Assembly: GCA_027605045.1 (NCBI GenBank) | Contig: JAQFWX010000007.1 | Coordinates: 682,001-746,000, forward strand | DNA: 64,000 nt | Reading direction: 5' to 3' | DNA from: Phallus indusiatus | Lineage: Eukaryota; Basidiomycota; Agaricomycetes; Phallales; Phallaceae | Part shown: positions 1-64,000 of the stretch, piece after piece | Numbering within the stretch: the stretch's first letter is position 1 | How the letters are laid out: the number at the start of each line of letters is the position of its first letter | The notes under the pieces: generated by a model | Databases searched by the model: none | Seen by the model: only the letters and a program-made list of their open reading frames with translations | Told to the model about the DNA's origin: nothing | Translations under genes and position numbers: made by a program

Positions 1-1159
1 TTACTCATCCCGGTCCATTCTTACACCTAGGTTTGAACTGATATCCAGAATCAATTGTTTCCGTTAAACTAACTCGATGCACTGGCACTCCCGCTCGTAG
101 TACCTGGCGCACTTCATGAATTTTCTCCTTCGTTAGGTATGATTGAGTTGTGTGGGCAATATTACCTTCCATAAGCTTGATATTCTGTGTCGAAATCGTA
201 CTATCTAGAAGCTCGCTGGTAACGACAGAAACAAAAAAAAAACAGTAAAGGATGTAGTCCTCAGAGGAAAAGCCGATTTCTTACGTCTTTTTGTCTCCCT
301 GGGGAAATAATTCCCAATTCGGAAGGAAGTTCATTCTGTTCTCGCAAAGTTATGTAATTCATGCAAGTTAGTTGCTCTTGTTGAAACAGGGACATTTGTC
401 TGATACACGAGGAAGAGTGATCACGACATTCTTATGCTAAATGGGAATCTGGGGCGAACGAGAACGGTTACGCGGTGAATTGAAGAGTGTGGCAGAACGT
501 CTGCATCGTTCAGAGAAATATTTACGAGGTTGTGAACAGCGTCCGAGGGAGAATGTGACGTTCTCTTCTAGCATCTTGGGGTTCGGGAGCCTGAGTGCCT
601 CGCGGAGTCATCACGATACAGTTCTGAACGAGGTGTATTTAACGTTTCAATTGCGGGTGGATGTTATTAAGCGAGCTCTTCGCCCTCCGCTAATCACTTT
701 TCGATTTTCATGCTTTGTCGAATATTGTGCGTCGGACGTTGCTGTCGGAACAGTTGAAGTTGACGTTGAGATGTTGACAGGCTCAGGCTGTTGAGACTGT
801 GACATGCATTACGAAAGGTTGTCAGTTTCAATCCGTCACAGCGACGGCATCACTGTTCCGACGTTTGACAATAAACTTTTGGCATTCACAAGGCATTTAT
901 TGAAATATCTTGGAAATATCGCGTCTCCCCAGTTTTCCTTCTTCAGCCGCAGGCTCATGCTGAACCGTTAACCAGCCTTGACATTTGCTTCAACGTCCGA
1001 CGTCGTTTGTATAGAGAGGTTTGGATCTCCGATTGTGAATTTAATTGTTCAGCTGAGGAATCGCAAATAACGACGCTTCCGAGATATATCAATCTTCAGA
1101 GGACTCTGGCAAAACCAGAATTATGATTTACAGAATAACTTAGGAAGACTGAGAACTCC
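1..1159. other. No recognisable gene
   Basis: An open frame of 117 codons at 441-794 (+) starts with a charged, possibly helical stretch (GERERLRGELKSVAERL) but matches no family I know and has no clear intron signals. The rest of the stretch shows no convincing coding or RNA signal. The left part of the neighbouring oxysterol-binding-protein relic may fade into it. Confidence 0.4.
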
Positions 1160-2805
1160 GTACCCTTAGCCTTATGGAGCAACGTCAGCCATAAGCTCAT
1201 CAAGAAGATTCTATCTGAATAAGCCTACCATTCTGGAACATACTCGTCGGCTCATTAAAATAAACAAGAAACGTAAACCTTTGTCGAGTGTTTCCCGATG
1301 CTGTTCTTCAGAATTTGCCATAAACTTAAACTTGTGCTAGGTCGGTCGTCGCTTCTGATCTGAAGGCGTTCTCGTAAATGCTGGTATCCAAGGTACGCTT
1401 GTATCTCAAAAGGAACGGAGGAACAGAGGAACGGAGAGCGTCACGCCGATGACGAGATCGGGCAAGTTGTTGTTTTCGATAGCGTCGAGAAAACCACCTT
1501 CATCTGATCCACCTTCGTCTCTGAACCTATTAGTATGCCGAGTTCGGTTTGAGCTAATAGCGTTGAAGTGAAGATGATCGGATGGGATGATGCTAAGGCC
1601 TTTGGAACGGGCACATGAGTGTTAGAAGCGAGGTAGGGAATGTAGCCGTCGGGGACGGTTGAGATGTTGACATCGCATCTACAGGATCAGGCAATGCAGG
1701 AAACTCTGTCGTAGGCCTTGGACGGAGTGTAACGGACCCAGCTTCATTGTTGACTAACAGGCTTCTTCGTCTCGCCGCAGACCTCGCCCGTTCCCCCTTC
1801 CTGATCTCGTCCTCTAGTAGCATCGCGCCCTCTTTACTCAAACTCTCCTCCCACATCGACGCACGATCCCGTTCTTTCTTCAACGCATCTTGAGACCACT
1901 GTTCCCGCTTCTTTGTCATCCGGACGTAATCATTGGCAATTCGCTGAGCTTGCAGGTAGCGTGATTCTTTGAGCGCGAATTCTGCGGGTAATGAAATCCG
2001 TCTTTTCTGCTGAGGTGACAAATTGGGCGTTGAGAGACTGTGCAGTGATATCCAGCTGAGCGATCGCGGTGTTACTTTGCAATACAATTGAACTGCTGTG
2101 CGGATGATGAGCTCCAGAGCTGGATAACGACGAGTACGCGAACGACCCTTGTTTCGTCATCGGGGTATGCGTTCAACTTGGCGTATTCTTTCGTTGCATG
2201 CGTGGTTAGGTGCAACCTTTTCCGAGTTTTGGATGCTGACTGTATCTGATGGGCACACTGTTTACCCACATAGGCTCGTACGGCAAAGGAAGGCGAGATA
2301 GGAGTGAGACTGGGATGATTCTGATATCATTTGCATTTGACGTTCCTGTTGATAAATTGTATCCATCAAGCAGCCTTAGCTTGACGTTGGTGTATTTGTT
2401 CAAGTAGCCTTTCAAGGTGAGCGATTCCACTGACAATGTCTCTGTTAGGGGTCGGTTTTGTTGGGTTGGCAACTAGCAGGAACCGTAAGGAAACAAAAGC
2501 TTGCAAGCAACAAAAAATGAATTAGGGACAACTTACATTGGCGTAAATAGGCCTTAACATGATCGCCTTTACCTGCAGCATTCATTACTGATTTATCCTT
2601 GCGGTTTAGGACGAAGACATCTGCGCCGGTAAACGGTTCCACAAGCTTGGCATCCTTTCCACGCGCGGCTTCGTGTAACAAGGACAAGCCCGACGCGTCG
2701 TTAATGTAGGATAGGTCGAAAAGAGAATTAAGAGGGGAAGACAGAAGATTTACGAGGGCTGGAAGTGGTGTTGCTTGTACAGGGGACAGGATAGACGTCC
2801 TCATG
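1160..2805 (-). pseudogene. Oxysterol-binding protein (ankyrin-PH-ORD type), decayed
   Basis: Fragments of one OSBP/Osh1-type gene lie in the right order on the minus strand but in several frames. At 2445-2805 there is an ankyrin-like piece (SLLHEAARGKDAKLVEPF). At about 2390-2440 is the start of a PH domain (LTLKGYLNKYTNV), after which the frame is lost. At 1700-2160 is a linker with charged helix. At 1461-1491 is an acidic FLDAIENNNLP motif that precedes the lipid domain. At 1291-1407 is the ORD entry (ERLQIRSDD, then LWQILKNSIGK). At 1232-1259 is FNEPTSMFQ in another frame. Known family members bind sterols or PI4P at membrane contact sites. Here the PH core and most of the ORD are missing and stops and frameshifts separate the pieces, so I read it as a relic. 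Introns could explain some, not all, of the frame changes. Confidence 0.72.
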
Positions 2806-3520
2806 CAGATGGTGTAACAGAACAGAGGTCGGCGTCACTCGGGTATTGCCGGTGATTCAAGTCCAGTTTGTTCACAGTAGACCTACACATCTGCCAGCGC
2901 AGTACAGTCACTCTCTTGGTTGTTTTTTATGGGTAAAAATGGAATAACGGATTAACTTTCGAAGCTTTCCCTATAAAAACAGCACGCAGAATCCCTCATG
3001 CTTTCTCTTCTCTCAAAATCTCAGTTTCTTGAAACAAAAATCGCCAATGCAGGAAACATGGCACGGGAGGTTTATATGACGCCGCCTATTATACAGGTAA
3101 TAGCTATAAAAACCCTATATTCAACGTTCTGTTTTAATTATTTTTGAAGGTGGCGCTTGGGCTGCTGGCGGTATCGTATTCGGCAACAAATCAGCGACTT
3201 TATCCGAGCTTGTGCTCAGCTGAGTACTAGAAGTCGATGCGATACCATCTGCTAATGCGAATTGACGAGAAGAACGTGGCTGGAGTGTAAGGTTGTCGCT
3301 CCAAGTATCTTTTCATGTTTTTGCTCAATATCAATCAATATCTGGACAACTAGCGTTCTAACAAGATACAAGTGTTGCCCTAAAAGAATAATCTGTTGCT
3401 TATTACACAATATATTCGATGCGTTTGCGTTAACAGCGATCTATACATCCCTACTTTGATCTGTTGATTTCACAGATGTCCTTGGCCGAATAAACTCGAG
3501 CACTTTTTTCGTCCAATGGG
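2806..3520. other. Intergenic, nothing recognised
   Basis: AT-rich stretch between the oxysterol-binding-protein relic and the DUF6535-like gene. It holds a possible 5' flank of the relic, with a TATA-like 'ctataaaa' run on the plus strand near 2971. No gene, RNA or repeat was recognised. The last exon of the DUF6535-like gene may reach to about 3480. Confidence 0.3.
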
Positions 3521-5526
3521 CTATGGAGTGAGGGATAATATACTACATAAATGTCTCAGTAAAAAGACTCTAAAAAATGTGAGACACGTGAAACAACGTA
3601 CATCAGTCGGATGAGCACGCTCTTCAGTATCATCGACCTTGTCTGACGCCGAATTTTCAGCCACAAGTTCCCCAAACTCACGCACAGATGTCTTTAATGC
3701 AGAACAAGCATTATGTGCGACTTCTTCAGGGTGCAGATATCTAGGAGGTAAGTGTGTCAATGCACTATTCTATTCATAAGGTCAAATAACTCGTCCAATT
3801 TGCCCCTCTCAATCCTTGATTTTATAAGCTGGAAATACCATTTCGTATCGGAATCGAAAAAAACGAGGAGTTTCCATAGTTGCTGAAGCACGGAGGGGCT
3901 GTAAAGAATGGTGAACAGGGGATTCTTCGGATTCACGGACTTGAGGAGATCGACTAAGACTTCATATGTTCTCAATTCCTTGGAGATGTATACATAATTC
4001 GCCAAGTTGTAAAGACACCTTGAGAAATTGGATACTGCGTCCGGATCCTCTAAGAGGATTGTGGATAGATGGTGGTGGTTCCGGGGCACGAGCAATAGCA
4101 CGAACAAAGGGGGGGTGCGATACAAGAGGCCTGGATCGAGATCTCGCGAATACCATTGATAGATGAGAGAGAGGTCGTGACCGTCCGCAAACGTCAAGTG
4201 GTTATCTAGTGGAGTATTCATCCAGAAATAAATATAGTGCAGAGAATTTGTTACACGCAATCTGGTGTCATCCGTCATGGACTCGCACCAGAATGAGTCT
4301 ACGCAGAAGATATGTTTGAAGAACGTGAAGCAGTACTCGGCATTCTCCAATGTGTGAAGTCGTTTCGAAGGATCAAAGTACCACGAAAAGCTGGCAAATA
4401 CATATAACAAGGAGTTCCGTCTCCGAACTTCGTGGGTAATGAGTGGGTAGTCGGAAGTGAGGTTACGATAAATGGTAATAAGAAGGAGATAGCACGTTTC
4501 ATAACATTTGGCTTCCGATGAATAGTCGGGGTTGCCCAGTTTGAAGTAACAGAACAGGCGTTCAAACTTCCACCTATCAAATCGTACTAGCCCCGCGTTA
4601 CGTACAAGCAATGATGAGTGGGATTGAATTTCCAATTGAATAAACCCCAAGGTCCACGGGTGAGTATATGCACGGCCTCCGTAGGATCGGGTGAGGTCTC
4701 TTTGAAGAGATGACACCACATGGTCAGTGGAAGACTAAGATCGCCCATGATGGCTCCACGAAGAGTTTGTGGCTCCACCTTGTCATGAAGCCCAGTGGCC
4801 TCAATCCGGAGATAGCTCTGATACTCTACTTCCTTCAGCTGACTTTGTACCACATTGGGAATGAATGTTCTGCGTACAAAGACGAGAAGTACATCTACTG
4901 TGTCTTTCCACCTCTCTGCCCTCTCATGATCAAACGATTCAGCTTCGTCGAGGTAAGTGAGCCAGATACGAGCATTTTCCGCGACCTCCTTCCCGGGTTC
5001 ATCCCGTGAATACTTTTGTTCGTAATCATATTTATTATTTGCTATTATGCATCACGTTAGCCCGCGTGAATTAGTAAACGGGATTCAAATTGACATGCTC
5101 ACAGCCAGTCTCTGAAGAAAAGCCTTTGGCTAGTCCGAAAAACCTTTTACGTCCTGCCATGTTTCGTTGCGTGTCGGGATGAGAAGAACCAGAGACTACT
5201 TTGTTGGGTACGGTCTCTTCAGAATGCACAAATAGGTTGGGAAACATTTCATATATACTATACCAAGGTGCAGAAAACTCACCAAGAAATTCGCGGAAAA
5301 GATTTACCAAATTCTCTATCCTTTCGGACTGTTGACCCGTCGCTGGCATGGCAGCAGGCTGTTCTCCTTCTGTGTTTGAGAGACTCGGGTCCATGTTTAT
5401 GCACGGAGACTTGGGACGTTCCTTTTGGTCATCAGGCCCTCTCTGAACGGTTCCAGAGCTTTCGCCTTTTTCTTTGGGAGCCTCGACGTGTGCTGTTTTT
5501 TCATTCAAGTTGAATGTTGCCGACAT
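3521..5526 (-). pseudogene. DUF6535-like protein; gene model unresolved, possibly broken
   Basis: The first exon starts at the ATG at 5526 (MSATFNLNEKT) and runs to 5103. A clean intron at 5042-5102 (GTGAGC...TAG) joins in phase to a stretch matching the start of the agaricomycete DUF6535 domain (ARIWLTYLDEAESFDHERA, then WKDTVDVLLVF, about 4890-5010). Family members normally continue with a transmembrane hairpin; here the sequence diverges and no membrane helix is visible. The frame changes once near 4640-4720, then a long open stretch of about 320 codons (3757-4719) holds the C-terminal region. Another frame change near 3758 leads to a tail containing YLHPEEVAHNACSALK (3521-3757), explicable by a weak GTTATT intron or a 1-nt shift. 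A second in-frame intron (GTGAGT) is possible near 5283. The function of DUF6535 is unknown. I cannot decide between a spliced functional gene and an early pseudogene. Confidence 0.5.
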
Positions 5527-6934
5527 GGTGTTTCTATGGTGGTTGCGTGCGATGTAAGATGAGGGAGTATTTTCTATTGTTCACCTTTTGTCTCCCTTTT
5601 GTTTCACTTTATTTTGGAATTCACATTTCTTATATTTTTATCTCCAATCACCTTTTAGTTCCATTTTTCTGTCACATGCATTTTACAAACTGTATATAAA
5701 AAACTATCTTTTCGACTACAATAACGACTTTTATGCCCCCATTATGATTTCCCTCTGAGCACACGAACACTGGTTCCCTTACTTACTCTGCCTACCTCCT
5801 GACGGCGTATATCAAATTAAAGCGACCATTGGCCAAATCCACAATACCGTGCCTGAAGTCTTTGACATGGCACAGAAGGTCTCTCTTCTCTTCTCAGCCT
5901 TGATGTGATACTGTAATTGTATCGTCTATCAAGCGGCCTAAAATTTTATTTAGCAAACCCAAGCTTCGTGCGAAGATATAAGATCATTGAGTTGTATTAT
6001 ATAGTTATAGCTTACTTCTTGGCTCTATGCCAAATCTCAACAGGTATTTCACTTGTAAAGTTCCATTACCGCCGCTTAAACGGACATCACTCGAATTCAA
6101 CGATATATGGGCTCCTTGGCAGTTCTTAACATGGCTTGAACACAGCTTGAATCCCTTTTGCTTATTGCATTACAACAAAGGAGTCCATAAGTATATCTAA
6201 AGATTCGGGTCAATCAATCAGTCATATACATAGGATTTTGAACGACGATGCTAAAATATTCTCACCTGGCAATAAGCTGTGACAAGTGCTAGTGATTCTC
6301 GATAGATTTCAACATGCAAGCACATATTTGATGTCCGATAACAAGAACTGAATCGAACCTTACAACGGCGTTCATGTTCATGGTTTATAGCCAAAGACTT
6401 CTTTGATAGCCATAAAGCTTGGCGCTCAATTTTCAAATCTACCACGATATTCAGTGAGTGTATCACTGTGCCCCCACAAAAGAGCGGCGGGGATTCAAAA
6501 CCACGGAACTCGCGAATAGAACATAACAGCATTAGTGAAATCCCTGTTTCTGTTTGTGCTTTCTGCAGCCAGGACACGTTGAAGCCCAACCGTCCCGTAA
6601 ATTGCCCTTGCATTGTCAACGATCATTTGACTTTCAGCAGCCCAATCGGGCTCCGACTCCGAGTCTGAAACAATTTTTAAAGGCGTAGGGAAAGGGTTAA
6701 GCTTCTGGTCATGTGAAACGTTAGATGTTGAACGTTTGAACCTTCGCAGCTGCGCTAAAGTGTTCATCAGACCCGACCATAGAAGCTGTCAGTACGGAAT
6801 TCATACCAAGGAAAATAAGAGGGTGTTTATCGAACTCGAAAAAATGGTTCACGAGAAGTAGCATCCAAGTGATTCATTTCTAGTCCAGATTGGCAATGAC
6901 GTTGAAAGATCGAGAGGACAATCCACATTACTAT
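5527..6934. other. Intergenic; promoter side of the DUF6535-like gene, no clear gene
   Basis: The divergent promoter region of the gene starting at 5526 lies here. Minus-strand open frames at 6251-6619 and 6495-6767 overlap; the second has an acidic patch (SDSESEPDW) but no recognisable domain and no supported splice partners. I list no gene. A pyrimidine-rich segment at 5690-5810 (including 'actggttccct' and 'tctgcctac') resembles 57930-58110, perhaps a distant repeat. Confidence 0.3.
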
Positions 6935-8525
6935 TCAGCAAAACCTTCCGCCCTTCGCCACAAGACACGCGAAAAAGTGGACAGAGATATGCTCAAGCGC
7001 ATGTCCTGCACGTTTTCGAACCAAGCAACATGCCACGAGCAGTTCAGCATACTCCCTGGGAAATTTCAGCATAGAAAAGCAGGAGCGAAATATGATCCTT
7101 ATTGTGGACAAAGACAGACAAGGAAAGACGTTATTGTCGGGATTCAGATCGACCGGCCAGTATACTGCATTGTAATTGCAAACCAACGTGCCATCTGATT
7201 CTCGTGAGAATAGCAGATCAGGTTTTGAGTAAACCTCCGACGACAGACGCATCAAAGCCATGAGGAAGTCTTCCGGAGGTATAAAATACATTCCATCGGC
7301 GCATCTATCGTGCTCGATGATCAAATGACTTAAATTGACAAGATAATCGAAAATCTTCTGAAGGATATGAGCTTTTAGCGGGAATCCTCTGAGGTGTAGG
7401 TGGTCGATATGTGATAATTTGAATTCATTGAGAAAGGGTGGAAGGTTGTCCGAAGGCTCAAAGCTGTCGTATGTCGTCGCAAAAACTGATGCCGCCTTGT
7501 CGTTGAAATGACTCGCAAACTCGATGCGGATATCGGGAGCCATCGAGCGGACGAATATTGTTAAAGAAGAGTGACATCGCATGAAAAGAACCACGTCAAA
7601 GCTGGTAGTTTGTGCATGCGCTGAGAATCTCCTCCAACGATACGATAGTGAACAATTTCAACAGGAAATGTAACGTGTCCTAACAAAAAGCTCGCCACTT
7701 CATCGGCATTGTTCCCTAGAATCCATAATAACTGTAGATAGGGCAAATGAATTCGGCGGTCGGTAGCGACGTACGCAGCAGTTTTGCAATATATCGCAAT
7801 TTCGAGCTCGAACGCGCGAAGACCGGGAGAGAGTTCGAGGACTTTGAGAAGGTTCTCATATCCGATAGTTATTCGTGGCAGATAGAGATGTAAACTACCC
7901 AGATTTTGGAATAACGGGGAAGCCGTTAATTCTAAAAACCGGTAATAATTCGGTGATGTGGGTGTTTGAGACGGGGTGTTGTTCCCGAAAACAGAGTTCG
8001 GACAATTTTGCGATCCTCACCGATAGTTTCCGCATTAATGTCCATCAATAGTTTACGGAGCGAGGGCGCAGGTAGCTTGAGCTGTTGCAAAAGATAGTCC
8101 AACAAGCCTGTCATGGGGTTGAAATAATCTTGTACGAAAATCAATTCGAACAATTGAAATCGGTGTATTTCTTGGAAAACGAGAGCGAGGGATGCGCGTT
8201 GTGAGTACCAGGTATCAAGGAGCAGCCGGGGCCTTACAACCGATGCGTATACAAGCACTTTGAGTAGTGCAGAACCAGGCCGACGGAGTATTTCTGTTAC
8301 CTCATCCGGTCTCATATATGGGATAGTGATCCAGGCCTACATAGTTGGATCGGATAAAAGCGCGGTCCTCCATGTATGACATACATGAGACATCTTGGTT
8401 GGGGGTAGCAGACTTAATCCATCCGAGTCGAGAAACATAGAATGTTTTCCGTAAACATCCAGGGATAGTTTTATGATTCGCCGGAAAATGTCGTAAGGTA
8501 AGCAATCAAGCATAGCGTGTTGCAC
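6935..8525 (-). pseudogene. F-box/leucine-rich protein, broken copy of the gene at 13743-15398
   Basis: The pieces match the intact paralogue all along its length but fall in different frames. 8337-8525 holds the F-box start (MLDCLPYDIFRRI) and the KMSHVCHTWRTALLSD motif. 7932-8315 holds EILRRPGSALLKVLVYAS and LFSGTTPRLKH. 7561-7746 holds EVASFLLGHVTFP. 6935-7594 holds the C-terminal repeats (LSHLIIEHDRCAD, RKRAGHALEHIS) and ends in its own stop. At least four frame shifts separate them, so no full-length product is possible. The upstream flanks of both copies also share stretches (near 8670-8740 and 15570-15660), so the duplication included 5' DNA. The intact family member is expected to be an SCF-type substrate adaptor, inferred only from the F-box. 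Confidence 0.85.
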
Positions 8526-8892
8526 AATCCTTTACAAACGCGGCGCGACGCGGAGAGTTGAAGATCTAAGGAATGAGAGGGCTGCTGAAGAAAGTCAGAG
8601 CTTGTAGATTATATATGTGAGGACAAATAAATATGTGCACACAAGAAGGTACATTCATATGGATCCATGTCCAAACATCCTTGCCCTCAGTCTAAGAAAA
8701 CGTGCCATCGCCGACCAGTGTCCACAGACACAGGGCTGTCTGTTGGCTGTCTGAGAAGAAGCGTCCAAAGGACCGTAAACAGTTCCTATGAGATAAATTC
8801 GCATTCTTCGAAATTGGACTTTACAGCATTGTTTAGATGTGCGCCGTAAGTGGTTTGGGATGAGGTGCAAAAAAAAAGGGCTGACTAAGCTG

Positions 8893-9190
8893 TGATTACC
8901 AAAGCTTGTCTTTGGTTCCGTTACAATATGTAAAATTTCTTTCGTGTAGTGGGATAAGCGCCCAAGCTGCAGGATCACATGCCTTCAGTCAGGATCAGTA
9001 AAGCTAATACAACGTATTGGGACTTTTTTTTCTAAGTTTAGTGAGTTTCTGCCATTAAGTATTTATGGTCAACTTCTCGATAGCATTTTGTCTGTGAATT
9101 CTCGAGTTATAATGCTCGAAAGTGAGCCTTTCAGGAACAGGTTCCGCTGATTATATAAGAAAATCATGTGATATGTGACTTGTTTTGTCT
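8893..9190. repeat. Dispersed repeat, copy 1 (partner 57065-57360)
   Basis: From 'ttaccaaagcttgtctttgg' through 'tttctttcgtgtagtg' to 'aatgctcgaaagtgagcc' and 'attatataag' the sequence closely matches 57065-57360 in the same orientation. The first 95 bp are almost identical; the middle is more diverged. The repeat opens with a small stem-loop (ACCAAAG/CTTTGGT). No open frame, LTR ends or target duplication are evident, so the class (MITE, solo LTR relic or SINE) is unknown. Confidence 0.8.
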
Positions 9191-10519
9191 CTATGTAGTA
9201 AACAACGCCCGTCCCTGTGACCCTCATCCGCGACACCACTTTCAAACAAGCAACGAGATCCTAAATTACCTGGCCAACTCCCAGATAGTGCTTTGTTGAC
9301 TGTTCCCGAATGGTTTCGCATGGCTGGTTTGGACCAGGCTCCACCAATTGTAGATGAATCCTACAAATAACTCATCGCGTCCTTCAAAGAACTATATTAA
9401 GGTGACTAGTGTCATGCGGCAGCCATTCTTTTGTCAGTCTGGAGGTTTTATTTCCTCTGAAATTTTGATTAACATTGGCTCAAACAGGCAGTCATTGAGA
9501 CCCATTCTCTGACGTTCCGAATGGGCTGGAGTGCCATTATCATCCTTCTCGCTTTTTGCAATACATATTATGCCACATCGATTCTTGTGCGAGGCATACG
9601 CCGTAGGGTCCGAGATGACATTCAATGGGAACTCGTAAGACAAGACTTTCATCAGAACATGAATCAGTGAATGGATGAACCAATTCTTAGATTGCTTCTC
9701 GCTCATGTATGGACCTGTTTATTGGCTGCTATGAAAAATCCACTATTAGATCTTGATTGTAAATATGCCAGTCTGTATTGATTCGCTTTGACTGTTCACT
9801 TTGGATAATGAAGCTCCTCGGCGTATAGATTCAGTTCGAGCCTTTCGGCAGACGGAAGAAGACATCGTAACGATGGATTGTGAATATCATTTATATCCAA
9901 CAATGTTTCCGACATGACATCAAAACAGGCAAAACACCAAGTAAATCCAAAAATCATTCTCACAGTCTGCCTTGGCATACCAATCGCCGGGATCACCTCC
10001 GCCGGTGCACCCATTCTGTAAGTGACATTTTGAGGTTTTTCACCCGTATCAGTGACTCATCTTTTAAAAAAGCGAATGACACACTCGTCGACACTGGTTC
10101 TTACCTTAAATACTCAAACGAGAGTACTGTGTCGTATTTTATTCCGCGGCTGTGTTCAGTTTTGAATTCTCACCGTTTGGGGAAAGATCTCGTGCATTCT
10201 AACGTGCGAAACAATGATACGCATTTCGATATCTCGTAGCGACTCAAGAAACAAGTGGTGACATGTATTATTTCCGCTTAAGCGACATGGAATATACAGG
10301 CCAGCGACGAGCGTAGCATCATTAGATGTACCGACTTTTGCGAACCCACAACAACATATCGAGAATCTAACAAGCAGACGGTCGCTGAAGAGAACTCCAT
10401 CATGGAATTGGTGCGTTTACAGTTCATCTTTGTTCAATGCACCAATGTCTCACCGCTTTCTGTTATTACATTAGCGGATTCAAGAGCATATCATCAAGAC
10501 AGGGTTATCTGACTCAACC

Positions 10520-10960
10520 ACATGCGCAATGCAACAAGAGCTGCACGAAGCGCGCACAAAAATCAATAAGCTGACAGCACAACAATCGAGGTCGGCGGGG
10601 GCTTCCGGGGCTTTCTCAGTTGACTCGGGAGCGGGATGATGTCCGTCAAAAAAATATGCTGCTGTTGGACATGCAAGATCAGCTGGGATACGGGCAAGAA
10701 CTAATGCGGATAATGCACGTAAGCAGGTTTGTCCACCATAATGACACTCAGTTTGTGAATTGCTTTGCGCTCTTTAGGAAACCTTCAACACGAGGTCAAT
10801 GCTCTGAGAGAAAGAGTTGGCGGCACTGCGTGCGTCAAGAACCGACTTTTCTCAGGCTGTCTTAGAGGAGGCCAAATCTCGAATTGAAATTCTCCGATTC
10901 TTTCACCTATGCACAGATCGCCCGAATACTCGAGACTCTAGTAGCTGGCATGCGCTGACA
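10520..10960 (+). pseudogene. Decayed coiled-coil gene fragment
   Basis: Three plus-strand frames carry heptad-like, charged peptides in order: ELHEARTKINKLTAQQSR (10540-10590), LTRERDDVRQKNMLLLDMQ (10617-10675) and SRTDFSQAVLEEAKSRIE (10836-10890). They look like parts of one coiled-coil protein, with GT/AG-flanked gaps that could be introns (for example near 10719-10778), but no start codon, domain or continuous frame can be assembled. It could be a real gene with small exons; a relic seems likelier. The function is unknown. Confidence 0.3.
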
Positions 10961-12057
10961 ACAAAGCTTTGAAAAAGGTAACTGAATTTTGTTGTCTAGT
11001 GTTTCTTCAAAATGACGCTGGGTAGGTTAAAGTTTGGTTTTTACTCATAGACGAAATTGTGACTGTTTTCCGCCTTTATGATTTCTGTTTTGTGAACAGT
11101 ATACAGTTCTATCACATGCAACAATGCTTTATCTTCACAAACAAACTAGATGCTGTATGTAGATATATATGTATATAGCACAGTCTTTCGGTTTCAAGAT
11201 AATGTCTGGTCGATTTACGAGTGTATTTCACACTTAAGCGATTCAGTACCCGCAAGCTTTGGTCCCTGCCGCAAAGTCGGCCTTCGCCTACCTCATGCTC
11301 ACAACACTTTCTGCCCCCAACGCTGGCGTTCGTCTGAACGCTAGCACTTCACCTTAGGACACGCTTCGTTAATTGTATTATAACGACCGTCCAAACTTAC
11401 AGGAACTTACAGGACTTTCAAATCAGATGTGCCAAGGTCGGAGCTTTGGGACATGCGCCACCGTGAGCCCGCACGGGTGCGGGCTACATTTTTCAATGCC
11501 GACTAATGAAAGTATGATTCTATCTCATTCCAGTCAAATGCTCCTTCATTTTGTCAATCTTACTTTATCCATTAGATTCCGATGTGATAATGAGCTTCAT
11601 CACGCAACGTGTCACTCGTTTGCTAGACTGTTAACTGTGGTCCATTCGTGTTGACCATCATGGTCACGGCCAGTACTCTACATTGCGTATCTCAATTAAG
11701 CTTTCTGAAATCCCTTTTAAACAATTATCCTTGGACCCTGCACTGAACAGCTATTTGAAAATTGAATATAGAACATACTTCCTCAAAAGATCCCCCTTAA
11801 GCACTGGATGCCGTAAATCCGTATATTTTTGCGTGGCGCGACGGTCTTACGACTTCAACTGGGGCATTGAAATAATCAAGTGTCATCGCAATTTTGAAAT
11901 TCGTCCATTTTTCCGCGACCAGCGTCATTGCGTTTTCCAAATCAGATTGGAACCGATAAAGCCAAGGCGGAAAGGTATTTTGAGGAGCAGTAAGATCAAC
12001 TTGTGGAGCCGGCGGCTAGGGCTCAAACTCTCACTGCGACAACAACATCCTTACGCT

Positions 12058-13310
12058 ATGTCTCCGCCTTCGCAGCTTTTACCAATTCTCCCGCTTCTCT
12101 ACACAGCTGGATGTAATTTAGGTAAAAAATCTAATCTTTGATTCTACAAACTGTTCTTTCTGAGAAAGTGTTGCAGTTGCCAGTACAACTCTCTTCGTAT
12201 GGGATACACTCTTAGTCTTCGATGAAGAAGTAAGTGCACAGCTCTTTTCGATACGTTTTTTGCTGAGCTTCAGAACAGGTAAAATATATCTGGTCGTATG
12301 TGATGTCCTGATGTCCCGAGAATATATCTCACATAGCAGATATACCTAGTAACTTCAAGTTTACTCGCGTGAAAATCCTATATCTAATGGTTCGTTATCT
12401 TGTTCTTGGAATCTATTGGTAAGGTGGTGTTGTCGGAATTTGCTTGTTTGAAAACTTCTGATGTTTTCCAAGTATGATGATTTTCGCTTTTCTGGGAAGC
12501 CCTACAAAATTCAACAAGCTTTGTCCGGCACTAATGTGGATCGTTCTGTTTGGTGGCTCATTCACAATAGCATGTTCAAACATATTACTCATACAACGAG
12601 GTAATACATTTAATTTCTTTCAGGTTATAGATCCAAAGCTCATGTTTAGTTTATGCATTCTATGTGCGATCAAAATTCATACTTTGGTCTCTATCTTTAC
12701 TTTTCATTATAATCGAAATTGTGGCGATTATTTTTCTGGGTGTGAGTGTGCCCGGGTTTCGGGTGAGGGATACGAGAGGGGATCATCTTCCTGCACCTTT
12801 TGGAGCTTGTATGATTGAACAATTTGACGGGAGGATATCATTCGTCTTGTGAGTAGTTCAAACCAGTACCGTAGATAAGTTTTGCAACTGACAGTGACCG
12901 CCCTAATAGTTTCTCAGAGCTTGTTTTTCAGAGTTTCGCTTTTGTCTGTGTTGCCGCAAGGTTTGCCAGGCTTCAATTTTGGGCATGGAAAACAAGGGTT
13001 CCGTATTCTCCATTATACGCAGATTTCTTTAGAGATGGTATATGGGTTTTTATAATTTTATTTTGTAAGTGTATATCAGGCTTAGGTTCGTTGAGTCGTG
13101 ACTGAAGTGTCGCGTCAACAACAGTAACCTTCTTGCTTACTGGCATTTATATGCATACTTCTTTTGCCCCTGCTCTATCCGTTGCTATGTGAGTTTAATC
13201 AATATCGAAACAGTGTTTACTGATGAAACGGGTGCAGATGGTCATATGTTTTTTCCAGTATTTGCGTGGGTATTACATTAGTATATATATATGCCAACAT
13301 ACCTCGCTAA
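12058..13310 (+). CDS. DUF6533-type multi-pass membrane protein, nine exons
   Basis: Introns were placed by GT-AG signals and phase: 12122-12176, 12230-12278, 12296-12349, 12419-12472, 12601-12649, 12849-12909, 13065-13124 and 13189-13237. The spliced frame runs from ATG 12058 (MSPPSQLLPILP) to TAA 13308-13310, 273 aa. The N-terminal DUF6533 signature is clear (WDTLLVFDEE, VKYIWS, VKILYLMVRYL). The family's RVYA motif follows after exon 6 (RVYAFYVRSKFILW), then further hydrophobic helices and a membrane-proximal FFRDGIWVFIILF. About seven hydrophobic segments are expected, so it should be an integral membrane protein. The family is large in agaricomycetes and has no established function; a receptor-like role is often suggested but not shown. 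The third exon is only 17 nt. Read without splicing, the frame is broken, which makes the gene easy to miss. Confidence 0.88.
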
Positions 13311-13742
13311 CGTCATCATAGTGCACACGTTTGATATTGAATTTAAATCACTCGGTGAAAGAGAGCAGAAATTATAGTGATTTATAATATCATGTCAATT
13401 TGATTAATTCCTCAGTCGCATGAATGTAGGAATTATGGACTTACTAAGTACAGATGCGCTGTGCAATGGTACAGTGTCAACGTCATAGGCTCAAGTTTAA
13501 AATCAGATACGAAGGCGGTTTGGTATGGAACCGTGATTATTTATTCGACGGCCTTAAGGAAGTTGTAATATAAATTGTTCGTACATGGAGCATTGAAGTA
13601 GGTAAAATGGAAAACATACTACGCAAGAGAATGATGAGCATATTGAGTACATTATAATATTATAGGTTAACTATGGTGTTAAAGCAATCGTTGCTAACCG
13701 TCATTGCAGCCCACACTGAATGAAGAGAGGCACGCGAGAGTT
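13311..13742. other. Intergenic, nothing recognised
   Basis: AT-rich convergent gap between the 3' ends of the DUF6533-type gene and the F-box gene. It probably holds both terminators. No repeat or RNA gene was recognised. Confidence 0.35.
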
Positions 13743-15398
13743 TTATATTTGATACGGTGTTACACGAGGGGCAACACGATTCGTTAACCCCCAGGTCAAT
13801 GCCGGCCGTGGCTGACTCGTTTCGATATCGACAGAACATTCCTTTTTATTCCGCAACACACTCTTCGTCTCTTCCGTCAACTGAACGTTACAAGGAAGGA
13901 GGATGGATACTTGCTTTAGCGCATGTCCCGTGCGTTTTCGAGCCGAACAACATCTCATAAGTAATTTGGCATACTTCTCGTCCATTGCCAGTTCACGATA
14001 GGATCTGAATATTATCGTCAATGAAAACAGAGATGGGCAAGTGGGGTTATTGACAGGATTCGAATTGCCGTCATTCGGGACCTGCAAAGATGGGGAGAGC
14101 GCCTGTGGAACAATGTTTGATCGCAGAGGCATTAATGCCGTGAGAAACGTCATCGGCGGTGAAAGAGGCTTCCTGTCAGCCCAGTTATCATGCTCGATAA
14201 CCAAATGTTTCAAATTGCCCAGACGATTGAAAAGTTGCCGAAGAATGTCAGCTCTCAGCAGGGGACCTTTGAGGTGTAAATAAGTGATATATGATAATTT
14301 GAATCCATTAAAAAAAGTTAAAAGGTCGTTTATAGGCCCATGTTTCCCTTCGTATATGGTCGCAAAGGCTGAACTGTTGGAACGGTTTGAGAACGTGACG
14401 CTTATCTCGGGGTTTGATGAACGCATGGAGATCGATAAGGATGAGTGACGTCGTTGGGTGAGGAACCTTGTTAAAACTGGAGAACCCGCCAGTGAGTTGG
14501 ACGTGCGCCGAAAATTTGTTCGGAGGATACGATAATCGACATTTTCAGAAGGAAATGTGACATGTCCTAGTAAAAAATCCGCCACTTCAGCTGCCTTAGA
14601 GCCAATAAGCATCAGAGACCGTAGGTGTGGCAAATGAATTCGGCGGTCGGTACTGTATGCAATGGTTTCACATCTTCCCGCCATTACGAGCTCCAACAAG
14701 CGAAGGTCGGGTGACAGCTCGAGAACGTTAAGAAGAGAGTCATAATCGAGGGTTATTCGCAATAAGTCAAGATGCAAACTAGCAAGATTTTGGAATAACG
14801 AGGAAGACAACAATTCTGGGAAACCGGTGATGATTCGGTGATATACATGTTCGAGACGGGGTGTAGTCCCCGAAAACAGAGTTTCCAGGATGTCACAACT
14901 CCCATTCGCAATTCCAGGATGTATGTCCAGAAAAAGTTGCTTCAAAGAGGACGCAGGTTGGCTAAGCTGCTGCGAGAGATAGTTCAGAAAGCCTGTCATG
15001 GGTATGGAATGATTTCGCGCAATAACCAATTGGAAGGACTGGAAACGGTGAATTTCATGGAAAATGAGAGCAAGGCCTGTGCTTTCAAAGTACGGTGTAT
15101 CAAGGCACACCGTTGCGTCGTAAGCTGACGCGTATAAGAGCACGTTGAGTGGGGCAGAACCAGATCGACGCAGCATTTCTATTACCTGCGCTGATGCCAT
15201 CTCTGGGATACTGATCCACGTCCACATAGTTGCATCAGATAAAAGCGCGGTCCTCCATGAGCGACATACATGGCTCATCTTAATTGGCGGTAGCGGAGCC
15301 AATCCATCCGAGTCGGGAATTATGAAATGACGGCCACAGACATCTAAGGATTGCCTCGTAATTTGTCGGAAGATCTCGTAAGGGAGACGGTCAAGCAT
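13743..15398 (-). CDS. F-box/leucine-rich-like protein, intact single-exon gene
   Basis: The frame is open from an upstream ATG at 15533, but I prefer the ATG at 15398 (MLDRLPYEIFRQI), because the F-box begins there and the longer form would add 45 residues with a hydrophobic patch. The protein is then 551 aa. The F-box (about residues 1-45) includes LPYEIF and KMSHVCRSWRTALLSDATMW. The rest has irregular leucine-rich repeats (SLFQNLASLHLDLLRI, HLPHLRSLMLIG, NLKHLVIEHDNWAD). Proteins of this layout usually recruit substrates to SCF ubiquitin ligases through Skp1; that role is inferred here. A decayed second copy lies 5 kb away on the same strand. A TATA-like 'atatatat' lies near 15485-15495. 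Such genes are commonly expanded and lost in agaricomycetes. Confidence 0.85.
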   Translation of the reverse strand: MLDRLPYEIFRQITRQSLDVCGRHFIIPDSDGLAPLPPIKMSHVCRSWRTALLSDATMWTWISIPEMASAQVIEMLRRSGSAPLNVLLYASAYDATVCLDTPYFESTGLALIFHEIHRFQSFQLVIARNHSIPMTGFLNYLSQQLSQPASSLKQLFLDIHPGIANGSCDILETLFSGTTPRLEHVYHRIITGFPELLSSSLFQNLASLHLDLLRITLDYDSLLNVLELSPDLRLLELVMAGRCETIAYSTDRRIHLPHLRSLMLIGSKAAEVADFLLGHVTFPSENVDYRILRTNFRRTSNSLAGSPVLTRFLTQRRHSSLSISMRSSNPEISVTFSNRSNSSAFATIYEGKHGPINDLLTFFNGFKLSYITYLHLKGPLLRADILRQLFNRLGNLKHLVIEHDNWADRKPLSPPMTFLTALMPLRSNIVPQALSPSLQVPNDGNSNPVNNPTCPSLFSLTIIFRSYRELAMDEKYAKLLMRCCSARKRTGHALKQVSILLPCNVQLTEETKSVLRNKKECSVDIETSQPRPALTWGLTNRVAPRVTPYQI

Positions 15399-16016
15399 GA
15401 TGTGTTGCGCAATTCGTTGAACGCGACGTCGATGCAGTGCGGATAACTGAAGGTGTAGGGGAAGCCTACCCAGGAAAATTAGAGCAATATATATAGAAGT
15501 ACGAAAAGTACCAAAAAGGACACACAAGGACATAGAACAAATGAATGTCCAATCGTCTTGTTCTTTAGTCTAGGAAGGTGTGTTGTCCTGAGTTAATGTG
15601 ACGTGAAACAACGAGATAACCAGTTGTCTGATGTCCACAAACGCAGGGCGTGAAAGTATGGACATGGCCATGAAATATGGACACATTAGTCGAAGAACGG
15701 ATTTGTTAGATATTACGCCATTCGTTTACGTGCACACCGCAACGTGGTGGGGGTGAAGTTGAAGCCCAACGGACAAAAATTCAAAAAAAATGTTGCAGTA
15801 TCGCCGCGGCATGCCGCACAACGTGTGACAGCACTCCTGTCACGCATGTCACGGGTTAGAGCGCTTCTCATGTCCAGCGCGTCCACTGGACCTTGATATT
15901 GATATGTATATCGATAGGCCGATATACACTTTCTTTTACAGATCCTTATCGCGCATATTTTGAAGTTAACGCTGTGCTATATATACGCCACTCGCTCTAA
16001 GTGTATTCATTAGCAA
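15399..16016. other. Intergenic, promoter of the F-box gene
   Basis: It contains the 5' flank of the F-box gene, partly shared with the flank of the broken copy (for example 'agtcta', 'gtccaca' and 'cagggc' around 15570-15650). A small palindrome (GTGACAG/CTGTCAC) sits at about 15825-15843. No gene was recognised. Confidence 0.35.
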
Positions 16017-16919
16017 TCAATTTTCATTAGTTGGTTTCAGCACAATCCGCTTATTGACATGATCAACTAGAAGCCCAACTTCCTCCATGTGCTCTTCCAA
16101 ATGGGACTGACAAATCTTCTCCCAAATCCGCCGAATCTTCCGATCTTCCAGCCTCCAAGATCCCTCGACTAAAAAGGTCTTCTCGCTATCTTTCAGCTTC
16201 GCCATATATGGCGCGTCTGCCTTTCTTTGAGCATGGTTGAGGTTAATCACGAATGTACAATCCGGGTCAATATCGCATTCCCAGTACCACGAGGTCAGAG
16301 GCATTCGCTTGTGGAATCGGGGCTGAATTAGGGCTTCGACGGTGGCGTCGACTCTGTAAATAACATCTCTTTCGTCTGCAGATGACTCCGAAGCGATTCC
16401 CGGCTGAAACGCGGTTGATTAGCATAAACAATAGTTGACGTCTTGGATAAACGACGTTACCATGTCTCTACTGGCGACTTCATCATCACCACCAATGCTA
16501 ACATAATCGTCATTTTCATTCATATCCACATCTTCGTCGCCTCCCTCCTCTCCTTCACTCTCCGACGTGTGTTTCTCGGGCAGATTTTGAAGACGACCAA
16601 GCGGAACAGAGCCCCATTCGCTTCCTTTTGCTTCGGCCTTTCGCGCATATTCCTTGGATTCGGCTATCCAGACTTTCCATTTCGCAGTATCCATCGTAAA
16701 AATCTTGTGTTCGAATATGTCACCCAATATTTCCGCGTACACGGCGAAATAATCGTATACGACGGCTCGGTGCAGTGTGGGACGACGACGGCCACGGCGG
16801 AATACTTCGCCGTAGAGCTTGATATATTCTTTGACGAGCCAATGAACGTCGCGCTGGGAACGGGGTGTCTTTTTGGTCAGTTTGGCCTTGCACGCGTCTA
16901 CAACGAATTTTTCAATCAT
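16017..16919 (-). CDS. Unknown basidiomycete protein, two exons
   Basis: Exon 1 (16919-16461) starts at MIEKFVVDACKAKL and exon 2 (16403-16017) ends ...VLKPTNEN. The intron 16404-16460 (GTAACG...TTTCAG) is phase 0, giving 281 aa. The first half is basic and helical (SQRDVHWLVKEYIKLYGEVF); then comes an acidic low-complexity linker (SESEGEEGGDEDVDMNEND) and a C-terminal region with a conserved-looking aromatic core (TSWYWECDIDPDCTFVINL). I see no catalytic motif, signal peptide or membrane helix. The acidic linker suggests a nuclear or cytosolic protein, but this is only a guess. A short gene of the same orientation lies upstream. The function is unknown. Confidence 0.8.
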
Positions 16920-17105
16920 GGCGAATTGTAGCGTTTCTTCGCTTCGTGAGAAACATTTGATGTGGAATGTGTTTACGCGGTAGCTTCGTTGATTATTAAA
17001 ACTATTAGAAAATTGGTTTTTGTGACTTATGGTTACAAGTATAAGAAAATAGTCTCTTGCTTTGTTAGGTTGTTGGAATAAACCAGGATTGAGTTTTCCG
17101 GTCGT

Positions 17106-17653
17106 TCAGCTGATGTGAAGTATGAGTAGACATTCGGCAAACGAAGAAGATTTCATCAACGACGTACTCAAGTAAGCAACTGGCATGTTCTTCAACTGAC
17201 AATACAATTCAACTTTAACCTTATCCTCTAAGCATCTCCTCTCAAAACCTGCAGGCGTAACACTCGGAAATCGATCTGTGACGGCCTTATAGAGCAGGTC
17301 AAAGCCTTGTTGACATAGCATGCTTGGCTACAAAACGCGTCAGCAAAAACTGAAGAGAAATGAGATAAATTGTTTCTTACGTCATCGATAGTAGCAATCC
17401 CACCGAAGAATATCCTGTTAAAGTTGGCCTTTTTACCTTTGTCATATAGCTTCTGCAGATCGTCGAATCCGATGAATTCTGATTTGGCCGAGTCGTAGAT
17501 TTGGAACTGATCGAGGTCGAGAATAGTTTTATCGTCGTAAAAAAACAGCTGCTCGTCGGAGAACGGACCGTAGGCTCGCATTTTTTACGTGCGTAATTTT
17601 ATCTCGTGTGGATGTAGTGAAGAGTACTTACGATTGTTGCTGGAGGTCGACAT
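17106..17653 (-). CDS. Small unknown protein, three exons
   Basis: The best model starts at ATG 17653 (MSTSSNN), splices 17575-17631 (GTAAGT...GCGAG) and 17328-17380 (GTAAGA...TGTAG), and ends at 17106. The total is 438 nt, 145 aa, in frame. If the first intron is not used, an ATG at 17581 (MRAYGPFSDEQLFF) gives a slightly shorter protein; the acceptor GCGAG is unusual, so the start is uncertain. The middle part is acidic and aromatic (GPFSDEQLFFYDDKTILDL, FIGFDDLQKLYDKGKKANF) and the end contains CQQGFDLLYKAV. No domain was recognised. Confidence 0.65.
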
Positions 17654-18270
17654 CTAACACGCCGTCGTCACACGATGTGTCACGTGGTTTGCTGGTTGCG
17701 TTTTGACTACGTTGACGTCGATTATGTTCTTTGATACATATGTTAAGTTAGATTTGTTGTTTTGTCGACTAAATGACTGAACTTCTTGCGCAGTATCACC
17801 GAATTTGACTATCAAATAGCTGGACCCATATCACGGATGTGCTTGCATCAGCATGGAAGACGAGCAATGACGACCTCCAGGCCCAATCTTGATTTACAAG
17901 AGAGAATGCTCTGAAAAGGGTTACGGTGCCCTGGTATCCATATCCATAACGAGACAAGCTCGCTGCCTTTGATGTGTTAACCGAACAGCATTATGAGCAT
18001 AGAGTTCGGAGGCTCTCCGGCAACTCTTTTTAGTGGGCTGCAAACGCCCGGATACCCTCCGGGGCTCTCGGCCATCGTCAAAACTTAGACGGGCCCATCA
18101 GAAGATGCTAGGCTTTGCTCACGTACCTGTGCCGAGCTTACACGCGCTCTTTGATCATCACCATCGACTTGACATAGAAAAGAACAGTTTCCTCTCTCTC
18201 GTTTGATGTTTTTGCAACGCTTTTCTTTCCCTCTGTCTGCTATTGTCCCAGTGACATCTGTAACTTGAGC
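17654..18270. other. Intergenic, divergent promoter region
   Basis: It separates the minus-strand 17106-17653 gene from the plus-strand DUF2306 gene. No gene, RNA or repeat was recognised. A GC-rich patch with small inverted repeats lies around 18000-18080. Confidence 0.35.
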
Positions 18271-19587
18271 ATGCCCAACCCGTCCGAGTCTCAATCCGAA
18301 ATTCACAAACCATCCTTGATACCGCATACCAATAACGATGCCAGTACATCTACAAAGTTTTCTATCCAAAAGTTTCTGGGATTCCGTGAACGACATGAGT
18401 TCCTTTCTTGTAAGCCTTTCCTTAGAACAATGCGTTCAGAGCACACTAACTTGAAAAAAATGTTATTCTGCACAGGGTCATTTTTCTCGTGCTTCATGAC
18501 ACTGCTTATACTTAAAACTGGCTCATACCTCCATCCGCCGAACTTTCAAGCTGGTTCTATACCTGGAGAATGGTTTGGACTTCGAATAAACCCCTATTAT
18601 TGTATGCGTTCTTTTTATATCAAATGATAATCATACGTTATCATCATACGACAGTTGGTATCTTTTTGCACCTTTATACCGCGTTGCCCGCCGGCGGTCT
18701 AGCAGTCATCCAATTCATACCAGCTATCAGAAACGTACGTGTATCACTGCATAGCCTTCCTTCATAAGCCTGAACTTCAATTTAGAAAGTGCCATGGGTC
18801 CACACCTATATGGGCTACACCATTATGACGTTGCTCACTTTGGCAAACATCGGAATCATTATGACTTCCCCAGTAACGCTAGGCGGAAATGACATGTCCC
18901 ATGTATCATCCAACTATGCTCTCATTTTTTTAACGTCCATTGCTATGTTTTTAGCATGGTATTATATCCGAAGACAGCAAATTGATCAACACCGAAAGTG
19001 GATGTTGCGAGCTATGTTTTGGATGGGTACCATTGTTACGATGCGTTTTATTATGGTACTGTTAGTAGCCGCGGCTGTTATCAATGGTAAATACGTCACC
19101 GTAAGTGATTTGTCCTCTCCTCTTAAACTTGATTTTTTTAAAAAAATACCTTGTCGTACTATCAGCTTTGGAGATGCGAAGAAGTTCTGTTTGTAGTGGG
19201 GGATATAAATCTTGTACATGATGAATTCCCATCTTGTATAACGGGTCTACAAACATACGTCGGTGTACCTGCGAATACGGACAGTCCACTCCACTTTGGC
19301 AGTCTCTTCCGTCTGGTGTTTGCGTCGGCTGTCTGGATAGCGATAGTAATACACTCTGCAGGTGTTGAACTATATGTACGTGTTTTTCTTCTCTTCTCTT
19401 CTCCCCTCTTTAAATTAAGACTTTATGCGCGATTTAGCTTCATTTTACCAAGAAAGAAGATGAACGTTTGGCGAAAATATCTTATCGAAAACAACTGGCG
19501 CTCGGATTAATTCCGCCTATCGTGTCTGCTGGATCGGCTTCAATCCCCGAATCTAAAAATGTCGCCCTAACGTACAAGAAAGATTAA
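18271..19587 (+). CDS. DUF2306-type multi-pass membrane protein, six exons
   Basis: Introns at 18410-18475, 18602-18654, 18735-18785, 19101-19165 and 19376-19437 (all GT-AG) join a 1020-nt frame from ATG 18271 (MPNPSESQSEIHK) to TAA 19585-19587, 339 aa. The DUF2306 core is plain: HLYTALPAGGLAVIQFIPA, then PWVHTYMGYTIMTLLTLAN, a GGN loop, and the hallmark RRQQIDQHRKWMLRAMFW with its conserved histidine and arginines. The C-terminal half has CEEVLFVVGD and one more membrane segment (FASAVWIAIVIHSAGVELY) followed by a lysine-rich tail. Several transmembrane helices are expected. Family members are predicted integral membrane proteins of unknown reaction, sometimes compared with heme- or quinone-binding four-helix membrane proteins through the conserved His; that is inference. 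Confidence 0.88.
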
Positions 19588-20133
19588 AAAACTGCTTTTC
19601 TTATTTATGGATGTTTGTTTGAAACAATCCTCTTGCTCAACATCTCAGCATTAATATAGTATATCTGTTTATTGCAACCTGTGTACCACATAAGAAATAT
19701 CTGATAACCTAATGAATACATATTTCAATTCTTCATCCGCGCGGCGTGCTTTGCCCTACAACAAAAATAAACCGGTTCCGGACCAAAATCGTTACTTTGC
19801 ATACATACTAACTATCAGTAACAATAAACACTAAAACGGTAGATTGCTGTCCATAGGACCCCAAGCTTTTATCTCTTCTGCCACACAGTGGACACCAGCG
19901 TTCAACATCGTACAAGCGGTCCAAATCCTCCACTATGTCCACCGAGTCCGTTGAATTGATACCTCGCGGACAACAAGTGTAGAATTCATTTCATATATAA
20001 AGTACAGCGCGTACGGGCTTCGACATCACAACAAAGCTTCAAGCTTCACGCATCACACCACCCACTCTTTGCAAGTTTCCTCCTGATTCCCATTTAACCT
20101 CCCAACTTTTAAGAATAATACATTCAAACAACG
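19588..20133. promoter_or_regulatory. Promoter region of the MYND-type gene
   Basis: A TATA-like 'catatataaag' at about 19993-20002 lies some 130 bp before the ATG at 20134, followed by a pyrimidine-rich, C/A-rich leader (20030-20130) typical of basidiomycete transcription starts. The left half is the 3' flank of the DUF2306 gene. Confidence 0.5.
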
Positions 20134-21637
20134 ATGCCGGCCACTTCATTTTATTTACCTACCAAGACCCCCGCTAACTGTGCGGTATGCAATGCGATTA
20201 ATTCAAAATACTACCCTCTTACTCTATGCCCGGCCTGTTCAACTGTACGTTATACTTAAACATTTTGTGCCAAGTCGATTTTAGAGACTCATTTGTGTGT
20301 GCGCATCTAACAGGCTGCTCATTGTACCAAGAAATGCAGAGAAAAAGATCCGGAGCACAACTCTAAAGGTAAACATCTATATTCGCTTTTTCTATTCTTC
20401 AGCTAATATTCTAATCATGACAGTTTGCATTCAACGTGCACACTTGAACCTGGCCCAAGTTTACCCGTCAATAGCCTGGGCTGCCGAACTGACAAGACTT
20501 CGGCACGTAGACCTGCAACCAGCCCTACGACATGAAATTGTGGAAGTTCCGGACCGCGAAGTTACGGGTCAGCCAAGTACTCCAGGCGGTACCCTAACGT
20601 GTGTTATTCGCTTTGGTCGTCCGATGGAAGATGTCCCGGCCCTCTCGCCCCGGGACCCCAACTACGGGGATCGTCTTGTCAGACGACCTGAATCACCACC
20701 GAACTCTCCTCCAGCTTTGGCAAGATGGTTTTCGTTCTGCTATTCGCTAAACGAACGCGCATATTTGCGCAGAAGGATTTCTCGAGATGGTCATCTTCTT
20801 CCCGTGGTGATGGGAATGGGCATTGCAATTCTCCTGGAACTGTTTTCGGTGACGCGGGAATTTCCCATCGCTCCGTGCCTAAATTATCTTGGGAAACCTA
20901 TTCGCGACTTTGGTATTTGTCGCGGGGCTGTTTCGGTCAAGCCTGAAAGGGTTATGTCGTACGTTCGAGATGGAAGTGATGAGCCCCCATTTCAATTACA
21001 GCAACCAGAAAATCACTTCTGGTTGTATTTCGTCACAGAAGATAGTGAGGAAACATTGTACTTGGATGTGGGCTTGTTCGTGTACGGTGACAGACATCAC
21101 GTCCTCGACTCCGACATGTATTTGCCTCGTGGCGATCACAAAGACGTCATGACAATGTTGCAAGAACTACTCGAAATTCCATCTGATTTATCTGAATTCT
21201 TGGACCCACACGCAGCTGCACATTTTAGCACCCAAAACCAACGTGATGAGATGGCGCTCAAAGCCATCCAAACCCACTACGAGACTGATTCGATCTCTCT
21301 GCTACGGAACAGCAACTTAACCACGGCGCTCGAAAACGGCGCACTCAGAAATTGGGAAGATGAATCAGATGCTATCTGTCCTTGGCACTTTACAGAGGAG
21401 GCTGTCAGAGCGTTGGGCGAATATATGAAAGAAATTGACCAGCTCACAGGCTTAGGCTCGCCTACTCTCGGAGATTCGGATGTAGAGATGATGTTTTTGA
21501 TGGACACCATTAACAATGGTACACGTATTCTTCGGAATGTGTTGGATGAAGAGACTTGGAATAAAATGCCAAAATCTCCTTGCGTTGAGAGGTGTAAATG
21601 GGAGCTAGGGATTAATCCAAGGCAATCGGATGCATGA
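20134..21637 (+). CDS. MYND-type zinc-finger protein, three exons
   Basis: ATG 20134 (MPATSFYLPTKTP) opens exon 1. Introns 20245-20313 and 20369-20423 join exons 2 and 3, and the stop is at 21635-21637; 459 aa. The N-terminal 55 residues form a MYND-like zinc finger split over all three exons: CAVC, then LCPAC, then AHCTKKC, then an H and VC after the second splice. Such fingers mediate protein-protein contacts, often with PxLxP peptides, and occur alone in many fungal proteins. The remaining 400 residues have no recognised domain, although they include an orderly central part (LPVVMGMGIAILLELF) and an acidic C-terminus. Without splicing, a false start in the second intron region is found and the finger is missed. 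The function is unknown; possibly a regulatory adaptor. Confidence 0.85.
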
Positions 21638-22984
21638 TTTTAGTTTTTTCTACTTCGTTGGTGATTCGACGCATGTATTTGTTCTTTTTACCTACTTGTT
21701 TACTACTCGCCGCTTTCGATATGGAGTTGATATTGATGGAATTATTAAGCTGCTTTAAAAAATGCTCTTAATGTGCGGGGGCTTAAGTTGTTCAATGTCG
21801 AATGAAGAGCTTAGGAAAAGAAAAACACACCAGTTTGAGTTGTGCGTTTTGGAGGAAAATAAGCTTAGAGACAAATTCTGTTCGATCTTCCTGTGATGTC
21901 TCCTTTGTGCGAGTCAACAGTTGCTACCATGATTCATTCTCATTCCAAAAGTGAACGGCACTGGCATTCGTTAGAGAGACACGACGCCATGGCACTGTTT
22001 GAACTTGGCAACGCCGCGAGCATGCTCGATAATTCGGAAGAATTGGAACACTTCTTTATGAAACGACTATTGAGACGTTTCACGACGGCATCCTTTCTTA
22101 AGAGATGAAAGATACAACCCAACTTTCATATAGAAGAGAAAGGGAGCTGAAGCGCTGATGCATCGATGAGCCAGTGATAACAGTGGACGGGAAAGCTCGG
22201 GAAAGCCCGAACACCAGCGACGCTAGTTAGGTAAACTTGTCCTCGGCTTCAGCGGCTTGCACTCGGATGATTACGCCGCCGCTACGCGAAACTCAACTTA
22301 AAAATTCAGCCTTTATAGATTGCTAACGAGCACAGGAGGAAAATATGTTTGTCTCCATGATCAAGTTTTTCCTTTCCGTAATGACTCCCCCGAAAGAACA
22401 AAAGTTACAAACATGCTAATTTGGCCATTTGCTTATTCGCAACCGACTGGGAACTAGATCGACATCTGGGGCGGATGGAGTCGTGCTTCTGAGGATTGCA
22501 TTATATTATATGTGTATGTTGTAACAATCGTTCAGTCGATAATTTCATTAACACCAATGAGGAAAGGAGATTAATTTGCGTTCGAGTATAATACAGCTAA
22601 CTGGTGATGCAAAGTTCAATTAGGTGTAGTACTAACATTATGGACAATGCATGGCACATCGACCTTGGGTCCAAAACCGCGTGCGCTCGTCACGGTATGG
22701 TTTTTGGAACCATGGTGTTTTCACGCCAAACAAGCTTCAGAATGTCCGACGTCCTCTTTGCACCACTGGACACTCCAGCAAGTACCGTTTAAAGGTCCAA
22801 CGTCAACGGATGTTGTACGTCCACCAACCACCCTTCCACCCGTCCAACTGTCATTTCAATTCCTCTATAAAGAGAATGGTCCCCCTCATTTTCAGTAAAT
22901 TCTCCAGCCTCACTTATCTTGCCTGATTGCGACCAATACCATACCACAATCAAACCCCAATCGCCGTCCCCTCAGTATTCAACA
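21638..22984. other. Intergenic; possible small relics, promoter of next gene
   Basis: Short frames at 21893-22108 (+) and 21940-22122 (-) cover the same DNA and have no domain. A TATA-like 'ctctataaag' at 22861-22870 probably serves the gene at 22985. No repeat or RNA gene was recognised. Confidence 0.35.
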
Positions 22985-23786
22985 ATGGTTGTCGATCTTG
23001 AGGTCTTGAATTCAAGGCGATGCTTTTTTGGAGATTATCCCCCTAGCGATGATGCGGCATCTCCAACTCAAAGTTCTGAGGAAACCAGTGCTTCTATTGT
23101 AACGGTGGAGGAAGTATTGGAGCATTCGGATTCACTGTACACTGCAGATTACTTCAACAATGAAGGTACCGCACATACAGTACGATCCATTCGTGCCCAG
23201 CTTGTGCAATCCTCTTATTCACCGTTCTTTCAGTATTCGCAATTTAACGAATCTCCCGAAGATGCAATCGACATCGATGTCGCTGCGTTGCAAAATTTCC
23301 GGGCAAATTTCGAGGGCTACGAGGAGTGGCACAAGGTAAGCGAAAAAACCTTCTCAATATAACTGACTCATCTGGTTTCCATTCAGCAAAATTCTTACGT
23401 TCACTATTTTGAAAATTACGTACCGAAGGAAGAGGAGATTGTTGGGTCATCCAGTACTGTTGATCTGTATTCCCCTCTTTTATTCAAAGATCCAGGGGAC
23501 GCGGTACGTGATTTAATGTGGTTCAATCCTATGAATTCCTTTTCATTCTAGCTCCTACAGCTTCAGTCGCACACAGATGCAATAAACAGTGCATTAGAAC
23601 TCGCGTGGTCTCGTCCTCTACCTCCATGGGTATGTGTTGTCTCTCGAAAATATCACCGTCCAACTAAACCATTGACATCTCTCACAGCCTGAACCATCGA
23701 TTTTCCGAAACCTTGAGCCATATGATACCGAAGGTCTTCCGCCGGATTGTTTTGTCTTGAAAAAGGAGTTGAGAAAGAAGGATGAC
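22985..23786 (+). CDS. Unknown acidic protein, four exons
   Basis: ATG 22985 (MVVDLEVLNSRRCFFGDYPP) to TGA 23784-23786, with introns 23336-23386, 23504-23551 and 23630-23687, all GT-AG and phase 0; 214 aa. The protein is serine- and glutamate-rich at the start (PTQSSEETSASIVTVEEV) and contains aromatic patches (SSYSPFFQYSQFNES, NFEGYEEWHK). It ends in a short basic tail. No signal peptide, membrane helix or catalytic motif is seen. Because the three introns are regular and the spliced frame closes well, I regard it as a real gene, of unknown function. Confidence 0.78.
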
Positions 23787-25160
23787 AGTGCACAAGAATG
23801 AGGGCATTACCTTTTTGTTGAGACTTGTTTATCGGCGTGAAAATATATTTAGTTCAACCATACGAAACGAGCTTGACCCTTGAGCTTGAATCTTCACCTC
23901 CATGAGCGACGTTTGAATTGATCTGTGATAGATTAGTGAAAAAATGGGATGATAAGATCTTTCTTTGATATTCGAAATCGATGATCGATGTAAATGTGAG
24001 TAAATACATACTTGAGTTGTAAAATGATATGACAAAATAGTAATAATAGTCGCGGAATCAAATTAGTTACAGTAGATACATTATGTAATTAGGCGCTAAA
24101 GAATCAAGCGTTCTCAGGAATCCGCCCCCGATTTCTGACATGATAGAAGCCGAGTCTGTACATAAATAGCTCGGCCCCTTATCCGGCTGTCGTCAACTGA
24201 TTCCAGTACATGCGCATCTACTTCCGTAGATACCGGCCTTCACTGACCGTCATCGTGTTCCAGGGGATTGGTCTGCGATTTCCACCATCCTCCAATGAGC
24301 GACAGACGGCAGATCACGGCTCTTATGCGCTTTGCCATGTATTTATAGATTTTATTGCAGGACACCGTAGCATACAATTGTCCAGTGAAATCTAACCAAG
24401 CCACCTTTGGTTTCCATTGGAGAACGATCCGCGTCATATGCTGGAATTTAATGTTCAATACTGCATGAACCAGTAAGACCTGTCGCACACCAGTGTAGTC
24501 TAATACAGCATACAGCAGTGTGTCCATCGGTTAACACTGAAACACATTGAAATAAACCAGAATTGAACAGCAAGCTTTGTTACAATATTTCGGATTCCAT
24601 TGACTGACCAAGCCCAAGCCCAATGACCACCAGCAACCTCCAATGATGCATGGTGATACACAATGATGTAGTCCAATATTACATCATGTGCTCCATCATA
24701 GAGGTTTACTGGGCGATGAAGATGTCCATTGTTATTCACTGGATTTGACTGTGCTACGTCACTGGAAAATCACAATCTCTGTCGGTATTCACTAGATGTC
24801 ACTGTAAATACTTCTAACCTCCAATGGCAAATGGCATGCACAACAGAGAAAACCAGTCATTGTCAATGTTATTTTACATATAACTGACCGGGATCCACTG
24901 TATTTACTGATGTTGTTTTATGGCATGCACATTAAATTTTATCAAACAACATTGGTCAACGTTGATGTTTATTGGATTGTAACTGTAAAATAAAAAGACA
25001 AAAAAATAAGGTCGCAGCAAGAATCGAACACACAGCAAAGAGAAGATGACTCGAAGCACCTACACCACTTCACCACAGGAGCTCACATAAGAAGCAGTCT
25101 TGATAAAGCATAAGACCTCAAAGTGCGCGCAGGAAATACAGAAAAAAAAAGATTGAGTTT
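23787..25160. other. Gene-free flank of the KDZ transposon
   Basis: AT-rich DNA with many short CACTGG/CCAGTG motifs between 24360 and 24910, and similar motifs on the far side near 45945-45975 ('catcactggacactgg'). These may be degenerate transposon ends, but I could not define terminal inverted repeats or a target duplication. A tRNA-like box A/box B pair lies at 25005-25090 (-) and is described in the findings. Confidence 0.35.
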
Positions 25161-25199
25161 ACTGAAAGACCTTAAAAATCATAATAAACATATCTTTTC

Positions 25200-26530
25200 C
25201 TAAAAAAAGGGGATGACGGAAGATGTGGAACACAACAACAACAGGTGACAGGGAAAGGTGGTACTGGAGTGTTGTAATCATCTGCGACATCCCCAAAATC
25301 GCGTGCGGACACGCAATTCAAAGATTGAAGAATGTCAGTAGGATTTAAAAGAAGAGTTTTGGATAGTAAACTCACCTGTAGAACACTCGGATGGCGAGAA
25401 AACGCGCAACACGCACCGGGGGCACTATGTGGAGAGGAGGAGAAGAGTAATCGCGCACGACGTGTCGAAAATCGTGCGCGGAGACGCGATTCAAAGATAG
25501 GAGAATGTCAGTAGGATATAAAAGAAGAGTATTGAATAATAAACTCACCTGTAGGACACCCGGATGGACAGAAAACGCGCAACACGCGTTGGGGGTCATG
25601 TTCTGGTGGTAGGGAAAAGTAATCGCGCACGACGTGTCGAAAATCGTGCGCGGAGACGCGATTCAAAGATTGGAGAATGTCAGTAGGATGTAAAAGAAGA
25701 GTATTGAATAATTAACTCACCTTTAGGACACGCGGATGGCCAGAAAACGCGCAACACGCGTTGGGGGACATGTTCTGGTGGTAAGAAAAAGTAATTGCGC
25801 ACGACATCTCGAAATTCGTGCGCGGAGCGGTATCAAACTGTTTGGGCATTGTTGAGAAGACATAAAAAGAGAGATAAATGTATATAACTTACGTGTAAGG
25901 TAATGTGTTGGTCGGAAAACGCGCAACATGCGTTTAGGGTATGACAGTGAAGGGGGGGTGAGCATAAATGCACACGAGGCCTTTGATATTTTGCACGGAG
26001 CAGATTTCTGTTGCTTTGGCATTGTTAGGAAGACATAAATGAGTAAAAATATGTAAATAACTCACTTTCAAACTAATCCACTGGCCGGGAAATGCGCTAC
26101 ATGTGTTGGGGAAGGGGTGGAAGACTAGGAGGGAGGGGTAAGTGATAAGTATTCGCACACGATGCTTCCAAAATCGTGTGCGAAGCAATATATCAATAAT
26201 TGGACGTTGTTAGTAGGTCATATATTGACAGGAATGCATAGGTCACTCACTGTCAAAACAATGTGTTGGACCGGAAAACGCGATGCACGCGTTGGGATAT
26301 GCAGTGGAGGGGGGGCAGTGTAACCATGCCGCGACATTGGATAAATTAAGCTGAAATGATACCTATACTTGTGCATTATTGAGATAATAAAATAGAGTAG
26401 AAGTGAATATTCTACCTTTCTTAAAAGCCGCGAAATATCCAGAAAACCGACAACATGCGTGGAGCGAATGTGATGGTAGTAGTAATCAGAAGGAAAAGTC
26501 GCGTCGCTTGTCACACTTCAATGAGTTCAT
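25200..26530. repeat. Tandem repeat array, unit about 170-184 bp, seven or more copies
   Basis: A core like 'aaaacgcgcaacacgcgttg' recurs near 25399, 25573, 25744, 25916, 26091, 26275 and 26443, spaced about 174, 171, 172, 175, 184 and 168 bp. Each unit also carries 'actcacct', a stretch like 'gaagagtattgaataataaa', 'gaatgtcagtagga' and a GC-rich 'cgcgcacgacgtgtcgaaa' inverted-repeat segment. The copies at 25573 and 25744 are most alike; similarity falls towards both edges, and a fainter unit may exist near 25230. The array begins about 40 bp beyond the stop of the KDZ transposase. On the minus strand every unit contains a good splice donor (AGGTGAGT or similar) but no matching acceptor is evident. 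Confidence 0.85.
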
Positions 26531-26569
26531 GCATACATCTGATAAAAAAAAGGTGGCGGTGTCTATATA

Positions 26570-28731
26570 TTAGTTATCATTATCTTCATTATCACCATTC
26601 TTTTCCTCTTTTTCTTCTTTGTACAATAACATGACAGAATGAATAAAAAAATCGAAGTTGAAATTTGACATTGCGCGCAATTGAGATTCAAATCCATCCA
26701 ACCACGCATTAAATTGCTCAGCCGTCTCAGTATTAAATGCACTTTTAGCATTTACTCTTCCCCTCTCATCTCGTTCCAAAAGCAATAAATCAGGTTGGGA
26801 ACCATCAAGAGGCTGTGGATTACAGCGTTCGCGGCAGAGGCGATCTGTTGCCTTATGGCCTCGATAGTGGAACCCATCGACAATGAAACGTGTGGTTTGA
26901 AACCAATCACTGTTGGGGTCTTGAGTCACCAGGTGAGACAATAGCTTGCAAGCCTTATCATAGACTAAAAATTGAGGACGAGGCGATCCAGGAGGGAACC
27001 AAGAGTTGCAGAGCTGTAAAACCTGTGACTCTCCTTCCCCATCGTAGCATTTGCCCCACGCAATGGGATAACCACAGGCCCACTGTATTGTTTCAATGCA
27101 GTATATGCGCCTTGCTCGAAAGCGATGAGGAGTATTGTCATTATTACCACCATCAGCGGGCTGAATATCAATTGCTCTCGGTGTTTCGTTTCTTGAGATG
27201 TTCCGACGAACGTTGAGAAAGGAAGAGGAACCGAATCTATTATGGGTAATTGGATGTTTGCAATTCAGTAAGTCGAATTGAAGTACTAACCTGTTTAAAT
27301 ATCGATGGTAAATCTGGACATGTTCGTTTATATCACATGTCATCTTAGTTTGTGTTCCAATTTCCTCAGTGCAATTGTTTATTGCACAGCATCGATTATA
27401 TGGTCTATGCACTGTACAGAAGCGGCCGTCTTGATAATTTTCCAATGGATTTCGGCATTGTGAAATGGCACATATCTAATATTTTTATCAAATCCAAATA
27501 TATAAATATTTCACTGTTTACCTTATGGGATAGTGTTTTGCCATCCATGACGGCCATGCGAACAACAAGCTGTGGTCCATCATTTGTATTAATGTTAAGT
27601 GGCGGAATGTTGGTATCATTAACCTACTGACCATGAAAAATCTGCAATTATAAATTATAAGAAATCACTCACCAGAGAAACCTCAAATCCCAAAGAATGT
27701 TGACGTTCCCTGATCAGGTCCAGATATTCCAGCGTTGCATAGCGTTTCTCGTGTGTGCATTCAGCGCACACATGGTCCCAGGCGCCAGGCAGGATTCCAC
27801 CATTCATTCCAATGTATTTCAATACATTCTGAACTAAATCATCGGGATTGGCATTTGGTGAACAATTAAAAGCAGCTGAATATCCATGAGCCAGAATTAA
27901 GCGTCGTGTGAAATTTTCCACAAATAATTTTTTGACTTGTTTCGCATCGAGTGTAAGTGAGTTTGAGAAAATTGAACGATTCACAAAGTCAGCAAAGCCA
28001 CTCCAAGATGCTTTGAACCGGAAAATTGCAGCTTCCTGTAGTTGAGCAACCTGTTTTCCCCAATATATCAGTTTAAAACTATGTATTTTAATAAATAAAT
28101 ACCTTAATATGAACAAAAATCATTTCTTTTTGGGAAACACAAAGGTACTGTGTGTTATATTCTAATTTCTGCAGCCGGTTACGTGAATTTGATGGGTCTG
28201 GATATGTATAATGATCTACATAGAATCGTGCACGACATTGACGACATTGGGCAGTGATCAGAATTCCTTTCGTCCATTGCAGATCTGCCCCAACAACAGA
28301 GACGATAGCCAGATCCTGATCTCGCGACAAGGGTTTGTCGTCACAAAACAAGCAATTTAGATGAGGAGTGTATAACATCACTGGCAAGCGAGTTGAGAGC
28401 CGTGAAATTATTTCAGGAGTTGGCCAATCAAAGTGGGTGATGAAACTGTGAACATAATGCTTGATTCTACCGATAAAATCTTGATTCTCTGGGAGATCTC
28501 TGTCCCAAGCATTTGCATTGTCCAGATCTTCACCATCAGCTCGGGGGAGTGGTTGATTGGGTGGATCAAATGCAATGTCAACGAGCATGTGTATAGCCCG
28601 GTCCCAGCCTGTGTCACTACGTTGATAAGGCTTTCGTAGCTGGTTGCTTTTAAATCGCAATAAAACTTGGGCCATCAATATGGTGCCTAAAGCATAAAGA
28701 GCACGTTGAAATGAAAGCTCGAGGGGCATAT
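26570..28731 (-). pseudogene. KDZ transposase, 3' portion, separated from its 5' part
   Basis: Exons separated by short introns can be followed: 28731 down to about 28104, intron at about 28052-28103, the next exon to about 27672, a small exon around 27525-27625, and the last exons to the stop at 26570. The protein has a CRQCRARFYVDHYTY cysteine cluster (CxC5-like), a WDHVCAECTHEKRY cluster, then MAVMDGKTLSHK, then a second cysteine-rich region (CAISQCRNPL...CCAINNC...KMTCDINEH, CxC6-like). The RNase-H-like transposase region follows: FLVYDKACKL with a candidate catalytic Asp, FIVDGFHYRGHKATDRLC...CNP, and a late ETAEQFNAWL with a candidate catalytic Glu. The last residues are acidic. The 5' exon lies 15 kb away at 43837-43950 because of the gypsy insertion, so no normal protein can be made here. 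Apart from that break the coding sequence looks intact. Confidence 0.82.
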
Positions 28732-29031
28732 TGTCACGGTACGCTAGCGCCTCGCTCGATTATTCGATCTTTTCGATTTCTTTCGGTTCCATTTCGCACT
28801 TCGATTTCCTTCATTTTCCATATCTTACCGTTTCCACTACTTTTGTCGTTTCTTCGATTTCTCGATTTCTTCGATTTACTCCGATTTCTGTTTCTATCTC
28901 CTCGGATCCCATGGGGATCAGTCGGGCGCCTCGTACTCTGTATTTATATGCGTTTTCCCTAGAGGGGGATACCTAAGCTTGTTCTCTTAGGTTTTCCCTC
29001 CTCTAGGTGTGTGCCCTGAGTCGCCCTAACA
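28732..29031 (+). repeat. 5' LTR of outer gypsy element
   Basis: U3 contains many iterations of a TTCGATTTC-like motif (about 28765-28890). A TATA box 'tatttata' is at 28941-28948. The predicted transcript start is at 28975, where 'aagcttgttct' begins, inside an imperfect hairpin CCTAAG...CTTAGG (28972-28991). The LTR ends TG...CA. It appears identical to the 3' LTR over 300 bp. Confidence 0.95.
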
Positions 29032-29033
29032 GT

Positions 29034-29044
29034 AGAACAAGCTT
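29034..29044 (+). promoter_or_regulatory. Primer-binding site complementary to the element's own 5' RNA end
   Basis: The 11 bases 'agaacaagctt' start 2 nt after the LTR, where a PBS is expected. They are exactly the reverse complement of 28975-28985 ('aagcttgttct') in the LTR, 34 bp downstream of the first base of the TATA box. This is the layout of Tf1/sushi-type self-primed retrotransposons, in which the first 11 nt of the RNA prime minus-strand synthesis. Confidence 0.8.
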
Positions 29045-29175
29045 CTACCTTCGGACCGGTCGTTTCTATTGTCGTTTTCTTTCAGAAACTCTTTTTCAGC
29101 ATTGTCTCAGACGTTCCCGACGCTTTTCGCCCATAAAACGACCCCTCCGTCCTTCGTTCTTCGATTTCTTTCGTC

Positions 29176-29937
29176 ATGGATCTAGAAGAGAGTGACCCTA
29201 CTACTGAAAGTCGCCTCTCTGCGATTGAACAAAGAATAGAAGAGCTCGTAACTCATCTCGACCGACTCTTCACCCCTCAGGCTCCTGCTGCCGATCCCTC
29301 TAACCCGACAAACCCCAATCCCAGAGCCTCGGCTCCAAATCCCCAAAACGAGACGAGATCGTCTCGAAACACTCGCCCTGCTGTACCTCTCGCCTATGAT
29401 GGGGATCGCAAAACGGCCGTACCTTCTGGAACTCTGTCGATCTTTACATGAGCGTATGTGGCGGCGATTTCCCGAATCTCAGTACCAAAATCATTTGGGT
29501 ACTTTCTTACATGAATAGTGGGCGTGCTGGTGCCTTCGCTGAACTTATTCAGGCCCAGTACAATCGAGGGTTGGTTCCTTATGAGACCTGGGAAGACTTC
29601 CGACAAAAGTTTCGCTCTGAATTCTTCCCGGTAACCGAGGCTGAAGATTCGCTGAACCTCCTTCTTTCAGGACGTTATGCTCAAGGAGGTCGAAACGTAG
29701 ATGATTACACTGACGCCTTTCGCATTATCGTGGATCGCGCGGGTTTCACGGTTCATGATGGTCTTGCGTTAACCACCTACTACCGACAGGGCTTAGATCG
29801 AGAAATCGCCAGTAAGGTTGGAACGATGCAGAATCGACCCGATTATAGCGATTACGAAGGCTGGGTTCAAGCCGCTCGTCTTTTTGATCAAGCTCGTCGT
29901 ACCAACGATGCTTTCAATGCCACCCAACGACGAGTTG
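29176..29937 (+). CDS. gag of outer gypsy element, 5' part (interrupted)
   Basis: ATG 29176 (MDLEESDPTTESRLSAIEQR) opens a short coiled region (IEQRIEELVTHLDRLF), a proline-rich linker and the capsid-like domain typical of Ty3/gypsy gag (TWEDFRQKFRSEFFPV, DDYTDAFRIIVDRAG, YYRQGLDREI, GWVQAARLFDQARR). The frame slips at the AAAA run 29410-29413: one more A would keep it open, so this is either a mutation or a miscalled homopolymer. At 29937 the coding sequence is cut by the nested element and resumes, in the same frame, at 39139. The protein would normally assemble the virus-like particle that packages element RNA. Confidence 0.85.
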
Positions 29938-30257
29938 TGTAACGCTTCGTTACTTTTTATAGTGTACCGCGTACGGTACACAAGTTTTATCACGCTGTAG
30001 TCCTCACACCAATATAACAGACCAAGGGTGCTGTATTATGATGGTGTAAAAACAAGATGCGCGTGCTGAATCAGCACGCGCGTAACTACTACTAATGTAC
30101 AGTTATTACATAATGGCTCGCCGCGTCACGGCGAGCCAGAGGCGTTAAGCGCCTCTATTATTAGAAGTACTAATAGTAATTACTGCAGAGGGCGAAGCCC
30201 TCTGCATATGCCCAAGTGGCATATACTCAATCCACCGCATACGGTGGATCCGTTACA
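29938..30257 (-). repeat. 3' LTR of nested element, palindrome-rich
   Basis: Perfect inverted repeats follow each other almost without gaps: GTGTACC/GGTACAC (29962-29981), 11-bp arms GCGCGTGCTGA/TCAGCACGCGC (30059-30081), GGCTCGCCG/CGGCGAGCC (30115-30137), AGAGGCG/CGCCTCT (30138-30156), TGCAGAGGGC/GCCCTCTGCA (30184-30206) and ATCCACCG/CGGTGGAT (30230-30249). It appears identical to the 5' LTR at 38814-39133. Confidence 0.95.
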
Positions 30258-30267
30258 TCCTCCCCTT
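30258..30267 (-). other. Polypurine tract of nested element
   Basis: Read on the minus strand, 'aaggggagga' directly abuts the 3' LTR. This is the expected position for the plus-strand primer of reverse transcription. Confidence 0.75.
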
Positions 30268-30319
30268 GTGACTTGGACTCCAAGTCATGGGATCGCGAAG
30301 AGGAGGCGTCTGACTGTAA

Positions 30320-30934
30320 TCAGTCAGAGGGATTGCTGTAGTCAATCTCCATGCTCTCCGAGGCACTCGGATGCGGCGCGTCAAGGTCCTCAGGGGGCCT
30401 TAACAATTCCTCGTCCGTCATCTGAATTGGGACGGACGGGGAGTAGACCTTGTTAGGCTGGCCTGCCACGATGCTGGCAGGTGAAGCCGACGCATGGACG
30501 GCGGGGGCGGACGACTGAGTCGTACGCGCCTTTTTTGTTGGACGATCCAGTCCACGGCGCACGCGATAGTCATGCGCGATGCGATTGACATCTTCTCCAT
30601 TGGCGTATCGTTGGAGAAGGGGCGCGATCACCTCAGTGACGCGTCTTGTCGTCGCTCCATTGGCATGCATGGAGCGAATCACCTCCTCTATGGTAATGGA
30701 GGAGGGGGATTTGCACTCGAAGGAACGAGTGTAGCCTTCCATAAGCGTGGAAGGCAGGTGGGTGGAGGAATTACCCTTACCACCGAGAACTTCTTCCCAC
30801 ACAGTAAGTGCGGGGTCGAGGAGGCACTCAGCCGCCTTCTCGAGGAACTTGGCACGTACTTCACGAGTACGTGTGACTCGTTTGAGCCATGCGAACACCT
30901 CAACATCTTGAGGGTTTAATGATCCATCCGACAT
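30320..30934 (-). CDS. Accessory ORF 2 of nested element, unknown
   Basis: 204 codons from ATG 30934 (MSDGSLNPQDVEVFAWLKRV) to the stop at 30320. The ATG overlaps the stop of the preceding ORF in the sequence TAATG, suggesting translation by termination-reinitiation. The N-terminal half is helical and charged; the middle has a regular helical stretch (TTRRVTEVIAPLLQRYANGE) and a basic patch (RPTKKARTT), and the end is proline/serine-rich and acidic. No catalytic motif, zinc finger or membrane helix is seen. It lies downstream of the integrase, where envelope or accessory genes sit in other gypsy elements, but nothing suggests an envelope protein. The frame is intact although upstream pol frames are broken. 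Confidence 0.7.
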   Translation of the reverse strand: MSDGSLNPQDVEVFAWLKRVTRTREVRAKFLEKAAECLLDPALTVWEEVLGGKGNSSTHLPSTLMEGYTRSFECKSPSSITIEEVIRSMHANGATTRRVTEVIAPLLQRYANGEDVNRIAHDYRVRRGLDRPTKKARTTQSSAPAVHASASPASIVAGQPNKVYSPSVPIQMTDEELLRPPEDLDAPHPSASESMEIDYSNPSD

Positions 30935-31947
30935 TAGTCGGATGTAAGGAGGACCTGGTTAGGGTCCGCATTCCAAGTATTGATTAAATACTTGATCTCG
31001 GGGTGTATGAGTTCTCCCGAGATAGACACCACCGATGGACGGTTGGCGGCAGCCTCCATAGCTTCAAGCTTGGCGGTCTTTCTCGCCAGGCGACGCTCCT
31101 TCATGGATCTGCGCCAGCGAGTCCATGCGTATGAAATACGCATGTGAACCCCCCTGTCATCGGGGTACGTGAACACCGGGGGGTCGGTCCAAACCCGGGT
31201 TCCAATCTCGACGAACAATGGTTCGTCGAGGCTGCAGGTGTTATACCATGCAGTAGGATTGGGGGTGCCAGGCACCAGAGAGTGATCCCCACTAACAGTG
31301 GGGTCGAAACCCTTGACGAAGAAGGGCCATGGGTCCCGGTTGGAGTCCCATCCTGGCTTGGTCCGTGGATACGGACCAGAGGGTTTCCTTGGAGAAACCG
31401 GGGCAGCATCGCGAGAGCCCGATGCCTTGGTTGCATCAGCGTAGGTACGCTGAGGTTTGCGTTTGGTGGACGACGCGATGGAGGCGTCGTCATCATAGTC
31501 GTTATCATCGACTATGTCTTCCATGTCGTCGTCAGACGACATGTCGTTGAAAATATCAGGCAAAGGGGCTGCCTGGGATGGTTCAGGCGCTTTATCGGCC
31601 TGGTCTCTCGACCGCTTTTTGGAGGTCGATGGGGTAGTCGACGGGCCTGCCGTCGACGCTGAACGTTCAAGTTCAGCAATGCGAGCTTTCAGCTCGCAGA
31701 TACGACGATTCGCATCGTCGAGGTGGTCTGTCAAGGACTTGACGTCCTTTTCAGCTTCTTCTAGACGTTCGTCTAGATGATAGTACTCCCTCCTTATGAA
31801 GGGAAAGGCCTTGTAGACGGCCTGCTTGACCATATCATGGTCAAGGATGATTGCCCCGCTGCCAGCGGGGCCTGCCAGGTGACTGGCAAAGTCGTTGCAC
31901 GCAGTGCAACTATCATTGTTATGATAGACGGATATGCATCCGTCCAT
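30934..31947 (-). CDS. Accessory ORF 1 of nested element, coiled-coil protein
   Basis: 337 codons from ATG 31947 (MDGCISVYHNNDSCTACNDF) to TAA at 30934-30936. An N-terminal segment has a CTACNDF motif. A coiled coil covers about residues 52-96 (HLDERLEEAEKDVKSLTDHL and onward). There is an acidic and basic linker (KKRSRDQADK; DDDMEDIVDDNDYDDD), and then a globular-looking C-terminal half (WPFFVKGFDPT, YNTCSLDEPLFVEIG, HMRISYAWTRWRRSMKERR). I recognise the C-terminal half as a recurrent protein of agaricomycete gypsy elements, but no function is established. The frame is intact and the next ORF is coupled to it. An RNA-binding or assembly role is possible, from the coiled coil and basic segments. 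Confidence 0.72.
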   Translation of the reverse strand: MDGCISVYHNNDSCTACNDFASHLAGPAGSGAIILDHDMVKQAVYKAFPFIRREYYHLDERLEEAEKDVKSLTDHLDDANRRICELKARIAELERSASTAGPSTTPSTSKKRSRDQADKAPEPSQAAPLPDIFNDMSSDDDMEDIVDDNDYDDDASIASSTKRKPQRTYADATKASGSRDAAPVSPRKPSGPYPRTKPGWDSNRDPWPFFVKGFDPTVSGDHSLVPGTPNPTAWYNTCSLDEPLFVEIGTRVWTDPPVFTYPDDRGVHMRISYAWTRWRRSMKERRLARKTAKLEAMEAAANRPSVVSISGELIHPEIKYLINTWNADPNQVLLTSD

Positions 31948-32211
31948 CGCGTCTAAGGTCCATTCGGACCTTTGCAGGGCCAGTTGAGCCTCTGCTTTTT
32001 TTGAACCTACTAACAGGTTGCGGCGTAGGCGACCGCGAGCGTGATCGTTCGCGTTGCTTTCCCTTGCTGTCAGGCATGGGGGGTGTTGAGGGAGAAAAGA
32101 CCGTGAACGGACTTTTGGGTTATATACTTGGGCGGCCTCATGGAGCGCCCAAGTGAAAATTACCTCACCGCGTAGCAGTGAAGTGCCAGTGGATCCCTGT
32201 GGGTGGGATCT

Positions 32212-33618
32212 TCAAGCAGATCCCCGAGTGGGATCTGGGCGCTTGTTGCTGGTCCGCGACTCTCCGTGATTGGATAGTCGTGGCAGCTGCCGAGGCTCGT
32301 TTACGCCTCGTAATTGCAAGTACTCGTCTAGAGCTTGCAAGTCCTTACAGTTACTGTAAGGTTCCCAAGTGGTATCCCCAAGGGTCCACTGGACTAGGAA
32401 CTCGAGATCTTTCTCGCGAGTTCCACTCCAGCGATGAGCTAGGAGTTCCTCGACGTGCCATTCAGCATCGTCTGGCTGTCCAAAATCATACGCCGTGAGT
32501 GTATCGCGGCGTGGAAACCTCTCGTCGTCATTAGCGATGTGAGGTTTAATCAAATCCACGTGAAATACGGGATTTATGCGACGTTGCTTGAGCTCCTCAG
32601 AGAGCTCAAGTTTCACTGTGATATTGTCTTTAGCGGACAATATTTTGTATGGTCCCACATAACGCGGGATCAACTTCTTAACTCTCCCCTTGGGGAGGTT
32701 GAGGTTCCTCGTCGACAGATAGACGAGGTCACCCTCTTTATACTCCGGTGCATCGCGCCGTGAGTTGTTCGCGTAGTGAGCCTGTTTAACGCGACTGGCT
32801 ATGATAGCGTCATGCGCTATCATGAGATTCCACTTTGCCTGTTGAGCAAAGTGTTGAACACCTTTGAATTTGGTGTTCGTCTCAATTTTCCTTCCCAAAC
32901 TGGGAAGATAGCCGTAATTGAGTTCAAACGGCGCGAAACCAGTGGTTTCGCTGGTGCTGCTATTAATAGCAAACTCCACCATTGGGATCCTTTCGGCCCA
33001 ATCTTTTTGATCGTTCTGTATCACGGAACGAAGTATTTGGCCAATCGAGCGATTGGCTCGCTCGGTAGATCCATCCGTTTGCGGATGGAACGCCGTGGAC
33101 ATGAGCAATCGTGTCCCCATTAGGCGTTGCAGTTCCTGCCAGAACTTGGCAGTGAATCGTGCATCCCTGTCACTCACGATTGAGTCAGGGACACCGTGGA
33201 GTCTTACGACTTCACTGAGGTATAACCAGGCTGTGCCCTTGGCGGTCAGCTTGGTGGTGGTTGGCATCAGACGAACCATAGAGGTCAGTCTGTCAATCAC
33301 GACGAATAGGAAGTCGTGGCCGTTTGAAACGGGTAATGGACCGACGAAGTCCATTCCAATCGATTCCCAAGGTCTATTGGGAATCGGGAGTTGTTTTAAC
33401 AGACCACTGGGGTGATTATTCTCCCCTTTATTGGTCTGGCACGTTCCGCAGGATCTGCAGAACGTATCGATGTCTTCAATCATCGATTTCCACCAGTACG
33501 CTTGTCTAACGTACTGAGACGTTTTGTAACGTCCGAAGTGCCCAACAATTTGGTGGGCCTCACTGATTATAATCTCAGTGATCCTCCTCCCCTTGTAAAA
33601 TGCGTTATGGGGACGCAT
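32212..33618 (-). CDS. Integrase with chromodomain-like tail, nested element
   Basis: The frame is open for 468 codons. Zinc-binding HHCC: His22, His27, Cys57, Cys60. The catalytic DDE triad is complete: Asp90 (GMDFVGPLP), Asp150 (IVSDRDARF) and Glu186 (TDGSTERAN). A GPY/F-type motif follows (RYVGPYKILSAKDNITVKL) and then a chromodomain-like region near residues 395-450 (EWHVEELLAHRW, FLVQWTLGDTTWEP). In chromoviruses this tail directs integration to heterochromatin. The 5' end is connected to the RNase H frame by a break at the G-run 33609-33612 (minus-strand CCCC), where one more base would fuse them. The true protein would therefore be part of a longer pol polyprotein. Confidence 0.9.
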   Translation of the reverse strand: MRPHNAFYKGRRITEIIISEAHQIVGHFGRYKTSQYVRQAYWWKSMIEDIDTFCRSCGTCQTNKGENNHPSGLLKQLPIPNRPWESIGMDFVGPLPVSNGHDFLFVVIDRLTSMVRLMPTTTKLTAKGTAWLYLSEVVRLHGVPDSIVSDRDARFTAKFWQELQRLMGTRLLMSTAFHPQTDGSTERANRSIGQILRSVIQNDQKDWAERIPMVEFAINSSTSETTGFAPFELNYGYLPSLGRKIETNTKFKGVQHFAQQAKWNLMIAHDAIIASRVKQAHYANNSRRDAPEYKEGDLVYLSTRNLNLPKGRVKKLIPRYVGPYKILSAKDNITVKLELSEELKQRRINPVFHVDLIKPHIANDDERFPRRDTLTAYDFGQPDDAEWHVEELLAHRWSGTREKDLEFLVQWTLGDTTWEPYSNCKDLQALDEYLQLRGVNEPRQLPRLSNHGESRTSNKRPDPTRGSA

Positions 33619-34226
33619 AATACATCGCGGAGGAACTGATTCTTGGTAAAGATCAGTTGATTTTTAATTCCAAACGCCTTGTGAGCGTTCGGGTTGGCAA
33701 GAACCAGCTTAAATACTGGGTCCTTGTGATAACCTTGCTGTATCAGCGAGGTGAATTCAGCAAAGCCCTCAATTTTGGCTTTAAGAAGCTTGCTGTCTTG
33801 CTCTGCACTTAGAGCAAGTATATCCTCATCGGATTGCGCTTCTGTAATATCAGAAGGTGTAGTATTTGAGGGACCTTCAACTCGAGGTTCCTCTCGTACT
33901 CGTGAACGTGTAATAACGTTCACTCTCACTTCATCCCTTCTTTCGATGGGAAGATGATCCCCTTCGGGATCAAGTCTAACGTCAGCATTGACGTATACCT
34001 CCGGAGGGTGAACCTCATCCGGAGTGTCCTCTTCGTAATAACGAGAGAGGCCATCGGCGACATTGTTAGTGACGCCCTTGACATGAATCGTCTCGTAGTC
34101 AAAACGAGACAGGTATTCATACCACCGTGCTTGACGCGGTGACATGCGAGGCTGGGTCTTGAAGTGGACCATGGCCTCGTTGTCCGTTACTAGGGTGAAT
34201 CTACGCCTAGTAGTTTGTCTTCCCAC
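33567..34226 (-). CDS. RNase H C-terminal part and linker of pol, nested element
   Basis: This frame contains the end of the RNase H domain (RRFTLVTDNEAMVHF, RQARWYEYLSRFDYETIHV, NNVADGLSRYYEEDTPDE) and a linker to the integrase. It is separated from the RT frame by a break at CC 34206-34207 and from the integrase by the G-run at 33609-33612. Both breaks look like a single lost base in a homopolymer. It is a segment of one polyprotein, not an independent gene. Confidence 0.85.
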   Translation of the reverse strand: MGRQTTRRRFTLVTDNEAMVHFKTQPRMSPRQARWYEYLSRFDYETIHVKGVTNNVADGLSRYYEEDTPDEVHPPEVYVNADVRLDPEGDHLPIERRDEVRVNVITRSRVREEPRVEGPSNTTPSDITEAQSDEDILALSAEQDSKLLKAKIEGFAEFTSLIQQGYHKDPVFKLVLANPNAHKAFGIKNQLIFTKNQFLRDVLCVPITHFTRGGGSLRL

Positions 34227-35335
34227 TTGAGGAAGGCTTCAAGTACCGCGATGAGCTCATGCTCATGGGTGCGGTAGTTGTATTGAGCAGGGGTGAACTT
34301 CTTCGAGAGAAACCCTGCTGGCCTACACGTTTGCCATGTAGGCCCTTGCCCATAATAGGCACCGACGCCACATTTAGAGCCGTCGGTTACGACCCAAATT
34401 GGATCTGGGTCGTCCACGTTAATAGGCTTCAAGATAGGAGCCTTTCGCGTGAGTGCTTTGATTGAATCAAAGCACTTGTTCAACAACGGCGTCCATACGA
34501 ACGGTCTGTTGTTGTACGTACACCCTGATAGTGGTGTAGTGTATGCGGCTACCCCTGGTAGGTATGCCGCAACGTATTGTACGAGGCCCAGAAATTTCTG
34601 GACATCGTTATACGTGCGTGGAGTTCTCCACTCACGTATTTTGTCCATCTTCTCGTGATCGGGATGGATGCCATCATCGTCGATGATGTGGCCTAAGCAC
34701 TCCAGTCGCTTAGAGTACAAATCAACTTTACGACTACTTAGGTAAAGTTGTGCTTCTCGCAGACGCGAGAAGGCATTCTCTAGATGCTGCTGATGCAGAT
34801 CTATTGTGTTTGAATAGACGAACACGTCGTCTATGTATGCATCCGTCGAACGACCGATGCAGTCCCTAAATATGTGAGTCATCAGACGTTGAAACGTCGA
34901 TGGGGCATTACAGTCTCCTTGCTGCATGACATGGCTCTTGAAAGTGCCATAGATGGTGGCAAAGGTCGTCTTGTGGACGTCCTCTGGGACTATGCGTACT
35001 TGCTCGTACGCCTCAGTCAGATCAATTTTTGATCTGTATTTGTGTCTCGCCACGTTCTGGCGGATGGTTTCCTGGTCAGGGAAGGGCGTTACGTCCTTCT
35101 CTGTGTTTTCGTTCTGCAGGCGCAGATCGAACACGGTCCGTAGTGCTAGGACTACGGCTCGTTTCTGCAGGCAAAGCATAGGGATTGCCTGTGTAGCTAC
35201 AGTTGGTTCCCACCAGCCTGCAGCTACGTATCGCTGAATCTTTTCAGCGAGTAGCGCTTTGAGCGCATCCGGACACCTGGGAAGGTGGTACCGGATCTTC
35301 TTATTGGGCTCAATAAGAGGAATCTGGTGATTCAC
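34190..35335 (-). CDS. Reverse transcriptase/RNase H part of pol, nested element
   Basis: 381 codons. RT motifs: SKIDLTEAYEQVRI, the polymerase box YIDDVFVYS (YIDD at residues 167-170), LECLGHIIDDDGIHPD and VQKFLGLVQYVAAYLPG. The RNase H start follows (IWVVTDGSKCGVGAYYGQG, AGFLSKKFTPAQYNYRTHEHEL). The usual KKDG-x-LR block is replaced by LQKRAVVLALRTVFDLR; a palindrome (CCGTAGT/ACTACGG) falls exactly there. The upstream join to the protease frame is at the G-run 35346-35349, again with one base missing relative to an open frame. The nonstandard first codon (GTG) shows that this is the middle of a polyprotein. Confidence 0.9.
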   Translation of the reverse strand: MNHQIPLIEPNKKIRYHLPRCPDALKALLAEKIQRYVAAGWWEPTVATQAIPMLCLQKRAVVLALRTVFDLRLQNENTEKDVTPFPDQETIRQNVARHKYRSKIDLTEAYEQVRIVPEDVHKTTFATIYGTFKSHVMQQGDCNAPSTFQRLMTHIFRDCIGRSTDAYIDDVFVYSNTIDLHQQHLENAFSRLREAQLYLSSRKVDLYSKRLECLGHIIDDDGIHPDHEKMDKIREWRTPRTYNDVQKFLGLVQYVAAYLPGVAAYTTPLSGCTYNNRPFVWTPLLNKCFDSIKALTRKAPILKPINVDDPDPIWVVTDGSKCGVGAYYGQGPTWQTCRPAGFLSKKFTPAQYNYRTHEHELIAVLEAFLKWEDKLLGVDSP

Positions 35336-37206
35336 TTCCCGAAATGGGGAAGTCGGGAAGGGACAGGACCGAACAGGTCACTGTACTTGTTCTTCCAGTA
35401 CTCGATGAGTGCTGGGATATTCTCTTCCGTCATCTCAGGGACGGAGGAGCTGGAATGTTGGGTGCTGGCTAGCACCATCGCTCCTGTTTCAGGAGCGTGT
35501 CCAATCACATGGTGATTGGTGTCAATCACCTCGCCGTCGCGGGTGATTGTACCTCTGCTGAAATCCAGGCAGATGTTGTAGCGTCTCAGGAATGGGACGC
35601 CAATGATCACATCATAGTGATCGATGTTGACGATGTCAAAGTACTCTTGGACATCGATACCTCCGAATTGGATTCGGGTGTACGTTCCATACTGGATGGA
35701 AGACTTGCTGCCCTTAACGGCCAGCTGTAGCACGACAGGTTTGTCGAGCTTGAAGGTTCTTGCCCCGGTGGCAAGAGAGAAATGAGGGGACATGATCATC
35801 CCCTGGCATCCACTGTCGACTAGGCAGTGGGCCAATTGGCCATTGACTGGCCAGAAACCCTCAATGGGTCTCGATGCGTTTCTGTCTCGTGTTGGGGCAC
35901 GAGAGCTCACTCTAGCCGTATGGTCATAGAGTGGTTCCTTGCTCGTAGCGAGCGAGGACTCATTGTCATCCAATGGCGATGACTTGTGGACCGCGAAGTG
36001 CAGTCTGCGCTCCTCATACTCGTCACCAATTGTGAGGAGCATGTATACACTGGGACCATTGTCATCATCGTCCCATTGGTATTGGATGCCCTCGTCGTCC
36101 TCGACGGGGTCGTTGGTGGGCTCGTCTTGGGCCACCTCTTCCTCCACAGCTTGTTCAGCTGTGGGGTCTTCCACGTTCTCCTGCGGGGCATCGTTCGATG
36201 TCTCGCCAGAGGTCTCTTCAACCTCTTCGATACGACCCACATTGGCTCGTACCTGTCTCAGTCTGGGGCACGCATTTCTGTAATGTCCCACCTGCCCACA
36301 GTTGAAACACGTGGGAGGGGTAGTGCTAGTGCGATTGTTCGTACTAGTTGGGGCAGTCCTAGCGGGCTGCGAGTTATGATTTCTCGAGCTTGATGAGCTC
36401 GAGGGGCGATTCCCCAATGGGGAATTGCCATTAGTTCGCGTCTCATGAGGACGCGCAGAGGGACCTTGGTTCCTCTGGTTCAAGCGCATATTGTTTGAAT
36501 GCGCTTGTCTGGCCAAGTTGGTGTGGCTGCTGCTGCTGCCACTACCACTACTGCCACTACTACCCGTTGGACGGGTAGTGCTTCCTTGGGAGGCCGTTAT
36601 CGACCTCCGCTTCTTGAACGCCTCCTCTACTTGGATGGCGAGTGCAAGAAGTTCCTTAGCAGACATCTGCTCAGGACTACCGCCTCTGAATGCTACTTCA
36701 GCGGCGAGGCTGTGGTTCAGCCCATCAAGGAACCTCCTCCTGAATGTATAATCATCAGGAGGGTGCGCTAGTCTGTTGGCTAGCGTGAGTAACGCACTCA
36801 TGTATTCGTGTACAGAGTGCGATCCTTGCCGTTCGCGTTCGAACTGGATCGCCACCTCACTTCTCGAGTGGGGTGGGAGGAATCGTTCGTGTAGTCTCCG
36901 TAAAGCGGGGACTAGGGTCCACTCATGCATGGGACGAGTACCTCGTTCCACGTTCTGGGTGAACCACTCTTGTGCCAACCCTTCTAGGCGCATGCCTAGA
37001 AAGGAGAGTTGCTCTGCTTGGCTGACTTCTCCAAGCAGGTGGTTTACGCGTAGCCAGCGTAACAGACCCGACACAAAGTTGTCGAAGTCCTCGGCTCTGG
37101 ACGAGCCGCTATATGTGGGCGGGAGCCCTATCTTCGCTCCTGCTTTCGCAAGGGGCGAGTTGCCTGGCATCATATCCCTGTTTGCAATCAGGGCTTCTTG
37201 AACCAT
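35332..37206 (-). CDS. gag capsid/zinc knuckle and protease, nested element
   Basis: An ATG lies at 37206, but the same frame is open further upstream to about 37425, so the natural N-terminus is probably earlier. The capsid-like region is at residues 30-200 (GLPPTYSGSSRAEDFDNFV, EWFTQNVERGTRPMHEW). A CCHC zinc knuckle CFNCGQVGHYRNAC covers residues 300-313. An acidic linker follows, and then an aspartic protease with the active-site triplet DSG (CLVDSGCQGM, residues 464-466) in place of the commoner DTG; DSG is also found in active pepsin-fold proteases. The frame ends just before the RT frame at a C-run. Confidence 0.88.
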   Translation of the reverse strand: MVQEALIANRDMMPGNSPLAKAGAKIGLPPTYSGSSRAEDFDNFVSGLLRWLRVNHLLGEVSQAEQLSFLGMRLEGLAQEWFTQNVERGTRPMHEWTLVPALRRLHERFLPPHSRSEVAIQFERERQGSHSVHEYMSALLTLANRLAHPPDDYTFRRRFLDGLNHSLAAEVAFRGGSPEQMSAKELLALAIQVEEAFKKRRSITASQGSTTRPTGSSGSSGSGSSSSHTNLARQAHSNNMRLNQRNQGPSARPHETRTNGNSPLGNRPSSSSSSRNHNSQPARTAPTSTNNRTSTTPPTCFNCGQVGHYRNACPRLRQVRANVGRIEEVEETSGETSNDAPQENVEDPTAEQAVEEEVAQDEPTNDPVEDDEGIQYQWDDDDNGPSVYMLLTIGDEYEERRLHFAVHKSSPLDDNESSLATSKEPLYDHTARVSSRAPTRDRNASRPIEGFWPVNGQLAHCLVDSGCQGMIMSPHFSLATGARTFKLDKPVVLQLAVKGSKSSIQYGTYTRIQFGGIDVQEYFDIVNIDHYDVIIGVPFLRRYNICLDFSRGTITRDGEVIDTNHHVIGHAPETGAMVLASTQHSSSSVPEMTEENIPALIEYWKNKYSDLFGPVPSRLPHFGK

Positions 37207-37208
37207 GG

Positions 37209-38728
37209 CTATGACGCCCTCAAGTACTGGGGCGTCGTCGTTGAAAGGGTCAAACCTTTCAACACGTTCCTCATCGAACGGTGTGGCGCGGAGATCCTCG
37301 CCATACTGTGGTCGACGAGCGTATCCATCATATGGATCGATACGTGGTGCTTCTGCTGGGTTAGCAGATGCTTGCCTCTGCCCATTGGGCTCGGCACTTT
37401 GCCTTGGCAGTTGTCTGCCAGGGGTGATGCTCTGTCGTCTGGACGACTTGAGCTTGTGGCTGGGTCTGGCGATGGGATCCTATCGCCAGTGATGGCATTA
37501 TAGCCACCTTCAAGCACACGAGCATGGCGGACCGCGTTCATACGCGCGTCCCTCGCGATGCGGATCCTATCTTGGATGATCCGCATTTGCTGCTCGTTGG
37601 GAGTGTCAGTCTCGAGAGAGCCTGCTACAGCTTCCTCGAGCGCGTTAGTGGCCGTCTCCACAGCCCGTGCATGCGTACGGATTGCTCTGTCGGAGAGTAG
37701 CCTTGCTATCCTCTGGTATTCGAGGGCAGCTTGGGCGACCACTTCAGCATCCTCTCGTGGGGTGCTCCATTTCGCGACTGGTTCACCAGTCGCGTGGCTA
37801 TCTCGGTATCGATATAGTCACCAACCGCGTCAGACTCGTGAGGCGGTTGTCTTGTGAAACGGTGCATTCGTCTCACTGTTTCTCTGCCAGCCTCTATTTC
37901 GGGGCCGGGGTTTCTAGGAGCTGTATATGCTGTAGCTCCTTGAGTAGGAGGTCTATCAGGACGCGTACTCGGTCCTGGGGTAACGTTCTGGGAACGTTGT
38001 CTGGTGCCTGTTGGTGCAGGCTCAGGGGATTGGGAATTACCAGCTGTCGCTGGTGACGGACTGGCATATGTCGGTCCCGTCGGTGTAGCAAACCTAGCTT
38101 GTGGGGCTGGGTTTGTGAATTGATAGGCAAGGCGACTCGTCGGCCCTGCTGGTCTAGGACGAGTAGATCCCGTACCTGGTGCAGGCGGGTCTACCGCTCT
38201 GCTTTTTCCTTTGTCAGAGCGTGCTCGTGCAGGCTCTGCTTCAGGAGACAAGTCTGTTGTCCTGACTTGGTCCCTGTCAAAGCCCGTGGTAACAGGCTCT
38301 GGCTCGGGGTTTTCAACTCCTGCGTTGACATTCTCGATTAATCGAGCTAGTCTCTGCAGTTCTGACGGGGACATATTCCCGTTCCTCACGCCATCGAGTA
38401 ACGATGCGTGAACAGCGTTCATCGTCTCGTCCCTTCGGATGGACCTGTCGCTCCTGACGCTAAGTCTGGAGCGACCAGATGCTACGGACTTTACGTCCTC
38501 ATCTTCTTCATCAGCGAGTTGGGGCTGATGTTCCATCGTCTGCGACGCAGGACGAGTGGGATTTTGTGTTGATGCATCCACTCTCTCCCATGTGGATGAC
38601 TCTCCTTCGAGGGTTCCTTCCCTAGACGGGTCGGGATTTTCGGTTTGCACTGGCCCGGGTGGGTCAGGCTGATTGGAATCAGGTGTACCACGATCTGGTG
38701 CACTCTGACTCCTGGTAGTAGGAGCCAT
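37209..38728 (-). CDS. N-terminal gag-like region of nested element, two frames
   Basis: ATG 38728 (MAPTTRSQSAPDRGTPDSNQ) opens a long proline-, serine- and arginine-rich, probably disordered segment, continued in another frame (EVVAQAALEYQRIARLLSD, NALEEAVAGSL) by a helical region. Breaks lie at the G-runs 37759-37762 and 37421-37424 (plus strand). One additional base in each would fuse this whole region with the capsid/protease frame into one gag-pol precursor of more than 1000 residues before RT. It begins about 85 nt inside the 5' LTR. Confidence 0.75.
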
Positions 38729-38813
38729 TGAATCCTCCTGTAATAGGAAGGGTTAATTTCGCTTGCTTAATACAGCGGCGGGTTGTTTTTAACGCCTTTG
38801 GTGTTAAAAAAGA

Positions 38814-39133
38814 TGTAACGCTTCGTTACTTTTTATAGTGTACCGCGTACGGTACACAAGTTTTATCACGCTGTAGTCCTCACACCAATATAACAGACCA
38901 AGGGTGCTGTATTATGATGGTGTAAAAACAAGATGCGCGTGCTGAATCAGCACGCGCGTAACTACTACTAATGTACAGTTATTACATAATGGCTCGCCGC
39001 GTCACGGCGAGCCAGAGGCGTTAAGCGCCTCTATTATTAGAAGTACTAATAGTAATTACTGCAGAGGGCGAAGCCCTCTGCATATGCCCAAGTGGCATAT
39101 ACTCAATCCACCGCATACGGTGGATCCGTTACA
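38814..39133 (-). repeat. 5' LTR of nested element
   Basis: It appears identical over 320 bp to 29938-30257, including all palindromes. The internal DNA next to it (38770-38813) contains a palindrome-like 'taacgccttt ggtgtta' but no tRNA 3'-end complement that I recognise, so priming of this element is unexplained. Confidence 0.93.
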
Positions 39134-39138
39134 AGTTG

Positions 39139-39620
39139 TTCCCGGTAATTCGAGTTCAACCCCTCTTACGTCGATTCCGATATCCCGAACTCGACCCAGC
39201 CCTTTCCCGGTCTATCAACGTACAGCTGGACCCCCTATCTACTCCCCACCTCCTTTTCCCCCGCCTCGCGCGTCGATTCCTACCACCATCTCTCCCCCTG
39301 TACGACCATCGGTTTCTACTCCAGTTAACGTCGTACCTCCAATCCGAAATGATGCCATGGAGGTTGACGCTGCTCGTCGCCGCATACAGACTGAGACTGC
39401 CCGGTGCTTCCGATGTGGGCAGTTAGGCCATCTCGTTAAGGACTGCCCACGCGCGTTCGATGTTCGATTCATGCAGGCCGATGAAATCGACGAAATTCTC
39501 GAACAACGCTTCACTCAACAAGATGTGCTGGAAACGCAGAATCGTGCTGAGATCGCTGTCGAAGAAAATGAGATCGCGATCACTTCGACCAGAGAGGATT
39601 TTCAGAATGGCAGCGAGTAA
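39139..39620 (+). CDS. gag of outer gypsy element, 3' part with zinc knuckle
   Basis: It continues the frame of 29448-29937 directly after the target duplication AGTTG. A proline-rich linker leads to the CCHC zinc knuckle CFRCGQLGHLVKDC (about 39408-39449), which binds element RNA, and to the end of gag at TAA 39618-39620. The last 50 nt overlap the upstream extension of the pol frame, which is open from about 39573. Confidence 0.88.
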
Positions 39621-39661
39621 GGGATGCGCCCTCACTGCCGACATCAAATAGATTCGATGTA

Positions 39662-42600
39662 TTGTACATAGACGACAAGTGCAATGAGACTTCTGATTCG
39701 AATTCTATTGATTCTGATGCATCTATTCCTCCCTCAAATCCTCCGATCCCTGCTCCTCGTCGCCTTTCGATTGGAAAACGCAAGCGGATTCCACACGAAT
39801 ACCGTCTGAACGCCACTGCCGGTACTCAAAAACTCGAAATCGATGTAGAACTCCAGAGCACCGACACTGGCGATCTTATTCATTCAAAAGCGATGCTTGA
39901 CACCGGTGCCAGTGGGATGTTCCTTGACCAAGACTTTGTCGAGAAAAATCGGCTCCCGAAGATTCGCTTACCGAAACCGATTCCTGTTTTCAACGTTGAT
40001 GGTACTCCCAATCAAGCAGGAAGCATCACGCACGTGGTGGACTTGGTGATGCGATATCAGACGCATTCCGAACGTGTCATGTTTGCCGTCACTGCCCTCG
40101 GCAAGTACCCAGTGCTGCTTGGATTACCCTGGTTCAAGGCTCATAACCCGGTGATTGACTACTCAACTGGTGAGGTTGAGCTGACCCGGTGTAATCCCGA
40201 ATGTCGATCTTGTAGACCGCCTCCTGTCGAAAAGAAAGGCCCAAAACGTTTCCTACGTTCAGTTCGAGCAATCCCTCCTGTCACCCTTGACGAAACCGAA
40301 TCCACAGATCCAGATATGCCAGATCTCGTGAATGTGGAGGATGAGTTTCACCCAGAAGAGGGAGATCGACTGTTCGCGGTTTCTCTTAATTCAGAACCCC
40401 TGGACAGTTGCCGCATCAGAGCAACTGAAACCATCTCACAGCGATTGGCTCAGGCGCATGCGAATAACACAAGGGGTACACTCAAATCTGGATTTCGAGA
40501 AATCGTCCCCGAAATGTTCCACGATTTCGAAGACGTTTTCGCGAAAGAGTCTTTCGATTCATTGCCACCTTCGAAGAAGTGGGATCATGCGATAGAGCTC
40601 CTACCTGATTCGGATCCCAAGTTTTGCAAGGTGTACCCCCTTTCGCCTAATGAACAGAAGGAGCTCGATGCGTTTCTGGAAGAGAATCTTCGTTCTGGTC
40701 GAATCCGCCCCTCGAAATCGCCCATGGCTTCCCCGGTTTTCTTTATCAAGAAGAAAGACGGCTCTCTACGACTTATTCAAGACTATCGGGCTCTCAACGC
40801 GATGACCATCAAAAATCGATACCCGTTACCCCTAATTCCCGAACTTGTCAACAAATTAAGGGGTGCGAAGTACTTCACGAAACTCGATGTTAGATGGGGA
40901 TACAACAATGTTCGCATCAAAGAGGGCGACGAGTGGAAAGCAGCATTTCGCACGAATCGAGGACTGTTCGAACCCTTGGTCATGTTCTTTGGTTTGACTA
41001 ACAGTCCAGCGACCTTCCAGACGATGATGAACGAGATTTTCGAAGACATGATCACGGAGGGGGTTGTGGCTGTTTATATCGACGATATCCTGATCTACAC
41101 GAGAACGAAAGAAGAACACGATCGCATCACACGTCGTGTCTTAGAACGGCTAAGGGAGCACAAACTCTATCTCAAAGCCGAGAAGTGTGAATTCTGTCGT
41201 ACTAAGATCGAGTATTTAGGTCTGGTCATCTCCGAGAACACTGTCGAAATGGATCCCGCGAAGGTGTCGGGTGTCAGAGATTGGCCAGTCCCGAAAAGTG
41301 TCACCGAGGTGCAGTCGTTTTTGGGTTTCGCAAACTTCTATCGTCGATTCATCAAGGACTTCTCACTGATCGCTGTCCCCTTATTCGGTCTCACTAAGAA
41401 AGAAGCCCCGTTCATCTGGTCCGACATTTGTCAACAAGCTTTCGATTCTCTGAAATCGGCAATGACCTCTGCCCCGGTTCTTGCGATTCCTGATCCATCG
41501 AAGCCCTATCGGGTAGAAGCTGACAGTTCTGACTTCGCGACAGGTGCCGTCTTGTCTCAACCTTCTCTCGAGGACAACAAATGGCATCCAGTGGCCTTCT
41601 TCTCGAAGGCTTTGAGCCCGGTGGAGCGAAATTACGAAATCCACGATAAAGAGATGTTAGCTATCATTCGAGCATTAGAAGAGTGGCGACATTTCTTGGA
41701 AGGTGCGACTCATCTGATTGACATTCGCACGGATCACAAAAACCTAGAGTACTTCATGACGGCTCGTAATCTAAATCGCAGGCAAGCTCGTTGGTCGGTT
41801 TATCTCGCACGTTTCGATTTCACCCTGCGGCATATACCTGGTAAATCGATGGGTAAGCCTGACGGTCTCTCGCGTCGCGCTGATCATGGTTCGGGAAAGT
41901 TCGACAATCAAGGTATCACTCTAATCCGACCCGAAATGTTTGCGATCAATGCCATGCAAACATTCCGCCTTAGAGGGGAGGAGGACGAGTTCCTAGGCCA
42001 GATACGGAAAGCGAACAGAGAAGGCAAACGAGAAGACAGCGTTTCAAAAGCCATCGAATCCCTTAAGGCGATAGGTGGGAGATCGGTTCATACCAGTGAA
42101 TGGGCTGAAGATCAAGACGTCATCTACTATCGAGGGAAGATTTATGTTCCTGAAGTGGACGATCTACGACGGGAAATCCTCCAACGGCACCACGACACCA
42201 AACTCGCTGGTCACCCAGGTCGATTTAAAACGTTAGAACTGGTATCACGAACCTTTTGGTGGCCGGGGATCTCTCGATATGTACAGCGGTATGTAGAGGC
42301 TTGCGACACTTGTATGCGTACGAAACCTTCTCGGCATGCTCCGTATGGTGAATTGCAACCTACCGAAACTCCGAATCGACCTTGGCAATTCATTTCGGTC
42401 GATTTCATTGTCGAACTCCCGGAATCGAATGGTTATGATGCAATTCTCTCGGTAGTAGATTCACTGTCGAAGCGGGTTCACTTCGTCCCAACATTTACTA
42501 CTGTTGACGCTTCTGGCCTTGCATCTCTCTACCTCCAACACGTCTGGAAGCTGCATGGGTTACCCGAGAAGATCATATCAGATCGTGGGCCTCAGTTCTC

Positions 42601-43519
42601 GTCTCGTTTTACCCAAGAACTCTCCCGATTGCTCGGTATTCGGCTCGCACGCTCCACTGCGTATCACCCCCAAACCGATGGTCAGACAGAACGAGCGAAT
42701 GCTGAAGTCGAACAATATCTTCGTATCTTTACCTCTGAACGTCAGGACGATTGGGATCGACTACTGCCAATGGCCGAATTCGCATACAACAACCACGTTC
42801 ATTCGGCCACTCAAGCTACGCCTTTCGAGCTCGACACGGGTCACCATCCTCGAATGGGTTTCGAACCGCGCTCGTCAGAATCGAAAATCGAATCGGTTAA
42901 CGATTTCAAGGATAGGATGTCTCGTTCTTGGGAGGAAGCTCGCGCTGCTATTCTAAAGGCTAAAGACGACATGGCTAAGTACTATGATCGTAAACATTTG
43001 CCGGCTCCTGACTACAAATCTGGAGATAAGGTTTATCTAGATGCTAGCGATATTAATACCACTCGTCCATCTGCCAAGTTATCGCATCGTTTTTTGGGCC
43101 CTTTTCCCATCGCGACCAAAGTCGGGACCCGTTCATATCGACTCATTCTACCGAAATCGATGTCTCGAATTCATCCTGTATTCCACGTCAGTAAGTTAAA
43201 ACCAACGAGGCCGGACAGTATACCAGGTCGTCGCTCCAAACCTCCTCCACCCCCGGAGATCCGTGACGATGGCGAACACTACGTAGTTGAAGAAATATTG
43301 GATAGTCGCGTTTTTCGTCGACGATTGGAGTTCAAGGTTCGATGGGAGGGCTATGGTCCAGAGCATGACCAATGGGTCCCAGAGAAAGACGTTGCGGCAC
43401 ACGATCTCATACAAGATTTCTATCGATCTCATCCGAACGCGCCTCGAACGATTGGTGGTCTTATTTTCCTCCCGCGTCCTAATAGTCAAGTCCCAGGCGT
43501 CGGGTCGCCGCCTCGTTGA
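39662..43519 (+). CDS. pol polyprotein of outer gypsy element with chromodomain
   Basis: The frame is open for 1285 codons from 39662 (not an ATG; the frame extends back to about 39573 in overlap with gag, so it is probably reached by -1 frameshifting). Aspartic protease: DTG at residues 80-82. RT: SPMASPVFFIKKKDGSLRL and the box YIDDILIYT near residue 471. RNase H: VEADSSDFATGAV and DIRTDHKNLEYF. Integrase: HHCC ending CDTCMRTK, DDE in SVDFIVELP, ISDRGPQFSS and TDGQTERAN. GPY/F motif: HRFLGPFPIATKVG. The chromodomain at about 1203-1255 (HYVVEEILDSRVFRRRLEFK, WEGYGPEHDQWVP) is complete with its aromatic residues. No stop or frameshift inside, so pol appears functional; only gag is broken. Confidence 0.95.
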   Translation: MYIDDKCNETSDSNSIDSDASIPPSNPPIPAPRRLSIGKRKRIPHEYRLNATAGTQKLEIDVELQSTDTGDLIHSKAMLDTGASGMFLDQDFVEKNRLPKIRLPKPIPVFNVDGTPNQAGSITHVVDLVMRYQTHSERVMFAVTALGKYPVLLGLPWFKAHNPVIDYSTGEVELTRCNPECRSCRPPPVEKKGPKRFLRSVRAIPPVTLDETESTDPDMPDLVNVEDEFHPEEGDRLFAVSLNSEPLDSCRIRATETISQRLAQAHANNTRGTLKSGFREIVPEMFHDFEDVFAKESFDSLPPSKKWDHAIELLPDSDPKFCKVYPLSPNEQKELDAFLEENLRSGRIRPSKSPMASPVFFIKKKDGSLRLIQDYRALNAMTIKNRYPLPLIPELVNKLRGAKYFTKLDVRWGYNNVRIKEGDEWKAAFRTNRGLFEPLVMFFGLTNSPATFQTMMNEIFEDMITEGVVAVYIDDILIYTRTKEEHDRITRRVLERLREHKLYLKAEKCEFCRTKIEYLGLVISENTVEMDPAKVSGVRDWPVPKSVTEVQSFLGFANFYRRFIKDFSLIAVPLFGLTKKEAPFIWSDICQQAFDSLKSAMTSAPVLAIPDPSKPYRVEADSSDFATGAVLSQPSLEDNKWHPVAFFSKALSPVERNYEIHDKEMLAIIRALEEWRHFLEGATHLIDIRTDHKNLEYFMTARNLNRRQARWSVYLARFDFTLRHIPGKSMGKPDGLSRRADHGSGKFDNQGITLIRPEMFAINAMQTFRLRGEEDEFLGQIRKANREGKREDSVSKAIESLKAIGGRSVHTSEWAEDQDVIYYRGKIYVPEVDDLRREILQRHHDTKLAGHPGRFKTLELVSRTFWWPGISRYVQRYVEACDTCMRTKPSRHAPYGELQPTETPNRPWQFISVDFIVELPESNGYDAILSVVDSLSKRVHFVPTFTTVDASGLASLYLQHVWKLHGLPEKIISDRGPQFSSRFTQELSRLLGIRLARSTAYHPQTDGQTERANAEVEQYLRIFTSERQDDWDRLLPMAEFAYNNHVHSATQATPFELDTGHHPRMGFEPRSSESKIESVNDFKDRMSRSWEEARAAILKAKDDMAKYYDRKHLPAPDYKSGDKVYLDASDINTTRPSAKLSHRFLGPFPIATKVGTRSYRLILPKSMSRIHPVFHVSKLKPTRPDSIPGRRSKPPPPPEIRDDGEHYVVEEILDSRVFRRRLEFKVRWEGYGPEHDQWVPEKDVAAHDLIQDFYRSHPNAPRTIGGLIFLPRPNSQVPGVGSPPR

Positions 43520-43531
43520 AGGGGGGGGTGG
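43518..43531 (+). other. Polypurine tract of outer gypsy element
   Basis: 'gaaggggggggtgg' directly abuts the 3' LTR, as expected for the plus-strand primer. Confidence 0.8.
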
Positions 43532-43831
43532 TGTCACGGTACGCTAGCGCCTCGCTCGATTATTCGATCTTTTCGATTTCTTTCGGTTCCATTTCGCACT
43601 TCGATTTCCTTCATTTTCCATATCTTACCGTTTCCACTACTTTTGTCGTTTCTTCGATTTCTCGATTTCTTCGATTTACTCCGATTTCTGTTTCTATCTC
43701 CTCGGATCCCATGGGGATCAGTCGGGCGCCTCGTACTCTGTATTTATATGCGTTTTCCCTAGAGGGGGATACCTAAGCTTGTTCTCTTAGGTTTTCCCTC
43801 CTCTAGGTGTGTGCCCTGAGTCGCCCTAACA
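43532..43831 (+). repeat. 3' LTR of outer gypsy element
   Basis: It appears identical to the 5' LTR (28732-29031). It is followed by the target copy CATAT at 43832-43836 and then by the KDZ transposase sequence. Confidence 0.95.
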
Positions 43832-43836
43832 CATAT

Positions 43837-43950
43837 ATGCACACAGAGTGCGGCAGAAGTCATCAAGTGTTGGGTACATGGCAAAGAAGCAGTCGCTTAT
43901 CAATTTCTTATCAAGACAATCATATTCAATCAATCTAAAAATAGTATCAA
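43837..43950 (-). pseudogene. KDZ transposase, 5' fragment cut off by the gypsy insertion
   Basis: On the minus strand this encodes IDTIFRLIEYDCLDKKLI and MYPTLDDFCRTLCAY, in frame with MPLELSFQRALYALGT at 28731 once the insertion is removed. A possible splice acceptor (GCAAG) lies near 43950. Cut from the rest of the gene, it cannot give a transposase. Confidence 0.75.
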
Positions 43951-43992
43951 TTCGAACAAATGCTTGCGTGCAAGTGATCAACGCTTAAATAA

Positions 43993-45720
43993 TTATTCAT
44001 CTGAATCATCCAAGTGATCAGAATCCACTTCGATGTATGTGTGCTTCCTTTTTTTACTAATTTCTTTTTCTCCCCTCTTCGTTTTCTCTTTCTCTTTCTC
44101 TTTCTCTTTGCCTTTCTCTTTTCCCTTGTCCTTCACCCTCTTATCCTGCCCACTAGAGCTCAAAGAGGGATGAGAGCCACTCTTTTTCTCTTCCTCGATT
44201 TTCCTGTCAACAAATTTAGCAAAATGGCCCACAAGTTGTTTTCGAAGTTGAGGTATTATATTTCCATCAATGTTTCCATTTTCCCATAATTCAGGAAAGC
44301 GTTGGGCATTGTTCCAAAGTGTTTGGTTCCAGCTGAATGTAGAGCTGCGAATTCCCACAAGTGTCCCCAATTCTTGTGGTCCCAGCGTCGTACCGGCAAA
44401 TGGTGTGGCTGTAAAAATTAAAAAAAAAAGTAAAATATCAATAAAATAAATGTACTTACTGTGATCCATGACATATAAATTTCTGGAACCGGGTTTTCGC
44501 CATCCCATTTCTTCCATTTGTTCACGCGCATCCTGAAGCATCTTCCATCGTGCTAGAGCAAGTCCGGCACTCACTTCCTTGGCTGAAACCGACTTAATAG
44601 TAGGTATGCTAAATATTTCACGAATATATTCAATGACATCATCATCAACACTTGGCCTGGTCTGTGTAGTTGACGAGGCAGCCGGCAGGTCGAATTGCAC
44701 AGCATCATTGAAAGTGTCCATGTCTGCGTCCGCAACTGACAGTTGTTTAGGCAATGGAGAATCCTGATAATTAACATATAAATTAATTCTTCATTAAAAT
44801 AGTTAGTTACGCACAGTTTCAAGACTTATTTCCCAATGAAGAGTGATCCAAAATCGACGGCCGAATGGATCATTCTCTCTTTCATCCAGAGACTGCCAAG
44901 CAATTGTGGCAATATCTAATGGTTTATAATATTCATCGCTAATGATTTTCAAACCAACACCAAGTTGAAACATAGTGCCGGCATCAGAGCGGTATATGAT
45001 ACCATTGCGTGCTAGATTTGGTAGTTTAGAAGGTCAGAAGTATCATGTTAGTAAGGCCATTAACGAAGCAAAAAAATTCACACACCTTTCAATGTTTCAT
45101 GTGTATCAACAAGGATTCTAAGAGCTTCGCGTGTGTTAATTTCGAACATCGACTTCTGAAATCCCTGATGATAATAGACTGGGATAAGTGCTGAGTAGAC
45201 ATCCAGGATATCCTTAATTGTTCCAGGAGAAATTTCAAAAGAAACTACATAGATTAAGCAATCGTCATAGTATTCAATAGGCTACTCACCAGTTTTGACA
45301 ACTCCTTCACTCCGTTGTTTGACAGGAGTTTCCGTTAAAGGGTTAACAATTCCCCGGGAAGGTGTTTGAGGGGGGGCTGCAGCCTGGACACTGGTTCGTT
45401 GGACTGTAAAGGTCTCAGCACTGATTTGTGCCGATAAGGACATTCCTGGAGGTGCAGGGGGGATTCCTTGTTCTAGAATGGTCTTTAATGCACTGAGATT
45501 AAATTCAAAAATTAATTTGCAGTTGAATAATAAACTAGATGGAGAATATATGCGATGGCATTCCCACTTACCCTGTCGGTTCTTGATTCCTAGTTAGAAC
45601 TGCCTGTTCAAGGTCTTCTGCTGCCTTTTCTCGACTATCTTTCTTCTTTTTGGATGTGGTAGCAACACCTGCGGATGGCGCAGTTGATTGGGTTCGAGTA
45701 GAACGAAGGGGACGAGACAT
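43993..45720 (-). CDS. KDZ-element companion protein, unknown, several exons
   Basis: ATG 45720 (MSRPLRSTRTQSTAPSAGVA) opens a basic N-terminus (TTSKKKKDSREKAAEDLEQA). Further exons separated by short introns hold ALKTILEQGIPPAPPGMSLS (about 45440-45500), PGTIKDILDVYSALIPVYYH (about 45160-45230), RRFWITLHWEISLE (about 44830-44880), and a conserved-looking block (EYIREIFSIP, LALARWKMLQDAREQMEEMGW, SRNLYVMDH; 44460-44640). After an intron near 44410-44460 come TPFAGTTLGPQELGTLVGIR and FPELWENGNIDG. The tail is lysine/glutamate repeats encoded by a CTTTCT-type microsatellite (44085-44125), ending DDSDE at 43993. No enzymatic motif was recognised. Its place upstream of the KDZ transposase on the same strand suggests an element-encoded partner, possibly DNA-binding. 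Confidence 0.65.
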
Positions 45721-46314
45721 AATTGTGAGGGAAAACTTCACCGGAGTAGAGCAAGTTTGCGCCGACGCTTTCAAATAATGTCTCACTGCAATATATTGTA
45801 CACCACTGGACTTCACTGTTCAACGTTGGACTTCGTTGGCTTTTTCTTTAAATCCGAACGACCCGAGGACCCAACCAAAAATAAGATTTCGTTTATTATT
45901 ATTTTACATGAGTAATTATTATTTTCCGGCGTTTGCCAAAAATGGCCATCACTGTCCATCACTGGACACTGGGTACACCAGCAGATGTTAACGTACTCAC
46001 TGATTCTGAAGAAACAAATATTTTTTAAAAAGAGCGCGTCAAGAGTAGGAAAATTGTTATCTCAGGAATACTAGTAGATTCTCGGTCTTTCGAGCTTTCA
46101 AGTCGCTAGACACGTCACATGACAAAAGTCACACTTTAATGCTGGTGATTGAGAAGACACATGAAGCGCTAAATTTACGTAAAATATATAGAGTATATAG
46201 ACGCCGCCCCAAGGTTGGCAATACGACCCTTGCCCACCTCGTTGAGGACCCTAAGGTGAATTTGAAAAACTAGTAAGTAGGAAAGTTCAAAGTCCTATTG
46301 CTATTCGCCGATGA
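45721..46314. other. Right flank of the KDZ element
   Basis: Promoter side of the companion gene. A cluster of direct and inverted CACTG-type motifs ('catcactgtccatcactgg', 45947-45965) may mark the transposon end. The remaining sequence up to the GMC oxidoreductase stop at 46315 shows nothing recognisable. Confidence 0.4.
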
Positions 46315-48412
46315 TCACGTATTTTTGATAAAATCGGCACATCGCTCAGCAACCATAATAGCAGGAGCCATCGTGTGTGCCGCAATAATCTCGGGAAAGA
46401 CACTAGTATCAGCCACTCTTAAACCTTGTACGCCCCAAACACGCAATTCGTCGTCCACCACTCCGCCTTCTTCAAACGAGCCCATACGACAGGTACAAGA
46501 ATAATGATAAGTCGTCCTTCCCTGTTTGCGAATATATTGACTAATATCTTCGTCGCTTTCAGAGTTGGGAACAAGAAGCTCCGCAAAAGAATAGCCCTGT
46601 TTTCGTATCTGTTCAGCGAGCCGTTTAGCGAGTTTAACGCCTTTACCAAGGACGCGTAGGTCCTCCGGCGCGGAAAAGAAGTTGAGGTTGACTTTGGGTC
46701 GTTCGTACGGGTCTGCACTCGCCAAACGCACCGATCCGATTGATTTGGGGCGAAGGAGGCAGACCATGAATGTGAAGGCTCCTTTACCGTTTGGTGGTTC
46801 GAGATTGTCGACACCACTCACGGGGATGGCTTTGAGTTCTACATCCGGGACGTTTTCAGGTTTGGAAATATCTAAATCGGTCGGTCCGTGGGGAATTACT
46901 TCGCCATTTGAAGACAAGAGCCGTGTGGGGAGGAAGAAGGCTATATGAACGAATGGAGAGCTGAAGAGACTGGGTTTTGAGACGAGGTATTTGACCAGTT
47001 CGACGATGGCAACCAGTGGCTTTTTGGTTAACACGTGTAGCGAATCGCGCAAAGGGATGGTCCACACGACTGGAAGATCGATGTGGTCTTTCTGCCGAAC
47101 AGAATATTGGAAAAGAGGACAGGGAGGAGGAAACATTTAATCCGGACGTACAAGTTTAGAGCCAACGCCGGGACTATCGACGATAACGTTAATTCCGTGT
47201 TGCTTTAAATGCTCTTGAGGGCCGATTCCGCTATGAAACGATTTTTAATCATTGAGTGTCGGTGAATAGACTGTTCGATGGTGATCCGTACCTGAGCATA
47301 AGAACCTGAGGGCTTGCGAGTGCACCGCAGCAAAGGACAACCTCCCTAGTTGCCTTGGCAAAATAAAGCTGAGATTGGTTACTCTTTTCATTGATACCGC
47401 GCATTTCTACTCCTTCTGTTTTAGTCCTGCCATTATCTTGCCCAAATACAACTCGAGTGACTAATGTATTGGTGCAAATTTTGAGGTTCCGACGGGTGTG
47501 AGCAACTGAGTAAGGAAGGTAGGAGGCAAATGAAGAAGCACGTTGCATGTTTCTATTCACAGCGATGTCGAGGTCTGCAAGACTCACGGAAGAAACGGTG
47601 GGAGAATTAATATCCGGCGTAAATGGAATATTCAGAGCAGATGCAGCATTTTTTACACTAGACAGGTTCTTTTGTTAGTTCCAGACAAATATTGGGCATG
47701 CGATTGAAATAATTACTGATGAAGCGCATGAGACTCATAGCGTGGAAAGGTTTGGTTCTCCCAGGGACCTATCGTCAACGCTGAGGGCGAGAAACTGAAA
47801 GTTGATGACCTTTTAACTGACCGTCTTTACCGCGAAACTCTTCTCCTCGATTCAACGAGTTCTCCGACCTGGAGAAGAATGTTTTCAACTGGTCAAAACC
47901 CCATCCGCGTCGACCCATCTGCTGCTCCCAAGCATTATATTCTCCCGGGAAACCTCGAGTGTATATCATTGCATTCACTCTCGAGCCACCACCGAGTGCC
48001 TCGGGATAAATCAAGTCTACAGTCCTATTGGCCGCAGAAGAAATGGGAAGAGATTTGGATTTTTTTGCAATTGTGTCTTTGGTAAATGCATCACCGCTAA
48101 TAAGGGGAACACGATTTGCCCAGGTGTCGTAAACACCTCCGCGCTCAATGAGCAGGACTCGGAAATTTGGATTTTCGCTTAGGCGAGCTGCGACAACACA
48201 ACCAGCAGTTCCACCTAGATCGAAGTTGGGTTAAAACCGGGGCTCTGTGTTTTTATATCATGAACTGGCGCGGAGATATACCTACCTCCTACGACGATAT
48301 AATCATACGTATGCTGTGACAGCTGGTTCACAACATCGTCTTTGAAAGGGAACTCAACACCGACGTCTCTTGGGAAAAGCTCTGGATAAGTATCACTAGA
48401 AAAAGGCCACAT
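46315..48412 (-). CDS. GMC-family FAD oxidoreductase
   Basis: The start is at ATG 48412 (MWPFSSDTYPELFPRDVGVE). The FAD-binding motif YDYIVVGG-GTAGCVVAARL is split by an intron (48220-48287 approximately), followed by LSENPNF and LLIERGG. Then come LGGGSRVNAMIYTRG (47975-48014), PWENQTFPRYESHA, RREVVLC-type ATREVVLCCGALASPQVL (47300-47350), a dinucleotide-domain end (GPQEHL, GVGSKL) and, after an intron near 47095-47155, KDHIDLPVVW. The C-terminal GMC domain has the catalytic His in TTYHYSCTCRMGS, VVDDELRVWGVQGLRVADTS and AAHTMAPAIMVAERCADFI. Enzymes of this family oxidise alcohols (aryl alcohol, glucose, choline, methanol); the substrate cannot be told from sequence. No clear signal peptide is seen, so it may be intracellular. 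A P450 gene follows upstream on the same strand. Confidence 0.88.
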
Positions 48413-49280
48413 ACAGTAAGTAGATACAACGCAGTTTCGATGGGAAGAGCAAAAGCCGCCGCCTTAAGTAATTATTCATGAAATAAGTGGAACGGCTGCG
48501 CGCCCAACAAAGCCCACGCCTCATGCACACAGTCATCTAATATAAGAACATGAGAAGTTGATGAAAAGAGAAAGGGGTATTCTAGGATGTTCTCAATTGA
48601 TGAAACCATAAAGAAGTTAAAGAGCGGCTGGGGGTGGCATGTGGCATTAGTATCTTTATACCTCAGTTGAGATTTTGTGACACTGATGATCAGCCGAACT
48701 CCGAAGTGCTCCCAGATCGCAGGGAGTCTTCTCTTCCTCTAGTGGTGGCAAGGGTCTATGTGACACGGGAGCAAAATAGTTCCTCAAAGAGTTGTTTTTT
48801 TGAAAAAAAAAAGCCTGCACGTCTCCCTGGCTTTTGGACTTGAATTTCCAAATTAAAGGTTGTATTTTTCTGAACAAACATTTTCACACCCGGCTTACTT
48901 TGATTGGGAATCAAGGAAAGAACGCCCATGTCTGAAAACAATTCTAAATAATGTGAATTAATATGAGGGACAGTGTCACAGTGAGACTCAGGCTCTCAAT
49001 AATGTATTGATCACGCTTCGCTCATGGTGCATGACTGGTGACGAGTTATTAACTAGTGACTAGTGACTAGTGACTGGCAACGACGTGCTTCGAAAAAATT
49101 GAAAAGCACAATCAGTTAGAGAATGTTTACAGTTCATTCACGAAAATTTTAATCGCATATGTAACTAACAATAGAAAATTTCTTTAAATCGATAACATTC
49201 ATATCGGACGATAATTTGTGCGATATCTTGATTTCTACAGCAAGGCTAAATGGTAATTAGAGGGCAGGGATACCATCGCC
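48413..49280. promoter_or_regulatory. Intergenic; promoter of GMC gene and 3' end of P450
   Basis: About 870 bp between two minus-strand genes. A short tandem 'actagtgactagtgactagtgactgg' type run lies near 49050-49076. No gene was recognised; a weak frame at 48656-48877 (-) has no domain. Confidence 0.35.
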
Positions 49281-51381
49281 TCACTCTTTCCGTGAAATCT
49301 GAGATCTCGGCTCAAATACGAAATCAAGATTCTTTTCTGGAGCTGACATGACAAACTGCCACTCAATTTTCGGCGTACGACCGTCGCAAATGGAGAGCTT
49401 GTAGTTTAAGACTGCATACGCTGCAATTGCTTTGATCTGGCAAACAGCAAAATACCGACCGGGACTAATATAACAGTGTTTTTAAGAATACATATCATAT
49501 CTAGCCGGTAAATATCTACTTACCAAGCATGTCGACCATGACCCCAAGCCATAAACTCTCTAGTGGAGGTAGTACAGCTATCGGTCGGCCGTCTATCCCG
49601 GTCTTTATCTTTAGCAAATCTGAACGGCTTGAATTCTGGGCCAAAATGCTCTAGAGAGACTTCGCGGGAAGCAGCGCATAACAAAGTGCCAGGTGGGACA
49701 GATACTCCGTCTGAGAAGACAAAGGGTTTATTCATGACGACACGCCCAATGGTAGCTTGTGATTGAAAATTTAGTTTACTTCCAGAGAAATAGTCAAGGA
49801 CGCACTCGAGGAGAAATGATGGTATCTCATCACTTCTTTAATTAGGGAATCGAGTTTATCCATATGAGCCAGAGCTTCGTACGTAAAACCCATGCGCTCC
49901 ACCGTGTCTTGTATTTCGGCATATATTTCTTGTTGCCAGTTTTGCCGGGAGGCAACGTGATTTAAAACAAGAGTAAGAATCTATTAAACCAATTAAATTC
50001 GAACTTCGTTTAGAATCTGATGAAACCTTACCGTAGAAGTTGATGATACCGCTGCAAAGTTCAGGTGAATTATACGCCTCGTGAGAGCTATACACGATCT
50101 TTCCTTTCCTTCTATTGAGATGAGCGCTGATAATATATCAGAAACCTATGATCTGGTGTTAATTGCGCATGTGTGCCATACTAAATAAAGGACATACCGG
50201 CTCCTCATCACGATTTCGATCATCTGTCAGCGGTATAACTTTCTCACGACGAGATTTAATGGTCGGCGCTGTGATAAGTGATATGAAATAGAGTAACCAT
50301 CTCGGAGATATGAAAAATGCAAGAAATCTGGCGTAGAGATTTATTCAATATCTCTCTCGAAAAGAGGTTTAAAGGGCAGGCTTACTTACCCTCGTATGCG
50401 TTTTGGCGTGCCACTCAATATAAAACCGATGATTGTCAAGCTGAACGTGTACTTTGCTACAAGGAAAAGATATAGTTTATTACGGCCTACATGGGCAGGT
50501 TCCAAGTGGGCGTGAGCTCAAACTCTTTATAATCACAATTTACATACAGAGTAGTTTCCCCACAAAAATTCGGTTGCTTGCCCGATTGACGCATTCCTCA
50601 GAGAAAGTTCCCACTTTCAAGGTCACAGCTGAAATATTCTAGTCAGTGATTGTCTAAGGAGATACGTGAAAGATATTATACAGGATCCCTGAGTGTCTTG
50701 GTTTTGCCTCAGTAATTGTTCGAAAGAGTACTGGATTTCATCAAGAATATCCGGAAAAACCTCATCGAGCCGTTTGGTCAACCATGTATGTAGAAATGAT
50801 AAATGATAAGGATCTCCCAAAATTACAGGACTGAGAGTATAAGTAAACTGTAATATCTTGAAATTTTTTTTGAGCTACTAACAATGTCATGATTTGAAAT
50901 CTTACCTCGTCAATTGCTTCGAACGATGAGATTTGATCGGGGTGGGCACGGTACATGTCACGTATTTTGTTAGGACAGCTGACAACAACTATCCATCTAC
51001 TTGGACCGGGAAGTTTGAAAAGACCCTTATTGAATTTCGTCTATAAATTTTTATGACTGCGCCCATATTTTCGACTGAGATGGAATCTACTTGATAATAT
51101 CCCTGACGGAGGTAATCTTGGGTTTTGAAAATAAATTTGAAAACCGCAATGATAGAGTAATCGGTATATGGTGTTGGTATACTTGCCTATATGCATCTCT
51201 GAGAGGAGAGCTCCAAGTTGTATTTGGTTCCAATGATACTTACCAGTTCTGAGTCCGGAGTGTGTCTTCGTTTGATGTTGTGTTCCAGAATCACAAGTAA
51301 AGCCAGCCCAAACAGAGAGAAGAGGAAAGACCAGTAAGTGTATCTCATTTGCGAAGAGATGGTAAAGTCAACACCCAGCAT
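49281..51381 (-). CDS. Cytochrome P450 monooxygenase, many exons
   Basis: ATG 51381 (MLGVDFTISSQ) precedes a single N-terminal membrane anchor (YWSFLFSLFGLALLVILEHN) and basic stop-transfer residues. Followable exons: RQGYYQ spliced to TKFNKGLFKLPGPSRWIVVV, then PNKIRDMYRAHPDQISSFEA (50940-51020), a helical part (SFLHTWLTKRLDEVFPDILD, 50680-50820), and VERMGFTYEALAHMDKLDS leading to the K-helix ExxR (IKEVMRYHHFSS, about 49840-49870). After an intron come ATIGRV-type residues, MNKPFVFSDGVSVPPGT, the PERF-like FGPEFKPFRF and the heme motif FMAWGHGRHACPGRYFAV. The heme-ligand Cys codon is split by an intron (49465-49523). The stop is at 49281-49283. It would act as an ER-anchored heme-thiolate monooxygenase needing a CPR partner; the substrate is unknown. 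The neighbouring GMC oxidoreductase on the same strand suggests, without proving, a shared oxidative pathway. Confidence 0.88.
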
Positions 51382-52418
51382 GGCGTTTTACAGAATAGAG
51401 ATAAAAAAAATTGTATTTTATGAAAAAGGTCTTGCTAAATATAAGTAGCTATACTGAACAAATGGCTTGGTCAGCTACTAGCAAGAAGAAGACCGGCGAA
51501 TTTGGGCTGTTCACCGGAAGACCCGGTGTATTTGTTGTCACATTCTATCTACTCCACCCGTCTCAACTCAGTTACAGTTATTCCGAGCTTGTGGCGCGTG
51601 ATGCCTTTACGTGTGGGTTGTGATATTGGAAATTGACAATGAACGGTGCCTGTTGTTTCAAAAAGGTACGTTTAATTGTCTGTTACTCGTTAGTGGTCCA
51701 TGTTGAATACAAAGACCGACATATACCACAGCCCACAGTTGTATTTTACCCACATAAGTCCAGGGTGCTAAACGGAAAGTTCACTATGTCACGTCATCAT
51801 CTTTTGTACATATATTCACTTGACCGACTTCGCGAAGTTCACACTTTCCTCCAACCCATCTCATCTCATTTGAAGAAGCTGATGGCACGGAGAATTATTC
51901 CCCCATCCTGAAAATGGCTATTATTGGGCTTAACGTTTCATTCAGCCTGACAAGAACTGGTGATTTAATTTCCCTTGCATCCAGCAAGGGCTCACCGTCC
52001 AGTTTACATAATTTGCTTCCATCTGCATGTTATCTGTGCGTATTTGTATGTGCTGGTGACCATTATAGTTGACCAGCTCGCTCTATTCTTTTTTATGGAG
52101 TTATAGTCATTAACGTGTTTGGACAGAGTCCAACATAGCTCTATTAGTACAGAGCGGAAACCCAGATCACAGATCACTGATGAGGGAATCTGCAGCCCAG
52201 GCCCCTTTAGTGTTCAAATGATTATTTCTCACTGCCACATGGATACTTTCTTCTTGAGCTTACATCATCGGCGTGTTGCGCATTCGGACCCACGTCAATA
52301 TTTTTTCTCCTACACCAAAAAAGTTAGTTTGCTAGGGCAGTGCATTGATACTAGTGTTTTGATTTAAACGGTTCGATCCATAAGTCAGGTATTCTAGCCC
52401 TGAAACATATCGTACACC
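51382..52418. promoter_or_regulatory. Divergent promoter region between P450 and seven-helix gene
   Basis: The two genes are transcribed away from each other from this 1-kb gap. It contains a small hairpin 'cccttgcat...agcaaggg' at about 51973-51992, which recurs at 57010-57030. Short plus-strand frames (51411-51623, 51633-51911, 52119-52367) show no domain. Confidence 0.4.
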
Positions 52419-53716
52419 ATGTCCAACAACCCGACTTCAATCAGTTTTCCTTCTCCTCCTCCTGGGCTTAATTTCATAGCCGCAATACAACCTTCACTTA
52501 ACATGCTCATTATCGGGACAGCATGGTCATCCGCGCTCGTTCCTTTATTAATTGCTCTGCTTGTATTCTCCACCAAAGAATTGCGCAGAACTGCGGTGTT
52601 CATTTTGAACCTCATTGCTATACTCATGGGACTCGCTCTCGGTATATTGAATTATTATATCGAGGTAAACAAGTTTGTGAACAGACTGACTTAAAATTAT
52701 AAGCTCACCATCTACTTAAAGGTCACCGCAATCTTATCACCCTCCATAACTGTCAGCAATTCGTGTTTCATCGCTTTTGCGGTCTTCACTGGACTACTTC
52801 CTCTTTTCACCGAATCTATCCTTCTTCTTCGTGTCTTTGCAGTATATCCTCCAAAGAGGCTCGGTACCCGTAAATCAGTAGCTGTTTACCTGCCAATAGC
52901 ACTGATGAAAACAGCACGAATAATCAACATGTCCTTATTCTGGCATGCTTGGTTTGGAAAGTTAGGTGCTGGAGGTAACCCTACGATTCTGTCCCAGCAA
53001 GCGTGGAATAAGCCATATCAGAAAATAGAGTGGACTATTCAAGTTTTTGATAATGGGTAGGCTATATAATAATCAAACATGCTGATGCAGATGACAAGTA
53101 AAAACGCAGATACGCATCGGCGCTATTCCTGTTCCAGTTAAACAAAGCTCGAAATGTTCCCGGTCGTGCCATCAGTAGCCAAAAGTCAAAGAGTAAGGTC
53201 TCGTGCATCGAAATCACCTAGTATCCTTCTCAAAGAAGTTCCTGATGAAAATCTTCAGCATCCTACACCTCCTTGGTCAACGATCTCTTTTGGATTGCAG
53301 TGTCGAACTTCGTTTTCCCGGTAATTCTCGCTATGGCCGAGCTTATCTTTGCATTTAAAGATGCGATTTACTTACATGGGGCCTATGTCCTTTTCGTCAA
53401 TATGTACGTCCAAATCATCGGTGTACTCTTGGCTACAGTTTGGTCGGCGGGCACAAAATGGACAAGCGAGAAATACACTTATTCAAAACACCGGACGGAT
53501 ACAGATTTCTCCTTATCTCAACCTCGTTTTGCTGCAGCATCGGGTACGGAGACTCAGGATATCCAAATTAGCTATCATAACGAATCCTTCGAAACAGCTA
53601 AGGAGTCGGCTTCTAAGGACATTCTCTTGAAATCACTTGATCGAAACGAAGACGACGTGACGGCTGATTTTATGAAGTATCCCGTAAAATTCGCAGCAGC
53701 CGAACCGTTACCTTGA
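52419..53716 (+). CDS. Seven-helix (GPCR-like) membrane protein, four exons
   Basis: ATG 52419 (MSNNPTSISFPSPPPGLNF). Introns at 52665-52721, 53057-53109 and 53193-53258 (GT-AG) give 373 aa ending at 53716. Hydrophobic segments in order: NMLIIGTAWSSALVPLLIAL, AVFILNLIAILMGLALGIL, CFIAFAVFTGLLPLFTESIL, a shorter one after KSVAVYLPIALMK, the IQVFDNG-YASALFLFQL segment, FWIAVSNFVFPVILAMAELI, and VLFVNMYVQIIGVLLATVW, so seven are plausible. The cytoplasmic C-terminus is hydrophilic with many Ser/Thr. Proteins of this layout are common and uncharacterised in agaricomycetes; a receptor role is inferred from topology only. I do not see the features of STE3 pheromone receptors with confidence. Confidence 0.82.
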
Positions 53717-56700
53717 TTATAATAGCGCTACGGCATACTGTTCCCGCCAGTATGTGTCTTGGACTTGCCCGCATATTGTGGCTTGATCCAGCTTGATCTT
53801 TCTCAATATAAATTTAAAAATGGATTCCTTCAATTAATTTTGTGTACATATTGATTGAAAATATAAATATATCCGATAAAATAACAGTGGCAAATAATGA
53901 CTGTTCAGATTATCTACATCACTCTTACGAAGACGTACAGATCGATGAATTTTCCCTCTTCATCATCTCAATATGAACTTCGTTAGTGTTGAGCTCGTAT
54001 ACCCCGGTTGTGTGCCCAGCATCACCATGCAAAAGCAATACTAATCGACAGCACTATTGAAACAAAGCCGATTAGGGTAGTTTAATTTTTTTCAAATGCA
54101 AGAGATGCTTACAGAGACGGATGTTATTCCAGCCATTATGCTATAAAAAAATTTAATAGTGACCGGGGACATTTATTCTGACGTACACGGGGCCAACAAA
54201 ATTCAGCTCACTCGTACGAGGAGAAAATGTCAATAGGAAAAAACCACATAATACGCCAACTAAACGACTATTAGTGCCAGTGCATAGTCAAGCAGAATGA
54301 ATAAATATAAGTACGAAAATTACTGAGGGATTTTGAGCGTAAGCTTTAAGCATAGTCGAAAGAGAAGTGGGAAACTGACATGACGTAACAGATGACGCCA
54401 TCCCGAATTAAGAGAATGTAAAGCGGTGCAAAGTTTTGACGCACAGCCCACATACTAGACAGCGACGCTTTCTCGCGACAGTGTCGAATGAATGCACACC
54501 AGGCAATAATAATATATGCGCCTATTGACCTGAGGTGATAATGCGCCAACATATAATGTCAATAGACTTACAATCAAGAGCAAGGTACGGAAGCCTAGAT
54601 ATATTGTACTCCAGTTACTACCATACGTTCGACAAAATTATTTGGAACACTGACATAGCAAAACTTTTCGAGAGCCATACAGATTCGGAAATTTTCCCAG
54701 TGCAAGTGCCACCAATGGGGGTCGGAAGATAGGCTGCTGAGAACCTGGGTAGAATTGACAGTGTAACTGCTAGCTGTGACTTGTAAAATAATATATGTCA
54801 ATGATAACGTTGACAAGTATGGGAATGGTGACGGGCTCTTACAGCGCATTCAACTGATCAAATCACCAAGAATTCAATGAAACGATGAACGAGAGACGAA
54901 AAGAGACAAACCAAGAACTAAACCTATCAGCGTTGCGCGCACTGACAATAAAATTGATCAAGGAAAGGAAAAGAAAGGCTCTCGTGTGTAACCTTACTTA
55001 TTTTGGATGTATACAGTCTGTCCAGCCTAATGGCCAAGAGACAACTAGCAGGCCAGAGGGTGAGAAATAGATTAACGCTGTAGGAACCCGAGTGCTCATT
55101 GTCAGGGGCGAGGTGTTCATACGAAAGTCAAAGTAACATTGGAATACGCACACGCCCATGTACCAGTTCGCGAATGCACAACTGTGAATGATGGCTTTAT
55201 CGTATTACCTGATATTATTTCTGGAAACGTAACATACTACTAGAAATAAACAGATTAGTTGAGATAGGAGCTTGATGAGGATATACCCACGGCATTGCTT
55301 CGTGCAGGTGGGACTAATGACCGTTAAAAATTGCAGTCCAGCCACGGATATTACTTACTTATTACCACACTATATTACGGATCAATTAGGCATCAGTGAA
55401 ACCGGAAGACGATATTTAAGTCTTACAGTGCTGGTATAAACGAAGTGTATCTGCAAATTATGAAAAAGAGTTTGAAAAGCGACCAAGGACGCCTTCGAGT
55501 AAAAGGGCTTTCTTTGAGATGTTTCTGGAACAAGTGAACATCGTCATGATTTACCTCCAGATATACCTTAACTGATAAAAACGACATCTCAGAAGGGAAA
55601 ACAGAATAATTCGTGAGAATATACCTCTTTGTCGAAAGTAGACATTATTTCAAGAAAAATGAGAGCGAGAATAAAGCCTGCGCAAGAGAGATCATTGTAA
55701 AATTGTCAGTTGACATAAGGAAACGTACAGGATACCGAACGAGCGGTACGAGATCCCCAAGCGAATGCGACGAGGTTTTCCACCATAATGATCTCGGACG
55801 CATTGGAACCACTCTGAATTGCGTTCATGCAAGCTAGAATCTTATAAGAATGGAACCTGAGCTGAGGAATAGTAAGTCGTGTTAAAACAGCATATGGAGT
55901 ATATCCGTTTATATAAACAATGTGAAGCTGACGGCTGAGCTAAAACCTCAGCTACCTCCAGCCGCGGTCCGAGTTGCGAAATCAGTCGAGGTAGAAACTC
56001 AGGCTGCGCCCAACTTCCTTGAGGATAAAATATCTCGTTTGCTGTGCGCATTCTAAAAGTATAATCAGTTGCGATGGATGACTGATCCAGAAAAAAATTG
56101 TGATATGATTAGTTAATCTTGAAGATACATTACCAGCAAATTAAACGCACCCTGAATCCAGCTCTTGAAATATCTTCATCAGTTCAAAAAAACCCTTTTT
56201 ACATAAAACTATTCTATACATTCAAATGGGTATCATAATAGGGCGGGAAGCAAAGTCACTAGCTTGAGACTGTAGATTGGAAAAACGGATACCGAGGTAT
56301 ATGAGGGTATATGATTTTTGTTGAACCTGGCGGAAAACCGATAAGAATGAGTTTGAAAAGAAGTTTGATGAAATATTGCAACTCGCGCCATCAGCGCAAA
56401 TGCCAGGTTAGTACCTGATGGCAGCTGATGGCCTTTTTTTAGCCACAACCATGATAACAACACGCGATTGAAGGAGATAATCATCTTATAGGAAAATCCC
56501 AGGCCAATCCATATAGATCACGACAGATTCTCACTGTAACCACACTATGTACAGTTATTTTCGCTTTGGGATGTGAGAATAAACTATTTGACCAGTTATC
56601 ACTGGCCGCAAAAGGCCATCTGTGTCCGGCGATAAAAGGCTTTGGAGCTCGAGAAGAATCCGCATACGACAACATACCTTGGAGCCATAACGCCTACATA

Positions 56701-57064
56701 CAATGGGGACAGTCTATCATTTAATTGTCTCGTCCTTGTTTAGTGTGGTGGGAGCCCAGAAAAGGTATACAGCAGCAAATATTTTCAAGTTGGAATTAGG
56801 GAGGTTACTAGTAGACGCCAAGATCACGCCCCTCTACGCGTACTGAAGCATGTCACCTCTTCTCTAGTCGTCCTTCCCGACTACTAGACAGAAGGGTTTA
56901 ATTAACTTACATATCTGAGGCCAACGAAATAGCCAAACTAATGTAACACTCTTATATACCGTCGATTTCAGGCATCATGGTTTTTCAAAGTCTTCAATGT
57001 TTTTGTGATTCCCTTGCATGTAGCAAGGGCTCTGGATGCCCGTAGAAATTGCTTCTGTGTAGCA
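53717..57064. other. Long gene-free stretch
   Basis: 3.3 kb of AT-rich DNA. Frames up to 84 codons exist on both strands (54595-54849, 56233-56484 and 55842-56051 on minus, 55613-55837 on plus), without domain, splice support or codon signal. A short hairpin repeated from 51973 sits at 57010-57030. No tRNA, LTR or satellite was recognised. Confidence 0.4.
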
Positions 57065-57360
57065 CTTATTACCAAAGCTTGTCTTTGGTTCCATTACAAT
57101 ATGTAAAATTTCTTTCGTGTAGTGAGATAAGCGCCCAAGCTGCAGGATCACATGCCTTCGGCCAGGGTGTGTAGACCTAATACAACAAATCAAGACCTTT
57201 TTTCCTAGAGTTAGTGAGTTTCTGCAATGATGAATTTATGATAAAAATTTTGACAGCATTTTATCTGCAAATCCTTGTGTTATAATGCTCGAAAGTGAGC
57301 CTTTCAGGAACAGATTCCGCTTATTATATAAGTATATCACGTGGCTTATTTTCTCTACGC
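57065..57360. repeat. Dispersed repeat, copy 2 (partner 8893-9190)
   Basis: The first 95 bp differ from copy 1 at only a few positions; the following 'tttttcctagagttagtgag' to 'attatataag' segment is more diverged but collinear. Same orientation as copy 1. Confidence 0.8.
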
Positions 57361-58474
57361 TGTTGTATTAGATAATGTTATTTCGTCATAAGTGACAATT
57401 TATGATGTCATGGATGATTTCCTCAAGTTCCTCAATTTTTTTCAGTACGTTTTTTGTTTGACATTGTGCTTGAATGTCTTCTGACTTGTCTTCAGGCGTA
57501 ATGTTGAGGATGAGAACGACTTACGAGGCGAACATGGGAATAGACGCCGTTTACCTGTGCTGCACAGCCCAGCGCAACGAGCTAATTTGTGGTCAATAAA
57601 ACTCGAATCTCAATATATGCGTGTGCCACGGACGAAGAAAGCATTGGAAATTCGCTACAAGACGATTCCGTGTTACGGAGTAGCAAATTAAATGGGATTA
57701 TTAAGGGAAGAATGCTCTAATCTCTTTAAATCCAATTCCGTCTTTCCATTTTCTGATTTTCTTACAAATTTATGCCTATGCGAAGTGCTTTTGACTACTT
57801 TTGACTAGTTTACATTTTATTTAACAGTTTTCTAAACTCCTTTTGTTCGTTTCCTTGTTTTCCTTGACATTTTGACCCTGGGCCGCGAAATCCGTAGTTA
57901 TTTAGCTTAGTAAAACACTCTCCTCAAATTGTATATAAAAAGACGTCGTTTTCGACGCAGAATATTATCTCATTATCCCTTGTTTACACTCACTAAAGCC
58001 CTCTTTTGCGAAAGCTTCTCTTTATTCTCAAAACTACTCTACAATCTCTATCCTACACACTACACTGGTTCCCTCTCCGTCTCTGCCTACTCCTGAGACG
58101 CGCTCTTCAGTAAAACATGTCATTCTTTTTTGAGCCGCTATTGCTCTTTCTTTCGTTACCATGGATTAGGATGCCTTCCTGGATAACACTCTGGTTTTCT
58201 TCACTTGTCAATCATTGAATCTGTGAGTTTTCAATTTTAAGACATGTATTTTCATCATCTAATTCCTTTCCAAACATTGAGATGTTACATCGTGTCCCAT
58301 ATTCCTTTCTGGGGGCCGTGCCATCATGTTGGGTGATGGGTGTATTTTTACCTCGTCTGGGCTGGTTAAAGGTGCGTCAATTGATTTTTTTCCCTCTCCA
58401 TTTATTTCTGAACATTCTTCGAGTTTCAAAACACCTTTGTGCGCCCATTTTTCCTTTGGAAATATCGCGTTTTC
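57361..58474. other. Gene-free stretch with promoter-like segment
   Basis: A TATA-like 'tatataaaaaga' at 57931 and a pyrimidine-rich leader (57950-58110) resemble an agaric promoter, but the following frame (for example 58282-58500) runs into the solo LTR and has no recognised domain. It may be the 5' end of a gene lost or disrupted by transposons. Confidence 0.35.
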
Positions 58475-58867
58475 TGTTAGGGCTACTTAGCTCACACTAG
58501 AGGGAGGGGATCCTAAGTAAATATATTGGAAGAACTATACTACTCACCTAGAGGGAGGGGATCCTAAGAGAACAAGCTTAGGGACCCTCACTCTAGGTAC
58601 AGCTACTATATACATAAACGACAACGCGGCGTGCGGCCCTGACACAGCTAAGTGCCAGGCGCCCAAGCCGAACCTAAGCGACGTGATGTCACGGGCATCA
58701 TGCCGGGTACGAGTGTGCGATGCGCGCGAGCAGAGAAGGTGAAATAGAGACAGAACAAGGAAACGAAAAGTGAAAGTAAAATACGGAAATGATAAATAAA
58801 ATAGAAACGAAGTGATGCCGATGATAATAAATAGGAAAATGAGAAATGGCGGTAGTGTACCCTGACA
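58475..58867 (-). repeat. Solo LTR 1 of a second gypsy LTR family
   Basis: 393 bp, TGTTAGGGCT...CCCTGACA on the plus strand (element orientation minus). Flanked by the 5-bp target duplication TTTTC (58470-58474 and 58868-58872). It contains 'agaacaagctt' at 58569-58579 and a TATA-like 'tatatacat' upstream of it in element orientation. Related to, but clearly diverged from, the LTRs at 28732 and 43532. Confidence 0.92.
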
Positions 58868-58872
58868 TTTTC

Positions 58873-59500
58873 TTAGTTTACGCCCCCAAAATTAGTGCCA
58901 CCCCCTATATCCGTCACGTCGCCAAATACCAACTCCTGAACATTGGTTTGACACTCGGTAAGCTCATTCCTCAATTCAATGTTATCCTTGAGACCGATAT
59001 CTTCCGTTAGAACAGTTCCCGTCTCCATCTTTTTATTGGGAATAGAGCCTATTGCCGCCACCTGGTTTTCCTCCTTGTCTAGAGGGGCCGCGGATCTTGT
59101 AAGCCTTCCGGGACCTCATAATTTGCCCGGGTAAGTTTGAGAATATTTTCCGCTTTATTTTCAATCCTAACGTCATCCTTTTTTATAGTTTCTGGCTCTT
59201 CTCATTTTTCTGGGAACATCATTGTACCCTTTCCCCACCCCTTATAGTGGGAGGACCCATTCGCCCATTCTAGGTTCCATGGGAAGATTTGCGGTAAGTC
59301 CCCATTTAAAATATCTATTGCTAAAGCCCTAACTATTAAGATGCTGCAATCTTTATTCTGTTTTCTCAATGTCTTGAATTGTCGACTAGCCCTCATACAT
59401 GGCATATCCATCCTGGTCGATACCTGACATTGATACAGTGCCACTGTTACCTTTACATTGCTGTAATCAACTATCATAACAGGCTTGAACACAAGCCATT
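58873..59500 (-). pseudogene. Unrecognised decayed ORF next to solo LTR 1
   Basis: A first part (59202-59492) contains VMIVDYSNVKVTVALYQCQV and DLPQIFPWNLEWANGSSHY. After a stop the frame goes on with KKDDVRIENKAENILKLTRA (near 59125-59185), and then, in another frame, IGSIPNKKMETGTVL and LRNELTECQTNVQELVFGD to a stop at 58873. It looks like one protein with an internal stop and a frame change. The last codons lie 5 nt from the LTR. I do not recognise the family; it could derive from a transposon. Confidence 0.35.
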
Positions 59501-60096
59501 CCTACAGGACAAAATCAGATCCACAAAAATGGTGTACTTTTGTACAATGTAGCTTACATCGCACTTTGTTCCAACTTCCAAACCAACAGTCTCCACTGAA
59601 TCCTACAATTCAGCTGATTACATGTTGAAGGTCTTATAAAACCAATATTGAAACTAGATACAGGACTGTACATTAATTACTACACTGCGGATACTTTCTG
59701 GAAAAAAAAAACCCACATTCGACTAATCATGCCTCGTTCCCATCACTGGCCTATAATCGTAGTCGCCCCGAATGATGTTTCAATCTGATGCTTCAGTATG
59801 CAGCGCCGACAGGCGTAATCGCACTGTGTGCCTGTTCAGTACTTCAGCGCTGGAGTGCACATTTTTGCCATGGTAGACTGGAAATAATGAGAACGGGTGG
59901 AAAAGAAACTCGCCATTCATTTTTTTTCTTGAAAATTACACTGCATATCGTCGTGTTGTTGATGATATGAAAAAAAAACCATGACACCACCGCTGTAATC
60001 TGACAGATTCGCCTCGCTGAATCACAAGTCAGGCTACAGGCAAGTGTATTAAAATAGTGGATATAAAAAACATACCAGAAATGCAAAAGCAAAAAA

Positions 60097-60503
60097 TGTT
60101 AGGGCTACTCAGCTCACACTAGAGGGAGGGGATCCTAAGACAATATATTGGAAGGGAAACTAACTACTCACCTAGAGGGAGGGGATCCTAAGAGAACAAG
60201 CTTAGGGACCTTCACTCTAGGTACAGCTACTATATACATAAAATGACGACGCGGTGTGCGGCCCTGACACAGCTAAGTGCCAGGCGCCTGAGCCGAACCT
60301 AAGCGACATGATGTCACAGGCATCACACCGGGTATGAGCGCGCAGAGCGCGCAACGCGCGCGAGTAAAGAAAGTGAAATATGGATGGAGAGAATAAACGG
60401 AAGGTAGAAGTAATGCACGGGAAATATAAATAAGATAGAAATAGATATATACCGATGATAATAAATAAGGAAAAATGAGGGGACGCGGTAGTGTACCCTG
60501 ACA
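60097..60503 (-). repeat. Solo LTR 2
   Basis: 407 bp, TGTTAGGGCT...CCCTGACA. Flanks are AAAAA on both sides (60092-60096 and 60504-60508), consistent with a 5-bp target duplication although A-runs are weak evidence. 'agaacaagctt' is at 60193-60203. Similar to copies 1 and 3, with small indels. Confidence 0.9.
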
Positions 60504-61686
60504 AAAAAGGCTTACATCCGTAAGCGACAAAATCAATGGAGTACTCCAACGAGCACCATACAGACAAAACCATCGTGTTTGTCCTCCATCCCTTCGTCAC
60601 CATCTCCATATTCAGTTCTTACTTACATGGACATATTTAGTTTTCAATATATTTTATTATAATTGCTCACCATGTATGGGCTTTCCTGCCTCGTCTCGCT
60701 CCACATGACAGTATTTGTGATAGGCTGGGGGCTGTGCTCAGAAACGCGGCTCTTGCTCGGCGAATTCGGACACTGTCACTCGGGATGGAGGGCGCGAAAG
60801 TATGACGGTAAGGATTGATGGTAACAATGTAACGATCTGACGTGAATAGCTAAATGTGTCAGCTATAAATGATCGGATTACAATGAGATATTTGTTTCTG
60901 AGGTCGGTTAGTCTACTGTGGAGCGGGTCCTGGTGCTGATTTCGGTGAATAAGAGAAAGTGTGTGTGTGTGGATGATGGGGAGGAGGGGATGTATGCGCT
61001 GATGTGGAACCAACACAAACAAAACACAAACAACAAATGCAACGACTAAGAGATGTTGTATGCAGGTGTACAAGTGAAGGAATGAACTGAGAGTCGGCAA
61101 TGAGCTTGAAATGCGACTGAAATTGAGGACCTGCAATCAATGATGACTGTTATCCTTATGCGAGTAAGTGATGCGATAAACTGAAAATAAAATCGCTAGT
61201 TTAGACTCCGAGACCTCACTCAGAGTATTCCAAAGATAAAGATGTGAGCGTAGAAATAGACGTGAGACGAAACACTAGACTTGAGCTTGACTTAAACTTG
61301 ACTTGACTGAACTTAACTGTGAGACAACCTGTTCGGTAGATTGCTGCTGGTACAAGTATTTACATGCAGTATTTATACCTTTCAGAGTACATAGCATTGG
61401 TGAGACGATCACTCATTGTTCACTGGAATAACAAACAGGAAGAAACAAAAGAACAAAAAGAAATATGGAAGATAGGGGAATCACGAGAGAATGATGGGGA
61501 TACAATTACAACAAAAAGGAGTCATAAACATAGATAGGAGAAAATGATGAAGCCAAAACAAAAGAACAAAAGAAAACAAAAAGAGATCAAATAGGAAGAA
61601 CAAAACCGGCTTGAGACACAGCCCTTGCCTGACTCAACACCTGGCACTTCCCGCACTGCCTCTATCCTGTACCATACCTTTCCATC
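60504..61686. other. Gene-poor stretch between solo LTRs
   Basis: A minus-strand frame of 132 codons (60738-61136) is rich in histidine, leucine and isoleucine and encoded partly by a simple CA/TG run (60955-60970); no domain, so I do not call it a gene. An A-rich purine stretch (61430-61620) is low-complexity. Nothing else was recognised. Confidence 0.35.
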
Positions 61687-62678
61687 TTATTCTTCTGACT
61701 GATCTGGCCCTGGCTGCTGGGATCGGCTTCTCTGTGGCAGTGGAAGAATGATGATGGGACTAGGAATCAATGGTCGCCTCAGATCTTCAAATAGATCGCT
61801 TTCCACTTCTGTTAGGGCTACTCAGCTCAGACTAGAGGGAGGGGATCCTAAGACAATATATTGGAAGGGAAACTAACTACTCACCTAGAGGGAGGGGATC
61901 CTAAGAGAACAAGCTTAGGGACCCTCACTCTAGGTACAGCTACTATATACATAAAACGACGACGCGGGGTGTGGCCCTGACACAGCTAAGTGCCAGGCGC
62001 CCAAACCGAACCTAAGCGACGTGATGTCACAGGCATCACGCCGGGTACGAGCGCGCAACACGCGCGAGTAGAGAAAGTGAAATAGAGACAGAACAAGGGA
62101 ACGGAGAGTGGAAGTAAAATATGGAAATGATAAATAAGATAGAAATGAAATGATGCCGATGATAATAAATAAGAAAATGAGAGACGGCGGTAGCGTACCC
62201 TGACAACTTCTTGATAAGTGGGTAAAGGGTGCGTACGAGCTTCAGAAAAGTCTGGGGGAGGTGGCATGGCAGAAAAAGGGGCATCAACAAATAAGAACTG
62301 TATGTAACCATAGAACCAATGACGAAAAACTAATCTCCATATGACTATTCCATCCCGTTGAGCAGTTAGGAACCTGACAAACTCATACGACTCGTGCATG
62401 ACATTGATGTTGGTTCGTTCGTATAGAGTTAAGGCTCGTGGGTATCCTAGTTCTAAATCGTCATATGGAACAGTTACTTCCATCGCAGGGGGTGGTGTCG
62501 TGGGGAGTATGGTATTAGGATCAATGTTGATTTCAGAAACGAGTGTATTGTAGACACGGATAATGGTGAGAAAGCCTGGATTTGGACCGGTTCGAAGAGA
62601 AGAACAGAATGTAAAAGGGAAGAAGGGAAGTTGTAAATAAGGAGTAGGATTTTGTGAGTTTTTGTTATTGTACGACAT
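61687..62678 (-). pseudogene. Small unknown gene split by solo LTR 3; paralogue of 62784-63440
   Basis: ATG 62678 (MSYNNKNSQNPTPYLQLPFF) opens a frame that is open to the LTR at 62206. Conserved with the neighbouring gene are INIDPNTILPTTPPP, MHESYEFVRFLTAQRDGI and FVDAPF. If the LTR (61810-62205) and one ACTTC copy are removed, the frame continues for about 40 codons (ESDLFEDLRRPLIPSPIIIL and a Q/P-rich end) to a stop at 61687-61689. The gene was therefore intact before the insertion, and its C-terminus is now replaced by LTR-encoded residues ending at 61986. The function is unknown; no motif or membrane helix was seen. Confidence 0.7.
61810..62205 (-). repeat. Solo LTR 3, inserted in a coding sequence
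   Basis: 396 bp, TGTTAGGGCT...CCCTGACA, with a clear 5-bp target duplication ACTTC (61805-61809 and 62206-62210). 'agaacaagctt' is at 61906-61916, with a TATA-like segment about 30 bp upstream in element orientation (61944-61955). Confidence 0.93.
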
Positions 62679-62783
62679 AGTGGGATGACAAGATGAAGAG
62701 AAGCGCTAAGGGAACTGTCCAAGAAAGAAGAAGAAAAGTAAGTGGATCTGATTGTTTTTGCCTCGTATGCTATCTTTATTGTT

Positions 62784-63440
62784 CTAGGTTCGTCCAAAAA
62801 TGTTGGAACAAACTCGTCGGATCTTTCGGAAGGATCGCTTGGTAGGGGAAGAGGAGCTGGGAAGGGAAGGGGAGGATTGTATCAGAGAAGTTTGAGGTGA
62901 AAGTGGAGAGAATCGTGATGGTGGGGTATCTTCTGGGATTAAATTCGCAGGTCTGTAAGGGCTGAGTCTTTGAGTATTCATGCCCTTCATGATTACCCAT
63001 CGACTTGGCACATCCAGTACTAAAAACGTGAATTCAATTCCATCTTGAGTCGCTAACCATATTCGATACAAGTCTCGTATAGCTGATTCTGGTGTCGAAT
63101 ACACATTAACAACTGTAAACCAGTCTAGTTTCTCCTCGATATAGACTTTCTCTCCGAACATGATCCCGGGGTGAACCAGATCTGAGCTTCTACACTGACG
63201 AATAATAAGAGGTGAAGGCTTCTTCGGCAAGTACGTTTCCGAGTCGATGTTGAGACTTGCATACTGGGAACTATAAGTATACAAAGTCGTATTGAGATCC
63301 AGATCGTATGTTCTGGGACTAGAAGGTGAAAAGCGAAATGGAGGTATAGAATCATTATCAGATGGGACTGGTGATCCAGTGGGGGAATTTGGGATTGGTA
63401 AGGATATTGATGAAGAGTAATGGAATGTGAACGTAGTCAT
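62784..63440 (-). CDS. Small unknown protein, intact paralogue of the split gene
   Basis: The frame is open from an ATG at 63521, but I prefer ATG 63440 (MTTFTFHYSSSISLPIPNSP), since the upstream 27 residues lack counterparts in the paralogue. 218 aa. The N-terminal third is Ser/Pro-rich; the core has ASLNIDSETYLPKKPSPL, VYIEEKLDWFTVVNVY and IWLATQDGIEFTFLVLDVPS; the end is basic (SSPTKRSFRKIRRVCSNIF). No intron is needed. The order of shared blocks with 62206-62678 shows a tandem pair. No known domain; cytosolic or nuclear location is a guess. Confidence 0.72.
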   Translation of the reverse strand: MTTFTFHYSSSISLPIPNSPTGSPVPSDNDSIPPFRFSPSSPRTYDLDLNTTLYTYSSQYASLNIDSETYLPKKPSPLIIRQCRSSDLVHPGIMFGEKVYIEEKLDWFTVVNVYSTPESAIRDLYRIWLATQDGIEFTFLVLDVPSRWVIMKGMNTQRLSPYRPANLIPEDTPPSRFSPLSPQTSLIQSSPSLPSSSSPTKRSFRKIRRVCSNIFGRT

Positions 63441-64000
63441 TTTTATGGTTTTTGAAGTTTTTGAGGCTGTGATGTTGTCGATATGGGATTTCTGGATGAT
63501 TAGAACTCCGCTTTTGAACAAAAAAAAGAACCTTCCCTAATTAGGAAGATTTTGGTGTGCGACAACGACACTACTAGTAGGATGTCACCTAGCTCAAGTG
63601 CAATGGAGAGAGCGACGTGCAATAGTGCTGTACCTGGCGCCTTCTCTCAAGCTTTGGTCTCTGCCACAAAGTCGGCCTTCGCCTATCTCATTTGTACATA
63701 TTTGGATTCTTCCCAGTGTGACGTCCACCTGCTATTTATTATTGTGTATGAATCAATTAAATTATTATTGTCAGTGTGGGGGATATGTGTTCAACTACAG
63801 GCTATTATTATCTCCTCTTCGTGTTGCGTGACTTGTCGCTTCATCACACATCACCGCATCGTCTCTTACGTTGCTACTGAGAATTAGCTCGTCCCAATGC
63901 ATGCTGTCGACATGGAGGAAGCGCTCTTTGATTGATGATCAAAGCTCAAAACTCATGTGTTTGACAGGGGTGTCCTCAAAAACCGATCCTCTCAGATTTT
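63441..64000. other. Right end, nothing recognised except a short repeat
   Basis: 63640-63690 ('caagctttggtctctgccac...') repeats a segment at 11253-11297. Two overlapping plus-strand frames (63552-63887, 63598-63831) have no domain. Confidence 0.35.

Follow-up and report, generated by a model that had tools for sequence, protein, structure and literature searches.

A 64,000-nucleotide stretch of the Phallus indusiatus genome (the window hereafter) contains a nested retrotransposon in which, according to an earlier note on the sequence, short perfect palindromes follow one another over LTRs and coding DNA alike. Why would a mobile element carry hairpins from end to end? Three meanings had been proposed: selection for a heavily folded genomic RNA, a palindrome-making error of the element's reverse transcriptase, and a device against silencing. 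What drives the end-to-end folding of some RNA genomes is itself an open question, studied mostly in RNA viruses.

Identity of the nested element

Judged by its sequence features, the element at positions 29938 to 39133 is a Ty3/gypsy (Metaviridae) LTR retrotransposon. Its two 320-bp LTRs are 100% identical and end in TGTAAC...GTTACA (TG...CA type); a 5-bp target-site duplication, AGTTG, lies directly before (29933-29937) and directly after (39134-39138) the element. The element is read on the minus strand, so that the 5' LTR in element sense is 38814-39133 and the 3' LTR 29938-30257, both carrying the same 7 hairpins with arms of at least 7 bp. At least 40 LTR matches, of 156 candidates, were scored in the genome.

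The Pfam order on the minus strand is gag, protease, reverse transcriptase (RT), RNase H and integrase. A putative gag N-terminal reading frame (37706-38752) without Pfam match is followed by frames with matches to gag, zinc knuckle and protease (35332-37479) and to RT and the start of RNase H (34190-35377). The rest of RNase H lies in a further frame (33567-34238; 22.3 bits, cut-off 24.8). The integrase frame (32212-33663) has an H2C2 match over its cut-off, an rve match under its cut-off (29.2 of 32.6 bits), a Tf2-1-like SH3 match and a chromodomain-like end; the chromodomain (PF00385), the criterion for a chromovirus, scored 24.7 bits (E = 2.2e-5), below its cut-off of 25.1. After pol, a 425-aa frame (ORF2, 30934-32211) has weak coiled-coil matches only, and shares 32% identity over 290 columns with the ORF at the same position in the sister family B described below; a protein search with a limit of E <= 0.001 found no relatives. 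The second part of the post-pol region, a 212-aa frame (30320-30958), has no Pfam match.

Hairpin load of the element and its surroundings

All nine palindromes quoted in the earlier note were found in place; their arm lengths were mostly correct, three being 1 bp longer than given (those at 32343 and 36409, and 30114-30138 instead of 30115-30137). Perfect inverted repeats were first counted by the rule set in that note, arms of at least 7 bp and loops of at most 9 nt. The element contained 96 in 9196 bp (10.44/kb), the longest having 12-bp arms and a loop of 1 (34452-34476). The rate is one per 96 bp overall, and the spacing of 20 to 50 bp first reported holds locally, in the LTR, or when arms of at least 6 bp are admitted (166 hairpins in the 8.6-kb internal part). 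As had been claimed, the surroundings carry little of this load, at 0.46 to 1.65/kb: the two parts of the outer gypsy element held 2 repeats in 4381 bp (39139-43519, 0.46/kb) and 2 in 1215 bp (28723-29937, 1.65/kb), and the host parts 24 (1-28722, 0.84/kb) and 10 (43843-64000, 0.50/kb). The arms all differ, except between the two LTR copies, which rules out a single mobile palindrome. The element matched no known structured RNA family (Rfam 15) at E <= 0.1.

With loops of up to 12, the element held 115 hairpins, compared with 5.1 ± 1.8 in dinucleotide shuffles; the outer element held 4 (3.1 in shuffles), and the two host parts 34 (23.2, sd 3.9) and 12 (16.2). Codon shuffles that keep the proteins were then applied to coding segments only (arms of at least 7, loops of 3 to 12). 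Summed over five element segments, 77 hairpins were observed and 4.8 expected: 5 vs 0.3 in the gag N-part, 19 vs 1.2 in gag-PR, 12 vs 0.8 in RT (34193-35332), 20 vs 1.0 in integrase and 21 vs 1.5 in ORF2. The outer pol gave 2 vs 2.1. Since protein-preserving shuffles fall far below the observed count, the excess withstands the control that had been named beforehand as capable of refuting it.

Counted without shuffle control, flanking genome (50.4 kb) had 1.79 hairpins/kb and another Ty3 family of the same genome 4 in 2.4 kb, compared with 12.5/kb in the element. Seven distant Ty3-type elements (34-39% identity), taken as controls from MAG contigs among prokaryote genome contigs, had 0-1.5/kb. 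Two of the seven, L074 (9 vs 4.7 ± 2.1) and L078 (9 vs 3.1 ± 1.3), mildly exceed their own shuffles, so that a small hairpin excess is possible elsewhere and might suggest that hairpins arise by chance, from base composition or as a by-product of codon use. As a full explanation this is ruled out by the two kinds of shuffle, the outer element, the host, the distant elements, the other Ty3 family and the flanking genome, and we regard it as wholly implausible. The hairpin excess is independent of the encoded protein and absent from most other sequences examined.

Folding energy, stem length and layout

In 350-base fragments, the sense strand of family A, to which the element belongs, had a mean folding excess of 42.4% (z < -2 in 26 of 26 fragments), and that of family B 16.8% (22 of 26). 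The corresponding values were -0.1% in the outer element (0 of 13), 0.8% in the host (2 of 34) and 3.6-4.6% in each of three Ty3-type elements that are only distantly related. Sense folding energy also exceeded that of codon shuffles, by 36-49% in five family-A coding segments and by 12-18% in five family-B segments; for two segments of the outer pol the differences were +5% and -4% (all percentages calculated from energies per kb).

Stem growth stops at a length that differs between the families. The share of stems terminating, among those reaching a given length, was 0.42, 0.37 and 0.40 at 5-7 bp in A and then 0.73 and 0.86; in B it was 0.51 at 5 bp and then 0.70 and 0.81. Stems are favoured to a length of about 8 bp in family A and 6 bp in B. 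G+C content falls as stems lengthen (family A, rho -0.14, p = 0.09; family B, rho -0.31, p = 0.003). Hairpins showed no even spacing, the ratio of sd to mean of the gaps being 1.25 in A and 1.16 in B, and stems occur in all three codon registers, with at most a weak preference for a register that spares amino acids (11:22:17 for A arms of at least 8 bp). Hairpins with arms of at least 7 bp become more frequent from 5' to 3' in A (mean relative position 0.581, expected 0.5 ± 0.029), and weakly so in B (0.589, expected 0.5 ± 0.050). Loops and stem-adjacent bases on the sense strand are A-rich and G-poor, as is typical of folded RNAs.

Hairpins in the sister family

Family B is 70% identical to A and is also hairpin-rich; no third family between the two appeared among the matches listed in protein searches. 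Stems of at least 6 bp lay at homologous places in 15 of 87 cases (control mean 0.41, maximum 4), and most A stems have no counterpart in B. Where both sides of a pair had changed between A and B, the result was Watson-Crick in 23 of 50 pairs, compared with 23.6% in slid controls (p = 0.0004). In B, a 7-bp hairpin in the integrase gene (33494-33516) keeps the identical loop and 5 of its pairs, and the remaining 2 have changed in both arms without losing their pairing; an 8-bp hairpin in the RT gene (35018-35036) likewise keeps 5 pairs and has 2 altered in both arms that can still pair, its eighth pair being G-U. All 7 pairs of a hairpin at the RT/RNase H junction (34188-34212) are unchanged, as are 7 of an 8-bp hairpin in the integrase gene (32621-32643), the eighth being G-U.

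For arms of at least 7 bp, differences between A and B are divided between the two arms much as in random stretches, and no clear sign of one-arm copying was found: an unchanged arm facing one with at least 3 changes occurred in 4% of cases (5% in controls), a comparison in which the 30% divergence of A and B may hide single steps. Arms of at least 8 bp were somewhat more uneven (1.85 vs 1.49 ± 0.23 in controls, p = 0.06). Amino-acid identity between A and B was no lower in arm codons (RT, 0.84 vs 0.83; integrase, 0.82 vs 0.72).

Variation among copies in the same genome

Variation within family A was assessed in 32 copies from one genome, a shared variant being one present in at least 4 copies; as the copies are related by descent, variant counts are not independent events. 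Shared variants were found at 18 of 753 arm sites, 125 of 3065 sites outside and 20 of 282 loop sites, and are rarer in arms than in loops (p = 0.0007) or outside (p = 0.03). Private variants did not differ (arms, 61/753; outside, 247/3065; p = 0.94). At third codon positions, shared and rare variants together numbered 21/233 in arms and 150/880 outside (p = 0.002; shared variants alone, p = 0.09). At first and second positions, the figures were 3/440 and 29/1769 for shared variants (p = 0.18), and 8/440 and 30/1769 for rare ones (p = 0.84). Pairs changed on both sides among copies (15 cells at 7 sites) were all compensating, and a one-sided intermediate was present in other copies at 2 of the 7 sites. 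Collectively, the copies favour selection on the hairpins.

It had also been suggested that one palindrome may have altered the KKDG block of RT. Of the 32 copies, 19 have the 7-bp hairpin that overlaps this block (35138-35157). An altered block occurs in all 8 further family-A copies examined, and the one family-B element examined has a different altered block and no hairpin there; both observations speak against the suggestion.

Selection, copying and the folded strand

Compensating changes, fewer shared variants in arms, a characteristic stem length and folding excess in every family-A fragment make selection for a folded genome the best supported of the three meanings proposed. The element, LTRs and reading frames together, is probably held by selection as a locally folded chain of short, stable Watson-Crick hairpins. 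The folded molecule would be the genomic or messenger RNA, and folding itself, rather than any single hairpin, would be selected, as has been proposed for the genome-scale ordered RNA structure of some RNA viruses. Selection on RNA folding is expected to favour G-U pairs, and G-U is not favoured as a sense-strand pair here, which counts against RNA folding and leaves room for action at the DNA level or for copying between arms. Singly interrupted stems of A had 23 A-C (null 3.2) and 6 G-U (null 2.0) on the sense strand, those of B had 7 A-C (null 2.9) and 5 G-U (null 1.8), and in arms, shared and rare changes of A-C type outnumbered those of G-U type by 26 to 12, compared with 103 to 89 outside (p = 0.11). 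The comparison leans away from tolerance of G-U on the sense strand. Also weighing against the selection reading are the occurrence of stems in every codon register, the minority of stems common to A and B, and an arm variability at first and second codon positions that is not significantly below that outside.

Few stems are interrupted, and pairing in them is nearly pure Watson-Crick. Such purity would be expected from quasipalindrome correction, in which the strand being made by reverse transcription folds back, uses its own arm as template and then returns, making imperfect repeats perfect and keeping them so without selection. The two-sided changes among similar copies and the slight unevenness of the longer arms agree with such copying, and template switching has been discussed for palindromes in nematomorph mitochondrial coding sequence (PMC6649704). 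The error of reverse transcriptase proposed earlier is kept alive by the purity of the stems but is less likely: A-B differences are about as even between arms of at least 7 bp as in random stretches, amino-acid identity is no lower in arm codons, stem growth halts at a family-specific length, one-sided intermediates exist at 2 of the 7 compensated sites, and arm variability is reduced for shared variants and not for private ones. We consider arm copying improbable. Slightly more improbable again is selection on single-stranded or cruciform DNA. The hairpins would then fold the minus-strand cDNA, or extruded DNA, either as protection or as part of how reverse transcription or integration works mechanically. 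Such selection would account for the missing G-U preference, for the great folding excess of the antisense strand (31.9% in A) and for the mild 5' to 3' rise of hairpins in A; in retroviruses, minus-strand DNA stays single-stranded longer toward the 3' end. However, the gradient is weak in B and may reflect a gag part poor in T, sense loops and stem neighbours have the composition of folded RNAs, and against dinucleotide shuffles the sense strand has the larger excess (42.4 vs 31.9% in A; 16.8 vs 13.5% in B). The same strand difference in both families tells against an antisense transcript as the folded, selected molecule, a reading we hold very unlikely. A sense A-C is an antisense G-U, and A-C is the commonest interruption in A, but B lacks a clear asymmetry. 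Against codon shuffles, the sense strand leads in all 5 A segments; in B it leads in 2 of 5 and the antisense strand in the other 3, a mixed result that weakens the sense-RNA reading and lends the antisense transcript some support.

As for the use of a folded RNA, an anti-silencing device is possible. The genome has Piwi-type and RdRP-type matches. Folding might protect the transcript against decay or targeting by small RNAs of the host, with stems kept far shorter than a Dicer substrate, which is the weakest part of the proposal, or might serve compaction for packaging.

Relation to known systems

Whether this retrotransposon lineage has made its whole genome, LTRs and reading frames, into a run of short perfect hairpins whose stem length is particular to the lineage, with a mean folding excess above the whole-genome figures compared, seems to us evenly balanced. 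Structured RNA viruses are reported to have a folding excess of 7.5-15%, with 23.4% in the highest genome and over 50% in single regions (PMC7642675). Like the structure described there, the element folds beyond order-shuffled controls throughout, coding sequence included, with many consecutive stem-loops poorly kept in position between relatives (15 of 87 stems) and with paired and unpaired sites differing in variability, arms being the less variable here. Unlike those viruses, it is a retrotransposon with a mean excess of 42% (fragment step and shuffle number differ from the paper's), and its stems, with a target length particular to each family, hardly depart from Watson-Crick pairing. Nematomorph mitochondrial genes likewise hold perfect inverted repeats inside protein-coding genes (PMC6649704); those repeats, however, reach 284 bp and lie in an organelle, whereas ours lie in a mobile element, with arms of 7-12 bp, a target length and selection-like signs. 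Yeast Ty3, of the same superfamily, shares a folded genomic RNA (here a presumed one) and short palindromes, considered in Ty3 for dimerization: six lie in its 5' region, and deleting one stops dimerization in vitro, while the part of that report drawn on here describes no genome-wide palindrome load (PMC11381356). Among titles and opening lines of abstracts in the open-licence literature, no description of such a hairpin load in a retrotransposon was found, and two pattern sets found no relatives in viral contigs.

To judge by this element, heavy folding of the genome can evolve in a retrotransposon while its proteins are kept. It is an LTR retrotransposon with a stronger folding effect than those RNA viruses, beside a sister family with a weaker one, and its dozens of related copies in one genome help separate mutation from selection, so that the cause of genome-scale folding would become testable by evolution rather than engineering. 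The RNA reading, if true, would link transposon evolution in a fungus with RNAi-type genes to whole-genome RNA folding; arm copying, if true, would reveal a palindrome-writing reverse transcriptase. Compared at the protein level, other basidiomycete Ty3/gypsy elements have the same integrase type, with up to 65% identity among the best 120 of 1641 proteins (E <= 0.001).

Hairpin excess in the nested element

The nested element at 29938-39133 is a Ty3-type LTR retrotransposon on the minus strand. Its two 320-bp LTRs are identical, a target duplication of 5 bp flanks it, and its domains run gag, protease, RT, RNase H, integrase; its host site is the interior of another Ty3-type element. Given the identity of its LTRs, the insertion is probably young. 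Its gag-pol is split over several reading frames, and in other copies of its family, family A, open frames reach as much as 2020 aa. The earlier note had claimed short perfect palindromes throughout this element only, and all nine that it quoted were found in the sequence. By its rule (arms of at least 7 bp, loops of at most 9 nt), the element contains 96 palindromes (10.4 per kb), compared with 0.46-1.65 per kb in the four further parts that were counted. When loops of up to 12 nt were admitted, the element's count was 115 hairpins, against 5.1 ± 1.8 in dinucleotide shuffles. The excess likewise held against codon shuffles that kept every amino acid, with 5 to 21 observed versus 0.3 to 1.5 per segment, and the claim was thus upheld. 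Regional densities (arms at least 7, loops at most 12) were 21.9 per kb in the LTR, 16.4 in the region after pol, 14.4 in integrase, 12.4 in RT/RNase H, 9.0 in gag-protease and 6.1 in the N-part of gag. Over the internal region, hairpins thickened weakly toward the 3' end of the sense RNA in family A and less clearly in family B, its sister family.

An RT-frame search of the genome (67.2 Mb, 206 contigs) gave 108 matches, with 105 of 510 candidates scored, and these fell mainly into family A (about 89-100% identical) and family B (about 78-83%). We read 40 pol loci, yielding 32 distinct A copies with the window copy included, and 30 of 40 LTR matches. Family B was represented by L071, which is a full element, and by the partial elements L072 and L073, both 98-99% identical to it; A and B are about 70% identical in the aligned pol region. 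Family B had 37 hairpins against 6.5 ± 1.9 in shuffles. Seven distant Ty3-type elements (L074-L080) had 0-1.5 hairpins per kb, two of them (L074 and L078) with palindromes mildly above their own shuffles, and another Ty3 family of the same genome had 4 in 2.4 kb. The contigs carrying L074-L080 are filed as bacterial MAGs and are probably eukaryotic contamination. The 50.4 kb of genome around LTR copies had 1.79 hairpins per kb, and 32 of its 90 hairpins came from two solo-LTR loci, L006 and L008. The flanks of these loci (L006, 269-1084; L008, 200-1486) are dense in palindromes with recurring motifs, GGGTACCC-like and CCGGAC-like, respectively; they give the impression of palindromic motifs that repeat, whereas the element's arms all differ. 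A palindrome with 14-bp arms at L072 4348-4383 contains the GGGTAC motif found among these flank palindromes.

Folding energy

The folding excess was determined on non-overlapping 350-base fragments with 12 shuffles each. The sense strand of the element had a mean excess of 42.4%, with z below -2 in 26/26 fragments, and the antisense strand 31.9%. Family B reached 16.8% (22/26 fragments), three of the seven distant elements 3.6-4.6%, host sequence 0.8% and the outer element -0.1%. For hepatitis C virus, PMC7642675 gives 7.5-10.7%, for human pegivirus 12.5% and for SARS-CoV-2 about 15%, and its top recorded value for vertebrate RNA viruses is 23.4%, with single regions above 50%; the comparison is approximate because of the fragments and shuffles used here. 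Judged by titles and abstract openings, none of the open-licence papers found in the literature search describes a retrotransposon with such a hairpin load. The nearest systems are the genome-scale ordered RNA structure of viruses (PMC7642675), coding palindromes in nematomorph mitochondria (PMC6649704) and the genomic RNA map of Ty3 (PMC11381356).

Conservation and length of the stems

Family A has 87 stems of 6 bp or more in the aligned pol region. For 15 of them, B has a stem at the homologous place that is also 6 bp or longer, against a mean of 0.41 and a maximum of 4 in 300 frame-keeping shifts; the majority are not common to both families, which indicates turnover. When both sides of a pair had changed, A stems were Watson-Crick again in 23/50 cases versus 23.6% in slid controls (p = 0.0004), and seen from B in 16/34 (p = 0.0024). 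With arms restricted to 7 bp or more, 16/36 such pairs (p = 0.004) and, from B, 6/14 (p = 0.08) were Watson-Crick. The hairpin at 33494-33516 keeps its 9-base loop in B, with two pairs changed on both sides.

Variation among A copies was scored between element positions 2300 and 6400 in sense, at those sites where 20 or more of the 32 copies gave coverage. One-copy variants, which we infer to be mostly post-insertion changes, were equally frequent in arms (61/753) and outside (247/3065). Arms had a lower frequency of variants common to at least four copies (18/753) than the sequence outside (125/3065, p = 0.03) or the loops (20/282, p = 0.0007). Shared plus rare variants at third codon positions numbered 21/233 in arms versus 150/880 outside (p = 0.002), and the shared ones by themselves gave p = 0.09. 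At codon positions 1 and 2, no significant difference was found for shared (3/440 vs 29/1769, p = 0.18) or rare variants (8/440 vs 30/1769, p = 0.84). All 38 shared or rare arm variants were transitions, compared with 192/232 outside (p = 0.002). The seven A copies most unlike the window copy (3.3-4.6%) had 27 to 53 hairpins versus its 31 to 51 over the same stretches, and the lowest share in any A copy was 39/48. Wherever both sides of a pair differed from the window copy, the change was compensating (15 cells, 7 sites); as the A copies are related, neither these nor the variant counts are independent events.

In the internal part of A (loop 3-12), stems reaching 5, 6 and 7 bp ended there in 42, 37 and 40% of cases, and this share rose to 73% at 8 bp and 86% at 9 bp. 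For B it was 51% at 5 bp, changing at 6 bp to 70% and then 81% at 7, and in shuffled sequence it was about 75%. Stems are therefore favoured up to a target length, 8 bp for A and 6 bp for B, beyond which they extend about as by chance. Stem length correlated negatively with G+C content, at rho -0.31 (p = 0.003) in B and -0.14 (p = 0.09) in A, as expected if stability is what counts.

Probable selection on folding and its alternatives

Selection on RNA folding of the element is the most likely reading, and we favour it with some reserve. The scarcity of shared variants in the arms of A copies, and the stem matches and compensating changes between A and B, count as signs of selection. The transcript would fold locally into hairpins along its entire length, and this folding would be the thing selected. 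It may shield the transcript from small-RNA targeting, which is plausible given the Piwi-type (20 stretches) and RdRP-type (33 stretches) matches in the genome, counted exon by exon and not as genes; with at most 12 bp, the stems would be too short for Dicer. Compaction for packaging is an equally possible putative function.

Under selection on sense RNA folding, G·U should count as a pair, and it does not seem to: singly interrupted stems held 6 G·U (2.0 expected) and 23 A·C (3.2 expected) in A, and 5 (1.8) and 7 (2.9) in B, the lean toward A·C being marginal (p = 0.056). Against codon shuffles, the sense strand leads in 5/5 A segments and 2/5 B segments, and stems occur in all codon registers. 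Together with the 3' gradient, these points limit our confidence in RNA folding and leave room for selection at the DNA level, which we consider quite improbable, or for arms written by reverse transcriptase template switching, which seems unlikely. Such copying predicts one arm like B and the other differing, whereas in arms of at least 7 bp the differences were distributed as they are in random stretches of equal shape; in RT, amino-acid identity with B was 0.84 for arm codons against 0.83 elsewhere, and in integrase 0.82 against 0.72. A weak lean to unevenness was seen, however, for arms of 8 bp or more (p = 0.06), and single copying steps could be hidden at 30% A-B divergence.

Other features of the element and window

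The extra region 3' of pol, in the env position (window 30320-32211; L071:1053-2502), is a conserved accessory region; its main ORF is 32% identical to the ORF at the equivalent place in family B and had no relative at E ≤ 0.001 in a protein database search. Among the 120 integrase relatives listed, those with species names are basidiomycete proteins. The KKDG block of RT (window 35090-35190) is altered in 8/8 other A copies compared, e.g. to KRAVVLALRTV, and in another way in B (KKALSGLRTV), which makes the alteration a trait of the lineage. A tandem array of about four 172-bp units lies at window 25269-25957.
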